From the NCBI GenBank assembly GCA_023260835.1, contig JALQTR010000086.1, forward strand, positions 1-50,031: a stretch of DNA of 50,031 bases. Reading direction: 5' to 3'. Of the stretch, positions 1 through 50,031 are shown piece after piece. The stretch is from Paracoccaceae bacterium. GTDB lineage: Bacteria; Pseudomonadota; Alphaproteobacteria; Rhodobacterales; Rhodobacteraceae. Each line of letters starts with the position of its first letter. Within the stretch, counting starts at the first letter, position 1. The notes beneath the pieces were generated by a model that saw only the letters and a list, made by a program, of their open reading frames with translations, was not told the origin of the DNA and did no database searches. A program made the translations under genes and the position numbers.

Positions 1-1049
1 TTGGCCTCGATCGCCTGATGTAGACCATCCGACAGGCGGCGGCCCTGCATCATGCGGCCAGTGAATTCGTCGATCAAAACCACCTCATCCCCGCGCACGA
101 TGTAGTCTTTGTCTCGCTGGAACAGAACATGGGCGCGCAGCGCCTGATTGGCGTGGTGTACAATGGTGGTGCTTTCGGGATCATACAGCGATTGCCCTTC
201 GGGCAGAACGCCCAATTGCAACAAACGATCCTCTAGCCAGTCATTGCCTTCATCGGTGAAATTGGCCGACCGTGCCTTTTCATCCACTGAATACAGGTCT
301 GCGGCCATATCTGGGATGACGCCATTTAGCGTAACATACAGGTCGGACCGATCCTGCGATGGGCCAGAAATAATCAGTGGGGTGCGCGCTTCGTCGATCA
401 GAATGCTGTCCACCTCATCCACGATGGCGAAATAATGGTCGCGTTGATACAGATCGGACAATTCTGCCTTCATATTGTCGCGCAAGTAATCAAAGCCCAG
501 TTCATTATTGGTGGCATAGGTGATATCCGCCGCATAGGCGGCCTGTTTTTCCGCGTCCTCTTGGTTCGGAACAACCACGCCCGTGGTCAGGCCCAATGCG
601 GTGTAAACCTTGCTCATCCAGTCAGCATCGCGGCGGGCCAGGTAATCATTCACGGTAACAACATGCACCCCGCGGCCCGTCAGGGCGTTCAGATAGGCGG
701 GGAAGGTGGCAACCAGTGTTTTGCCTTCGCCGGTTTTCATTTCGGCGATATTGCCTTGATGCAGGAAAATCCCACCCATCAGCTGCACATCATGGGCGCG
801 CAGGCCCAAGGCGCGTTTTGCCGCCTCGCGGCAGTTGGCAAAGGCCTCTGGCAATAGGGCATCCAACGACTCGCCCCCCGCCAGGCGCGTTTTAAATTCG
901 TCCGTTTTGGCAATCAGCCCGGCATCATCCAGCGCGGCGAACTGATCTTCCAGCGCGTTGATCTGTGCCACAATGGGGCGGGTGGCTTTGACTTTGCGAT
1001 CATTTTGCGTGCCAAAAACCTTACGAGCGAGAGCGCCAAATCCAAGCAT
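1..1049 (-). CDS. secA: Preprotein translocase subunit SecA, N-terminal part (truncated by window edge)
   Basis: Reverse-strand translation starts [19 protein letters not shown] and contains [35 protein letters not shown] and [21 protein letters not shown] (DEAD motor motifs). Not in the ORF track because it runs off the window. Confidence 0.97.
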
Positions 1050-1227
1050 TTATTTACATCCTGTTGTCACGCGCCGCAAAATTCATGGTCAGCCCGCTTG
1101 CCCACCCGCAATAGACATCATAATTGCATGGAAAGGCGTTTCATTATCTCGACCACCGATGTAAGCAGAGCGCACCAGAGTGTCAACGCCGCCGCCCGCC
1201 TGCGGCCCCATATAAAGGGAAGAAACA

Positions 1228-2076
1228 TTGTCTTTTTTACGAATTTCTACAGCCGTTTGCGCCGCCGCATTGATGATCGCCCCGATTGCACGGGCCGAAG
1301 ACACCCCATCGGCCGATCAGGTCGTGTTGCGCGTTGGGCAGACCGAGATTACCCTGGGCCATATCATTCAAACGCGTGAGGCGCTGCCGCCGCAGTATCA
1401 ATCCTATCCCGATAATGTATTGCTGGAGGGGATAGTTGACCAATTGCTGCGCCAAACGGTCCTGGCCGCATCGGGCGATCAGGCCGAAGACACGCGCATT
1501 CGCGTCACGCTGGAAAATGAACGCCGCGCATTATTTGCTGATCGGGTGATTGCGGTGATTGCGGCAGAGGCGATCACTGATGAAAAGGTGCAGGCCGTTT
1601 ATGATCGCGATTTTGCCAACGCCCCTGGTGCGCCAGAATTTGATGCCTCGCATATTTTGGTGGACACCGAGGCCGAGGCGCAGGCGCTTGTTGACCAGCT
1701 GAACGCCGGCGCGGATTTTGCCGATCTTGCCAAGGCTCATTCCACTGGCCCATCAGGGCCATCAGGCGGTGCGTTGGGTTGGTTTGGCGAGGGCCAGATG
1801 GTGCCTGAATTTGAAACCGCTGTGAAAGCATTGGAAAAGGGCGGCGTGTCTGCCCCTGTCAAAACGCAGTTCGGCTGGCATGTTGTGCGGCTGAATGACA
1901 CGCGCACCGCCCCAACCCCCACATTGGACGAGGTTCGGGCGCAAATTGAAAATGATCTGCAATCACAGGCCGTCAATGCCGCGATGGATGCTATGGTCGA
2001 AGCCGCTGATGTGGATCGCAGCGGTTTGGATGGGCTGGATCCGGCGTTGATCCGCGCCTCTGATCTTTTGAAATAA
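1228..2076 (+). CDS. Peptidylprolyl isomerase, parvulin/PpiC family, exported
   Basis: TTG start with upstream AAGGGA; signal peptide MSFLRISTAVCAAALMIAPIARA; parvulin domain ASHILVDTEAEAQALVDQLNAGADFADLAKAHSTGPSGPSGGALGWFGEGQMVPEFE. Confidence 0.92.
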   Translation: MSFLRISTAVCAAALMIAPIARAEDTPSADQVVLRVGQTEITLGHIIQTREALPPQYQSYPDNVLLEGIVDQLLRQTVLAASGDQAEDTRIRVTLENERRALFADRVIAVIAAEAITDEKVQAVYDRDFANAPGAPEFDASHILVDTEAEAQALVDQLNAGADFADLAKAHSTGPSGPSGGALGWFGEGQMVPEFETAVKALEKGGVSAPVKTQFGWHVVRLNDTRTAPTPTLDEVRAQIENDLQSQAVNAAMDAMVEAADVDRSGLDGLDPALIRASDLLK

Positions 2077-2088
2077 GGACCTTCTGAA

Positions 2089-3315
2089 ATGGGTAAAACT
2101 TTGGCTGTTTCACCATTGGCTCCGGCCGCCTTTCCTGATCTGCCGGTGATTGACGGGGTCACCTTTGCCACCGCCGCGGCGGGGGTGCGTTATGCGAGGC
2201 GCACGGATGTGATGCTGGCGCTTTTGGCCCCCGGGACCGCTGTGGCCGGCGCCTTCACCAAATCCGCAACGCGCGCGGCCCCGGTGCTGGATGCGCAGGC
2301 CAAATTGGGCGGCGCATCGAACAGTGGCGCGGCGATTTTGGTCAATTCCGGCAATGCCAATGCCTTTACCGGATCGGCGGGTCAGACATCCGTGGCGGCC
2401 CTATGTGCCGCCGTGGCTGGGACAACCGGCATTCCTGACAATCGGGTGTTCACATCATCAACTGGCGTGATTGGCGAGGTCCTGCCGCACAGCAAAATCA
2501 TCGCCGTTTTGGACGATCTGACCGCAGCGCAATCCGCCACTGCGATCAAAGATGCTGCCCGCGCCATCATGACAACCGACACCTTCCCCAAGGGCGCATC
2601 GGCGGACATCAGCGTGAATGGCACCCCCGTGCGTATCGCCGGTATTGCCAAAGGATCGGGCATGATCGCCCCCGATATGGCAACCATGCTGGTCTATATC
2701 TTTACGGACGCACAGATGGATCAGGCTGCGCTGCAGGCGTTGGTGTCTGGTCAGGTGGAACGCAGCTTTAACGCGATTACCGTGGACAGTGATACATCCA
2801 CATCCGACAGCCTGCTGGTGGCCGCCACTGGGAAATCCGGCGTGGATGTGACTGGAAATGCCGATTTTGCCGATGCTTTGGCTGGCGTCATGCTGGATCT
2901 GGCCCATCAGGTTGTCCGCGATGGCGAAGGCGCCAGCAAATTTGTCGAGGTACAAGTGACCGGAGCCGCCAATGATCGTGACGCCAAAACCCACGCCATG
3001 GCCATTGCCAATTCACCGCTTGTGAAAACCGCCATCGCGGGCGAGGACGCCAACTGGGGCCGCGTTGTGATGGCCATCGGCAAATCCGGCGCCGCCGCGG
3101 ACCGTGATTTGCTGTCCATTTGGTTTGGCAATCTGAAAGTGGCCGAAAAAGGCTGGGTCAGCCCCGATTATGACGAGGAACGCGCCAGCGCCTATATGAA
3201 GGCCCAAGAATTGGTGATCCGCGTTGATTTGGGGCTGGGGACTGGGCAATTCACTGCCTGGACCTGTGATTTGACCCATGGGTATATCGACATCAACGCC
3301 GATTATCGATCTTGA
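2089..3315 (+). CDS. argJ: Bifunctional glutamate N-acetyltransferase/amino-acid acetyltransferase ArgJ
   Basis: KGSGMIAPDMATML autoproteolysis motif and characteristic ArgJ C-terminus (DLTHGYIDINADYRS). Confidence 0.96.
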   Translation: MGKTLAVSPLAPAAFPDLPVIDGVTFATAAAGVRYARRTDVMLALLAPGTAVAGAFTKSATRAAPVLDAQAKLGGASNSGAAILVNSGNANAFTGSAGQTSVAALCAAVAGTTGIPDNRVFTSSTGVIGEVLPHSKIIAVLDDLTAAQSATAIKDAARAIMTTDTFPKGASADISVNGTPVRIAGIAKGSGMIAPDMATMLVYIFTDAQMDQAALQALVSGQVERSFNAITVDSDTSTSDSLLVAATGKSGVDVTGNADFADALAGVMLDLAHQVVRDGEGASKFVEVQVTGAANDRDAKTHAMAIANSPLVKTAIAGEDANWGRVVMAIGKSGAAADRDLLSIWFGNLKVAEKGWVSPDYDEERASAYMKAQELVIRVDLGLGTGQFTAWTCDLTHGYIDINADYRS

Positions 3316-3371
3316 TACAAATGCGGCCCGGGTCATTAATCTCGGGCCAAATACCGCCAAGGGGTAGATAT

Positions 3372-3773
3372 ATGAAAAAAATGGTCCTTGTCAGCGCGGT
3401 TGCCCTGATTGATCCCGATGGACGCGTCCTGTTGGCCCAGCGGCCCGAGGGCAAATCCATGGCGGGCTTGTGGGAATTCCCCGGCGGCAAAGTCGAACCA
3501 GGCGAAACCCCCGAGGCCGCTTTGGTCCGCGAGCTGCAAGAGGAGCTAGGCATCGACACATGGACCAGCTGTTTGGCGCCGCTGTCATTCGCATCGCATT
3601 CATATGACGATTTTCACCTGCTGATGCCCGTCTTCGCCTGCCGCAAATGGCAAGGTATCGTTCAACCGCGTGAAGGGCAAAAATTGGCTTGGGTGCGCGC
3701 CAAAGACCTGCGCAGCTATGCCATGCCCCCCGCTGACATCCCCCTGATTCCGGTATTGCAGGAACTGCTGTAG
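3372..3773 (+). CDS. mutT: (deoxy)nucleoside triphosphate pyrophosphohydrolase, Nudix/MutT family
   Basis: Nudix box GGKVEPGETPEAALVRELQEELGI; start ATGAAAAAAATGGTC chosen instead of the longer track ORF. Confidence 0.88.
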   Translation: MKKMVLVSAVALIDPDGRVLLAQRPEGKSMAGLWEFPGGKVEPGETPEAALVRELQEELGIDTWTSCLAPLSFASHSYDDFHLLMPVFACRKWQGIVQPREGQKLAWVRAKDLRSYAMPPADIPLIPVLQELL

Positions 3774-3776
3774 GCG

Positions 3777-4577
3777 TTAATGCGCGGGGACCTGTACCGC
3801 GTCCAGCAGGCTGCGGCCGCCATCCACGGTGAAGATTTGCCCAATGGTGAACCGCGCCGCATCGGATGCCAGATATTGCACCAGATGCGCCAAATCCCCC
3901 GGCGCGCCGATCCGGCCCAGCGGTGTGCCGGCCTCAATCGTTTCTCGATCTTCGGGATGGTTGCGAAGATGGTTGCCCAAAGATGCCGACAACACCGACC
4001 CAAAGGCCACCGCATTGACCCGAATGTTATGTGGCGCCAGTTCAATCGCCATCATGCGGGTCATCTGATCCAATGCCGCTGTGGCCACCGAATACCCCAG
4101 CAGCCCCACATTTGCCCGATTGGCCGCAATCGAGGACAGATTTACAATCGACCCGCCGATAAATTGCGGCTGATCCGCAGCCTGTTTGATCATCCGCTTG
4201 GCCACCAGTTGTGTCAGGCGATAGGCCGTGAACAGGTTTTGTTGCAGCATCTGATCCAGCGTTTGATCCTGCACATCAAGCGGATCGGTGGGCAGGATCT
4301 GCCGGCTGGCGTTGACCAAAATATCCACCTGATCAAAGGCATCTATCGTCGCGGATAGCAAATTGGCCAAACACAGATTGGACCGTAAATCCCCAGCAAA
4401 ATAGCGGATATTCCCCGTTTCGGGCTGGCCGCCCAATTCGTGGGACAAACGGTCTTCGTCCATATCGGCGAACATGACATTGGCGCCCTGATCGGCCAGG
4501 TGCTGCGCAATTTCCAGCCCAACGCCATTCGCCGCTCCGGTTACGATCGCGGTTTTGCCTTCAACGGAAAATGACAT
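3777..4577 (-). CDS. SDR family NAD(P)-binding protein (degenerate YxxxK)
   Basis: TGAANGVGLEIA Rossmann motif; NLSSIAA; YSVATAA at the position of the canonical YxxxK. Confidence 0.85.
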   Translation of the reverse strand: MSFSVEGKTAIVTGAANGVGLEIAQHLADQGANVMFADMDEDRLSHELGGQPETGNIRYFAGDLRSNLCLANLLSATIDAFDQVDILVNASRQILPTDPLDVQDQTLDQMLQQNLFTAYRLTQLVAKRMIKQAADQPQFIGGSIVNLSSIAANRANVGLLGYSVATAALDQMTRMMAIELAPHNIRVNAVAFGSVLSASLGNHLRNHPEDRETIEAGTPLGRIGAPGDLAHLVQYLASDAARFTIGQIFTVDGGRSLLDAVQVPAH

Positions 4578-4634
4578 GTGCGTCCCTTTGATTTGTTGAT
4601 TCTGCGCCAGTTTACCCCAAGCGCGCGCCAGACC

Positions 4635-5612
4635 CTAGCCCCGCTTCAAACGCGGCCCGCTGGCGTGGATCAGTTTAAACCGATTATCCCCACCAATCAT
4701 TTGCACCTTGGCAAAAGCGGCTTCAAGCGTTGGTTCATATGGCAAATGGCGGTTCGCCACCATGTAAAGATGCCCCTTGGGGGTTAGCGCACGGGCGGCG
4801 CTGGTGATGAACCCGCGGCCCAGATCAGGATCGGCATTGCGCCCTGTGTGAAAGGGCGGGTTCATAACGACGACATCAACCGGCGTTTTGGGCGACCACG
4901 TCAGGACATCCGCCCATGTGAACTCAGCCCGGGTGTCGGTGATATTGCTGCGCGCACACTCAAGCGCGCGGTGATCGGCTTCGACCAATTCGATGGCTGT
5001 GATTTTCGAACGGTGCAGCAACGCCGCCGATAGATACCCCCAGCCCGCCCCCAGATCCGCAACGCGCCCGGCCAATTTATCTGGCAGATTTGAGGCCAGC
5101 AGAGCCGAAGCCGGATCAATGCCATCGGCAGAAAACACACCCACGCGGGTTTGCAGTCCATCGCCCACAGCCCGCGGTGCCGGTTCAGCCCAATCGGCGA
5201 AATCATCTGCAGATCCTTGCATCCAAAAGGCCTTGCCATGCGATTTGGCGATCACATCAGTCACCTGTGTTCGCGTTTTGCAGGCCTTCAATAAACTATC
5301 GATACCATCTGTTTTTTGCCCATCCACCAACACAGGCCCCCCGTTGGTGGCGCGCATTGCTGCGGCAATCCAAGCCTGCGCAAGGGGTTTTGCCCGCGGG
5401 ATAAACACCACGGCCTGATCTGCTGTTTGTGGAATGGTTTGCACCACCTGACCACCGCGCGCCGCAATTGTGGCGGCAGATATTGCGTCATAGCTGACAG
5501 ACACGGCTGAACCCAAATCCGCAAAATCCATGTCGGCATTCGGGTTCAATACAAGCCACACCCCCGATCGGGCCGCCTGTTGCAGGGCCAATTCCAGGCG
5601 TTCTTTGCTCAT
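4635..5612 (-). CDS. Class I SAM-dependent methyltransferase, RsmC-like (16S rRNA guanine-N2)
   Basis: VADLGAGWGYLSAALL motif I and VVVMNPPFHTG motif IV; start at MSKERLELALQQ. Confidence 0.85.
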   Translation of the reverse strand: MSKERLELALQQAARSGVWLVLNPNADMDFADLGSAVSVSYDAISAATIAARGGQVVQTIPQTADQAVVFIPRAKPLAQAWIAAAMRATNGGPVLVDGQKTDGIDSLLKACKTRTQVTDVIAKSHGKAFWMQGSADDFADWAEPAPRAVGDGLQTRVGVFSADGIDPASALLASNLPDKLAGRVADLGAGWGYLSAALLHRSKITAIELVEADHRALECARSNITDTRAEFTWADVLTWSPKTPVDVVVMNPPFHTGRNADPDLGRGFITSAARALTPKGHLYMVANRHLPYEPTLEAAFAKVQMIGGDNRFKLIHASGPRLKRG

Positions 5613-5614
5613 GC

Positions 5615-5941
5615 TTATTCTTTTTCCATTGTGCATTGCAGCGGGTGCTGATGCCGGCGGGCAAAATCCATCACCTGCGTGACCTTGGTTTCGGCCACCT
5701 CATGGCTGAACACCCCAACCACAGCCATGCCCTTTTTGTGCACGGTCAACATAATGTCAAAGGCCTGCATGTGATCCATGCCAAAAAACCGCTCAAGCAC
5801 CAGAACAACAAATTCCATGGGGGTGAAATCATCATTCAGCAGCATCACTTTATACATTGGCGGCCGCCGCGTTTTGGCGCGTGGCTTTACCAGCAGCTGC
5901 GTGTCATCATCATCCTGAGATAACGTGATGGGATGGGTCAT
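5615..5941 (-). CDS. clpS: ATP-dependent Clp protease adaptor ClpS
   Basis: [29 protein letters not shown]...THVHKKG-like core typical of ClpS; start [15 protein letters not shown]. Confidence 0.96.
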
Positions 5942-6239
5942 TGTGTGCTCCGCCAGATTTGGCATTCTCCTTTGGCCTGCTATATAGAGCCGCCGCCCTG
6001 AAATCAAATGGGGTTTGTGGCGGGGCGCGGGCAGCAACCCCACCTATATTCGCCCTAAATTCCCCTTTCCGACCCAACATCTTGTGGTTGCGCAGCGCGC
6101 ACCCCCTAGATATTCGCATATTGATCCTTATGAAAATTAGATAAAAATCAATGAAATGAATGCTTTATTGTTCAAAGCTCATATGTTATGGTGATTTTTA
6201 CAAAGCGCGCAATAGACGCAGCATATTGAGGCAAGGCAC

Positions 6240-7673
6240 ATGAGACATGCAGGAATGCATCCCGTCCGTTTATGGGCGCAAGCGTTTATGGCGCTGTGGA
6301 TTTTCATCACAATTCCCCTGTTTGCGGTTGCCGCCCCCTATGCTGGCTTTGTTATGGATGCGCGCACAGGCGAAACACTGCATGCTGAAAACGCAGATAC
6401 GCGGCTGCACCCTGCATCCTTGACCAAAATGATGACGCTTTACATTGCGTTTCAGGCCATTGAAACGGGGGAAATCAGCGCCGATACGGTGGTCACAATT
6501 TCACGCAATGCCGCGGCTGAACCGCCATCGAAATTGGGCCTGCGCCCGGGACAGAAAATCAAATTACGGTATTTAATCCGTGCAGCAGCTGTAAAATCAG
6601 CTAATGACGCCGCCACCGCCATTGGCGAGGCAATCGAAGGGTCCGAGGCCGCATTTGTGCGCCGGATGAACCGCACTGCCAAATCATTGGGAATGACGCG
6701 CACAACATTCAAAAACGCCCATGGTTTAACGCGCAAGGGGCATCTGTCCACGGCACGCGATATGTCCGTCTTGGGGCGGCATATTTTTTATGATTTTCCT
6801 GGTTATTATAATCTGTTTTCACGCACAAAAACGGATGCTGGGATCAAATCGGTTCGCAACACCAATCGCAGAATGCTGCGTGATTATGCGGGCGCTGATG
6901 GGATTAAAACCGGTTATACGCGGGCGGCAGGGTTTAATTTGGTTGCATCGGCAGAACGTAACGGTGAACGGATCATTGCAACGGTTTTTGGTGGTCGCTC
7001 CACCACAACCCGCAACAATCAGGTTGCGAAACTGTTGAACCTTGGGTTTGAAAAGGCACCGCGCCGCGTGGCCGTTGTGAAGCCGCGCAAACCTGCACCA
7101 TTGCCCGGGCGCAGCCTGATGGCCGAGGCCACAAATGCGCCGCGTCCCATGATGCGTCCCAAAATCACGGAACCACAAACCGCACCACCTGCGCCGCAAC
7201 CGCAGGTCATTGCCGCCGCGCCCAAATCCGAACCACAGCAGGCCCCCATCGTCCAAAGTGCTGTAATTTCATCCGATGACATCGATCAAGCGGTCGAGCT
7301 GGCTTTGGCTGTTGCATCCGCGGTGCCGGCCCCCACGATTCCACGCCCCGAGCTGCGCCCAGCGGCCTTTACCCCTGCGCCACAAGACAGCGCAGTGGCC
7401 GAAGCCGTTACTATTTCCACATCAAATGCGCGTGATTGGGGGGTAACGATTGGCCGCTTCCCCAGCCGTTATGCCGCCGAAAAGGCGCTGTTGCAGACCG
7501 CATTGTCAGAACTGGGCGCGCTGGAAGGTGCCGTGCGTAAGGTGCACAAACGCCGTGCGGGTTTCGACGCAGAATTTTATGGGCTGACCCAACAGGGGGC
7601 TGATTTGGCCTGCATGCGATTGAAGGCACGCAAACAAGAATGCAGCGCGCTGAAGCCTGATCCACAAGGATAA
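6240..7673 (+). CDS. D-alanyl-D-alanine carboxypeptidase with C-terminal SPOR-like domain
   Basis: SxxK (ASLTKMM), SAN (KSANDAA), KTG (GIKTGYTRAAGFN) motifs; C-terminal region WGVTIGRFPSRYAAEKALLQTALSEL resembles SPOR. Confidence 0.92.
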   Translation: MRHAGMHPVRLWAQAFMALWIFITIPLFAVAAPYAGFVMDARTGETLHAENADTRLHPASLTKMMTLYIAFQAIETGEISADTVVTISRNAAAEPPSKLGLRPGQKIKLRYLIRAAAVKSANDAATAIGEAIEGSEAAFVRRMNRTAKSLGMTRTTFKNAHGLTRKGHLSTARDMSVLGRHIFYDFPGYYNLFSRTKTDAGIKSVRNTNRRMLRDYAGADGIKTGYTRAAGFNLVASAERNGERIIATVFGGRSTTTRNNQVAKLLNLGFEKAPRRVAVVKPRKPAPLPGRSLMAEATNAPRPMMRPKITEPQTAPPAPQPQVIAAAPKSEPQQAPIVQSAVISSDDIDQAVELALAVASAVPAPTIPRPELRPAAFTPAPQDSAVAEAVTISTSNARDWGVTIGRFPSRYAAEKALLQTALSELGALEGAVRKVHKRRAGFDAEFYGLTQQGADLACMRLKARKQECSALKPDPQG

Positions 7674-7677
7674 TATG

Positions 7678-7836
7678 TCAGGGTTTTGGATGGTTGTCCC
7701 AACGGCCGGATAAAATCCGCTCGGCATCGCCATCGGGATCTTCATATTGCCGAGATTTCAGCGTGTAAACAAACCCAGCAAGCCCAATTCCCCCCAAGAT
7801 CAGGGAAATAGGGATCAAATAGGCCAAAATATTCAT
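7678..7836 (-). CDS. ccoS: cbb3-type cytochrome oxidase assembly protein CcoS (52 aa)
   Basis: Reverse-strand reading MNILAYLIPISLILGGIGLAGFVYTLKSRQYEDPDGDAERILSGRWDNHPKP; overlaps the ccoI stop by ATGA; below the length cutoff of the ORF track. Confidence 0.9.
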   Translation of the reverse strand: MNILAYLIPISLILGGIGLAGFVYTLKSRQYEDPDGDAERILSGRWDNHPKP

Positions 7837-10037
7837 TGCGGTTCCCCTGCTTTAACACGGCCCAATCGTAGCGCATTCAAAGACACCGTAATCGAACTGG
7901 CCGACATCGCAAGAGCCGCCATCAAAGGTGTTGCCAAACCGACAATCGCGATTGGCACGGCAATCACGTTATAAACGGTTGCGATTTGAAAATTCTCTCG
8001 GATCCGTTTTGTGGCTTTGCGGGCCAATAAAACAGCATCGGCTATGGGGCGCAGATCAGCCCCCAATAGAACAATATCCGATGCCACCCGCGCCGCATCC
8101 AAGGCCGATGCCGGCGATATGGACACATCCGCCGCGGCCAATGCAACCGTGTCATTCAACCCATCCCCCACCATCAACACATGTGCGCCAGCGTCGCGTA
8201 GATGTTGAATATGGGCTGATTTCTCTTCAGGCAGGACGCCGGCGCGCCATTGCGTGATGCCCAGCATTTTGGCCAAATCCGCAACGGGGGCTTCGGCGTC
8301 ACCCGACAGAAGATGGACCTGGATATTGGCCGCGTGCAGGGCGGCCACGGCCGCAGCAGCGCCATCGCGGGGGCTGTCGATAAACGTAAAAGGTTGCGCT
8401 GGGGCCCCCCCGATTTTTAACCACGTGGCGGTGCGGGCCTGTGGCACACCGCCCAGCCAGTCTGCACGGCCCAAAGCTACGCGGCAGCCATTGGACAGCT
8501 GCCCTTCGATCCCGTGCCCTGGGATTTCGCGGGCATCGACCAGCGTCACTTGGGGCAGATCATCAGCTTGGGTTTGGCGCCAAATCGCCTGTGCCAAAGG
8601 ATGTGCTGATCCATTTGCCAGCGCGCGCGCAATGGCCAAGGCTTCGGGAGCAAAGTCGGATTTGTTATCCAGCTGTAACTGTCCCGTGGTCAGGGTGCCG
8701 GTTTTATCAAAGACCACTGTGTCAACGCGGGCCAACCGTTCCAGTGCGGTTGCGTTTTTAATCAGCATGCCCTTTTTGAACAAACGCCCCGATGCAGCGG
8801 TGGTCACAGCCGGAACCGCCAGACCCAAGGCGCAAGGGCAGGTGATGATCAGCACCGCTGCGGCAATATTGATCGCCATGCGCAAATCCTGCGACCATAT
8901 CCACCAAAAGGCAAAGGCCAGCGCCGACAGGATATGCACCCCCGGCGCATAAAGCGCCGCGGCCTGATCGGCCAAGGAATTATACTGTGCGCGACCAGAT
9001 TCGGCCACCGCCACCAGCTGCGCCAAACGGTGCAGTGATGTATCACGCCCCACCGCCGTGGCGCGCAAATCCAAAACCCCTGTCAGGTTCACCGCCCCTG
9101 CATTTAACTGCGCGCCCGGTTCAACCGGTACAGGCAGCGTTTCGCCGGTCAGCAAGGATAAATCCAATTCACTGGTGCCAGTGATCAGCTGTCCATCAAT
9201 CGGCAGTCGGCCACCGGGTTTGATACGGATGATATCGCCAACAGCCAATTGCGCAACGGGAACCACTTCTTCGCTGCCATCCTTGCCCAAACGAATGGCA
9301 CGTGGCACCTCCAGCGCGGCGAGCTCTTCCGCGGCGGATCGGGCAATCGCTCGGGTGCGATAATCCAAATACCGTCCGGCCAGCAAAAAGAATGTCAGCG
9401 AAACGGCCGCATCAAAATAGGCATGATGCCCCGAGGCCCAAGTTTCATAAAGCGATGTCCCAACGGCCAGCAAAATCGCCAGGCTGATCGGCACATCCAT
9501 ATTCAGCCGCCCTGCGCGCAGTGCGGTAAAGGCATTGCGAAAAAAAGGCTGGGCAGAAAAGGCAATGACGGGCAGGGTAATAAAGGCCGATATCCAGTGA
9601 AACATATCCCGCGTGGCCCCGTCCGCACCGGACCACACGGCGATCGACAGCAGCATCACATTCATCATTGCAAACCCAGCCACCGCAAGGCGCATCAACA
9701 AATCGCGGCCGGCTTTATCGGTTTGCGTGGCGGCCAATTGGCTGCTGTCTAATTCATGCGCCTCGTATCCGGTTTTGGCCAGAACGTCGATCAGCTGGTC
9801 GGTTTGGACATTTGCTTCAGCGTCAATTGTGGCGCGCTTTAATGTCAGATTCACGCGGGCGGATTTCACCCCCGGCGTGCGCTCTAACGCGCGTTCTACT
9901 GTGGCGATACAGGCGGCGCAATGAATCCCCGGAACCGACAGGGCGATGTTGTGATCCTGCTGCGCCGCGCGCGCGGCGATATCTTCGGCCGAGGGTGCCG
10001 CAATACAGGCTGGACAGGCAGAGATCTGACCCGCCAT
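7833..10037 (-). CDS. ccoI: Heavy-metal (Cu) translocating P-type ATPase CcoI/FixI
   Basis: HMA domain GIHCAACIATVERAL, TCPCALGLAVPA, DKTGTLT, MVGDGLNDTVALAAADVSI; located in ccoGHIS order. Confidence 0.95.
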   Translation of the reverse strand: MAGQISACPACIAAPSAEDIAARAAQQDHNIALSVPGIHCAACIATVERALERTPGVKSARVNLTLKRATIDAEANVQTDQLIDVLAKTGYEAHELDSSQLAATQTDKAGRDLLMRLAVAGFAMMNVMLLSIAVWSGADGATRDMFHWISAFITLPVIAFSAQPFFRNAFTALRAGRLNMDVPISLAILLAVGTSLYETWASGHHAYFDAAVSLTFFLLAGRYLDYRTRAIARSAAEELAALEVPRAIRLGKDGSEEVVPVAQLAVGDIIRIKPGGRLPIDGQLITGTSELDLSLLTGETLPVPVEPGAQLNAGAVNLTGVLDLRATAVGRDTSLHRLAQLVAVAESGRAQYNSLADQAAALYAPGVHILSALAFAFWWIWSQDLRMAINIAAAVLIITCPCALGLAVPAVTTAASGRLFKKGMLIKNATALERLARVDTVVFDKTGTLTTGQLQLDNKSDFAPEALAIARALANGSAHPLAQAIWRQTQADDLPQVTLVDAREIPGHGIEGQLSNGCRVALGRADWLGGVPQARTATWLKIGGAPAQPFTFIDSPRDGAAAAVAALHAANIQVHLLSGDAEAPVADLAKMLGITQWRAGVLPEEKSAHIQHLRDAGAHVLMVGDGLNDTVALAAADVSISPASALDAARVASDIVLLGADLRPIADAVLLARKATKRIRENFQIATVYNVIAVPIAIVGLATPLMAALAMSASSITVSLNALRLGRVKAGEPQ

Positions 10038-10041
10038 CGCC

Positions 10042-10500
10042 CTATTCCGTCACATAAAGCGCCAAACGCTGTGCAAACAGCACTTTATCCAACGATGTCG
10101 CCTGAAGCCGGATGTTCCAATTGCCCGGTCCAAGATGCGCTTTGGCAATATATTCAGACCCGTTAAAGGTAAATTCCGGCGTTTGATCCTGTGCCACAGT
10201 GGTGGCGCGCCCAACGGTTGCGGCCAAACTGGCCACACGCACATCCGCGCCATTTGCATCGGTAAAGCGCAGATGCAGATAATCCCCATCCACACGGGCC
10301 GTGACAGTCCAGCCCAATGCCTCTTGCGCGTCGCGTCGCGCATCAAAGGTTTGGCTGGCGACATAGGAATTTGGCACCTCGAGCCCAGAAAAGGTTTTCA
10401 CCGCATTAAAGGCCAAGGTCAGATTGACCAAAATGATCACCCCAAAGGCGCCAGCGAAAATGGCAAAGACCTTGCGCCCTGTCAGTGGCCCCGAAAACAT
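10042..10500 (-). CDS. ccoH: FixH/CcoH family protein
   Basis: Single N-terminal TM segment and FixH-like sequence between ccoG and ccoI; overlaps the ccoG stop (TGATG). Confidence 0.9.
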   Translation of the reverse strand: MFSGPLTGRKVFAIFAGAFGVIILVNLTLAFNAVKTFSGLEVPNSYVASQTFDARRDAQEALGWTVTARVDGDYLHLRFTDANGADVRVASLAATVGRATTVAQDQTPEFTFNGSEYIAKAHLGPGNWNIRLQATSLDKVLFAQRLALYVTE

Positions 10501-11933
10501 CAGTTATCCTTTCCGTTAAACACGGTTGATTTATACGCGCGTTCAGCGCTTTGTAAATCTTCCACCCACAGGCGGAGATCGGTGCGTTCGTCCTGCGCAG
10601 GCTGGCTGCCAGCCTTGGCGATCACATAGACCCGCTGCAAATAGGTGCTGTCGGCAGGCACCTGAACGCGCAGCGTATCAGTCCCTTCCAGATCAATCTG
10701 CAAAGGCGCCTCGGACGTCAGGGATAGGTGAAAATCGCGTGCTTCGCCATGTTTGTTGCGCAGCCGCACATCATATGTGTTGCGGATTGACCCATCAGAT
10801 AACATCACAAAGGTCGGGTTGCGTACGGGGGCCACCGTCATATCGATGTCCGAGCGAATAAACAGAGCAAAGACCAGCAAAATGCCAACAAAGCTCCACA
10901 GTCCTGTGTACAGCATCGTGCGCGGGCGCAGGATATGTTTCCAAATGGGGCGGGGTGCGCCGCCAGCGCGTTCATTGGCTTCATCCGACAGGGCCATGTA
11001 ATCAATCAACCCACGCGGCTTGCCAATCTTTTCCATCATATCATCACAGGCGTCGATGCACAGCGCACAGGTGATACAGGCCAGCTGTTGGCCTTCGCGG
11101 ATATCGATTCCCATGGGGCAGACATTGACGCAGGCCATACAATCGATGCAGTCACCCGCGGGGGTGCCGTCTTTGACCGCCTGCGAATGTTTGCGCGGCT
11201 CGCCGCGCCATTCACGGTATCCAACGGTCAGGGTATCTTCGTCCATCATCGCGGCCTGAATGCGCGGCCAAGGGCAGGCATATATGCAGATCTGTTCACG
11301 GGCAAACCCGCCAAAAAAGAAGGTTGTCGCTGTCAAAACCCCAATGGTGGTATAAGCCACAGGATGCGCGTTCAGCGTCACCAAATCCATGGCCAAGCTG
11401 GGCGCATCGGTGAAATAAAACACCCAAGCCCCGCCCGTGGCCATGCCGATCAGCAGCCACAGAACCCATTTCGTCGCTCGCAATCGGATTTTACGCAAAT
11501 CCAGCTTTTTTTGCCGATGCAGGCGCAGGCGCGCGTTGCGGTCCCCCTCGACCCAGCGTTCCACCAGAATGAACAAATCGGTCCAAACCGTTTGCGGGCA
11601 GGCATATCCGCACCACACACGCCCCAGGGCCGATGTGAACAAAAACAGCCCCAAACCGGCCATGATCAGAAGCCCAGCAATGAAATAAAATTCATGCGGC
11701 CAAATCTCGATCCAGAAAAAGAAAAACCGCCGATTGGCCAAATCCACCAGAACCGCCTGATCGGGCAGGCTGGCCCCGCGGTCCCAACGGATCCATGGGG
11801 TCAGATAGTAAATCCCCAAGGTGATAATCATCAACACCCATTTCAGCGATCGAAACGCACCGGACACGCGGCGGGGGAAAATCGGTTCACGCGCTGCGTA
11901 AAGGGCGGGTTCATTTTGGGTCGAATCGGACAA
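10500..11933 (-). CDS. ccoG: Cytochrome c oxidase accessory protein CcoG (RdxA/FixG), polyferredoxin; TTG start proposed
   Basis: CIDCMACVNVCPMGIDIREGQQLACITCALCIDACDDMM double 4Fe-4S motif. Track ORF begins at 12014; TTG at 11933 (LSDSTQNEPALYAAREPIFPRRVSG) proposed because the longer ORF overlaps an FNR-like box. Confidence 0.93.
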   Translation of the reverse strand: MSDSTQNEPALYAAREPIFPRRVSGAFRSLKWVLMIITLGIYYLTPWIRWDRGASLPDQAVLVDLANRRFFFFWIEIWPHEFYFIAGLLIMAGLGLFLFTSALGRVWCGYACPQTVWTDLFILVERWVEGDRNARLRLHRQKKLDLRKIRLRATKWVLWLLIGMATGGAWVFYFTDAPSLAMDLVTLNAHPVAYTTIGVLTATTFFFGGFAREQICIYACPWPRIQAAMMDEDTLTVGYREWRGEPRKHSQAVKDGTPAGDCIDCMACVNVCPMGIDIREGQQLACITCALCIDACDDMMEKIGKPRGLIDYMALSDEANERAGGAPRPIWKHILRPRTMLYTGLWSFVGILLVFALFIRSDIDMTVAPVRNPTFVMLSDGSIRNTYDVRLRNKHGEARDFHLSLTSEAPLQIDLEGTDTLRVQVPADSTYLQRVYVIAKAGSQPAQDERTDLRLWVEDLQSAERAYKSTVFNGKDN

Positions 11934-11991
11934 GACGCACCTATGGCTTGGAATTTTTTTTCCCTTTTGACAAGGGATCGGCGCGACCTCT

Positions 11992-12005
11992 TTGACCTGC
12001 ATCAA
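11992..12005. promoter_or_regulatory. FNR/FnrL-like binding site
   Basis: TTGAC-CTGC-ATCAA, 9/10 match to the TTGAT-N4-ATCAA consensus, about 60 bp upstream of the proposed ccoG TTG start. Confidence 0.7.
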
Positions 12006-12134
12006 ATTGTGCATCTAAAAAACATCAAATCGAAGATTTCTGTGTGAAAGGGCGTGCGCACAGGCCCTCTTCCACAAACGGGCGCGCTCTGGCATAAAGG
12101 GGGTAACGATAATAATGACAGCAGTAGTTCCGAC

Positions 12135-14093
12135 ATGGCCAACGATCTTCTTTCCGATATCAACAGCAGTGATTATGACGCCTCCTCGATCGAGGTGTTG
12201 GAGGGGTTGGAGCCCGTTCGCAAACGTCCCGGCATGTATATCGGCGGCACGGATGAACGGGCGCTGCATCACATGGTGGCAGAAATCCTTGATAACTCGA
12301 TGGATGAGGCCGTGGCTGGCCACGCCAGCCGGATCGAGGTCGAATTGAACGCCGATTATTCGGTCACCATCCGCGACAATGGCCGCGGCATCCCGATTGA
12401 TCCACACCCCAAATTTCCCGGCAAATCCGCGCTGGAGGTTATTTTATGCACCCTGCACGCGGGCGGCAAATTTTCCGGCAAGGCCTATGAAACATCGGGC
12501 GGTTTGCACGGGGTGGGTGCATCGGTTGTGAATGCGTTATCGGACAGTATGGTGGTGCAGGTTGCGCGCAACAAAGAATTGTTTGAACAGCGGTTCAGCC
12601 GCGGGGTGCCACTTGGCGGTGTCGAAAAAATCGGCGCAGCGCCAAACCGGCGCGGTACCACTGTAACCTTTCATGCAGATGCGGATATTTTCGGCAGCCA
12701 CCGTCTGAAACCAGCGCGACTGATTAAAATGGTGCGGTCAAAGGCCTATTTGTTTTCGGGCGTGGAAATCCGCTGGAAAACGGCCATTGATGACGGTGAA
12801 ACCCCGGCCGAGGCGGTGTTCCATTTCCCCGGTGGTTTGTCGGATTATCTGACTGAAACCTTGGGCAAGGCTGCGACCTATGCGGATCGTCCCTTTGCAG
12901 GCACGGTGGATTTTCAGGAAAAATTCGGCCAGCCGGGCAAGGTAGAATGGGCAATCAATTGGACCGCATCGCGTGATGGGTTCATCCAATCCTATTGTAA
13001 CACGGTGCCAACCCCTGAAGGCGGAACGCATGAAGCAGGGTTTTGGGCCGCGATCCTGAAGGGCATTCGCGCCTATGGTGAATTGGCCAATAACAAAAAG
13101 GCCGCACAGATCACGCGTGACGATCTGATCACCGGCGGCTGCGCCTTGGTCAGCTGCTTTATACGTGAACCTGAATTCGTCGGCCAAACCAAGGACCGTC
13201 TGGCCACCACCGAAGCGCAGCGTTTGGTGGAAAATTCAGTGCGTGATCATTTTGACAACTGGCTGGCCGCCGATACCAAATCGGCCGGCGCGATTTTGGA
13301 TTTTCTGGTGCTGCGCGCCGAAGAACGCCTGCGCCGCCGTCAAGAAAAAGAAACCGCCCGCAAAAGCGCGACCAAACGGCTGCGCCTGCCCGGCAAATTG
13401 GTTGATTGTTCCGCCACCAACCGCGCCGGAACCGAGCTGTTCATTGTCGAAGGCGATAGCGCCGGCGGATCGGCCAAAATGGCCCGCAACCGAAAAAATC
13501 AGGCCCTGTTGCCCCTGCGTGGAAAAATCCTGAACGTGCTGGGCGCGGCGTCCAATAAATTGGGCAGCAACCAGGAAATCAATGATCTGACACAGGCCTT
13601 GGGCGTGGGGCTGGGCAGCAAATTCAATGTGGACGACCTGCGCTATGACAAGGTCATTATTATGACCGATGCAGATGTTGATGGCGCGCATATTGCGGCG
13701 CTGCTGATGACCTTCTTTTTTACGCAAATGCGCCCAATGATCGACACGGGGCATCTGTATTTGGCCTGCCCGCCCCTTTATCGTCTGTCGCAAGGGGCCA
13801 AACGCGTTTATTGCACCGATGAGGCCGAGCGTGACAGCTGGCTGGCCAAAGGGTTGGGCGGAAAAGGCAAGATCGACGTCAGCCGGTTCAAAGGTTTGGG
13901 CGAAATGGACGCAAAGGATCTGAAAGAAACCACCATGGATCCGGCCAGCCGCAAATTGATCCGCGTCTCGATTGATGAAGACGCCCCCGGTGAAACGGGC
14001 GATTTGGTGGAACGGTTGATGGGCAAACGCCCCGAAATGCGGTTTCAATATATCCAAGAAAACGCGCGTTTTGTGGAAGAGATTGACGTTTAA
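12135..14093 (+). CDS. parE: DNA topoisomerase IV subunit B
   Basis: GLEPVRKRPGMYIGG, FIVEGDSAGGSAKMARNRKNQALLPLRGKILNV, IIMTDADVDGAHI; about 650 aa favours ParE over GyrB. Start MANDLLSD chosen. Confidence 0.93.
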   Translation: MANDLLSDINSSDYDASSIEVLEGLEPVRKRPGMYIGGTDERALHHMVAEILDNSMDEAVAGHASRIEVELNADYSVTIRDNGRGIPIDPHPKFPGKSALEVILCTLHAGGKFSGKAYETSGGLHGVGASVVNALSDSMVVQVARNKELFEQRFSRGVPLGGVEKIGAAPNRRGTTVTFHADADIFGSHRLKPARLIKMVRSKAYLFSGVEIRWKTAIDDGETPAEAVFHFPGGLSDYLTETLGKAATYADRPFAGTVDFQEKFGQPGKVEWAINWTASRDGFIQSYCNTVPTPEGGTHEAGFWAAILKGIRAYGELANNKKAAQITRDDLITGGCALVSCFIREPEFVGQTKDRLATTEAQRLVENSVRDHFDNWLAADTKSAGAILDFLVLRAEERLRRRQEKETARKSATKRLRLPGKLVDCSATNRAGTELFIVEGDSAGGSAKMARNRKNQALLPLRGKILNVLGAASNKLGSNQEINDLTQALGVGLGSKFNVDDLRYDKVIIMTDADVDGAHIAALLMTFFFTQMRPMIDTGHLYLACPPLYRLSQGAKRVYCTDEAERDSWLAKGLGGKGKIDVSRFKGLGEMDAKDLKETTMDPASRKLIRVSIDEDAPGETGDLVERLMGKRPEMRFQYIQENARFVEEIDV

Positions 14094-14170
14094 ATCTTGT
14101 GTTAGCAATCTGAATGCGCCTGTCATAAATGCGGGAGGCTGGGTTTAGGCGGTATTCAAGGAACAACAAG

Positions 14171-15514
14171 ATGCAAAAAACCTCGGTCCGGTATTTGCTG
14201 CGTTTGGGTGCTCCGCTGGTTGCGGCATCCATTGTGGCCTTTGGCATTCATACGACCGATGCCGTGATGGCCGGCTGGTACGGGGTGGAAACGCTGGCCG
14301 GGCTGACCATCGCGGGCACAGTTTGGTATCTTGTGTTTATGCTGGGGTCTGGGTTTGGCTTCGCCCTGACCCCGCTGATTGCTGCGGCACATCAGTCAGA
14401 TGATCCTGTGCGGCTGCGCCGTGTGGCCCGCATGGCGCTGTGGCTGTCCTTTGCCTTTGGCGCGCTGTGCGTGCTGGCGCTGTGGCAGATGCAGGCGTTG
14501 ATGCTGTGGATTGGCCAAGACCCCGTGGTTGCCGCCGCCGCGCAGGATTACATGCGTATCGCCCTGTGGGGGATGGGGTTTGCCTTGGCGGGGCATTGTT
14601 TGCGCGTGATTTTGGGTGTGTTTGAATTGACCATGGCACAGTTTTGGATTTCTTTTGCCGCGCTTTTTGCCAATATGGTTCTGAATTATGCACTGATTTT
14701 TGGCCGCTTTGGTGCGCCGGAAATGGGCATCCGCGGTGCGGCTTTGGGGTCGGTCATCATCGAGGTGCTGCAGGCGCTGGCGCTGGCGCTGTATTTGGCG
14801 CGTAAACGCGATGATCTGCGCCTATGGATCCGGCTGTGGCGGCCCGACTGGGGCGCTTTGGCACAGGTGGCCCGACTGGGCCTGCCCATTGGCATCACGG
14901 CCTTGGCCGAAACAGGGCTGTTTGCGGCCAGTGCGGTGATGGTGGGCTGGCTGGGGCCAGTGCCGCTGGCCGCGCATGGCATTGCCCTGCAAGCCACCGC
15001 GCTGAGCTTTATGTTCCATGTCGGCATGGCCCAAGCCGCGACCATCGCGGCCAGTCATGCTGCCGGCGCCGATCAAGCCATTCAATTCAGGGCTGTCACC
15101 AAATCGGCCAGTACGATTGCGCTGGCCTTTGCCAGTTTGGTCATGGTCTGCTTCTTTTTGTTTGGGCGCAGCCTGATTGGGGTGTTTTTGGCCCCGGGTG
15201 ATCCTGCTTTTGCGCAGATCGTTTTGATTGGTGTGGTGCTGCTGAAGGTTGCGGCGCTGTTTCAATATGTGGATGCGGCGCAAATTGTGGCCATGTCGCT
15301 GCTGCGGGCGAAACAGGATACCAGCTTGCCCATGTTAATTGCCACCATCAGTTACTGGGCCATGGGCATTCCGGCCAGTTATCTGTTTGGCATCATCTGG
15401 GATATGGGTGCACGTGGTATCTGGCTGGGGCTTGCCTTTGGATTGGCCTGCGCTGCGCTGGCGCTGTGGCTGCGGTTGTGGCTGCGGTTCTTACGCGCTG
15501 CGCGCAGCACATAA
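14171..15514 (+). CDS. MATE family efflux transporter
   Basis: Multi-TM protein; GAPLVAASIVAFGIHTTDAVMAGWYG typical of NorM/MATE. Confidence 0.92.
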   Translation: MQKTSVRYLLRLGAPLVAASIVAFGIHTTDAVMAGWYGVETLAGLTIAGTVWYLVFMLGSGFGFALTPLIAAAHQSDDPVRLRRVARMALWLSFAFGALCVLALWQMQALMLWIGQDPVVAAAAQDYMRIALWGMGFALAGHCLRVILGVFELTMAQFWISFAALFANMVLNYALIFGRFGAPEMGIRGAALGSVIIEVLQALALALYLARKRDDLRLWIRLWRPDWGALAQVARLGLPIGITALAETGLFAASAVMVGWLGPVPLAAHGIALQATALSFMFHVGMAQAATIAASHAAGADQAIQFRAVTKSASTIALAFASLVMVCFFLFGRSLIGVFLAPGDPAFAQIVLIGVVLLKVAALFQYVDAAQIVAMSLLRAKQDTSLPMLIATISYWAMGIPASYLFGIIWDMGARGIWLGLAFGLACAALALWLRLWLRFLRAARST

Positions 15515-15928
15515 TCAGCTGCCGCTGTCATTCGTGCTGATGCGCCACAAAAGCGCATTTCGCAAATCATTCATCGCGGCGAAAATATCATCGGATGCAG
15601 CGCTCGCATCAGCTGGGGTCGCAGTTGTGTCCAGCCATTCTGCCGCCGCCTGCATCGCGCGTGCGGCGCTTTGCAGTGGATGATCTATCCCGCCCTTGGC
15701 CCCACTTTGCGCGGCAACCCAATCGGCGATTTGCGCCCGTTCATCCGGCGTGGGGCGGGTTGCACCGCGATCATGCAGGCGCCCATCTGGCAAAGACACT
15801 TGGGTCAGGTAGGTCATGTCCAACCGCTGCTGATCGGCGCGCAGGGTCACACGAAATACGCGGCCCCCGCCCGGTTTGGGGCGGATGTACAGCTGGCTGT
15901 CTTCCTCTTGGAAAATGGGATCGCTCAT
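15515..15928 (-). CDS. Hypothetical protein (137 aa)
   Basis: Intact ORF MSDPIFQEEDSQLYIRPKPGGGRVFRVTLRADQQRLDMTYL, overlaps the aminotransferase stop by ATGA; family not recognised. Confidence 0.75.
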   Translation of the reverse strand: MSDPIFQEEDSQLYIRPKPGGGRVFRVTLRADQQRLDMTYLTQVSLPDGRLHDRGATRPTPDERAQIADWVAAQSGAKGGIDHPLQSAARAMQAAAEWLDTTATPADASAASDDIFAAMNDLRNALLWRISTNDSGS

Positions 15929-17130
15929 TCGCGTAGCCCTGCACAGAAATCGGCGATGCGCTGGCAGGCCTGCGCCAAAATATCATCCGATGTGGCATAG
16001 CTGAAGCGAAAGGCCGGGCTGACCCCAAAGGCGGCGCCAAACACCACGGCCACGCCGGTTTCATCCAGCAGTGCGGTGGCGAAATCCTCATCTGTGTTTA
16101 TACGGCGGCCACCGGCGCTGGTGCGGCCAATCAGCCCTGCGATGGATGGATAGGCATAAAACGCCCCCTGCGGCGTCGGGCAGGTGATCCCAGGGATGGC
16201 ATTCAAAGCCCCGACAACAAAATCCCGCCGCCGCGCAAAAGCCGCATTGTTTTGCGCGATGAAATCCTGTGGCCCGTCCAACGCTGCCAAAGCCGCCCAT
16301 TGGCTGATCGTGCAGGGATTGGATGTGCTTTGGCCCTGAATTTTGCGCATACCTGTGATCAAATCCGCAGGTCCCGCACCATATCCGATGCGCCATCCGG
16401 TCATGGCGTATCCTTTGGACACCCCGTTTATGATCAAACAGCGTGCCTGCAATTCGGGTCTTAATTGCGGCAGCGTGTAAAATTCTAACTCATCATAGAT
16501 CAGATGTTCATAAATATCGTCGCACATCACCCAAACATGTGGATGCGCACGCAGCACATCTGCCAATGCCAACAATTCGTCCCGCGTATAAGCTGCCCCC
16601 GTTGGGTTCGACGGCGCGTTGAAAATCAACCATTTGGTTTGCGGTGTAATGGACGCGGCCAATGCTTCAGGTGTTAATTTATAGCCATCCTCTGGTCCAG
16701 CGGGGACCACCACTGGGGTCCCCCCTGCCAGCAGCACCATATCGGGATAGCTGACCCAATAGGGGGCGGGGATGATCACCTCATCCCCTGGGTTCACCGA
16801 CGCCATCAGCGCATTATAAATGACCTGTTTGCCGCCCCCGCTGACGGATATTTGAGTGGGCTCGTATGCCAGATCATTTTCGCGGGCAAATTTGCGGCAG
16901 ATGGCCTGTTTCAGCTCGATCATCCCATCTGGGGCTGTGTACTTCGTCTTTCCCGCCTCGATTGCCGCAATTGCGGCATCTTTGATGTGCTGTGGTGTGT
17001 CAAAGTCGGGCTCACCAACACTGAGGCTGATGATGTCAGCGCCTTGGGCCTTCAGCTCAATCGCGCGGGCGGTGATCGCCACGGTGGAGGAGGGTTTAAT
17101 CCGCCCTAATGCGTGTGACAGTATAGACAT
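15925..17130 (-). CDS. Pyridoxal phosphate-dependent aminotransferase, aspartate aminotransferase type I-gamma
   Basis: MSILSHALGRIKPSSTVAITARAIELKAQGADIISLSVGEPDFDTP; PLP Lys motif INGVSKGYAMTGWRIGY. Confidence 0.95.
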   Translation of the reverse strand: MSILSHALGRIKPSSTVAITARAIELKAQGADIISLSVGEPDFDTPQHIKDAAIAAIEAGKTKYTAPDGMIELKQAICRKFARENDLAYEPTQISVSGGGKQVIYNALMASVNPGDEVIIPAPYWVSYPDMVLLAGGTPVVVPAGPEDGYKLTPEALAASITPQTKWLIFNAPSNPTGAAYTRDELLALADVLRAHPHVWVMCDDIYEHLIYDELEFYTLPQLRPELQARCLIINGVSKGYAMTGWRIGYGAGPADLITGMRKIQGQSTSNPCTISQWAALAALDGPQDFIAQNNAAFARRRDFVVGALNAIPGITCPTPQGAFYAYPSIAGLIGRTSAGGRRINTDEDFATALLDETGVAVVFGAAFGVSPAFRFSYATSDDILAQACQRIADFCAGLRE

Positions 17131-17223
17131 GCGCGCCCCTTGTTTGAACTTTGCCGTGGTTTCTTTTAGGCTGCGGTCACACCCCGATCAAGCGCCCAAA
17201 GGCGCAGAAAGGAAAGAAACGCC

Positions 17224-17607
17224 ATGACAACAGATTGGTACAGCGCAGACACCGCCACATTTGGGGACCGCCTTGCCGCGGCCCGCGAAGCGGCTGATAT
17301 GACCCAATCGGCCCTGGCGCGCCGTGTGGGCGTGAAATTGTCGACACTGCGTAACTGGGAACAGGATATGTCCGAACCACGCGCAAACCGCCTGTCCATG
17401 TTGGCTGGGATCTTGAATGTGTCGATCATGTGGTTATTATCCGGCCAAGGCGACGGCGTTGATGCCCCTGCCGAAGACGCCGCATTGACACCTGAAGTGA
17501 CCCAGATCCTGACCAAAATCCGCACCATCCGCGGTGATATCACCCAATTGGCAGATGAACTGGGTCGTTTGGAAAAGAAACTACGCCAAAGCCTGAAAGA
17601 CACCTGA
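17224..17607 (+). CDS. XRE family helix-turn-helix transcriptional regulator
   Basis: FGDRLAAAREAADMTQSALARRVGVKLSTLRNWEQDMSEPRANRLSMLAGILNVS. Confidence 0.9.
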   Translation: MTTDWYSADTATFGDRLAAAREAADMTQSALARRVGVKLSTLRNWEQDMSEPRANRLSMLAGILNVSIMWLLSGQGDGVDAPAEDAALTPEVTQILTKIRTIRGDITQLADELGRLEKKLRQSLKDT

Positions 17608-17609
17608 TA

Positions 17610-17867
17610 ATGACAGAACCACGCGACATCACCATCAAACGGCTGCACATGCGTTCCATGCGGCGCGGGATCAAAGAAATGGATTTGATCCTGCAAAGCT
17701 TCTTTGAACGCAATGCGCCACAGATGGATGATGCCGCGCTGGCGCTTTATGATGCGCTGCTGCATGAAAACGATCAGGACCTGTATCAATGGGTGACCGG
17801 GCAACAGCCCGCTCCATCGAAATTTAACGATTTAATTACAGAAATCGCGCAAACTTTCCAAAAATAG
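17610..17867 (+). CDS. sdhE: FAD assembly factor SdhE (succinate dehydrogenase flavinylation)
   Basis: 85 aa with RSMRRGIKEMDLILQSFFERN (RGxxE motif). Confidence 0.92.
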   Translation: MTEPRDITIKRLHMRSMRRGIKEMDLILQSFFERNAPQMDDAALALYDALLHENDQDLYQWVTGQQPAPSKFNDLITEIAQTFQK

Positions 17868-17954
17868 CAAAAAATTCGTCTTAAATTTTTCTGCAATTAA
17901 GAGATTATTTGTCTTTACTTGCCAAAGCTGGGCCAAAGCAAACCGGAGGCCCCA

Positions 17955-18449
17955 ATGACAATACATGACAAAATCAGCGATACCGACACTGAATTTTTCA
18001 CAACCTATGTCGATACAATTTCCCTGGTGGAACGCCTGCACCGTCTTTTGCTGGATGTTGTGAAGGATGAATTTGAACGGCTGGGTATTTTAGACATCAA
18101 CCCCGTTCAGGGGGTGCTGTTGTTCAATATTGCCGCCAATGAGGTCACGGCGGGCGAATTGCGCCAACGCGGATATTACCTTGGGTCCAACGTGACCTAT
18201 AATCTGAAAAAGCTGGTTGATGCTGGATATATGCACCACAAAAAATGCAAAGTGGACCGCCGGGCTGTGCGGGTCAGCCTGACGGACAAAGGGATCAAAG
18301 TGCGCCAGATCATTCAGGACCTGTTCGACCGTCATGCCCATGATCTGCAAGAACGCAATTTGATCCGCCGCGAAGGGATTTTTGAAATTGCCAGTGCGCT
18401 GAAACGGCTGGAACGGTTTTGGGGGGAACAAATCCGCTATATCTACTAA
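17955..18449 (+). CDS. MarR-family winged-helix regulator, LdtR-like
   Basis: MTIHDKISDTDTEFFTTYVDTISLVERLHRLLLDVVKDEFERLGILDINPVQGVLLFNI...LGSNVTYNLKKLVDAGY resembles the alphaproteobacterial LdtR family. Confidence 0.85.
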   Translation: MTIHDKISDTDTEFFTTYVDTISLVERLHRLLLDVVKDEFERLGILDINPVQGVLLFNIAANEVTAGELRQRGYYLGSNVTYNLKKLVDAGYMHHKKCKVDRRAVRVSLTDKGIKVRQIIQDLFDRHAHDLQERNLIRREGIFEIASALKRLERFWGEQIRYIY

Positions 18450-18507
18450 TCATCCCTGATGCAGACCTTGAACCTGACCAAGCTTTCAAGCCATAAATGG
18501 TGCGAAT

Positions 18508-18584
18508 GGCCCCGTGGCTCAACTGGATAGAGCAGCCCCCTCCTAAGGGGCAGGTTGCAGGTTCAAATCCTGCCGGGGTCGCCA
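18508..18584 (+). tRNA. tRNA-Arg (anticodon CCT), CCA encoded
   Basis: Cloverleaf GGCCCCG...CGGGGTC acceptor, anticodon stem GCCCC-CTCCTAA-GGGGC, T-arm GCAGG-TTCAAAT-CCTGC, 3' GCCA. Confidence 0.95.
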
Positions 18585-18642
18585 AATACAGACGATTATG
18601 TTTCCGACCTGTCATACATTGGATGTGTTGCCCCCGCCGCCC

Positions 18643-19404
18643 CTAGAAATTCTTCAGCAGGCGGGTCGTTTCTGGATCCATGAACCCTGCGACTGTTGCT
18701 TCGGTTTCAAGTTGCAGTGCCTGGTGCAGCCCCCCCGCCGTTGCCTGGTTTAAGACCCGTTTCATGGCCCGAGTTGACAATGTGGGCAGCGCGGCCAGTT
18801 GCGTTGCAACCGCTTCGGCTTGTGCCATAAGATCGTCATCTGGAACCACCTTCCATGCAACACCGATGTCTTTCAGCTCGGCCGCTGTATACCGCTGCCC
18901 CAAAAACAGCATTTCTCGCGCCTTTATCGGCCCAACAAGACTGGGCAGGATTGATGTTACGGCGCCTGTGACAAACAGGTTCAACGACACCTCGGGGAAA
19001 AATCCCTTGGCGCTTTGTGCCCAGATCGGAAAGTCACAGTTGATGGCCCATTCGAAGCCGCCTCCAACGGCCCATCCGTTGATCGCGCCAACCACCGGCT
19101 TTGCCCCCATGACGATGGCAATCGTTGCGCGCTGGATCGCATCCACAAGTGCGCGGGCGTCTTCCTCGGTTTCGGGATGGATATGTTCATGCCGGTCATC
19201 CCCAGCACAAAATGCGCGCCCCTCGCCGGTCAGGATGATGGCCCGGGTGTTTGGGTCGCGATTGGCATCATCAAATGCCAGGGAAATTTCGTCGATCAGG
19301 CGCCGGTTCATGGCATTCATCGCCTTTGGCCGGTTCAGCGAAATCGTTCTGACGCCTTCGGCCGTTAATTCTGAACGGATGGTGTCATATATAAAACGTG
19401 TCAT
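18643..19404 (-). CDS. Enoyl-CoA hydratase/isomerase (crotonase) family
   Basis: GEGRAFCAGDDRHE, KPVVGAINGWAVGGGFEWAINCDFPIW; ATGA overlap with upstream ligase. Confidence 0.92.
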   Translation of the reverse strand: MTRFIYDTIRSELTAEGVRTISLNRPKAMNAMNRRLIDEISLAFDDANRDPNTRAIILTGEGRAFCAGDDRHEHIHPETEEDARALVDAIQRATIAIVMGAKPVVGAINGWAVGGGFEWAINCDFPIWAQSAKGFFPEVSLNLFVTGAVTSILPSLVGPIKAREMLFLGQRYTAAELKDIGVAWKVVPDDDLMAQAEAVATQLAALPTLSTRAMKRVLNQATAGGLHQALQLETEATVAGFMDPETTRLLKNF

Positions 19405-20705
19405 TCATAGCTCCTGATTACGCGCTTTGTTTTGCCTTCGGTGCGCGGGAATGTTCCATAGGGAACCAGTTTCACGCGGATCGTTGCGCCCAATTTTTGT
19501 TTGAAGCGCGCTTCAATGCGCTGGGATAATGTGCCGTCATCATGCTGACCGGCGGCAAGTTCCGCCTGCACGGGCAAGACGTCATAGGGGGGTGGTGTGT
19601 CCAATACGATCCGATAATCCCCTGATAATTCATCAAAACTGGCCACGACGGCCGCGACCATGGTTGGGAACATATTTAATCCGCGGACCACAACCATGTC
19701 ATCGGATCGGCCAATCACCCGAAACCGAAAACCGGCGCAGCCACAGGCGCAGGTATCGGTGTTTTCGATGCGGATGATGTCCCCTGTGCGGAACCGAACC
19801 AGCGGCTGGCATTCACGGCTGAGGTGGGTCAGCACCAATTCGCCTTCGTTGCCGGCCACGACCTCTTTGGTGGTGCAATCATCGGGATCGATCAATTCCA
19901 CATGCAGCACATCATGGGCGACAAAATGCAGCGCCGTATCATGTTCACATTCCGATGCAAAATTGCAAAACACGTCTGATACACCATAGTTAGCGTTGCG
20001 TGGCTGCATCCCCCATGTATCGCCCAGACGTTTGCGAAACGCAGGGTCGTCAATGCCTGGCTCGCCGCCAAATAGGCCCAGTTTCAGCCCCAGATCCCGC
20101 GGCGCAAGATGCGGAAATTTATCGGCAATCACACGTTCCAATACCGCCGGATATGAGGGGGTGCAGGAAATGGCGGTGATCCCAGTTTCAAGTATGGTGT
20201 TTATCAGCGCCTCGGTCGCGCCAACGCCAAATGGGACCACGGTTGCGCCGGTTCGCTCTAACGTTAGGTGATCAGTCAGGCCACCCATCCACATCTGATA
20301 ATTCAGGCAATGAACAACCATCGTGCCGGCTTTTAAACCAGCCAAGGATTGCGCCCGGCCCCCGACGATTTCGGTGATTTCACAATCGCGCGCGCTCATG
20401 GCAAGGTTCATCGCCTGGCCTGTGGTGCCGGATGTGCGGTGCAGCCGGCTGACCCGATCCGCAGGGGCGGCCAAGTAATCACCAAAAGGGGGCGATGCCG
20501 GTTGCGACAGGCGCAGATCCGTCTTGTCCGAAAGCGGTAATGCGGCGATGTCCTCTAGCCGGTCAGGGGGTGTCTGACCATCCCAAAGCCGTTGGTAAAA
20601 GGCGGAATTTTCAGCGACATAGGCGCTTTGCCGTGCCCAAGCCTGCTGGCGGTGCTGCGCGATCTGATCCAGCGGCAGCAGGTGGCCGTTTTCAAGCAAA
20701 CTCAT
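19401..20705 (-). CDS. Phenylacetate-CoA ligase (PaaK)-like adenylate-forming enzyme
   Basis: RLHRTSGTTGQAMNLAMSARD, GVSDVFCNFASECE, RTGDIIRI, VVVRGLNMFPTMV; start MSLLENGHLLPL overlaps the TetR stop (ATGA). Confidence 0.88.
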   Translation of the reverse strand: MSLLENGHLLPLDQIAQHRQQAWARQSAYVAENSAFYQRLWDGQTPPDRLEDIAALPLSDKTDLRLSQPASPPFGDYLAAPADRVSRLHRTSGTTGQAMNLAMSARDCEITEIVGGRAQSLAGLKAGTMVVHCLNYQMWMGGLTDHLTLERTGATVVPFGVGATEALINTILETGITAISCTPSYPAVLERVIADKFPHLAPRDLGLKLGLFGGEPGIDDPAFRKRLGDTWGMQPRNANYGVSDVFCNFASECEHDTALHFVAHDVLHVELIDPDDCTTKEVVAGNEGELVLTHLSRECQPLVRFRTGDIIRIENTDTCACGCAGFRFRVIGRSDDMVVVRGLNMFPTMVAAVVASFDELSGDYRIVLDTPPPYDVLPVQAELAAGQHDDGTLSQRIEARFKQKLGATIRVKLVPYGTFPRTEGKTKRVIRSYE

Positions 20706-21370
20706 TCCTTCATTCCTTTCATCCAGATGCCGGTCAATGTGGCAATCACCGCGTCGTGGTCCTGCGATATTTCGGCGATCCATGGGTCTTCACTGACAAA
20801 GAGCGCTGTCAGATATTGATCCACCATACCGCCAAGCGCATAGGCCCGGCGCAGCATTTCAGCATCTGTGGATTGCTGCCTAGGGGTTTGCCGATCCAAG
20901 GATCGCACAATGGTTGTTGCCCATTCATTATTTAAGCGCTGAAATGCGGCACGTGCTTCGGGAAAAGCATTCATACCCATGACCAAACATTTCATCAGCC
21001 CTGCATGTGTTTTGAACAGGGAATAATAAGCGGCGGTTGTATCCCGGACCGGGTCTGTGCCCTGACGTGCGGCCAGTCGCATCTGGCTTTGAATATAATC
21101 GACAAATTGCCCCAGGACCTCGGCCAAAATGGCGTTCAAATTGTCGAAGTAGACATAAAATGTGCCATGGGCGATGCCGGCTGCATTGCATAAACCCGAA
21201 ACGGTCAGGCGATCAAAGGGCTCGGTGGCCAGAAATTTTGTACAGGTTACCATCAGCTCTCGGCGCGTGCGTTCGCCTTTTCGCAGCTTATCCTTGTCAC
21301 CGGACAGAGTATCGTAAAACGCAGCTTGGGCGCCAAGGGGGTCATCAATCGGCGTTGACTGACTGGTCAT
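20702..21370 (-). CDS. TetR/AcrR family transcriptional regulator
   Basis: KLRKGERTRRELMVTCTKFLATEPFDRLTVSGLCNAAGIAHGTFYVYFDNLNAILAEV HTH. Confidence 0.92.
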   Translation of the reverse strand: MTSQSTPIDDPLGAQAAFYDTLSGDKDKLRKGERTRRELMVTCTKFLATEPFDRLTVSGLCNAAGIAHGTFYVYFDNLNAILAEVLGQFVDYIQSQMRLAARQGTDPVRDTTAAYYSLFKTHAGLMKCLVMGMNAFPEARAAFQRLNNEWATTIVRSLDRQTPRQQSTDAEMLRRAYALGGMVDQYLTALFVSEDPWIAEISQDHDAVIATLTGIWMKGMKE

Positions 21371-21405
21371 ATTCTTTTCGTATTCCAGATAAGGGCAAAT
21401 GGCGC

Positions 21406-21421
21406 CGTATTCATAAATACG
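21406..21421. promoter_or_regulatory. Candidate TetR operator
   Basis: Perfect inverted repeat CGTATT-CATA-AATACG, 35 bp upstream of the TetR start; a further CGTATTC half site at 21379-21385. Confidence 0.55.
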
Positions 21422-21494
21422 CTATAAAAAATGAAACTGATGTCAAGTTTTATTTTTTGCCCGATGTCAACGGCCAACCGCAAATACAGGTTTG

Positions 21495-23930
21495 TTAACC
21501 GCGCATCAAACTATGGTTTGGGTCATAGGGGGATGATGCGATCACGCAGGCGTCGATCAATTCACCACACAGATCCAGCGCCATTTTGCCGCCCATAACC
21601 GCCAAATCCGCATTCACATAGGCATAGGCCAGGTTCATTCCGACCCGATGCCCCCACTCGCCAGATGTGACCGTTCCAACCACAGCGCCATCCAACATCA
21701 AGGATGCGCCACTGTGGGCTGGCGCATGGGTTGCGTTTATCTGTAATGTGACCAAACGTTTGATCGGGCTATTTTGATGGCGCGCCATCAGGGCCGATTT
21801 GCCAATAAATTCGCCCTTATCGAATTTAACAAACCGATCAAGGCCGGTTTCAAATGGGTCAAATTCGGTTTGAATATCCGCCTTCCAATGCAGGAACCCT
21901 TTCTCTAGCCGCATGGATTCAACGGCCCGCGCGCCAAACAGTTGCAGGCCATGGGCCTGGCCTGATTTGCGCAGTGCAAGGTAGGCCGCATAAAGGGATG
22001 CATTCGGGATATGGATTTCATAGGCCAATTCACCCGAAAAGCTGACAGCCATGACCGTTGCGGGCGCAAACCCGATGAAACATTCGCGGATGGACAGCCA
22101 AGGAAAGGCCTCTTTGGACCAATCGCCACGTGCGCAATCGGAAATGACATCGCGGGCTTTTGGGCCTGCCAGAACCAAAATGGTCATATCATTGGTCAGC
22201 GATCGCAGCTGCACATCCTCGCCTTGGGCAATATGCTGGGTCAACCAATCCATGTCGTGATATTCGCTGGCGGCTGCGGATCCATACCAAACCCGTGCAG
22301 GTCCGCGGTCTGATGCGGGCAGATTGGCCACGGTTGCTTCGGATTTGATCATTCCGTGATGATTAAGAAGATACCCCAATCCAACACGGCCATCGCGTTT
22401 TGGCACTGTACCGCAGATCATTCGATCCAGAAATCTGTGACGATCCGTGCCAGTGATTTCGATGCGGTTAAACCCGTTCACCTCGCACAGGCCGACATTG
22501 GTTTGCACATTGCGCACCTCATTCGCCACAACGCTGAACGCCTCATCAAAATGAAAACTATGAGTGGTTTTGAAGTCACACGAGGGTTTAATATAATCGA
22601 CCCGTTCCCATCCATTCACAACGGTAAATTCGGCCCCTTCAGCGGCCAGAACGGGGGTCAGGGGCGTGGTTTTGGCCGGCCGCCCCGCGGGCCGGTGCTC
22701 ATGTGGAAAATGAAACCGAAATTCATTTTGATAATCCTCGACTGCCTTCAGCGAGGTCAGTTCAACATTGGCATGTCCGGTAAAGCGGCGAGGATCAAGG
22801 CACCATGTGTCGTAACAGGCTTCGCCATGAACGATTTGTTGTGCAAGCAGCCAGCCATGCCCCCCGCCTTCGCCCAAACCGGCGCGCAATCCAATAATGC
22901 AAAAGGCGTTTCGTTTGCCGGGAATTGGGCCAACCAGTGGCGCGCCATCGATTGTATAGGTGATTGGCCCATTGACGATTGTCCGTATCCCAGTGTTTTC
23001 CAATGCGGGCATTCGTGCGAAGGCCCCCGCCAATACATCCATCATCCGATCAAGATCATCAGGGCAGAGGGCATTCACAAATTTGGGGTCAATCCCATCC
23101 ATGCCCCATGGTTTGCAGTCCTGTTCATAAAACCCAACCAGCAGCCCGCCTTTTTCTTGGCGGCAATAATAATCACTGATCGGACAGCGCAGCAGTGGCA
23201 TCCGATGACCAGCATCTGCAATTTCTGGGATGTCCTCGGTCAGGAAATATTGATGTTCCATCGATGCAACGGGATGATGGACGCCCATCATTTTCCCCAC
23301 CTCATTCACGCGATAGCCACAGGCATTCACAACAATATCGCAATCAATGTCGCCCTGTTCGGTGTGGACGGTCCATGTATCATCTTTGTGCTGCGTCAGG
23401 GCAATCACAGGGGTGTTGCGATAAACCTCGGCCCCAGCTTTGCGCGCATGAAAGGCCAATGCCTGACACAGCTGCGCCGGATCAATATCGCCATCCAGTG
23501 GATCCCACAGACCACCCAGCAGGTTGTCCGTTGAAATCAATGGGTGCCGCCGGGCGCATTCTGCGGCGTCGATCACATCGAAATCGACCCCCATGCCGCG
23601 TGCCATTGATGCAAAATGACGATACCCCTGCATTTGCTGGTCTGTGTTGGCCAGACGGATGCCGCCGTCAGCATGATGATAATTAATCGGATATTCTGGG
23701 TCTTCGGACAGGGTTTTGTACAGATTAATCGAATGTGATTTTAACCCGACCATTGTTTGGTTCATGCCAAAATTCGTAACCTGCGCGGCGGAATGCCATG
23801 TTGTGCCGCTGGTCAGTTCGTTGCGCTCGACCAAGACAACATCGCTCCAGCCTTCTTGGGTCAGGTGATACAGCGTAGAGCATCCAGCGATCCCTCCGCC
23901 GATGACAACAACTTTGGTGCGGGATTTCAT
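21495..23930 (-). CDS. Dimethylglycine/sarcosine dehydrogenase-type protein (FAD DAO domain fused to GcvT folate-binding domain)
   Basis: VVVIGGGIAGCSTLYHLTQEGWSDVVLVERNELTSGTTWHSAAQV (FAD site with TWHS); C-terminal aminomethyltransferase-like domain ...RLEKGFLHWKADIQTEFDPFETGLDRFVKFDKGEFIGK. Confidence 0.92.
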   Translation of the reverse strand: MKSRTKVVVIGGGIAGCSTLYHLTQEGWSDVVLVERNELTSGTTWHSAAQVTNFGMNQTMVGLKSHSINLYKTLSEDPEYPINYHHADGGIRLANTDQQMQGYRHFASMARGMGVDFDVIDAAECARRHPLISTDNLLGGLWDPLDGDIDPAQLCQALAFHARKAGAEVYRNTPVIALTQHKDDTWTVHTEQGDIDCDIVVNACGYRVNEVGKMMGVHHPVASMEHQYFLTEDIPEIADAGHRMPLLRCPISDYYCRQEKGGLLVGFYEQDCKPWGMDGIDPKFVNALCPDDLDRMMDVLAGAFARMPALENTGIRTIVNGPITYTIDGAPLVGPIPGKRNAFCIIGLRAGLGEGGGHGWLLAQQIVHGEACYDTWCLDPRRFTGHANVELTSLKAVEDYQNEFRFHFPHEHRPAGRPAKTTPLTPVLAAEGAEFTVVNGWERVDYIKPSCDFKTTHSFHFDEAFSVVANEVRNVQTNVGLCEVNGFNRIEITGTDRHRFLDRMICGTVPKRDGRVGLGYLLNHHGMIKSEATVANLPASDRGPARVWYGSAAASEYHDMDWLTQHIAQGEDVQLRSLTNDMTILVLAGPKARDVISDCARGDWSKEAFPWLSIRECFIGFAPATVMAVSFSGELAYEIHIPNASLYAAYLALRKSGQAHGLQLFGARAVESMRLEKGFLHWKADIQTEFDPFETGLDRFVKFDKGEFIGKSALMARHQNSPIKRLVTLQINATHAPAHSGASLMLDGAVVGTVTSGEWGHRVGMNLAYAYVNADLAVMGGKMALDLCGELIDACVIASSPYDPNHSLMRG

Positions 23931-24056
23931 GGCGGCCTCCTTCATGCGATGTGCTGCATTCAGATTTGCACCCGGCGGTGGCCGCGGCAAATTAATCTCG
24001 ATAGTTTTGAAAAAACCGAAATTAAATTATCGAAAATCTGAAATAAAGCCGGCACA

Positions 24057-25061
24057 TCAATCAATCAGGATAAAATTTTGTGCCAGCCAGGGGGCTGTCT
24101 TATGTATGGGCGCAAGAATCCGATGTTCAATGAGCAGTCGTAATTTTTGGTTCACCAGATGAAACACCGGATCTGAACAATCCGGCGTTGCGATGGTTGT
24201 AATACGGCGTGAAAACCCTTTGTCTGGGATTGGCTGCACCTTGACTTGAGCCTGAAAATTTGTGGCGCGCAAGTAATGCAACGCGGTTGTGATTGTCCAA
24301 CCCGCCCCAGATGCCACCATGGCCATCAACATTTGATTGTTGCTGCATTCAAATGTTGATGGCGGCGCCAGACCTATACGCCGCAAATGGGTTGCGATTT
24401 GCCGACCTATGATCAGGTTGTTCGAAAATCGTAAAAAGGGCAGGTTGGTTTTGCCCGCGAAAATCTCATCGATTTTATGGTCCATGAAACGGGGCGTGAT
24501 GATAACAAACGGGTCTTTTAAAATTGGGTGCCGTTTGAAATCCTTCAGGGCATCATCAGGGTCGGCTATAATCCCAAGATCCAATTCCCGATTGCGCATC
24601 ATCGCAACAATCGAATGGCTGCTGTCTGTGTGATAAATAAAATGGCACGCTGGCAATTTCTGGGACAAGTAAACGCCCAATTCGGGCATCACGTCGCTGT
24701 CAAAATCATCAATTGCCCCGATGTTCAATCGGCGTGTTTCATGTAATTGGCCAGAGGACAGATCCGCCTTTGCCCTGCGAATGGCGATCAGCGGGTTCTG
24801 TATATTATCCAAAAACCCCTGCCCAGTGGGTGTTAAAATCATGGGCCGGCGAGAATGATCAAAAAGGGCAACCCCCAGATGATCCTCCAATTTGCGTAAA
24901 TGGTTTGAAATTGTGCTGATCGAAAGTCCGGTTTTGGTTGCCGTATTTTGCAGCGACCCTTCCTGTGCGCAGATCTGGAACAGCTCAAGCGATCTGAGGC
25001 TCAGATCGTTTGACGCAATCAGGCGCTTCGTTCTGTTTGTCACATTCAACCTGCATTTCAA
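24057..25061 (-). CDS. LysR family transcriptional regulator
   Basis: LSLRSLELFQICAQEGSLQNTATKTGLSISTISNHLRKLEDHLGVALFDHSRRPMILTPTGQGFL. Confidence 0.9.
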   Translation of the reverse strand: MKCRLNVTNRTKRLIASNDLSLRSLELFQICAQEGSLQNTATKTGLSISTISNHLRKLEDHLGVALFDHSRRPMILTPTGQGFLDNIQNPLIAIRRAKADLSSGQLHETRRLNIGAIDDFDSDVMPELGVYLSQKLPACHFIYHTDSSHSIVAMMRNRELDLGIIADPDDALKDFKRHPILKDPFVIITPRFMDHKIDEIFAGKTNLPFLRFSNNLIIGRQIATHLRRIGLAPPSTFECSNNQMLMAMVASGAGWTITTALHYLRATNFQAQVKVQPIPDKGFSRRITTIATPDCSDPVFHLVNQKLRLLIEHRILAPIHKTAPWLAQNFILID

Positions 25062-25198
25062 AACGGTAATGATGTTACAAACGCTAGGTCAATGCGGGTT
25101 TGAAATCCAGAGCAGAAACACCGGTGATGCGCCCCTCCGTGGCTTGTAACGGCTTTGCGCAAAACATATATGATTATTGTAATATATGGAGAGCAAAA

Positions 25199-25621
25199 AT
25201 GGCTGGCTTAAAAATGACCTGTTTTGATTGTGGGCAAATCAACCGCGTGCCCGAGGATAAGCTGTCGGCAGGGCCAAAATGTGCAACATGCGGCACAAAA
25301 CTGTTGTCCACCAAAGCAATTGAAATTGATATGACGACCTTGCAAAAGGCAGCCAGAACAGATGATCTGCCATTGGTCGTGGATTTCTGGGCGCCTTGGT
25401 GCGGCCCATGCCGTATGATGGGCCCTGAATTTTCAAAGGCAGCCAATGGCCTGTTTGGAAAAGCGCGGTTGGTAAAGTTGAACACTGAAGAACATCAGGC
25501 TGCTGGGCCAAAATTTGGCATCCGCGGAATTCCAACCATGATAAAATTTGCAAAGGGCAAAGAGGTAAAGCGCCAATCAGGCGCTGTGCAGGCCCAAGGG
25601 ATTATTGACTGGGCAATCTGA
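25199..25621 (+). CDS. trxC: Thioredoxin 2 (TrxC) with N-terminal zinc ribbon
   Basis: CFDCGQ...CATCGTK zinc ribbon and VVDFWAPWCGPCRMMGPEF. Confidence 0.94.
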   Translation: MAGLKMTCFDCGQINRVPEDKLSAGPKCATCGTKLLSTKAIEIDMTTLQKAARTDDLPLVVDFWAPWCGPCRMMGPEFSKAANGLFGKARLVKLNTEEHQAAGPKFGIRGIPTMIKFAKGKEVKRQSGAVQAQGIIDWAI

Positions 25622-25637
25622 TCCCAGGCTCTAAAGC

Positions 25638-27047
25638 TCAGCTAAGTGGGGGTTTTGTATTTGCATGCGGATAGGCCCGATGCCAGGCGTTTGCCATACC
25701 CAAAAGTTTCGCATCCGCCCCACGTCCGCCGATTAATTGTATCCCCGCCGGCAGGCCATTTGCGCCAAATCCGATTGGTAAATTGACCACCGGCAGACCG
25801 ATCAAACCTGCGGGAACGACCACTTGCATCCAGCGGTGATAGGTATCCATTGGAACGCCATTGATTTGCGCTGGGTGAACCAAATCGCCTGCAAATGGCC
25901 AAGATTGCGCAGATGGCAGAACGAACGCATCGTATTCTTCGAACATCTGTACTGTTTTTGCAAACCACTGCGATCTGATCAGGGATGCCGCGTGGATTTG
26001 CGCCGCGCTCAGCCTCAGACCATTATCAATTTCCCAAATCGCCGCTGGCTTCAGCAATGTGCGTTTTGCTGCATCGTGATAAAATGGTGACAATTTATTG
26101 GTGACTTCCCAGTGGCGCAGGGTGACCCAACTGTCCCAAAGCGCGGGCATGTCAAATGGATTGCTGATCTGATCAACCGTGGCCCCAAGGGCGCGCATTT
26201 GGTCAACAGCGGTTTGCGTGATGTCCAAAATGCCGCTTTCATATGGCAATCCCCAATCCCCCAGATAGGCGATTTTTGCGCCCTTCAGATCAAACTGTTC
26301 CATGTCGCGCAGAAAATCTTGCGCTGGGCGGCCATGCGGTTGGCGCGGATCTGGACCGGCTTGCACTGTCAGCAAGACGGCCAAATCGGTTGGTGTGCGT
26401 GCCATTGGGCCATTGGTTGAAAGCTGATGTAAAAACATATCCCCCAATGGCTCGGACGGGACAAGCCCCCAGCTGGGTCGCATGCCAAAGACATTGTTCC
26501 ACCCCGCGGGGTTTCGCAGCGATCCCATCATATCTGACCCATCTGCGATTGACACCATCCGCGTCGCCAGCGCAACCGCGGCCCCACCCGATGATCCGCC
26601 TGCCGATTTCGTTATGTCATAGGGGTTGGCCGTGCGGCCATGGACAGGATTGAATGTGTGGCTGCCCAGCCCAAATTCCGGCGTGTTTGTTTTCGCAAAA
26701 ATGATCGCGCCTGCGTCGCGCATCCGTTTGACAAATATATCATCTTTTGCTGCGGGCGCCATTGGGAACAACGGCGACCCCATTGATGTCCATAAACCCT
26801 TGGCATTTGCCAAATCCTTTATGGCCAGTGGGATACCATGAAGGGGCCGTGTTGGATCACCATGTTCATCCGCCCTGCGCGCGGCATCCAAACACATGTC
26901 AGGGTCCAGCGGTGATATGATCGCATTCACCTGCGGGTTTATCGCATCAATTTTTGCCAGCGTTTCTTGCATCAACTCATGGGCAGAAATCTTACCTGCA
27001 GAAAGCGTGGCGCGCAGGCTGGCTAGATCCAGATCTAAAATCGACAT
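25638..27047 (-). CDS. Amidase (amidase-signature family)
   Basis: AIKDLANAKG, KSAGGSSGGAAVALATRMVSIADGSDMMGSLRNPAGWNNVFGMRPS (Ser-cisSer-Lys signature). Start MSILDLDLASL. Confidence 0.93.
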   Translation of the reverse strand: MSILDLDLASLRATLSAGKISAHELMQETLAKIDAINPQVNAIISPLDPDMCLDAARRADEHGDPTRPLHGIPLAIKDLANAKGLWTSMGSPLFPMAPAAKDDIFVKRMRDAGAIIFAKTNTPEFGLGSHTFNPVHGRTANPYDITKSAGGSSGGAAVALATRMVSIADGSDMMGSLRNPAGWNNVFGMRPSWGLVPSEPLGDMFLHQLSTNGPMARTPTDLAVLLTVQAGPDPRQPHGRPAQDFLRDMEQFDLKGAKIAYLGDWGLPYESGILDITQTAVDQMRALGATVDQISNPFDMPALWDSWVTLRHWEVTNKLSPFYHDAAKRTLLKPAAIWEIDNGLRLSAAQIHAASLIRSQWFAKTVQMFEEYDAFVLPSAQSWPFAGDLVHPAQINGVPMDTYHRWMQVVVPAGLIGLPVVNLPIGFGANGLPAGIQLIGGRGADAKLLGMANAWHRAYPHANTKPPLS

Positions 27048-27167
27048 GATACCCCCGTTTAGGAAACTATTCGAAATGATTTGGCCAAAGACAAGGGAAA
27101 TATTCTGACTGGGCCGCTTCAACGGTACGTGGCCAGCGGCTGCCAGATACCCATGGGCGCATAAATC

Positions 27168-27962
27168 TTATGACGACTGGAAATTCAGGGTTTTTCTGTC
27201 TTGAAGATAGGGCAGGCGGGCCTGTGCCTGTGCGACGGCGCGCGTTGTGATGCGCGCAGATATAATTTCTGGGGCGCTGCCCGCGCGGGATAGGATTTGG
27301 CCGTTGGGGCCTGCAATGCAGCTTTGGCCCAAATAGGTCAACCCACGTTCACACCCGGCACTGTTGGCATAGGCCAAGAAGACACCGTTTTCAAAGGCGC
27401 GGGTGGGGATCATGGTTTGTGCGACCCAATCCCAATTTGCCCCCAATGCGGTCGGCACAAGGATCAACTCAGCGCCCATCGCCGCCAAATGCCGGGCCGT
27501 TTCGGGAAATTCGGCATCATAGCAGATCAATGTGCCGATCCTTATGCCGGCAAAGGTGAACAGGTTACAGCCTGCCCCTGGGGTGAAATAATCCCGTTCA
27601 AACCCAGGCGGAATGGCCAGTTTGCGATGCCCGCCCAAACGCGTTCCATCGGGGCCGAAACATTGCGCGGCGTTAAAGATCGCACCCCCTGCGGCTTCGC
27701 TGTAGCCATAGTGGACGGCCACACCATAGGTCATGGCAAGATGCCGAATTTTTTGGGCTGTTTCCCCATCCTGCGGTTCCGCGCGCGTGATAACATCGGC
27801 GCCAATGTGATAACCGCAGGCAAATAGTTCGGGCAGCAGCAACAGATCCACGCCCTGTGCAGCGATGTCGGGCAATTGATCCGACAACCACGACAGCCGC
27901 GCCGCGACACCGTCCAATTCCGATGGGGCCTGTGCAACGGCAAGATGCAGGTCATGGGGCAT
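27168..27962 (-). CDS. Carbon-nitrogen hydrolase (nitrilase superfamily)
   Basis: Glu (LLLPELFACGY), Lys (HRKLAIP) and Cys (TLICYDAEFPETAR) catalytic triad present. Confidence 0.92.
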   Translation of the reverse strand: MPHDLHLAVAQAPSELDGVAARLSWLSDQLPDIAAQGVDLLLLPELFACGYHIGADVITRAEPQDGETAQKIRHLAMTYGVAVHYGYSEAAGGAIFNAAQCFGPDGTRLGGHRKLAIPPGFERDYFTPGAGCNLFTFAGIRIGTLICYDAEFPETARHLAAMGAELILVPTALGANWDWVAQTMIPTRAFENGVFLAYANSAGCERGLTYLGQSCIAGPNGQILSRAGSAPEIISARITTRAVAQAQARLPYLQDRKTLNFQSS

Positions 27963-27964
27963 TG

Positions 27965-29122
27965 TTATTGCTCGGTCACCAATAATTCGCGTTTGTAATT
28001 TGTGATGTAGTCAAAGCCCGTTTTGGTTACGACGATTGAATCGCCAATCCGTCCGGCGGTTACGCCATCGATAGAAATGCCGCCATCAACGGCAAAGGTC
28101 ATCCCCGGTTGCAGTATGGTTTTATCGCCGGTTTTCAGCTCGGGCGCCTCAAGATAGGCCACGCCAATCGATCGTCCGGTGCGATACCCGGTTTGATACC
28201 CGCGGGCGGCATAGACGTCATTGGCGGCGGCGGCGACCTCTTCTGCGCGGATGCCGGGGCGAATGGCGGCAATGGCAGCTTGCTGCGCATCAATTGCAGC
28301 CTGCTGAACGCGGGCGGCATCATCCGTAACGGCGCCAATGTGGAACATCCGATCAAACCCCAATTTATATTGTTTGAACTGCGCCATGTTGCAAAAGCAA
28401 AAATAAACCGGATCGGTACGGCGATATTGCCGGACGGATGCGCGGCGATGCACCATGGATGTGTCTTTGCCGCTTTGCAGGATCTGCAGGTTGTGGATCA
28501 TGGGCGATACAAACCGATCCCAGCCTTTATCGGTCAAAAAGCTGGCGGCTTTGCGCGATCCGGCTTCGATTACGGCAAGGGCGCTTTCGTATTCATGCGC
28601 ACCCTCGCGCAGGCTGTGATGCGCGGCGGCCATCATGGCCCCGGCGATTTCACCGGCCTGTTTCATCACGTCGATTTCAAAGTCGGACTTGATCATCCGC
28701 ATTTCGCCCAAAACTGGCGCAATGTCGTTGATTGTGGCCGATGGGTAGCTGTCATCCAGAAAGTTGCGAACAATCGCGGGGATCGAGGATCGTTCGATCC
28801 ACAGTGTATCGGCGCGATCCCCCAAAGCGCCCTGCAAGGCGGCGCCCCAAGTGCGCGCGCCCATATCCTCCCACACGCGGATATCTTCGACCCATGTCAT
28901 TTCTGCAACCATTTCGGATTCCATCAGGGGTGTGATAACGATGGGCGCATCGTCGGCATCCACCACCAGCATGGTTGGGCGGCCAAATTCGATCCCAAGA
29001 TAGCCCCAAAAGCCCGCCAGATACGCGATTGAGCTTTCATCCGTAAATAACGCTTTTTGAATGCCGCGGTCTTTCATCCGGGCCTGTAAGTCCAATGTAC
29101 GTTTTTTTGCTTCGCTCAGCAT
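27965..29122 (-). CDS. M24-fold (Xaa-Pro peptidase/creatinase) protein lacking recognisable metal-ligand motifs
   Basis: MLSEAKKRTLDLQARMKDRGIQKALFTDESSIAYLAGFWGY N-domain; pita-bread C-domain with altered ligand motifs (TGRSIG, TFAVDGG, GRIGDSIVV). Confidence 0.85.
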   Translation of the reverse strand: MLSEAKKRTLDLQARMKDRGIQKALFTDESSIAYLAGFWGYLGIEFGRPTMLVVDADDAPIVITPLMESEMVAEMTWVEDIRVWEDMGARTWGAALQGALGDRADTLWIERSSIPAIVRNFLDDSYPSATINDIAPVLGEMRMIKSDFEIDVMKQAGEIAGAMMAAAHHSLREGAHEYESALAVIEAGSRKAASFLTDKGWDRFVSPMIHNLQILQSGKDTSMVHRRASVRQYRRTDPVYFCFCNMAQFKQYKLGFDRMFHIGAVTDDAARVQQAAIDAQQAAIAAIRPGIRAEEVAAAANDVYAARGYQTGYRTGRSIGVAYLEAPELKTGDKTILQPGMTFAVDGGISIDGVTAGRIGDSIVVTKTGFDYITNYKRELLVTEQ

Positions 29123-29166
29123 GGCATTCCCCCAGAATCTGTCGCTGTTTTTTAAAATCAGCTAAG

Positions 29167-29178
29167 CTGTATACATCT
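29167..29178. promoter_or_regulatory. Candidate GntR (FCD) operator 1
   Basis: CTGTATACATCT containing palindrome TGTATACA; matches the reverse complement of the site at 29227-29238 at 11/12. Confidence 0.5.
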
Positions 29179-29226
29179 TGCCTGTCAATTGGGTAATTTT
29201 CGGTTATAATAGGTATAATTGCGTTT

Positions 29227-29238
29227 AGATGTATGCAG
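29227..29238. promoter_or_regulatory. Candidate GntR (FCD) operator 2
   Basis: AGATGTATGCAG, inverted copy (11/12) of operator 1. Confidence 0.45.
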
Positions 29239-29253
29239 ATTAGGATGCCATTG

Positions 29254-29910
29254 ATGACCGCCCCATCGCCGCCCGTGAATATATCCGAAGAAATTCAGGC
29301 CGAATTGCTGCAACGGATTTGCTTTTTGGACTATCGCCCGGGGGATCAGTTGAAAGAGGCCTATTTGGCCAAAGAATTTGGTGTCAGTCGGACCCCAGTG
29401 CGCGATGCGATCAGTCGGATCAGTCATTTGGGTCTTGTGGAAACGCGCAATGGGGTGGGCACCGTTGTTCGACAGCTGAGCCTGACCGAAATCACCCATG
29501 TCTATAACATGCGGCTGGAACTGGCGCCGATGATTGGCATGCTGAATCCGCGGCAGATTGCGCCAAGCGACCGCAAAGTTTGTGAACGGCTGTTGGGGCA
29601 GGCGGCTGATTTGAACGATGCGTTTGATGCGCGGGGCTATGTTCAGCTGAACCACCGATTACATGAATTCATCGCGGGGTTAATTGGCAATGATGTGCTG
29701 CGGTCCTTTTGGTGGCAAACCTATTATCAGGCGGCCAGCACATGGTACCAGCTGGCCCATCTGCAAGGCCCCAAAGCGGCCACGGCCTTGGTGTCGGAAT
29801 TGACGGATATCAGGGATGCGCTTGATCATAATGATCTATGCGCATTGGGATATGTGCAGCGGATCCATATTGGATATGGGTTTGAACAGATCAAGACGCT
29901 GTTGTTTTGA
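29254..29910 (+). CDS. GntR family transcriptional regulator (FCD-like)
   Basis: NISEEIQAELLQRICFLDYRPGDQLKEAYLAKEFGVSRTPVRDAISRISHLGLVETRNGVGTVV; start moved from 29233 to ATG 29254 (29245 also possible). Confidence 0.9.
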   Translation: MTAPSPPVNISEEIQAELLQRICFLDYRPGDQLKEAYLAKEFGVSRTPVRDAISRISHLGLVETRNGVGTVVRQLSLTEITHVYNMRLELAPMIGMLNPRQIAPSDRKVCERLLGQAADLNDAFDARGYVQLNHRLHEFIAGLIGNDVLRSFWWQTYYQAASTWYQLAHLQGPKAATALVSELTDIRDALDHNDLCALGYVQRIHIGYGFEQIKTLLF

Positions 29911-29933
29911 TGGTCCCAGAACGGGGGGGTGCG

Positions 29934-31487
29934 TTAACTTTCAGGCGGTGCGCCGCCTTCGGCTGTACGTTTGTCGATAAAGGTTTGCAGTTCATCCATG
30001 CGATCTGGGGACAGCATCATCTGCGCATTTTGCGCCAATATGCCTTCCCAGACGCGTGTTGCGCGTTGATTGGCATCCTGTGCGCCGCGTTCAGTCCATG
30101 TGCCATAGTTGGCGTAATCATGCACGATGGGGGGATAGAATTCGGTTTTATAGCGATCCATTGTTTGCGGCGCGGCAAAGAAATGGCCCGAGGGCGCAAC
30201 CTGTGACAATGCCGTTATAAACCCGATATCAGCCACCCCAGCAGTGGCGCCAGCACAGAGTTCGGCCACCATGTTCAGCACTTCGACATCGGTGATGATC
30301 TTTTCATAACTAACGGACAGGCCGCCCTCTAACCAACCGGCGGAATGGATAATCACACTGGCCCCGGCCAGCAGGCACCCCCAAAGCCCCATTTGGTTTT
30401 CATTTGCGGCCTGAACGTCATTTACATTCGACGCAGATCCTGCTGCGGATCGCCATGGCAGGCCCAGCAGCCGTGCCATTTGCCCCGCTGCAAGGGATGC
30501 CTGAAAATGCGATGGGGTGCCAAGGGCCGGCGCCCCCGATTTCATATCCACATTGGACGTGAACGTGCCATAACACACCGGCGCACCAGGGTTTGCCAAC
30601 TGGGTCAGCGTAATCGCGGCAAGGCATTCCGCATGCGACAGGGTGATTGCCCCTGCAACGGTAATCGGGGCCATGGCCCCCATCAGGGTAAAGGGTGTGA
30701 CGATGGACAGCTGACCGTGGCGCGCAAAATCAATCAACCCTTGTGCCATTGGATTATCCAAACAGCGTGGGCTGTTGGTGTTTATGATCGTATAGGCATG
30801 CGCGGCGGATCGAAATGCATCATCGTCCAGTCCCCGCGCGATTTTCAGCATTTCAAAATTATCCAGCGTCTGCGGGGTGCCGCGGGCAAACAGGAACGGG
30901 AATTTATCGGTCTGTGTCATCTGTGTTTTGACCGTAAAATAATGGCGCAGATGTGTTGGGATGTTTTGTGGCTCGACCGAGGGGCTCATCATTTGGAAGA
31001 CATCAAAATGATGGGCAAGGCGGGTGAATTCTTCAAAATCCGTGGCTGACCCGGGGCGTCGCCCGCGTTTTAAATCTGTTGCATTTGGCGCCCCTGCACC
31101 GGGTTGAAAGGCCAACGCCCCCAACTCAAGCACAATATCCCGATCTGGCGCAGCTGCATGACAATGGATGGATTTGGGGGCTGTGTGAAGGGCCGATTGG
31201 ACAATACCACGCCCGATAAAGACCATATCCCCCTCAATCCGTGCGCCCGCCGCGGCATAAATGCGCCGCGCTTCGGGCAGCAGGACTTTCATCCCCAGCT
31301 CTTCCAGCATCCGCAGGGCGGTGTCATGAATATTGGCGGCCTCATCTTCTGAAAATACGGACATCAGCGGAAAAGGGTTGCGCAATTGCCGATAATTCGT
31401 TTCGCGCACAGCTGCGGCGCCGGCCTGTGATTGCGTGCGTCGTTTGCGATTGTTGTGCGGCTTTGCGCCCTCAATTTGCGTGGCCAT
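29934..31487 (-). CDS. Trimethylamine methyltransferase (MttB) family protein, no in-frame amber codon
   Basis: NYRQLRNPFPLMSVFSEDEAANIHDTALRMLEELGMKVLLPEARRIYAAAGARI; SGAPALGTPSHFQASLAAGQMARLLGLPWRSAAGSASNVNDVQA; 517 aa. Confidence 0.9.
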   Translation of the reverse strand: MATQIEGAKPHNNRKRRTQSQAGAAAVRETNYRQLRNPFPLMSVFSEDEAANIHDTALRMLEELGMKVLLPEARRIYAAAGARIEGDMVFIGRGIVQSALHTAPKSIHCHAAAPDRDIVLELGALAFQPGAGAPNATDLKRGRRPGSATDFEEFTRLAHHFDVFQMMSPSVEPQNIPTHLRHYFTVKTQMTQTDKFPFLFARGTPQTLDNFEMLKIARGLDDDAFRSAAHAYTIINTNSPRCLDNPMAQGLIDFARHGQLSIVTPFTLMGAMAPITVAGAITLSHAECLAAITLTQLANPGAPVCYGTFTSNVDMKSGAPALGTPSHFQASLAAGQMARLLGLPWRSAAGSASNVNDVQAANENQMGLWGCLLAGASVIIHSAGWLEGGLSVSYEKIITDVEVLNMVAELCAGATAGVADIGFITALSQVAPSGHFFAAPQTMDRYKTEFYPPIVHDYANYGTWTERGAQDANQRATRVWEGILAQNAQMMLSPDRMDELQTFIDKRTAEGGAPPES

Positions 31488-31587
31488 CAGATTTATATCC
31501 CTATATTTACATTATGCATATGATTTGTTTGATGATGTGAGCAAATTAAAAACGCCAACCTACATAAAAAGCCTGCGCTCTAATTCC

Positions 31588-32151
31588 ATGACGATAGATA
31601 CCCCCATGACAGATATCACAGACGCCTCATCACAATTTCAGGACAGCCTGCCCATGACATCAGATGCGATACTTGCGCATCTTGATGACTGGGGGATCGA
31701 ATACACACGGTTTGACCACGCCCCCCTGCGCACCGTCGAGGATGCGAAGAAAATTCAACATCAATTGCTGTCCACCGACCAAGGCGGCGGGCATATTAAA
31801 AATCTTTATCTGCGCGATCATAAGAAGAAAAATATTTTGGTTGTTGCGGAACAAGATTGCGTGATTGACTTAAAAGGGCTTCATAAAACCCTTGGCACTG
31901 GCCGTCTGTCGTTTGGGTCCAAGGATCGATTGATGGACGCCCTTGGTGTGCGCCCCGGGGCTGTCACACCATTGGCGATGATCAATGGCGTCAAGTCTGG
32001 TGTAGAGTTGTTCATTGATAAAACATTGCAAGATCGCGATGTCATCTATGTGCACCCGTTGGTGAATGACAGGACATTGGGATTGTCAATCGACGGTTTG
32101 AATGCGTTTTTTCCAATCATCAATGTCACGCCAAATTGGGTGGAATTGTAA
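31588..32151 (+). CDS. Prolyl-tRNA editing domain protein (ProX/PrdX/YbaK-like)
   Basis: GIEYTRFDHAPLRTVEDAKKI...GGGHIKNLYLRDHKKKNILVV...TLGTGRLSFGSKDRLMDALGVRPGAVTPLAMINGVKSGVELFID. Start uncertain (31588 or 31606). Confidence 0.9.
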   Translation: MTIDTPMTDITDASSQFQDSLPMTSDAILAHLDDWGIEYTRFDHAPLRTVEDAKKIQHQLLSTDQGGGHIKNLYLRDHKKKNILVVAEQDCVIDLKGLHKTLGTGRLSFGSKDRLMDALGVRPGAVTPLAMINGVKSGVELFIDKTLQDRDVIYVHPLVNDRTLGLSIDGLNAFFPIINVTPNWVEL

Positions 32152-32296
32152 TCTGTGGGTCGTTCCTTTCAGTTCGACAGGTATTGATGGGCGCAGACAT
32201 TCTGGTTAGCCTGCGTTTGAAAGCCTGATGGATTGCACAAACCGTACAAACGAAACCATCAGATTGAAGCTGTAATCGGCGAAGCGGGGCTATGGA

Positions 32297-34216
32297 ATGC
32301 TGTTTTCACCTATAACAATTCGGGGTCGCGTGATCCGGAACCGTATTTTGTCAACGGGTCACGACACGACACTGCCGACCGATGGTACCGTGAATGAGGC
32401 GCTGATCGCGTATCATCGGGCCAGAGCCAAGGGTGGTGTTGGGCTGATCGTTACCCAAGTGGCAGGTGTGCATGAAACGGCACGCTACACCTCGCATCTT
32501 TTGATGGCGACCGACGATTCATGCATTGCGGGCTATCGCGCATTGGCGGATGCTGTGCATGCTGAAGGCGCCGCAATCATCAGCCAGCTGTTCCATCCTG
32601 GCCGTGAAATTATGGAAAGCGCCGATGGGCTTTTGGCCGTTGCATGGGCCCCTTCGGTTGTTCCGAATGAACGGTTTCATGTCATGCCCCGCGCGCTTGA
32701 TGCGGCCATGATCGCCCAGATCGTCGCGGGATATGCCGCGGCTGCTCGTCGGATGGCCGAGGCGGGGTTTGACGGTGTTGAATATGTGGCCTCGCACGGG
32801 TATTTGCCCGCGCAGTTTTTGAACCCGCGGGTAAATTTGCGCACAGATGACTGGGGCCAAGACCGCACAAAATTTCTGCGTGATTGCATCACAGCGATGC
32901 GCGCAGCGGTTCCTGACGATTTTATCATCGGGATGCGCATTTCGGCGGATGAACGCGAAGAGGAGGGCCTGCAAGCCGCAGAAATGGAGGCGGCCGCCCG
33001 CGATTTATCGTCATTGTTGGACTATCTAAACGTCACAGTCGGCACCTCGGCCACGATGGGCGGTGCGGTGCATATTGTGCCCCCCATGGCCTATGCCGCA
33101 GGATACATGGCCGAAGCGGCGGGCCGGATCAAACGGGCTGTGGATTGCCCAGTGTTTGTGGCGGGCCGGATCAATCAGCCGCAGGTGGCTGAAGAAATCC
33201 TTGCGGCGGGACACGCGGATATGTGCGGTATGACGCGGGCATTGATTGCCGATCCTGATATGCCCGCAAAAGCGCAGACCGGACGGTTTGATGATATTCG
33301 TGCCTGTATCGGATGCAATCAGGCCTGCATTGGACATTTTCATCGTGGTTTGCCGATCTCTTGTATTCAGCACCCCGAAACGGGGCGCGAGCTGCGGTAC
33401 GGCACCTATTGTCCTGCTGAGCGGCGCAAAAAGATCATGGTTGTTGGCGGCGGACCCGCCGGTATGAAGGCCGCGGCCGTTGCGGCAGCGCGGGGTCATG
33501 ATGTAACCCTTTATGATGCCAATGCTCAGTTGGGTGGACAGGCGCGGCTCGCACAACTTTTGCCCAGGCGGGCGGAATTTGGTGGGATCATCACCAATCT
33601 TGCCCGCGAGATGGAGCTGGCACAGGTGCGCGTTCTGCGCGGCATTCGGGTCACCCGCGATTTGGTCCAGCAAGAGGCGCCAGATGCCGTGGTTGTCGCC
33701 ACCGGTGCCGTGCCTTATGTGCCTGATCTGCCCCAGGACGGGTCGGTTCAGATGCTGACCGCGTGGGATGTATTGCAGGGCGCAAAAACAGGGCCGCGTG
33801 TTTTGGTCGCTGATTGGCGTGCTGATTGGGTTGGGCCCGGCATTGCCGAGGCGCTGGTGCAACAAGGCTGCAATGTGCAGCTTGCGTTGACCGCACCGAT
33901 GTTGGCGGGTCAATTGCCACTTTATGTGCGTGATGATATTGCCGCGCGATTGCATGGGCTGGGTGTCACCATTACCCCCTATGCACGGCTCTACGGCGTG
34001 TCAGAGGGCACGGTTTATCTGCAACACACCACATCCGGCGCCGCCATCGAGGCAGAGGCCGATACGGTTGTTCTGTGTCTGGGGCACAGGCCCGTGGATG
34101 AGCTGAGCGCGCAAATTGCAGACCTGACCGAAGTGATCACAATCGGTGACGCCATGGCGCCACGAACCGCAGAGGAGGCTGTTTATGAGGGGCTGAAAGC
34201 CGCTGTCGCGATGTAA
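32297..34216 (+). CDS. NADH:flavin oxidoreductase/Old Yellow Enzyme-like with 4Fe-4S and NAD(P)-binding domains (2,4-dienoyl-CoA reductase/TMADH/StcD-like)
   Basis: MLFSPITIRGRVIRNRILSTGHDTTL; CIGCNQACIGHFHRGLPISCIQ 4Fe-4S motif; KKIMVVGGGPAGMKAAAVAAARGHDVTLYD. Confidence 0.92.
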   Translation: MLFSPITIRGRVIRNRILSTGHDTTLPTDGTVNEALIAYHRARAKGGVGLIVTQVAGVHETARYTSHLLMATDDSCIAGYRALADAVHAEGAAIISQLFHPGREIMESADGLLAVAWAPSVVPNERFHVMPRALDAAMIAQIVAGYAAAARRMAEAGFDGVEYVASHGYLPAQFLNPRVNLRTDDWGQDRTKFLRDCITAMRAAVPDDFIIGMRISADEREEEGLQAAEMEAAARDLSSLLDYLNVTVGTSATMGGAVHIVPPMAYAAGYMAEAAGRIKRAVDCPVFVAGRINQPQVAEEILAAGHADMCGMTRALIADPDMPAKAQTGRFDDIRACIGCNQACIGHFHRGLPISCIQHPETGRELRYGTYCPAERRKKIMVVGGGPAGMKAAAVAAARGHDVTLYDANAQLGGQARLAQLLPRRAEFGGIITNLAREMELAQVRVLRGIRVTRDLVQQEAPDAVVVATGAVPYVPDLPQDGSVQMLTAWDVLQGAKTGPRVLVADWRADWVGPGIAEALVQQGCNVQLALTAPMLAGQLPLYVRDDIAARLHGLGVTITPYARLYGVSEGTVYLQHTTSGAAIEAEADTVVLCLGHRPVDELSAQIADLTEVITIGDAMAPRTAEEAVYEGLKAAVAM

Positions 34217-34252
34217 GTTGGGCCATATCCATGCCCAAAGGCCGCTATGCGT

Positions 34253-35125
34253 CTACTGCCCAAGCCAATTAAACAATTGCTGCGCGGGCTTTGAGGCTTG
34301 GGAATGCAGTTTGACATAGAAATCCTGCGGCGAGCTGATGTCGATAGGCAACAATGGAACCAAACGGCCCGAAGACACCAATTCATGCGTCAGACCATCC
34401 CATCCCAGCACAACGCCCATGTCATCCTGTGCGGCCTGAAGGGCAATCAAATAATTGTTCACGCGATGATCAACGCGGATGGGGCCAGTGTACCCTAGTG
34501 ACGCGAACCAATCCTTCCAGCTTGTCCAGCCTGTATTACCTGCCTCCATATGAATAAGGGGCAGTTTTGCAAGTTCACCAATGGATTGGATCGCATGCGC
34601 GGCGGCAAACCTTGGACTGCATAGCGCGGCGATGCGGTCGTGAAATAAAACGCGGCAATCCCCCTTATCTTTGGACATATCAGCATAATGAATGCTGAGG
34701 TCGCAATCATTGTGATCTTGGTCTGTATCATTGACAATTTGTGCAACAGAGACGTGGCCATGGGTGCGCCAAAATTCTGCCAAACGCGGCATAAGCCAAA
34801 GTGAACTGACCGCAGTTGTGACGCGAATTGTGACGGCCGCTTTTGATGTTCTTGCACGCAGTTGATCCAATGCATCGTTGATGCCTTCAAAGCTGCGCTG
34901 TAACGCGACCAATAGATATGCACCCAGTTCGGTCAATTCGACGCCGCGGTGATAGCGATGAAATAAAGTAATCCGAAGCTCTTGCTCAAGTGATTTAACT
35001 TGATGGCTGATTGCGGCGGGCGTCACATTCAATTCAACGGCCGCTTTTTTAAAACTCGCGTGCCGCGCCGCAGTTTCGAAGGCGATTAATGCGCTCATTG
35101 CGGGAAGTTCATAGGGTCTGTTCAA
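34253..35125 (-). CDS. LysR family transcriptional regulator (GcvA-like)
   Basis: ELPAMSALIAFETAARHASFKKAAVELNVTPAAISHQVKSLEQELRITLFHRYHRGVELTELG. Confidence 0.92.
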   Translation of the reverse strand: MNRPYELPAMSALIAFETAARHASFKKAAVELNVTPAAISHQVKSLEQELRITLFHRYHRGVELTELGAYLLVALQRSFEGINDALDQLRARTSKAAVTIRVTTAVSSLWLMPRLAEFWRTHGHVSVAQIVNDTDQDHNDCDLSIHYADMSKDKGDCRVLFHDRIAALCSPRFAAAHAIQSIGELAKLPLIHMEAGNTGWTSWKDWFASLGYTGPIRVDHRVNNYLIALQAAQDDMGVVLGWDGLTHELVSSGRLVPLLPIDISSPQDFYVKLHSQASKPAQQLFNWLGQ

Positions 35126-35259
35126 ATGATTTGCTCCGATGTGGTATGCGGTATTTTGGCTTAGAATATCTAATTCAAGATGAAATTTTTTACAATTGCC
35201 AAACGCATCAGGCTGGGATCATTGGGTGGCAAAGCCATTCATGTATAGGGGAATGAACA

Positions 35260-36831
35260 ATGAAGGATGATGATGCAAAACGGTCACGTTCACGTGGTGG
35301 ACGGCGCGGGGCGGATAAAGGGCGATCCGCCGCGCCGGGGCAGAATCCCTTTTTGGAAACACCGTTCATCACTCGCGGCATCCCCCCCTATGAACTGCTG
35401 GGCGAGGACGCGTTGCAGCGTATCGAAGACACCGCCGAACGGATCATGGCCGAAATTGGCATTGAATTTCGCGAAGACCCAGAAGTGGTTGAATTGTTTC
35501 GTAAAGCCGGGGCAATGGTTACGCCTGTATCGGCCGATGCATGGAACCTGAAATTTGAACGCGGTATGATCCGCGCCATTTTGAAAACAGCCCCAGCACG
35601 GTTTACGCAACACGCGCGCAACCCAGCACGATCCATTGAAATTGGCGGTGATGCGACGGTTTTCGCCCCTTCCTATGGATCGCCCTTTGTGATGGATTTG
35701 GATCAGGGGCGCCGCTATGGCACCATAAATGATTTTGAAAATTTCGTGAAATTGGCACAGTCATCGCCATGGCTGCATCATTCTGGTGGGACGATTTGTG
35801 AACCGACGGATATTGCGGTTAACAAGCGGCACCTGGATATGGTATATGCGCATATGCGGTATTCTGATCGGCCGTTTTTGGGATCGATCACTGCACCAGA
35901 ACGCGCAGCAGATTCCATTGAAATGTGCCGTATCCTGTTTGGTGCGGATTATGTTGATCAACACTGCGTTATTATGGGCAATTTCAACACGACGTCACCA
36001 TTGGTTATGGATGGCGTCACGACACGCGGTATTCGTGAATATGCACAAGCGGGCCAGGGCTCTATTCACCTGCCATTTTTGTTGGGGGGGGCTGTTTCGC
36101 CCCTAACGATTGCGGGATCGGTTGCACAATGTTTGGCAGAAACCATGGTCTCTGCGGCAATCACTCAGCTGGTGCGGCCAGGATCCCCTGCAATTTTGGG
36201 GTCGTTTATTTCGTCGATGTCATTGCGCAGTGGGTCGCCCACATTTGGGACGCCTGAACCTGCATTGGGGTCGCTTGTCATGGGGCAATTGGCGCGCCGT
36301 TTGAATATGCCTCTGCGCTGTGCTGGGAATTTCTCAACATCCAAGTTGCTAGATGCGCAAGCGATGCAGCAATCTGTCATGTCGATGATGTCGGCCGTAC
36401 AGTGCGGTGCGAATTTCATTCTACATTCTGCTGGATTTTTGGATGGCCTTTTGTCCATGTCTTATGAAAAATTTGTTCTGGATGCTGATTTTTGTGGGGC
36501 CTTGCACGCCTATATGAAGGGGGTTGAGGTCTCAGATGACACGCTGGGGTTTGATGCCCTGGCAGAGCAGGGACCCGGTGCACATTTATTTGGAACGGCC
36601 CATACGTTGAAACATTACCAAACAGCCTATTGGGACAGTGCGCTTGACGATAATCAACCCTGGGAAACATGGAACGAGCAGGGCGCATCGGATGCGGCAA
36701 GCCGCGCTAACCAGCGGTGGAAGGATCAACTGGCCGTCTATGAAGCGCCACCGATGGATGATGCGGTGGATGACGCATTAAAGGCGTTCATAGCACAGCG
36801 CAAAGACGCCATGCCGGATGCTTGGTATTAA
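35260..36831 (+). CDS. Trimethylamine methyltransferase (MttB) family protein, second copy, no in-frame amber codon
   Basis: PPYELLGEDALQRIEDTAERIMAEIGIEFREDPEVVELFRKAGAMV...RSGSPTFGTPEPALGSLVMGQLARRLNMPLRCAGNFSTSKLLDAQAM; 523 aa. Confidence 0.92.
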   Translation: MKDDDAKRSRSRGGRRGADKGRSAAPGQNPFLETPFITRGIPPYELLGEDALQRIEDTAERIMAEIGIEFREDPEVVELFRKAGAMVTPVSADAWNLKFERGMIRAILKTAPARFTQHARNPARSIEIGGDATVFAPSYGSPFVMDLDQGRRYGTINDFENFVKLAQSSPWLHHSGGTICEPTDIAVNKRHLDMVYAHMRYSDRPFLGSITAPERAADSIEMCRILFGADYVDQHCVIMGNFNTTSPLVMDGVTTRGIREYAQAGQGSIHLPFLLGGAVSPLTIAGSVAQCLAETMVSAAITQLVRPGSPAILGSFISSMSLRSGSPTFGTPEPALGSLVMGQLARRLNMPLRCAGNFSTSKLLDAQAMQQSVMSMMSAVQCGANFILHSAGFLDGLLSMSYEKFVLDADFCGALHAYMKGVEVSDDTLGFDALAEQGPGAHLFGTAHTLKHYQTAYWDSALDDNQPWETWNEQGASDAASRANQRWKDQLAVYEAPPMDDAVDDALKAFIAQRKDAMPDAWY

Positions 36832-36840
36832 TACGAATAT

Positions 36841-36863
36841 AAAACCCCGGCGGCGGGGTGTTT
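36841..36863 (+). terminator. Candidate terminator downstream of second mttB
   Basis: AAAACCCCG-GCGG-CGGGGTGTTT stem-loop 10 bp after the stop codon; short T run only. Confidence 0.5.
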
Positions 36864-36950
36864 CAACAAAGTAGTTAAAATTTTACCTTGCTATCGAAGG
36901 GCCCTCTGTTTCTAAACATAGCCTTGGACCAGTAAAAATGGGGAGGCTCA

Positions 36951-37100
36951 GTGGTCGTAGCTGAATATACAGCCAGTGAAACTAATGCTATTATAGGTAT
37001 ATATGGTACATCAGGTAATTATGAGCTTGGCGGATTGATTAATGCTGATGGCGCAGACGGTGATAACCTTTTATCTTGCTCCATTGCGACCCAGCAATAA
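36951..37100 (+). CDS. Possible small ORF or gene remnant (49 aa), unknown
   Basis: GTG preceded by GGGGAGG; VVVAEYTASETNAIIGIYGTSGNYELGGLINADGADGDNLLSCSIATQQ; codon usage visibly AT-richer than neighbours. Confidence 0.35.
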   Translation: MVVAEYTASETNAIIGIYGTSGNYELGGLINADGADGDNLLSCSIATQQ

Positions 37101-37114
37101 CAGTGGGAACATGG

Positions 37115-37150
37115 ATCAGGTTTGTCAGCCATCGGGCTGGCAAATCTGAT
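37115..37150. other. Strong stem-loop in intergenic region upstream of infA
   Basis: ATCAGGTTTGTCAGCC-ATCG-GGCTGGCAAATCTGAT: 16-bp stem, both deviations are G-U pairs in RNA; no T tract follows. Confidence 0.7.
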
Positions 37151-37295
37151 GCAGTTATGGCGGGTTGGGGCCAATTCCGGCGTATAAACGGCCCATAACG
37201 GGGCAAACCCGTATTCGCACTTGAAAATTTCTGTATTTGGGCGCAAATAGGCGCATCGCGCGCGTTATGCGCGTTCATTTTATTAAGGAGAGACC

Positions 37296-37514
37296 ATGGC
37301 CAAGGAAGATACGCTCGAATTTCCAGGTGTCGTCAAGGAACTCCTGCCCAATGCGACATTCCGGGTCGAGCTTGAAAACGGCCATGAGATTATCGCCCAC
37401 ACGGCAGGAAAAATGCGCAAGAACCGCATCCGCGTTTTGGCGGGGGATAAGGTTCAGGTGGAAATGACCCCCTATGATCTGACCAAGGGCCGGATCAATT
37501 ACCGGTTCAAGTAA
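37296..37514 (+). CDS. infA: Translation initiation factor IF-1
   Basis: [72 protein letters not shown]. Confidence 0.99.
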
Positions 37515-37521
37515 TCCTGTT

Positions 37522-38103
37522 ATGCAACTGATCCTTGGCTCGGCCAGTCCGCGCCGGCGCGAATTGATCGCGCAGTTGGGTGTGGCGGTGGCGGATACCC
37601 GCGCGCCGGATATTGATGAAACCCCGCTGAAGGGCGAATTGCCACGCCCCTATTGCGCGCGCATGGCGCAAGAAAAGCTGGCCGTGCTGCCCTGTGCCGC
37701 GGATGAGGTGGTGTTGTGTGCCGACACGACCGTTGCGGTGGGTCGTCGCATACTGTGCAAACCCGCAGACCGGGCCGAGGCCGAGGCATTTTTGCGCCTT
37801 TTATCGGGTCGCCGGCATCGGGTCATCACCGCCGTTTCGGTGAAAACCGCTCAGCAAAGCTGGCTGCGCGTGGTGCAATCATCGGTTAAGTTCCGGGTGC
37901 TTAGCGATGCAGATATCATCTGGTATTTGGACAGCGGCGAATGGGACGGCAAGGCAGGTGGCTATGCCATTCAGGGCCTGGCCGAGGCCTTTATCCCCTG
38001 GATCGAAGGATCCTATAGCGCGATTATGGGTCTGCCACTTGCGCAAACGGCCGGTGTTTTGCAGGCAGCAGGATTGACATTGGGACAGCAACAGGGGGCC
38101 TGA
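37522..38103 (+). CDS. maf: Maf-family nucleotide pyrophosphatase
   Basis: [18 protein letters not shown]...[30 protein letters not shown]. Confidence 0.95.
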
Positions 38104-38104
38104 T

Positions 38105-39139
38105 ATGAAGGGACAGGAAATCATATTGGGGCAGATCAATGGCCGCGAGGCCGCGGCGCGGCTGATTGATGGGCAGTTGGATGATCTGCTTGTTGACACC
38201 GATGCCCCCATCCCCGGCACAATTTATCGCGCCATCGCGGATCGCCCTGTAAAAGGGCAGGGGGGGATGTTTTTGCGCACCCCCGATGGCACGGCATTTT
38301 TGCGTCAGGTCAAGGGGCTTGCGCCCGGGGATGCCCTGTTGGTGCAGGTGACGGGCTATGCCGAGGTGGGCAAGGCGATCCCTGTGACCACCCGTATTTT
38401 GTTCAAAAGCCGCTATGTGATTGTCACCCCCGATGCGCCAGGGCTGAATATTTCCCGTCAAATCAAGGATGAAGACCGGCGCGAAGCGCTGCTTTTGGCG
38501 CTGCATGAGGCAGGCCTCGCTGGGGATGGCGCGCAGATGGGGGTGATCCTTCGCTCGTCCTGCGCGGGTGCCGATCTGGACGCGGTGATCGCCGATCTGG
38601 AGGCGCAGTTGGAACTGGCCACGCAGGTCATGGCCGACACCGATGGCGGGGCCGAGCTGTTACTCGCCGGCGATGGCCCGCATGATTACGCATGGCGGGA
38701 ATGGTCAGATCCGGCGCAGATCACGCAAGATGACCGCGCCTTTGATCGCCCTGATTTGCAGGACGCGCTGGCCGATGCATTTGACGATACGCTGCGCCTA
38801 CCTGGGGCTGGGGCGTTGCATATCGAACCCACACGCGCATTGGTTGCGGTGGATGTGAACACCGGCGCCGACACCAGCCCCGCCGCGGGGCTGAAGGCGA
38901 ATTTGGCCGCGGCGCGGGCGCTGCCGCGCGTACTGCGTCTACGTGGGCTGGGTGGGCAGATCGTGATTGATCCTGCGCCGATGCCTAAAAAGGATCGTCG
39001 CCAATTTGAAACCGTGCTGCGCGCGGCGCTGCGCGGGGATTTGATTGAAACCAATATGGTTGGCTGGACCACCATGGGTCTGTTTGAATTGCAGCGCGCC
39101 CGCGCGCGCGCGCCAATGACCGCAGGGATGCTGCGCTGA
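38105..39139 (+). CDS. Ribonuclease E/G family protein (short, about 344 aa)
   Basis: S1-like GTIYRAIADRPVKGQGGMFLRT; catalytic VAVDVNTG; LRGLGGQIVIDPAPM. Confidence 0.9.
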   Translation: MKGQEIILGQINGREAAARLIDGQLDDLLVDTDAPIPGTIYRAIADRPVKGQGGMFLRTPDGTAFLRQVKGLAPGDALLVQVTGYAEVGKAIPVTTRILFKSRYVIVTPDAPGLNISRQIKDEDRREALLLALHEAGLAGDGAQMGVILRSSCAGADLDAVIADLEAQLELATQVMADTDGGAELLLAGDGPHDYAWREWSDPAQITQDDRAFDRPDLQDALADAFDDTLRLPGAGALHIEPTRALVAVDVNTGADTSPAAGLKANLAAARALPRVLRLRGLGGQIVIDPAPMPKKDRRQFETVLRAALRGDLIETNMVGWTTMGLFELQRARARAPMTAGMLR

Positions 39140-39315
39140 TGGCCTGCCCGATTTGCCACGCCGATATGGATCCCAAATACCGCCCCTTTTGTTCCAAACG
39201 CTGCGCGGATGTTGATCTGGCGCGCTGGCTGTCAGGGTCCTATGCCGTGCCCAGTGAGGAGCCGCTGGAAGAGGGGGATTTCCCTGCTCCCCCAGATACA
39301 GATCAAACGCATTAA
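39139..39315 (+). CDS. yacG: DNA gyrase inhibitor YacG (58 aa)
   Basis: MACPICHADMDPKYRPFCSKRCADVDLARWLSGSYAVPSEEPLEEGDFPAPPDTDQTH: CxxC...CxxxC zinc motif; ATG overlaps the RNase stop; missed by the ORF track (too short). Confidence 0.92.
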   Translation: MACPICHADMDPKYRPFCSKRCADVDLARWLSGSYAVPSEEPLEEGDFPAPPDTDQTH

Positions 39316-39330
39316 CGCCGCGCAGATTGC

Positions 39331-40467
39331 TTACCCCGTCACCCCGTCTGATAGGATGGCCTCGATCTGCGCTGTATCAAACCCTGCCGCTTGCAGAACG
39401 GCTTGTGTGTCTGCGCCGGTGGCTGGCGCTGGGTCGGGCAGCGGCGTTTTCGCATCACGGAACCGAGGGGCCGGCATCGGCTGTTCGGGGTCTGTTTGCG
39501 TGAACACAGCGCGCGCAGCATTATGCGGATAGGCGCGTGCCTCGGCCGGAGACAGGACGGGGGCGAAACAGGCATCGGTTCCTTCCAGCAAGGCGCACCA
39601 ATGATCGCGCGGCTGGCTTTTGAACAGGGCGGTAAAGCGGGCGCGCATGGCGGGCCAATCGGCGCGGTTCGCGCGATCGCCCATATCCGCGGGGGATAAA
39701 TCCAGCCGCATCAGTAATTCATCCCAGAATTTCGGCTCGAGCGCGCCAATGGTGACCCATTGCCCATCGGCGCATTCATACACCCCGTACCACGGCGCGC
39801 CACCATCCAGCAGGTTCGCGCCGCGCGCATCCTGCCAGCTGCCCATCGCCCGAAAGGAATAGGTCATCGCCATCAACGAGGCCGTGCCATCGCAGATGGC
39901 GGCATCAATCACATCACCGCGGCCCGTTCGCGCCGCTGCCAACAGCCCCGTCACCATGCCAAAGGCCAGATACATTCCGCCGCCGCCAAAATCCCCCAGA
40001 AGGTTCATGGGGAAGCTGGGGGCCTGATCGGCAGGCCCCGTCCCCCACAAAGCGCCCGAAAGGGCGATATAATTCAGATCATGCCCCGCGGTTGGGGCCA
40101 AAGGCCCATCCTGCCCCCAGCCGGTCATCCGGCCATAGACCAGTTTGGGGTTCACCTGATGCACGTCCTCTGGGCCAAGGCCCAACCGCTCCATCACGCC
40201 GGGGCGAAAGCCCTCGATCAGGCCATCTGCCCCTGCCAGCAGGCGCAGCGCCACATCGCGCGCCTTTGGGTGCTTCAGGTCCAGCGTGATGGATTTACGG
40301 CCGCGGGCCAAAAAATCATGTGGTGTTGATTTTGCCCCGGGGCGGTCAATACGGATCACCTCGGCGCCCATATCGGCCAGCATCATTCCGGCAAATGGCC
40401 CAGGGCCAATCCCTGCAAATTCGATGATTTTAATGCCGTGCAGGGGGGGCAGCGTGGATTTTGTCAT
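39331..40467 (-). CDS. CaiB/BaiF CoA-transferase family (alpha-methylacyl-CoA racemase-like)
   Basis: LPPLHGIKIIEFAGIGPGPFAGMMLADMGAEVIRIDRPGAKSTP...RGRKSITLDLKHP. Confidence 0.93.
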   Translation of the reverse strand: MTKSTLPPLHGIKIIEFAGIGPGPFAGMMLADMGAEVIRIDRPGAKSTPHDFLARGRKSITLDLKHPKARDVALRLLAGADGLIEGFRPGVMERLGLGPEDVHQVNPKLVYGRMTGWGQDGPLAPTAGHDLNYIALSGALWGTGPADQAPSFPMNLLGDFGGGGMYLAFGMVTGLLAAARTGRGDVIDAAICDGTASLMAMTYSFRAMGSWQDARGANLLDGGAPWYGVYECADGQWVTIGALEPKFWDELLMRLDLSPADMGDRANRADWPAMRARFTALFKSQPRDHWCALLEGTDACFAPVLSPAEARAYPHNAARAVFTQTDPEQPMPAPRFRDAKTPLPDPAPATGADTQAVLQAAGFDTAQIEAILSDGVTG

Positions 40468-40965
40468 TTAGGTTGATCCTTTGGGTTGGTCGGGACGATG
40501 ATCGTCAAGCGCCGTTTTTAAATTTTGCCGCATTTGGGCAAGAACCTGCAATGTTGTGTCCAATGCGGCTGGGTCAATTCCGGCTTTGGCCAGATCATGT
40601 AACTGTTGTTGCGCCTTCGTCATGTTTTGTGACAGGGATTTTGCCTTATCGGTGATATAGATGCGTTTGATCCGGCGATCCGCGGGATCCGCGCAACGAA
40701 TGACCAGATCATGGGTTTCCAACCGATCAATCAATTTGGATACGGTGACCGTGGCAACATCCAGCCGCGCGGCCAAATCGGCCTGTGCCAAACCATTTTC
40801 ACGCAGCAGGTGAAATATGATCCAAGCCTGCGACATCGTCAAATTATAGGGGCGCAACAACGCGTCAAACAACAGGCCACGAAACCGCGCGACATCCTGA
40901 AACACAAGCCCCTCGCGCAGGGCGCGTTTGCTGGTATCTGTGGCGTCGGACGGCGTGGGTTTCAT
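40468..40965 (-). CDS. MarR family transcriptional regulator
   Basis: MSQAWIIFHLLRENGLAQADLAARLDVATVTVSKLIDRLETHDLVIRCADPADRRIKRIYIT; start MKPTPSDATD chosen. Confidence 0.9.
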   Translation of the reverse strand: MKPTPSDATDTSKRALREGLVFQDVARFRGLLFDALLRPYNLTMSQAWIIFHLLRENGLAQADLAARLDVATVTVSKLIDRLETHDLVIRCADPADRRIKRIYITDKAKSLSQNMTKAQQQLHDLAKAGIDPAALDTTLQVLAQMRQNLKTALDDHRPDQPKGST

Positions 40966-40981
40966 CGAAGTTGATTGCACA

Positions 40982-41851
40982 TTATCGTTGCCATGGCGCG
41001 CGCCAGCCCAGTTTTGCTGACAAATGAACCAGACGGGGGCCAAATTCATCCTGCAGCTTCTGCGCATCCAGTAAAAAAGACGGCCCACCGCAATTCAGCG
41101 CCATAAAGGTTTGGTGGTCACTGTCATAAACCGGCGTGGCGGCGGCGCGGACATTGGCACGCCATTCGCTTTCGACGATGCAGAACCCCTGCTGGCGCAC
41201 ATCGGCAATGGATTGCAAAATCCGGTCACGCAGTGCATCCCAATTGGCGCCATAAATAACGGCCCAGCGATCGAATTTTTCCGCAAGCTGCGCATCGGAT
41301 AAACAGGCCAAATAGGCCCGGCCAACCGCTGTGTTGGCCATGCTGACCCGTGACCCAACATCCAGCAAGAACCCATCTGCTGTGCTGGCTGCGCTGGCGG
41401 CGACATAAACCATTGTGTCCTCTTCAGGCCAAGCCAGCGCCACCGACGCGTTTGATGCATTGGCAATGTCCTGCATGCTGCTTTGCGCCAATTGGCGGAC
41501 ACGCATTTTTCCAATCACCGTGTATCCCAGTGTCAGCAATGTGGGGCTGGGGTAATATTTGCGCGATGCATCACGTTTCAAATATCCCAGTTCCGTCAAT
41601 GTGTGGGTTAAACGGGTAACGGTTGCTTTGGCGATGCCGGTGCTTTGTGATAATTCGTTATTGCCCATGGCGCCGTCAGACAGGCGAAAGGCCTGCAGGA
41701 TTTGCATCGCGCGGGCGATGGACCAAATGAATTTACGGTCGCTGCCATATTCGGCCTCGAGCGCGTCTAGATCGCGCGCGCCAAAGATGCGTGATTGTTG
41801 AATTTGAGTAGGTGTCAGGCTGGCCGTTTGCGATGTGGTCTGCTGCGACAT
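40982..41851 (-). CDS. IclR family transcriptional regulator
   Basis: RAMQILQAFRLSDGAMGNNELSQSTGIAKATVTRLTHTLTELGYLKRDASRKYYPSP. Confidence 0.93.
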   Translation of the reverse strand: MSQQTTSQTASLTPTQIQQSRIFGARDLDALEAEYGSDRKFIWSIARAMQILQAFRLSDGAMGNNELSQSTGIAKATVTRLTHTLTELGYLKRDASRKYYPSPTLLTLGYTVIGKMRVRQLAQSSMQDIANASNASVALAWPEEDTMVYVAASAASTADGFLLDVGSRVSMANTAVGRAYLACLSDAQLAEKFDRWAVIYGANWDALRDRILQSIADVRQQGFCIVESEWRANVRAAATPVYDSDHQTFMALNCGGPSFLLDAQKLQDEFGPRLVHLSAKLGWRAPWQR

Positions 41852-42014
41852 GGGCGTCTCCAGAATATGGCAGAGGGCATTTTATTGGCCGGTGCCTGTC
41901 ATTTTCCCGATCGGGCTGCAAGACGTCCGAACGGCTATTCTTTGTTTCTGATACTCTAGCAGGGTAGGGCCGATATGGAAAAGAAAATTTTACAGGCAGC
42001 ACGATAATACCGCT

Positions 42015-43634
42015 GTGCAGAATTATTTGCTTGATTTTGCACGTCTCATGCGCAATTCATTGGGTCAATTTTGGGGGGATCATATGGATCATCGTGCCGT
42101 AACCACCGCTGGGGGCTTGGCCCAACGGTTCAGCCGCTTTCATGAATTGGTGACCTTTTGGGCGCAGGCAACACCAGATGCCATGGCATTGGTGGAACAT
42201 GATAGGCACCTGTCATTTTTTGCGCTGGATATGGTTGTGGATCGGGTGGCAGCTGCGCTGCGTGATGCGGGGGTGCGACCGCGTGATCGTATTTTGATTG
42301 TTGCAGAAAACAGCATTTCGGCGATTGTTTTGGTGACGGCTGCCAATCGTTTGGGGGCCTGCGCATCGGTATTGAACGCCCGAATGACGCAGGATGAAAT
42401 TCGCACCATAGCTGATTTTGCGCAACCACGGTTGATGGCGTTTCCGACTGTCGATCCTGCGCTGTCAAAGGCGGCGGCGAATTTGGGTGCAGAATTTGGG
42501 GCGCAGCCGTTGATCGACCTTGATGGGTTCGGGACCATTCTGACCTGTCCAATTTGCGATACGGATCCAAACCCATCGCAAGGCGCTGCTGTGAATGAAT
42601 TGGGTCTGATCATGTTCACCTCTGGCACAACTGGCACGCCAAAGGGTGTGATGCTGACCAATGCCACACTGCTGACCCAGGCCGAAGCACAGGTGATTAA
42701 CCGCGAACTATCGCATAATGATGCCATCTTTTTGGTTTCGCCCATTGCGCACAGCATTGGACTGTCGTCGAATGTTCTGGCCGCCTATGCCGCAGGGGCG
42801 CGGCTTTATGTGACGCCGAAATTCAATGTGGGCGATTTGGTGCATTTGGTGGCAGACGGGGCGGTGACCATGTTGGTGGCCGTGCCGCAGCTGTATACGC
42901 GGATGTTGGATTATATCGATGTGCAAAATGTTGATATGTCCCGCGCGCGTCTGCGCGTGGGGGCCAGCGGTGGCGCCAGCTTGGACCCGGGTCTGAAGGC
43001 CAGGGTGAAAGACGTGATGGGGGTAACCATTTCAAATGGCTATGGCGCGACCGAATTTGTCCCCATCACACGTGTGCCAATCGGCGCCGAGGTTGCCAGC
43101 AATGTGGTTGGCCTGCCCGCCCCCGGGGTCGAGATCCGCATCATTGGCGAAGACGGCCAAGATATGCCGCAGGGGCAATCTGGTGAAATCTGGGCGCGCG
43201 GTCCGTTTTGCATGACCGGCTATTTCCGTGCCCCTGAAGAAACCGCCAAAGTGCTGGATGCAGATGGCTGGCTGGCCACGGGCGATCTGGGGGAAATTGG
43301 TCCGGATGGTATGCTGGCCATCGTGGGGCGTAAAAAGGAAATCATCATTCGTTCAGGGTTCAACGTCTACCCCGCAGATGTCGAGGCGGCCCTTTCCGCA
43401 CACCCATCCGTGGCCGAAGTGGCCGTTATTGGCCGCAGCATCCCCGGCAATGAAGAGGTGATCGCCTTTGTCACCCCGCGTCCTGGGCAAACGATTGACC
43501 CCCTGGCGTTACAGGATTTTACACGTCAAAGCTTGACCCCCTATAAGGTGCCATCGCAAATTATTGCAATTGAGACGATGCCAATTGGTCCAACTGGCAA
43601 AATCCAAAAAGCAAAATTGAAGGATCGGGTATAG
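42015..43634 (+). CDS. Class I adenylate-forming enzyme (acyl-CoA ligase/synthetase)
   Basis: GLIMFTSGTTGTPKGVMLTN, GYGATEF, GWLATGDLGEIGPDGMLAIVGRKKEIIIRSGFNVYPADVE, GPTGKIQKAKLK. Start uncertain. Confidence 0.94.
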   Translation: MQNYLLDFARLMRNSLGQFWGDHMDHRAVTTAGGLAQRFSRFHELVTFWAQATPDAMALVEHDRHLSFFALDMVVDRVAAALRDAGVRPRDRILIVAENSISAIVLVTAANRLGACASVLNARMTQDEIRTIADFAQPRLMAFPTVDPALSKAAANLGAEFGAQPLIDLDGFGTILTCPICDTDPNPSQGAAVNELGLIMFTSGTTGTPKGVMLTNATLLTQAEAQVINRELSHNDAIFLVSPIAHSIGLSSNVLAAYAAGARLYVTPKFNVGDLVHLVADGAVTMLVAVPQLYTRMLDYIDVQNVDMSRARLRVGASGGASLDPGLKARVKDVMGVTISNGYGATEFVPITRVPIGAEVASNVVGLPAPGVEIRIIGEDGQDMPQGQSGEIWARGPFCMTGYFRAPEETAKVLDADGWLATGDLGEIGPDGMLAIVGRKKEIIIRSGFNVYPADVEAALSAHPSVAEVAVIGRSIPGNEEVIAFVTPRPGQTIDPLALQDFTRQSLTPYKVPSQIIAIETMPIGPTGKIQKAKLKDRV

Positions 43635-43643
43635 GCCGGTTTC

Positions 43644-45119
43644 TTACGCCCAATCGCGGCAAATGTATTTGATATCTGTGAAGGCCTCCATGCCTTGGCG
43701 GGCACCTTCACGGCCAAGGCCGGATTGTTTGGTGCCGCCAAAGGGGATGGGGGCGCCGGTGACTTTGGTTCGGTTCACCGCCACCATGCCAAATTGCAGC
43801 GCGCGGGTCAGGCGGTAAATCCGTCGCGGATCCTGTGAATGCAGATAGGCAATCAGCCCATATTCGGTGGCATTGGCTTTGTGTAACACCTCGGCCTCAT
43901 TATCAAAGGGTGCGATGGGCGCGATTGGCCCAAATGTTTCTTCGTGCATAATGGCAGCATCATCTGGCACATCGGTCAGCACTGTGGGGGCAAAGAACAG
44001 CGGCCCCAAATCCAGACCCGACCCGCCACAGGCCAGCTGCGCCCCTTTGGCCAGGGCATCGGCCACATGGGTCTTTTGTTTTTCAATCATAGCGTCATGC
44101 ATCAACGGGCCGATGTCTGGATCGTCCATTCCCGGCCCAACACGCAGGGCGCGCACCGCCGCAGTGAAGCGGGCGCAGAATTCAGGATAGATGCTGCGCT
44201 GCACATAGATCCGGTTTGCGCCCAGACAATCCTGCCCTGATGTGGCGAATTTGGCTTTCATCGTTTCGGCAACGGCATGGTCCAAATCGGCATCGTCAAA
44301 GACGATAACCGGGGCGTGGCCGCCCAATTCCATCACAAGGCGTTTGACGGTGTCGGCGGATTGCCGATACAGCAATTTGCCCACCTCAGTCGATCCGGTA
44401 AAGGATAGCGCGCGCACCCGTGTATCACCGCACCAGGCGCCCACGATGGTGGCGGCATCGCCGGTGACCACGTTGAACACCCCATCGGGGATGCCGGCCC
44501 GCCGCGCCAGTTCTGCCAAGGCCAATGCGCTGAAGGGCGTGTGTGCGGATGGATGCGCCACCACGGTGCAGCCCGCCGCCAGCGCCGCCGCGGCCTTGCG
44601 TGTCAGCATTGCGGATGGGAAATTCCATGGGGTGATCAGGGCGGCCACGCCCACGGGTTCGCGCCACAATTCAACCTCGGCATCGGGCAAGTGGCTGGTG
44701 ACCCCTTCGATATTTGGGCGCTTGGCCTCTTCTGCGTAAAATTCGGCAAAGGCGGCGCCGTATTCGATCTCACCACGGGCTTCGGACAGGGGTTTGCCCT
44801 GTTCCAGCACCATGATTTTGGCCAGATCCTCTTTATGTTGCAGCTGCAATTCATACCAGCGGCGCAGGGCGGCGGCGCGGGTTTGCGGCAAAAGGGTGGA
44901 CCAACTGGCAAAAGCGGTTTCTGCGGCATCCACCGCGGCGCTGGCCTGATCAGCACCCAAGGCGGCCATTTGGCCGATCACCTGCCCGCTGGCAGGGTCC
45001 GTGACGGGGAAATCCGCGCCATCCGGCCCGGCGCACCATTGTCCACCAATAAAGGATTGCGCGCGGATCAGCGTCTGGTCATTAATGTCGCTGCGGGTGT
45101 GAAGCGTGCTGTGGGCCAT
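43644..45119 (-). CDS. NAD-dependent aldehyde dehydrogenase, succinate-semialdehyde dehydrogenase-like
   Basis: VMELGGHAPVIVFDDADLDHAV, FATSGQDCLGANRIYV, TPWNFPSAM, PFGGTKQSGLGREGARQGMEAFTDIKYIC. Confidence 0.92.
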   Translation of the reverse strand: MAHSTLHTRSDINDQTLIRAQSFIGGQWCAGPDGADFPVTDPASGQVIGQMAALGADQASAAVDAAETAFASWSTLLPQTRAAALRRWYELQLQHKEDLAKIMVLEQGKPLSEARGEIEYGAAFAEFYAEEAKRPNIEGVTSHLPDAEVELWREPVGVAALITPWNFPSAMLTRKAAAALAAGCTVVAHPSAHTPFSALALAELARRAGIPDGVFNVVTGDAATIVGAWCGDTRVRALSFTGSTEVGKLLYRQSADTVKRLVMELGGHAPVIVFDDADLDHAVAETMKAKFATSGQDCLGANRIYVQRSIYPEFCARFTAAVRALRVGPGMDDPDIGPLMHDAMIEKQKTHVADALAKGAQLACGGSGLDLGPLFFAPTVLTDVPDDAAIMHEETFGPIAPIAPFDNEAEVLHKANATEYGLIAYLHSQDPRRIYRLTRALQFGMVAVNRTKVTGAPIPFGGTKQSGLGREGARQGMEAFTDIKYICRDWA

Positions 45120-45260
45120 TTGGGAACCTCCTGTCCTGATGTCAGGCGGATCATCGGAGGTTTGATCAAACGGCGGGGATTTATTTTTACGTTCGGGGCA
45201 GAGGATTCCTCTTTTCTTCAGCGCCCCAACGGGATGGATCCTCTGCGGGGGCGCTTGGGG

Positions 45261-46592
45261 TTAATCGGCCCGGGCCTTCCATTCTTTCCAACGCAGCACC
45301 GCATTGGCCCCTATGTCGCGAATGGGCTGGGGCGGTAGCGGTTTGGGGGCGGCTTCGGCGGTGAAGTGGCGGGTGATGTCGGACGTCACCCCGCAGGCCA
45401 ATTCCGCCGCCCCCATGCCCGTCAATGTGCCGCGCGCTGTTCCCAGACCGTTTTGCACGCAACCGGCAAAAACCCCAGGCGCCAATTCGCGCATGACGGC
45501 GACATTGTTCAGGCTCAGGCACAGATGCCCCGCCCAGGCATATTGCATTTTCAGCCCAGCGAGTTTTGGAAAGCGGCTGTCGAATTTGCGTTGCATGACC
45601 CGCGCAGCGCGGGCCAGATCGGCGGGCCGCGCCGCCATGTTTGATCGCAGTGCGGCGCAGGTGCGGGTGATGATGCGATTGCCGCCCTGAGCGCTGTTTA
45701 TCCGCCGCAACGTGGTGCCCATCGGATCGGATGGTGTGATCCCCCAACGATCTGCCCCATCGGTTTGCGATGGGTCCAATTCCGGGGTCATCACGGCAAA
45801 TAGAAACAGATGCATCAGCGCCCCGCGGGCAAATCCAAAGCTTTCTAAATGACCGTTAACCGTCAGGATAATGCGGCCTGTGTCCACATGGCCCTTTGGG
45901 GTGGTGATCCGCCAGCCGCCAGTTTGTTGGGCAAAGCCCAAGGCGGGGCTGTGTTCGAAAATACGCACCCCTTGGCGTATCAGCCCATCAGCCATGCCGC
46001 GAATGAACCCCGCGGGCTGCAACATAACCGTGCCGGGGGTATATAGCCCCGACAGATAATGCGCACTGCCCGTCAGATCGCGCATGGCCTGCGCGTCCAG
46101 ATGTTCACACCCTTCGCCCAAATCGGCCAAATGGCGGGCATAGCTGTGGTTATGCGCATCCGCGGCGGCGCTGGCCGCGCCGTTGATTTTACCCGCGTGG
46201 TCAAAGAAATTGGGATCAATGCCGTAATCATCCACCGCGCCAGCCGCAAACCCCTGTGCTTGGCGGTTCAGTGCAATGATCTGTCGATCATCGCCGGCCC
46301 CTGCGTAATCTTCGCTGGTCAGCTCATGCGGCAGATCAATCATAAATCCCGAATTGCGCCCTGCCGCACCTTGGGCAATTTGCCCCGCTTCCAGCACCAC
46401 GACAGAGGCAGACGGGTCCAGCAGCCGAACCCGCCGTGCGGCGGCAAGGCCGGCAAAGCCGCCCCCGATGATCGTGACATCCGCGCGGATCCCCTGATCC
46501 AGCACGGGGCCTGCTGCGCGCGGGGGCAGGATTTCATCCCATGCGGCCGGCCCCAGCTGGCTGGGGGTGCGTTTGGCGGTAAAGCGGGTCAA
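45261..46592 (-). CDS. DAO-type FAD-dependent oxidoreductase (gamma-glutamylputrescine oxidase-like)
   Basis: DVTIIGGGFAGLAAARRVRLLDPSASVVVLEAGQIAQGAAGRNSGFM. Confidence 0.9.
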   Translation of the reverse strand: MTRFTAKRTPSQLGPAAWDEILPPRAAGPVLDQGIRADVTIIGGGFAGLAAARRVRLLDPSASVVVLEAGQIAQGAAGRNSGFMIDLPHELTSEDYAGAGDDRQIIALNRQAQGFAAGAVDDYGIDPNFFDHAGKINGAASAAADAHNHSYARHLADLGEGCEHLDAQAMRDLTGSAHYLSGLYTPGTVMLQPAGFIRGMADGLIRQGVRIFEHSPALGFAQQTGGWRITTPKGHVDTGRIILTVNGHLESFGFARGALMHLFLFAVMTPELDPSQTDGADRWGITPSDPMGTTLRRINSAQGGNRIITRTCAALRSNMAARPADLARAARVMQRKFDSRFPKLAGLKMQYAWAGHLCLSLNNVAVMRELAPGVFAGCVQNGLGTARGTLTGMGAAELACGVTSDITRHFTAEAAPKPLPPQPIRDIGANAVLRWKEWKARAD

Positions 46593-48085
46593 TCCACGGC
46601 CTCATCCGCGTCATCGGACAGATCCACCCAGATGGTTTTCAGCTGTGTATATTGGTCATGCGCATGGATGCCATTGTCACGCCCGCCAAAGCCCGATTGT
46701 TTATGCCCGCCAAAGGGGGTGGAGATATCACCCTCGCCAAAGCTGTTGACCGTAACGGTGCCTGCGCGGACCGTGCGCGCAGCGCGCAGCGCGCGTTTGA
46801 TATTGGCGCAGAAGATCGAGGCGCACAGCCCATAGTCGCTGTCATTGGCCAAGGCGACGGCCTCATCCAATGAGGAAACGGTTAGGACGGATAACAGGGG
46901 GCCGAAGACTTCGTCCCGGGCCAGCGGGCTTTGTGCGTCGGCCAAATCCACCACCGTGGCTTCGACAAACCCACCCGAGGCTTTGCCGCCCATCAGCACC
47001 GTTTCAGCCTGATCCAAATATCCACAAACTTTGGCAAAATGCGCAGGTGACACCAGCGCGCCCAGACGGGTTTCGGGATCCAATGGATCGCCCGTATTCC
47101 AGGCGCGGGCGTGGTGCTGGATACGTGCCAGCAAATCATCCTTTACATCGCGAAGCACAATCAGACGCGATGTGGCCGAACAGTTTTCGCCCATATTCCA
47201 AAACGCACCTTGCACGATATGTTGGGCCACGCGGTCCAGGTTTTCGGCATCCTCCATCACGATGGCGGCGTTTTTGCCGCCCATTTCCAAAACCACTTCC
47301 TTGGCGTTGGATTGTGCGGCGTATTCCAAGAACCGTTTGCCGGTGACAGTTGATCCGGTGAAGGACAGCGCATCAACATCCATATGCAAACCCAAAGGCG
47401 CGCCTACTTCGGCACCGCCACCGGGCAGCACGTTGAAGACACCGCGCGGCAGGCCTGCCTCGATCGCCAGTTCCGCAATGCGCAGCGTTGTCAGCGTGGT
47501 TTCTTGCGCGGGTTTCACGATGACCGAACAACCGGCCGCCAAAGCCGGGGCGATTTTCCACGCCAGCATCAGCAAAGGGAAGTTCCACGGCAGAACCAGC
47601 CCCACAACCCCCACAGGTTCGCGCAGGATCATCGCAATGTGATCGTCCGATGCCGGCGCCGTTTGGTCATAGATTTTGTCGATCAATTCGGCATGCCAGA
47701 TCAGCGCATGGATGGTTTCGGGCAAATCCACCGTTTCGCAATCGAAAATCGGCTTGCCGCTGTCGATGCTTTCCATCACCGCCAATTCACGGGCGTTGCG
47801 TTTGATCAGCTTGGCCAGGCGGATCAGCACCTCTTTGCGGGCGCTGGGGTGTTGGCGCGACCAGCGACCGTCGTCGAAGGCCTCGCGCGCTTTTTGCACT
47901 GCAAAATCCACATCCTGCGCATCGCAGGCGGCAATATCGGTCAGCTTTGCGCCCGTGGCGGGGTTGATGGTTTCAAATGTTGCGCCCCGGGTGGCGGGGC
48001 GATAGCCACCGTCAATGAAGGCGGCATTTGGCAGATCCAGCCCTGCGGCGATGGATTTATATTCGTCTTTGGTCAAAACTTGCAT
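46589..48085 (-). CDS. Aldehyde dehydrogenase family protein
   Basis: VLEMGGKNAAIVMEDAENLDRVA, FWNMGENCSATSRLIV, LPWNFPLLM; ATGA overlap with the FAD oxidoreductase. Confidence 0.94.
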   Translation of the reverse strand: MQVLTKDEYKSIAAGLDLPNAAFIDGGYRPATRGATFETINPATGAKLTDIAACDAQDVDFAVQKAREAFDDGRWSRQHPSARKEVLIRLAKLIKRNARELAVMESIDSGKPIFDCETVDLPETIHALIWHAELIDKIYDQTAPASDDHIAMILREPVGVVGLVLPWNFPLLMLAWKIAPALAAGCSVIVKPAQETTLTTLRIAELAIEAGLPRGVFNVLPGGGAEVGAPLGLHMDVDALSFTGSTVTGKRFLEYAAQSNAKEVVLEMGGKNAAIVMEDAENLDRVAQHIVQGAFWNMGENCSATSRLIVLRDVKDDLLARIQHHARAWNTGDPLDPETRLGALVSPAHFAKVCGYLDQAETVLMGGKASGGFVEATVVDLADAQSPLARDEVFGPLLSVLTVSSLDEAVALANDSDYGLCASIFCANIKRALRAARTVRAGTVTVNSFGEGDISTPFGGHKQSGFGGRDNGIHAHDQYTQLKTIWVDLSDDADEAVD

Positions 48086-48098
48086 GTCCCTTACCCCT

Positions 48099-49010
48099 TC
48101 AGCCGGTAATATCTGCGATGGTGGATTTCAAAACGCGCACCACCTGTTCCAGCGCGCGTTTGTCGTCTTTGTTCAGCCCCTTCAGCGGCGCGCGCATCAC
48201 GCCGGCATCAATGCCGTTCATGGTGACGCCATGTTTGATTGTTTGGATGAACTTTCCGCCCTGTTCCAAAACCCGCATCAGCGGCATCATGGCCGACATA
48301 ATCCGCCGGCCCTTGGCAAAATCGCCTTCGATCACGCAGGCATTATACAGCGCGACATGTTCCGCCGGCAGGAAATTCGACCCGCCGCAGACCCAAAATG
48401 GCGCGCCCCAGGCGAAGAATTCCAGCGCCTGATCGTCCATCCCACAGCCCAGTTGGATATGCGGGTAATCGCGCGCCAAAAGATGCACCCGGTTAATATC
48501 GCCCGAGCTTTCTTTGATCCCGCAGAAATTGCGGCTGCGGCCAACGCGGTCCAAAAATTCCTCGCCCATCATGGTGCCGGTGCGGTGCGGGTAATTATAC
48601 AGCATAATCGGCAAATCCGCCGCCTTATCAATCGCCAATGCGTTCAGCGCATTTTCGCGATCGGTTGGCACTGAATAGGGCGGGCTGGCCAGCAAAATGG
48701 CATCGGCTCCAATCTCGCGCGCGGCCCGCGCCAATGCGATGGAATCGTCCGTCAGCATCGCGCCGGTGCCCACAACCATTGGCACGCGGCCCGCGATCTG
48801 CGCATGGGTGAAGCGGGCCAATTCGATCCGTTCCGCCACAGTTTGGGCATAGTTTTCGCCCGTGGACCCGCCCGTGATGATCCCATGCACTCCCGCTGCG
48901 ATCAAAAATTCGATCACTTCGGCCAAAGCGTCCAGATTGGGGGATCCATCCGGAAAATACGGGGTGACGACCGGGGTATAGATCCCTTCGAATTTGAAAA
49001 TCGGTGTCAT
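48099..49010 (-). CDS. Dihydrodipicolinate synthase (DapA) family lyase/aldolase
   Basis: GIYTPVVTPYFPDGSPNLDAL, GITTG-like GIITGGSTGENY, YNYPHRTG, FCGIKESSGD (Schiff-base Lys). Confidence 0.92.
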   Translation of the reverse strand: MTPIFKFEGIYTPVVTPYFPDGSPNLDALAEVIEFLIAAGVHGIITGGSTGENYAQTVAERIELARFTHAQIAGRVPMVVGTGAMLTDDSIALARAAREIGADAILLASPPYSVPTDRENALNALAIDKAADLPIMLYNYPHRTGTMMGEEFLDRVGRSRNFCGIKESSGDINRVHLLARDYPHIQLGCGMDDQALEFFAWGAPFWVCGGSNFLPAEHVALYNACVIEGDFAKGRRIMSAMMPLMRVLEQGGKFIQTIKHGVTMNGIDAGVMRAPLKGLNKDDKRALEQVVRVLKSTIADITG

Positions 49011-49021
49011 ATCAGTCCTTT

Positions 49022-49720
49022 TCAGTTGTGGCTTGCGCCCAGCGGTAAATCCAATGCGCCGGGCATGACAAAACGTTCGATATGGCCGCGCGACAGCTGC
49101 CAATGGGCGTGGGCCAGATCTTCGGCTGTATCGGCATCGCGGGCGATGATGGCATTGATCATGGCGTGGTGGTGTTGGCTGGCGGTTTCCGTGTCGTCAT
49201 CCTGCCTGCCTGTTTGCGCATTGTAGAAGGTCATGGCGATCCGCGCATGATCGATCAGCAGCCGTTTGAAGGATGGCAACAGATAGGTGTTCTGCGCCAT
49301 CTCGCCCGTGATGTCATGAAAGCGGTTGTTTGCCAGCGCGCGCTGCGCGGTGTTGTCGCTGTGCAGGGCGGCTTCGAATTGTGTTTGGGCCGCCTTCAGG
49401 GCGGTGATTTGGGATTGGGTCGCATTTTGGGCCGCCAGCCGCAGAACAGCTGCATAGATCATGGGGGCGGCCAAAAAGAAATCGCGCAACGTGGTCATGG
49501 ACATATCCGACACACGCGCGCCGCGCCCGGCGCGCAGGTCCAGATATCCTTCGCCCGCAAGGGCGCGAAACACCTCGCGCAGGGGGGTGCGGGACAGGCC
49601 AAATTCCTCGCTCAGGCGGACCTCGTCCAAATCCGCGCCGGGCGGCAGCGCCAGCGTCAGCACCCCCTGGCGCAGGTGATCGGCCAGTTGATCTTTGGGG
49701 GATGGGGTTGGTTTGTTCAT
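49022..49720 (-). CDS. GntR family transcriptional regulator (FCD-like)
   Basis: DQLADHLRQGVLTLALPPGADLDEVRLSEEFGLSRTPLREVFRALAGEGYLDLRAGRGARVSDMS; start MNKPTPSP chosen. Confidence 0.93.
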   Translation of the reverse strand: MNKPTPSPKDQLADHLRQGVLTLALPPGADLDEVRLSEEFGLSRTPLREVFRALAGEGYLDLRAGRGARVSDMSMTTLRDFFLAAPMIYAAVLRLAAQNATQSQITALKAAQTQFEAALHSDNTAQRALANNRFHDITGEMAQNTYLLPSFKRLLIDHARIAMTFYNAQTGRQDDDTETASQHHHAMINAIIARDADTAEDLAHAHWQLSRGHIERFVMPGALDLPLGASHN

Positions 49721-49779
49721 GGTTGATCCTTTGCTTGCAAATATGTCTAGCCGGATTCGTATTTTTTGTAAATACAAAA

Positions 49780-49787
49780 TGTATACA
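49780..49787. promoter_or_regulatory. Candidate GntR operator core
   Basis: Palindrome TGTATACA in the AT-rich leader 60 bp upstream of the GntR start; same octamer as at the 29.2 kb GntR promoter. Confidence 0.45.
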
Positions 49788-49823
49788 ATATATCGCGGCG
49801 ACCTTTCCAAGCCCTTTAAACGC

Positions 49824-49850
49824 AAAAACCCCCGCCAGCTGGCGGGGGTT
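49824..49850 (-). terminator. Rho-independent terminator of katG
   Basis: Perfect palindrome AACCCCCGCCAGCTGGCGGGGGTT followed by T run on the minus strand, just downstream of the katG stop. Confidence 0.85.
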
Positions 49851-49876
49851 CTTCTGTTGGAATATAGGGGGCTGGA

Positions 49877-50031
<155 letters not shown>

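Follow-up and report, generated by a model that had tools for sequence, protein, structure and literature searches.

The locus described here raises the question of which compounds two MttB-family methyltransferases of an aerobic, marine-type bacterium demethylate, and to which acceptor the methyl group is transferred. The DNA analysed is a 50,031-nucleotide stretch (contig JALQTR010000086.1) of a Paracoccaceae bacterium, referred to as the window. In a first-pass annotation of this sequence, both proteins were proposed to remove the first methyl group of a quaternary amine, and the flavoprotein encoded between them the second. Comparison with related genomes suggests instead that the two proteins probably take the first methyl group from different betaines and pass it to a B12 protein encoded elsewhere.

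Gene content of the window

The four genes reported previously were confirmed at their coordinates. They encode MttB1 (517 aa; 29934–31487, minus strand), an Old Yellow Enzyme/TMADH-type flavoprotein with FMN, 4Fe-4S and Rossmann parts (639 aa; 32297–34216, plus strand; Oxidored_FMN, E 2.9e-60, and Pyr_redox_2), a LysR regulator (290 aa; 34253–35125, minus strand) and MttB2 (523 aa; 35260–36831, plus strand). Both MttB proteins match Pfam MTTB (PF06253) over the full-length domain (MttB1: 634 bits, E 1.5e-190; MttB2: 720.5 bits, E 8.3e-217; cut-off 25) and lack an in-frame TAG, in agreement with their earlier description as non-pyrrolysine proteins. An assignment to pyrrolysine MttB (TIGR02369) was rejected, with scores of 252 (MttB1) and 235 bits (MttB2) against a cut-off of 525. 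A fifth gene, overlooked before, codes for a YbaK/ProX-type aminoacyl-tRNA editing domain protein (ORF 31435–32151, plus strand; PF04073, tRNA_edit, E 9.5e-24) and ends 145 bp upstream of the flavoprotein gene, its true start probably lying inside the ORF. No homolog of it was detected near orthologs of the window flavoprotein. Because the five genes alternate in strand (−, +, +, −, +), a minimum of four transcription units is needed to express them, and they are not one operon.

The view of these genes as one functional locus was not borne out by relatives, in whose GC-rich loci ORFs were called with codon scoring. The flavoprotein, MttB1 and MttB2 each have orthologs in a conserved gene neighbourhood of their own, different from those of the other two, and both MttB genes lie outside their ancestral operons in this genome.

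The cluster motif of the flavoprotein, previously given as CxxCxxxC-x12-C, was recovered with a corrected spacing (C-x2-C-x3-C-x11-C). In domain order, cluster motif and the equivalents of H172, Y174 and D267, the protein resembles the trimethylamine dehydrogenase/FadH family (1DJN, 1PS9). Unlike trimethylamine dehydrogenase, it carries D at the position of C30 (6-S-cysteinyl FMN) and V at that of Y169, and it is not classified as such an enzyme. Identification as HpbA/StcD was likewise rejected, given an identity of 33.6% to HpbA of Rhodobacter sp. CZR27 (65–88% for the HpbA clade) and a different active-site stretch (VASHGYLPAQFLNP; the HpbA-type EAYGHLLEQFWSP is absent). Its close orthologs (60–83% identity) are accompanied by cupin regulators and ABC transporters, and no MttB of the MttB1 or MttB2 subfamilies was found beside them. 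The flavoprotein is a probable N-demethylase distinct from HpbA/StcD and probably separate from the MttB pathways, and its assignment to the second methyl group was not supported, the HpbA-clade gene of this genome being located on another contig.

It is accordingly very unlikely that MttB1, MttB2 and the window flavoprotein constitute one two-step pathway for a single betaine with an unusual methyl acceptor. The genes are physically close, the flavoprotein retains TMADH-like active-site residues, and an MttB-like gene neighbours a few distant OYE homologs (L054, L058, L070, L089). This is opposed by the alternating strands, the unrelated neighbourhoods of the close flavoprotein orthologs, the derivation of MttB1 and MttB2 from two different conserved operons, their co-occurrence, which does not exceed chance (7 observed versus 8.7 expected among 249 genera), and the presence of mtgC, mtgD and RamA genes in the genome.

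A probable methyl acceptor encoded elsewhere

As noted previously, no corrinoid protein or methyltransferase A gene is present in the 50 kb, and genome-wide family searches gave no match on this contig. A genome without a corrinoid acceptor, first suggested by searches with PF02607 and PF02310 (two mutase-like B12 domains only), was overturned by a search with a relative's MtgC. This search identified a 3' fragment of mtgC, followed by a DUF1638 gene, on another contig (86% identity across the final 42 residues); these 42 codons, at an apparently mis-assembled join where the rest is lost, are all that the assembly shows of mtgC. The pterin-binding methyltransferase gene mtgD was found on another contig (NF005719, 407.5 bits; cut-off 259). 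Both of the gene types missing from the window are therefore present elsewhere in the genome. A RamA-type activase is also encoded on another contig (PF14574, E 6e-84); it is AcsV/RamA-like by NCBIfam, under the equivalog cut-offs, in a frame cut by the contig end. The 310-aa product of a gene neighbouring mtgD appeared MetF-like by eye and was matched by no NCBIfam model. Because mtgC, mtgD, the activase gene and DUF1638 sit on other contigs, an unusual methyl acceptor is unnecessary; of the "unlinked or unusual" acceptor envisaged before, the unlinked one is supported by analogy with a published system.

The same arrangement was described in 2025 for the aerobe Ruegeria pomeroyi, in which MtgB is combined with unlinked MtgC and MtgD, and MtgE represents a split methionine synthase (PMC12478193). 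That work, which tested glycine betaine and left open the role of the up to seven MttB paralogs in marine aerobes, has largely overtaken the novelty of aerobic MttB demethylation (PMC12478193). The present genome, from the same bacterial group, shares with Ruegeria the PF06253 first-step subunits in several paralogs, the unlinked corrinoid protein with its pterin-binding partner, the RamA-type activase and DUF1638. The text of that work does not describe the subfamilies of MttB1 and MttB2, the site residues fixed differently in them or the operon links to HpbA and a DMGDH-like protein (PMC12478193).

By analogy with Ruegeria, we consider it fairly likely that MttB1 and MttB2 serve an aerobic split Mtg system as first-step subunits, each specific for its own substrate. 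The MtgB-like TIM barrel of each would hold a quaternary ammonium compound of the betaine type, from which one methyl group would go to the cob(I)alamin of an MtgC that both use and that is encoded elsewhere. MtgD would then hand the methyl group to tetrahydrofolate, for oxidation, while the RamA-type activase, together with DUF1638, would re-reduce the cobalamin.

Two MttB subfamilies with different predicted site residues

The best solved relatives of both proteins are MtgB (2QNE/9YCE) and an S. meliloti protein (4YYC). MtgB of Desulfitobacterium hafniense, an enzyme from an anaerobe with linked partners, shares their fold at 31–40% identity. In a quick tree with long branches and SH-aLRT support only, MttB1 and MttB2 each formed a fully supported clade of their own and did not group with D. 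hafniense MtgB. The site residues of MtgB were taken from a published docking model. N199, R309 and H345 are kept in both clades (30/30 sequences). Fixed differences between the clades concern Y94, K318 and the pyrrolysine position. The MttB2 clade keeps Y94 and has F at the pyrrolysine position (30/30 each), whereas the MttB1 clade shows Y94A, K318N and a deletion at the pyrrolysine position (30/30). F353 is replaced in both proteins; in MttB2, the exchanges F353 to L and L314 to F are both fixed. Of the five residues proposed for glycine betaine (Y94, N199, R309, H345, F353), four are present in MttB2 and three in MttB1. An MtgB-like binding site is supported for both proteins by these alignments.

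MttB2 and the HpbA-type demethylase

Among the 249 related genera compared, 45 carry a member of the MttB2 subfamily. An HpbA-clade N-methylproline demethylase, named on the basis of NCBI annotation and homology, accompanies it in all 45, compared with 126 of the 249 overall (Fisher p 5e-16); MttB1 served as a null control (HpbA clade in 21/48 genera, p 0.34). HpbA was present in 18 of 20 stretches containing an MttB2 ortholog and was its same-strand neighbour at less than 400 bp in 15 of them, the orthologs in operon with HpbA-clade genes being 72–80% identical to MttB2. The link is one-way, as 81 genera have HpbA but no MttB2. The primary HpbA paper is reportedly that of Kumar et al. (2014, mBio). 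In the present genome, the HpbA operon lies on contigs other than that of MttB2, with the HpbA-clade gene on contig C130 (3–2030; 78% identity to the copy in stretch L192, 69% to HpbA). As HpbA occurs in every MttB2 genus, usually in one operon with it, proline betaine or a hydroxyproline betaine is the likeliest substrate, and MttB2 is predicted from this context to be the corresponding betaine:corrinoid methyltransferase; proline betaine, offered as an example in the first-pass annotation, proved a good guess. No report of such a link in aerobes was found in the open-access literature.

Further context is consistent with this prediction. In CZR27, the MttB2 ortholog lies beside a Rieske pair, a betaine/proline ABC transporter and hpbA. 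A trans-3-hydroxyproline dehydratase is encoded in the MttB2 operon of stretch L190 and in this genome, where, with its ProC-like partner, it could feed 3-hydroxyproline to proline; its contig here is predicted to adjoin that of HpbA. A GntR – DHDPS family – PuuC-like ALDH – DAO (pipecolate-oxidase-like) – SSADH-like set in the window (43644–49825, minus strand; family hits) resembles hydroxyproline/pipecolate catabolism, and a similar GntR-DHDPS-ALDH(-MttB-DAO) set adjoins MttB2 orthologs in stretches L184 and L193. The LysR gene, separated by 134 bp from the divergent MttB2 gene, has 62–63% identical counterparts that are divergent from and adjacent to MttB2 orthologs in stretches L186, L187 and L194, making it a likely regulator of MttB2.

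The predicted reaction corresponds to that of Eubacterium limosum MtpB, which acts on proline betaine in an anaerobic setting. HpbA, the constant partner of MttB2, is the demethylase of the hpb proline-betaine pathway, whose first step is catalysed by a Rieske enzyme. Unlike that pathway, MttB2 would use corrinoid methyl transfer in place of the O2-dependent oxygenase and keep the methyl group as methyl-THF, the remaining N-methyl being removed by the HpbA-type flavoprotein from another contig. Since no Rieske enzyme was seen as an HpbA neighbour in the examined stretches lacking MttB2, support for replacement of the Rieske step comes only from the CZR27 locus, which holds both together.

MttB2 could alternatively be another glycine betaine demethylase (an MtgB), linked to HpbA through a common regulon for osmolyte use and not through a common substrate. 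The retention of Y94, N199, R309 and H345 (30/30) and the induction of both SPO2108 and SPO2134 of Ruegeria on glycine betaine (PMC12478193) fit this proposal. We judge it unlikely, given that a separate, near-universal paralog group (about 50% identity), found in most of the 249 genera, would already serve glycine betaine, that the MttB2 operon contains HpbA and not dimethylglycine dehydrogenase, and that F353 to L and L314 to F are fixed.

Orthologs of MttB1, for their part, are encoded in one operon together with a DMGDH-like FAD/GcvT protein in 15 of 20 stretches, which makes a trimethylated, amino-acid-like amine the likelier substrate of MttB1. MttB1 would most likely act on a trimethylammonio acid, with folate-dependent dehydrogenases taking the remaining methyl groups. 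The DMGDH-like FAD + GcvT gene of the window (831 aa; 21495–23990, minus strand; Pfam DAO, FAO_M, GCV_T, GCV_T_C) was rejected as a displaced MttB1 partner; at 34–37% identity to the MttB1-linked proteins, it is a distant paralog only. That one or both MttB proteins act on some other methylated amine (e.g. homarine, trigonelline, carnitine or trimethyllysine), their context being incidental, has a modest chance of being correct: paralog substrates vary widely in the MttB family and the MttB1 neighbours are generic demethylating oxidases, but the MttB2–HpbA link is strong and selective.

The two paralogs, of a type found in marine aerobes, are now assigned to separate conserved subfamilies, which differ in fixed site residues and in their operon partners. 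A general aerobic system has been known since 2025; what is new is that genome context connects one MttB, MttB2, with proline-type betaines and so gives it a concrete, cheaply testable substrate prediction. Proline-type betaines are widespread plant and algal osmolytes. Tentatively, and with slightly less than even confidence in the combination, we propose that MttB2 and HpbA provide Rhodobacteraceae with an O2-independent (hydroxy)proline betaine alternative to the Rieske route, with the methyl group entering folate and methionine via MtgC, and that MttB1, with its remodelled site (A94, N318, deletion at the pyrrolysine position), adds a second specificity for a trimethylated amino acid. If this is true, aerobes would demethylate proline-type betaines independently of oxygen by means of B12, and the use of these compounds would be coupled both to the supply of this vitamin and to the synthesis of methionine.

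Family membership and genomic setting

The window spans an entire contig (50,031 bases) of a 2.1 Mb assembly (85% complete), and the named relatives of its proteins are mostly Alphaproteobacteria of the Rhodobacteraceae type. All genes described in the first-pass annotation were recovered, none of them broken. MttB1 (29934-31487, minus strand, 517 aa) and MttB2 (35260-36831, plus strand, 523 aa) matched PF06253 with overwhelming scores, and neither passed the pyrrolysine-MttB equivalog. The closest solved structures were S. meliloti 4YYC and D. hafniense MtgB (2QNE/9YCE), whose fold was shared by AlphaFold models based on shallow alignments (target-normalised TM-score 0.85-0.88). The MttB finding is real, intact and of a well-understood kind. 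Nine PF06253 matches were located on eight contigs of the genome, some of them cut by contig ends; up to seven paralogs per genome are given by the authors of a Ruegeria study (PMC12478193). One very divergent member in this genome (L110, 7655-9220; 24-28% to the references, longest tree branch) lacks the conserved site residues and possibly has another function.

Two further genes of the window, one FixG-like and the other for a copper P-type ATPase, fit aerobic or microaerobic life. Elsewhere in the window (25638-29122, minus strand), an amidase, a carbon-nitrogen hydrolase and a peptidase of the M24 creatinase/prolidase family, whose closest models (ectoine hydrolase) scored under cut-off, lie in a row beside a GntR regulator and form a putative amide degradation set.

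In a quick tree, MttB1 and MttB2 each fell into their own fully supported clade apart from D. hafniense MtgB and 4YYC, with long branches leaving the deep order unsure. Residues of the glycine betaine site in MtgB have been proposed by docking (PMC6855144). N199, R309 and H345 (MtgB numbering) were present in 30/30 members of each subfamily, and Y94 was kept in 30/30 of the MttB2 subfamily. All 30 MttB1 members carried A94, lacked one residue at the pyrrolysine position, and had N318 where nearly every relative, pyrrolysine MttB among them, keeps a lysine; 49 differences between the subfamilies were fixed or nearly fixed. Given these invariant site residues and fixed differences, both subfamilies are, judged by sequence, under strong constraint, carboxylate binding is probably retained in both, and their substrates probably differ.

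Separate gene neighbourhoods

Orthologs of MttB1 (at least ~57% identity) and MttB2 (at least ~61%) were found in 48 and 45 of the 249 genera in the family, respectively, and ~19 kb around each of 20 orthologs per subfamily were inspected. MttB1 had, no more than 400 bp away and in the same orientation, a ~815-aa FAD/GcvT protein of the folate-linked dimethylglycine-dehydrogenase type in 15/20 cases, its constant partner, with sarcosine-oxidase-like subunits or a DAO protein added in some genomes. A ~681-aa TMADH/OYE-type flavoprotein adjoined MttB2 in the same manner in 15/20 stretches and was present anywhere in 18/20. The window flavoprotein (32297-34216, plus strand, 639 aa) belongs to neither partner set; its relatives at 60-83% adjoin cupin proteins and ABC transporters. 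The single locus envisaged previously thus dissolves, since the relatives of all three genes have different neighbours, and in this genome both MttB genes lie outside their usual operons. The LysR gene divergent from MttB2 (34253-35125, minus strand) has counterparts at 62-63% identity, placed likewise, in three further genomes.

The window flavoprotein combines an FMN barrel, a C-x2-C-x3-C-x11-C motif and a Rossmann domain. Equivalents of TMADH H172, Y174 and D267 are kept, those of C30 and Y169 are not. N-demethylation is plausible. Directly upstream lies a YbaK/ProX aminoacyl-tRNA editing domain protein (31585-32151), for which a candidate link to proline-analogue mischarging would be an attractive conjecture; no such protein was seen in the neighbourhoods of flavoprotein orthologs. 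In Roseovarius sp. TE539 (L059) and Sulfitobacter aestuariivivens (L060), the last of four tandem OYE/TMADH-type genes is a relative of the window flavoprotein.

The corrinoid acceptor

Corrinoid-protein domain searches of the genome returned only two B12 domains, both mutase-like; the same search detected the B12-binding cap domain in 24/24 family relatives. The reading that an acceptor is absent was overturned with a relative's MtgC as query: the last 42 residues of mtgC (86% identity) were recovered on contig C30, followed 3' by a DUF1638-like gene as in relatives. At ~1626-1643 of the stretch read there (L221), the mtgC 3' end meets, in head-to-head orientation, the gene of a methylmalonate-semialdehyde dehydrogenase truncated at the N-terminus; this gene starts within ~20 bases upstream on the opposite strand. 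Because it abuts the fragment, the remainder of mtgC seems to have been lost through a false assembly join. MtgD and RamA-type activase genes are also present, on other contigs. Since Ruegeria pomeroyi runs glycine betaine demethylation and methionine synthesis on exactly these parts, likewise unlinked (PMC12478193), the earlier proposal of an unlinked acceptor in an aerobe was correct but already known, and an "unusual" one is needless.

HpbA and the predicted substrates

The ~681-aa MttB2 partner was 65-88% identical over its full length to the protein named HpbA (N-methyl-L-proline N-demethylase) by NCBI. In Rhodobacter sp. CZR27, hpbA lies a few genes from an MttB2 ortholog; the genes between them encode a Rieske pair (oxygenase and reductase) and a betaine/proline ABC transporter. 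According to genus lists assembled by hand, HpbA-clade genes occurred in 126/249 genera overall and in 45/45 with MttB2 (Fisher p 5e-16, a guide only because genera are not independent); as a control, MttB1 showed no such co-occurrence among the 249 genera (21/48, p 0.34). The HpbA-clade gene of this genome borders one edge of contig C130; C31 carries, at an edge of its own, a trans-3-hydroxyproline dehydratase, a ProC-like gene and a second OYE gene. Together they are arranged as in the relatives' operon, and we infer that the two edges abut. The MttB2 operon of L190 includes a trans-3-hydroxyproline dehydratase, and GntR-DHDPS-ALDH(-DAO) sets were found in L184, L193 and the window; DAO, DHDPS and ALDH are published companion families in hydroxyproline use (PMC4113996).

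A third MttB subfamily (L184, 16338-17888; L106, 5234-6790, the copy of this genome; L182, 2525-4174; L247, 8975-10582) carries T at MtgB position 94 and A at E359, and adjoins HpbA/ProC-like genes or sits inside a GntR-DHDPS-ALDH-DAO set.

The general idea is published; no earlier description of the subfamily split or the MttB2-HpbA link was found in the openly accessible literature. Reasoning from partner counts, MttB1 would leave two N-methyls for two further oxidases, which suggests a trimethylammonio acid as its substrate and names no specific compound, and the pairing of MttB2 with a single HpbA points to a cyclic betaine that bears two N-methyls.
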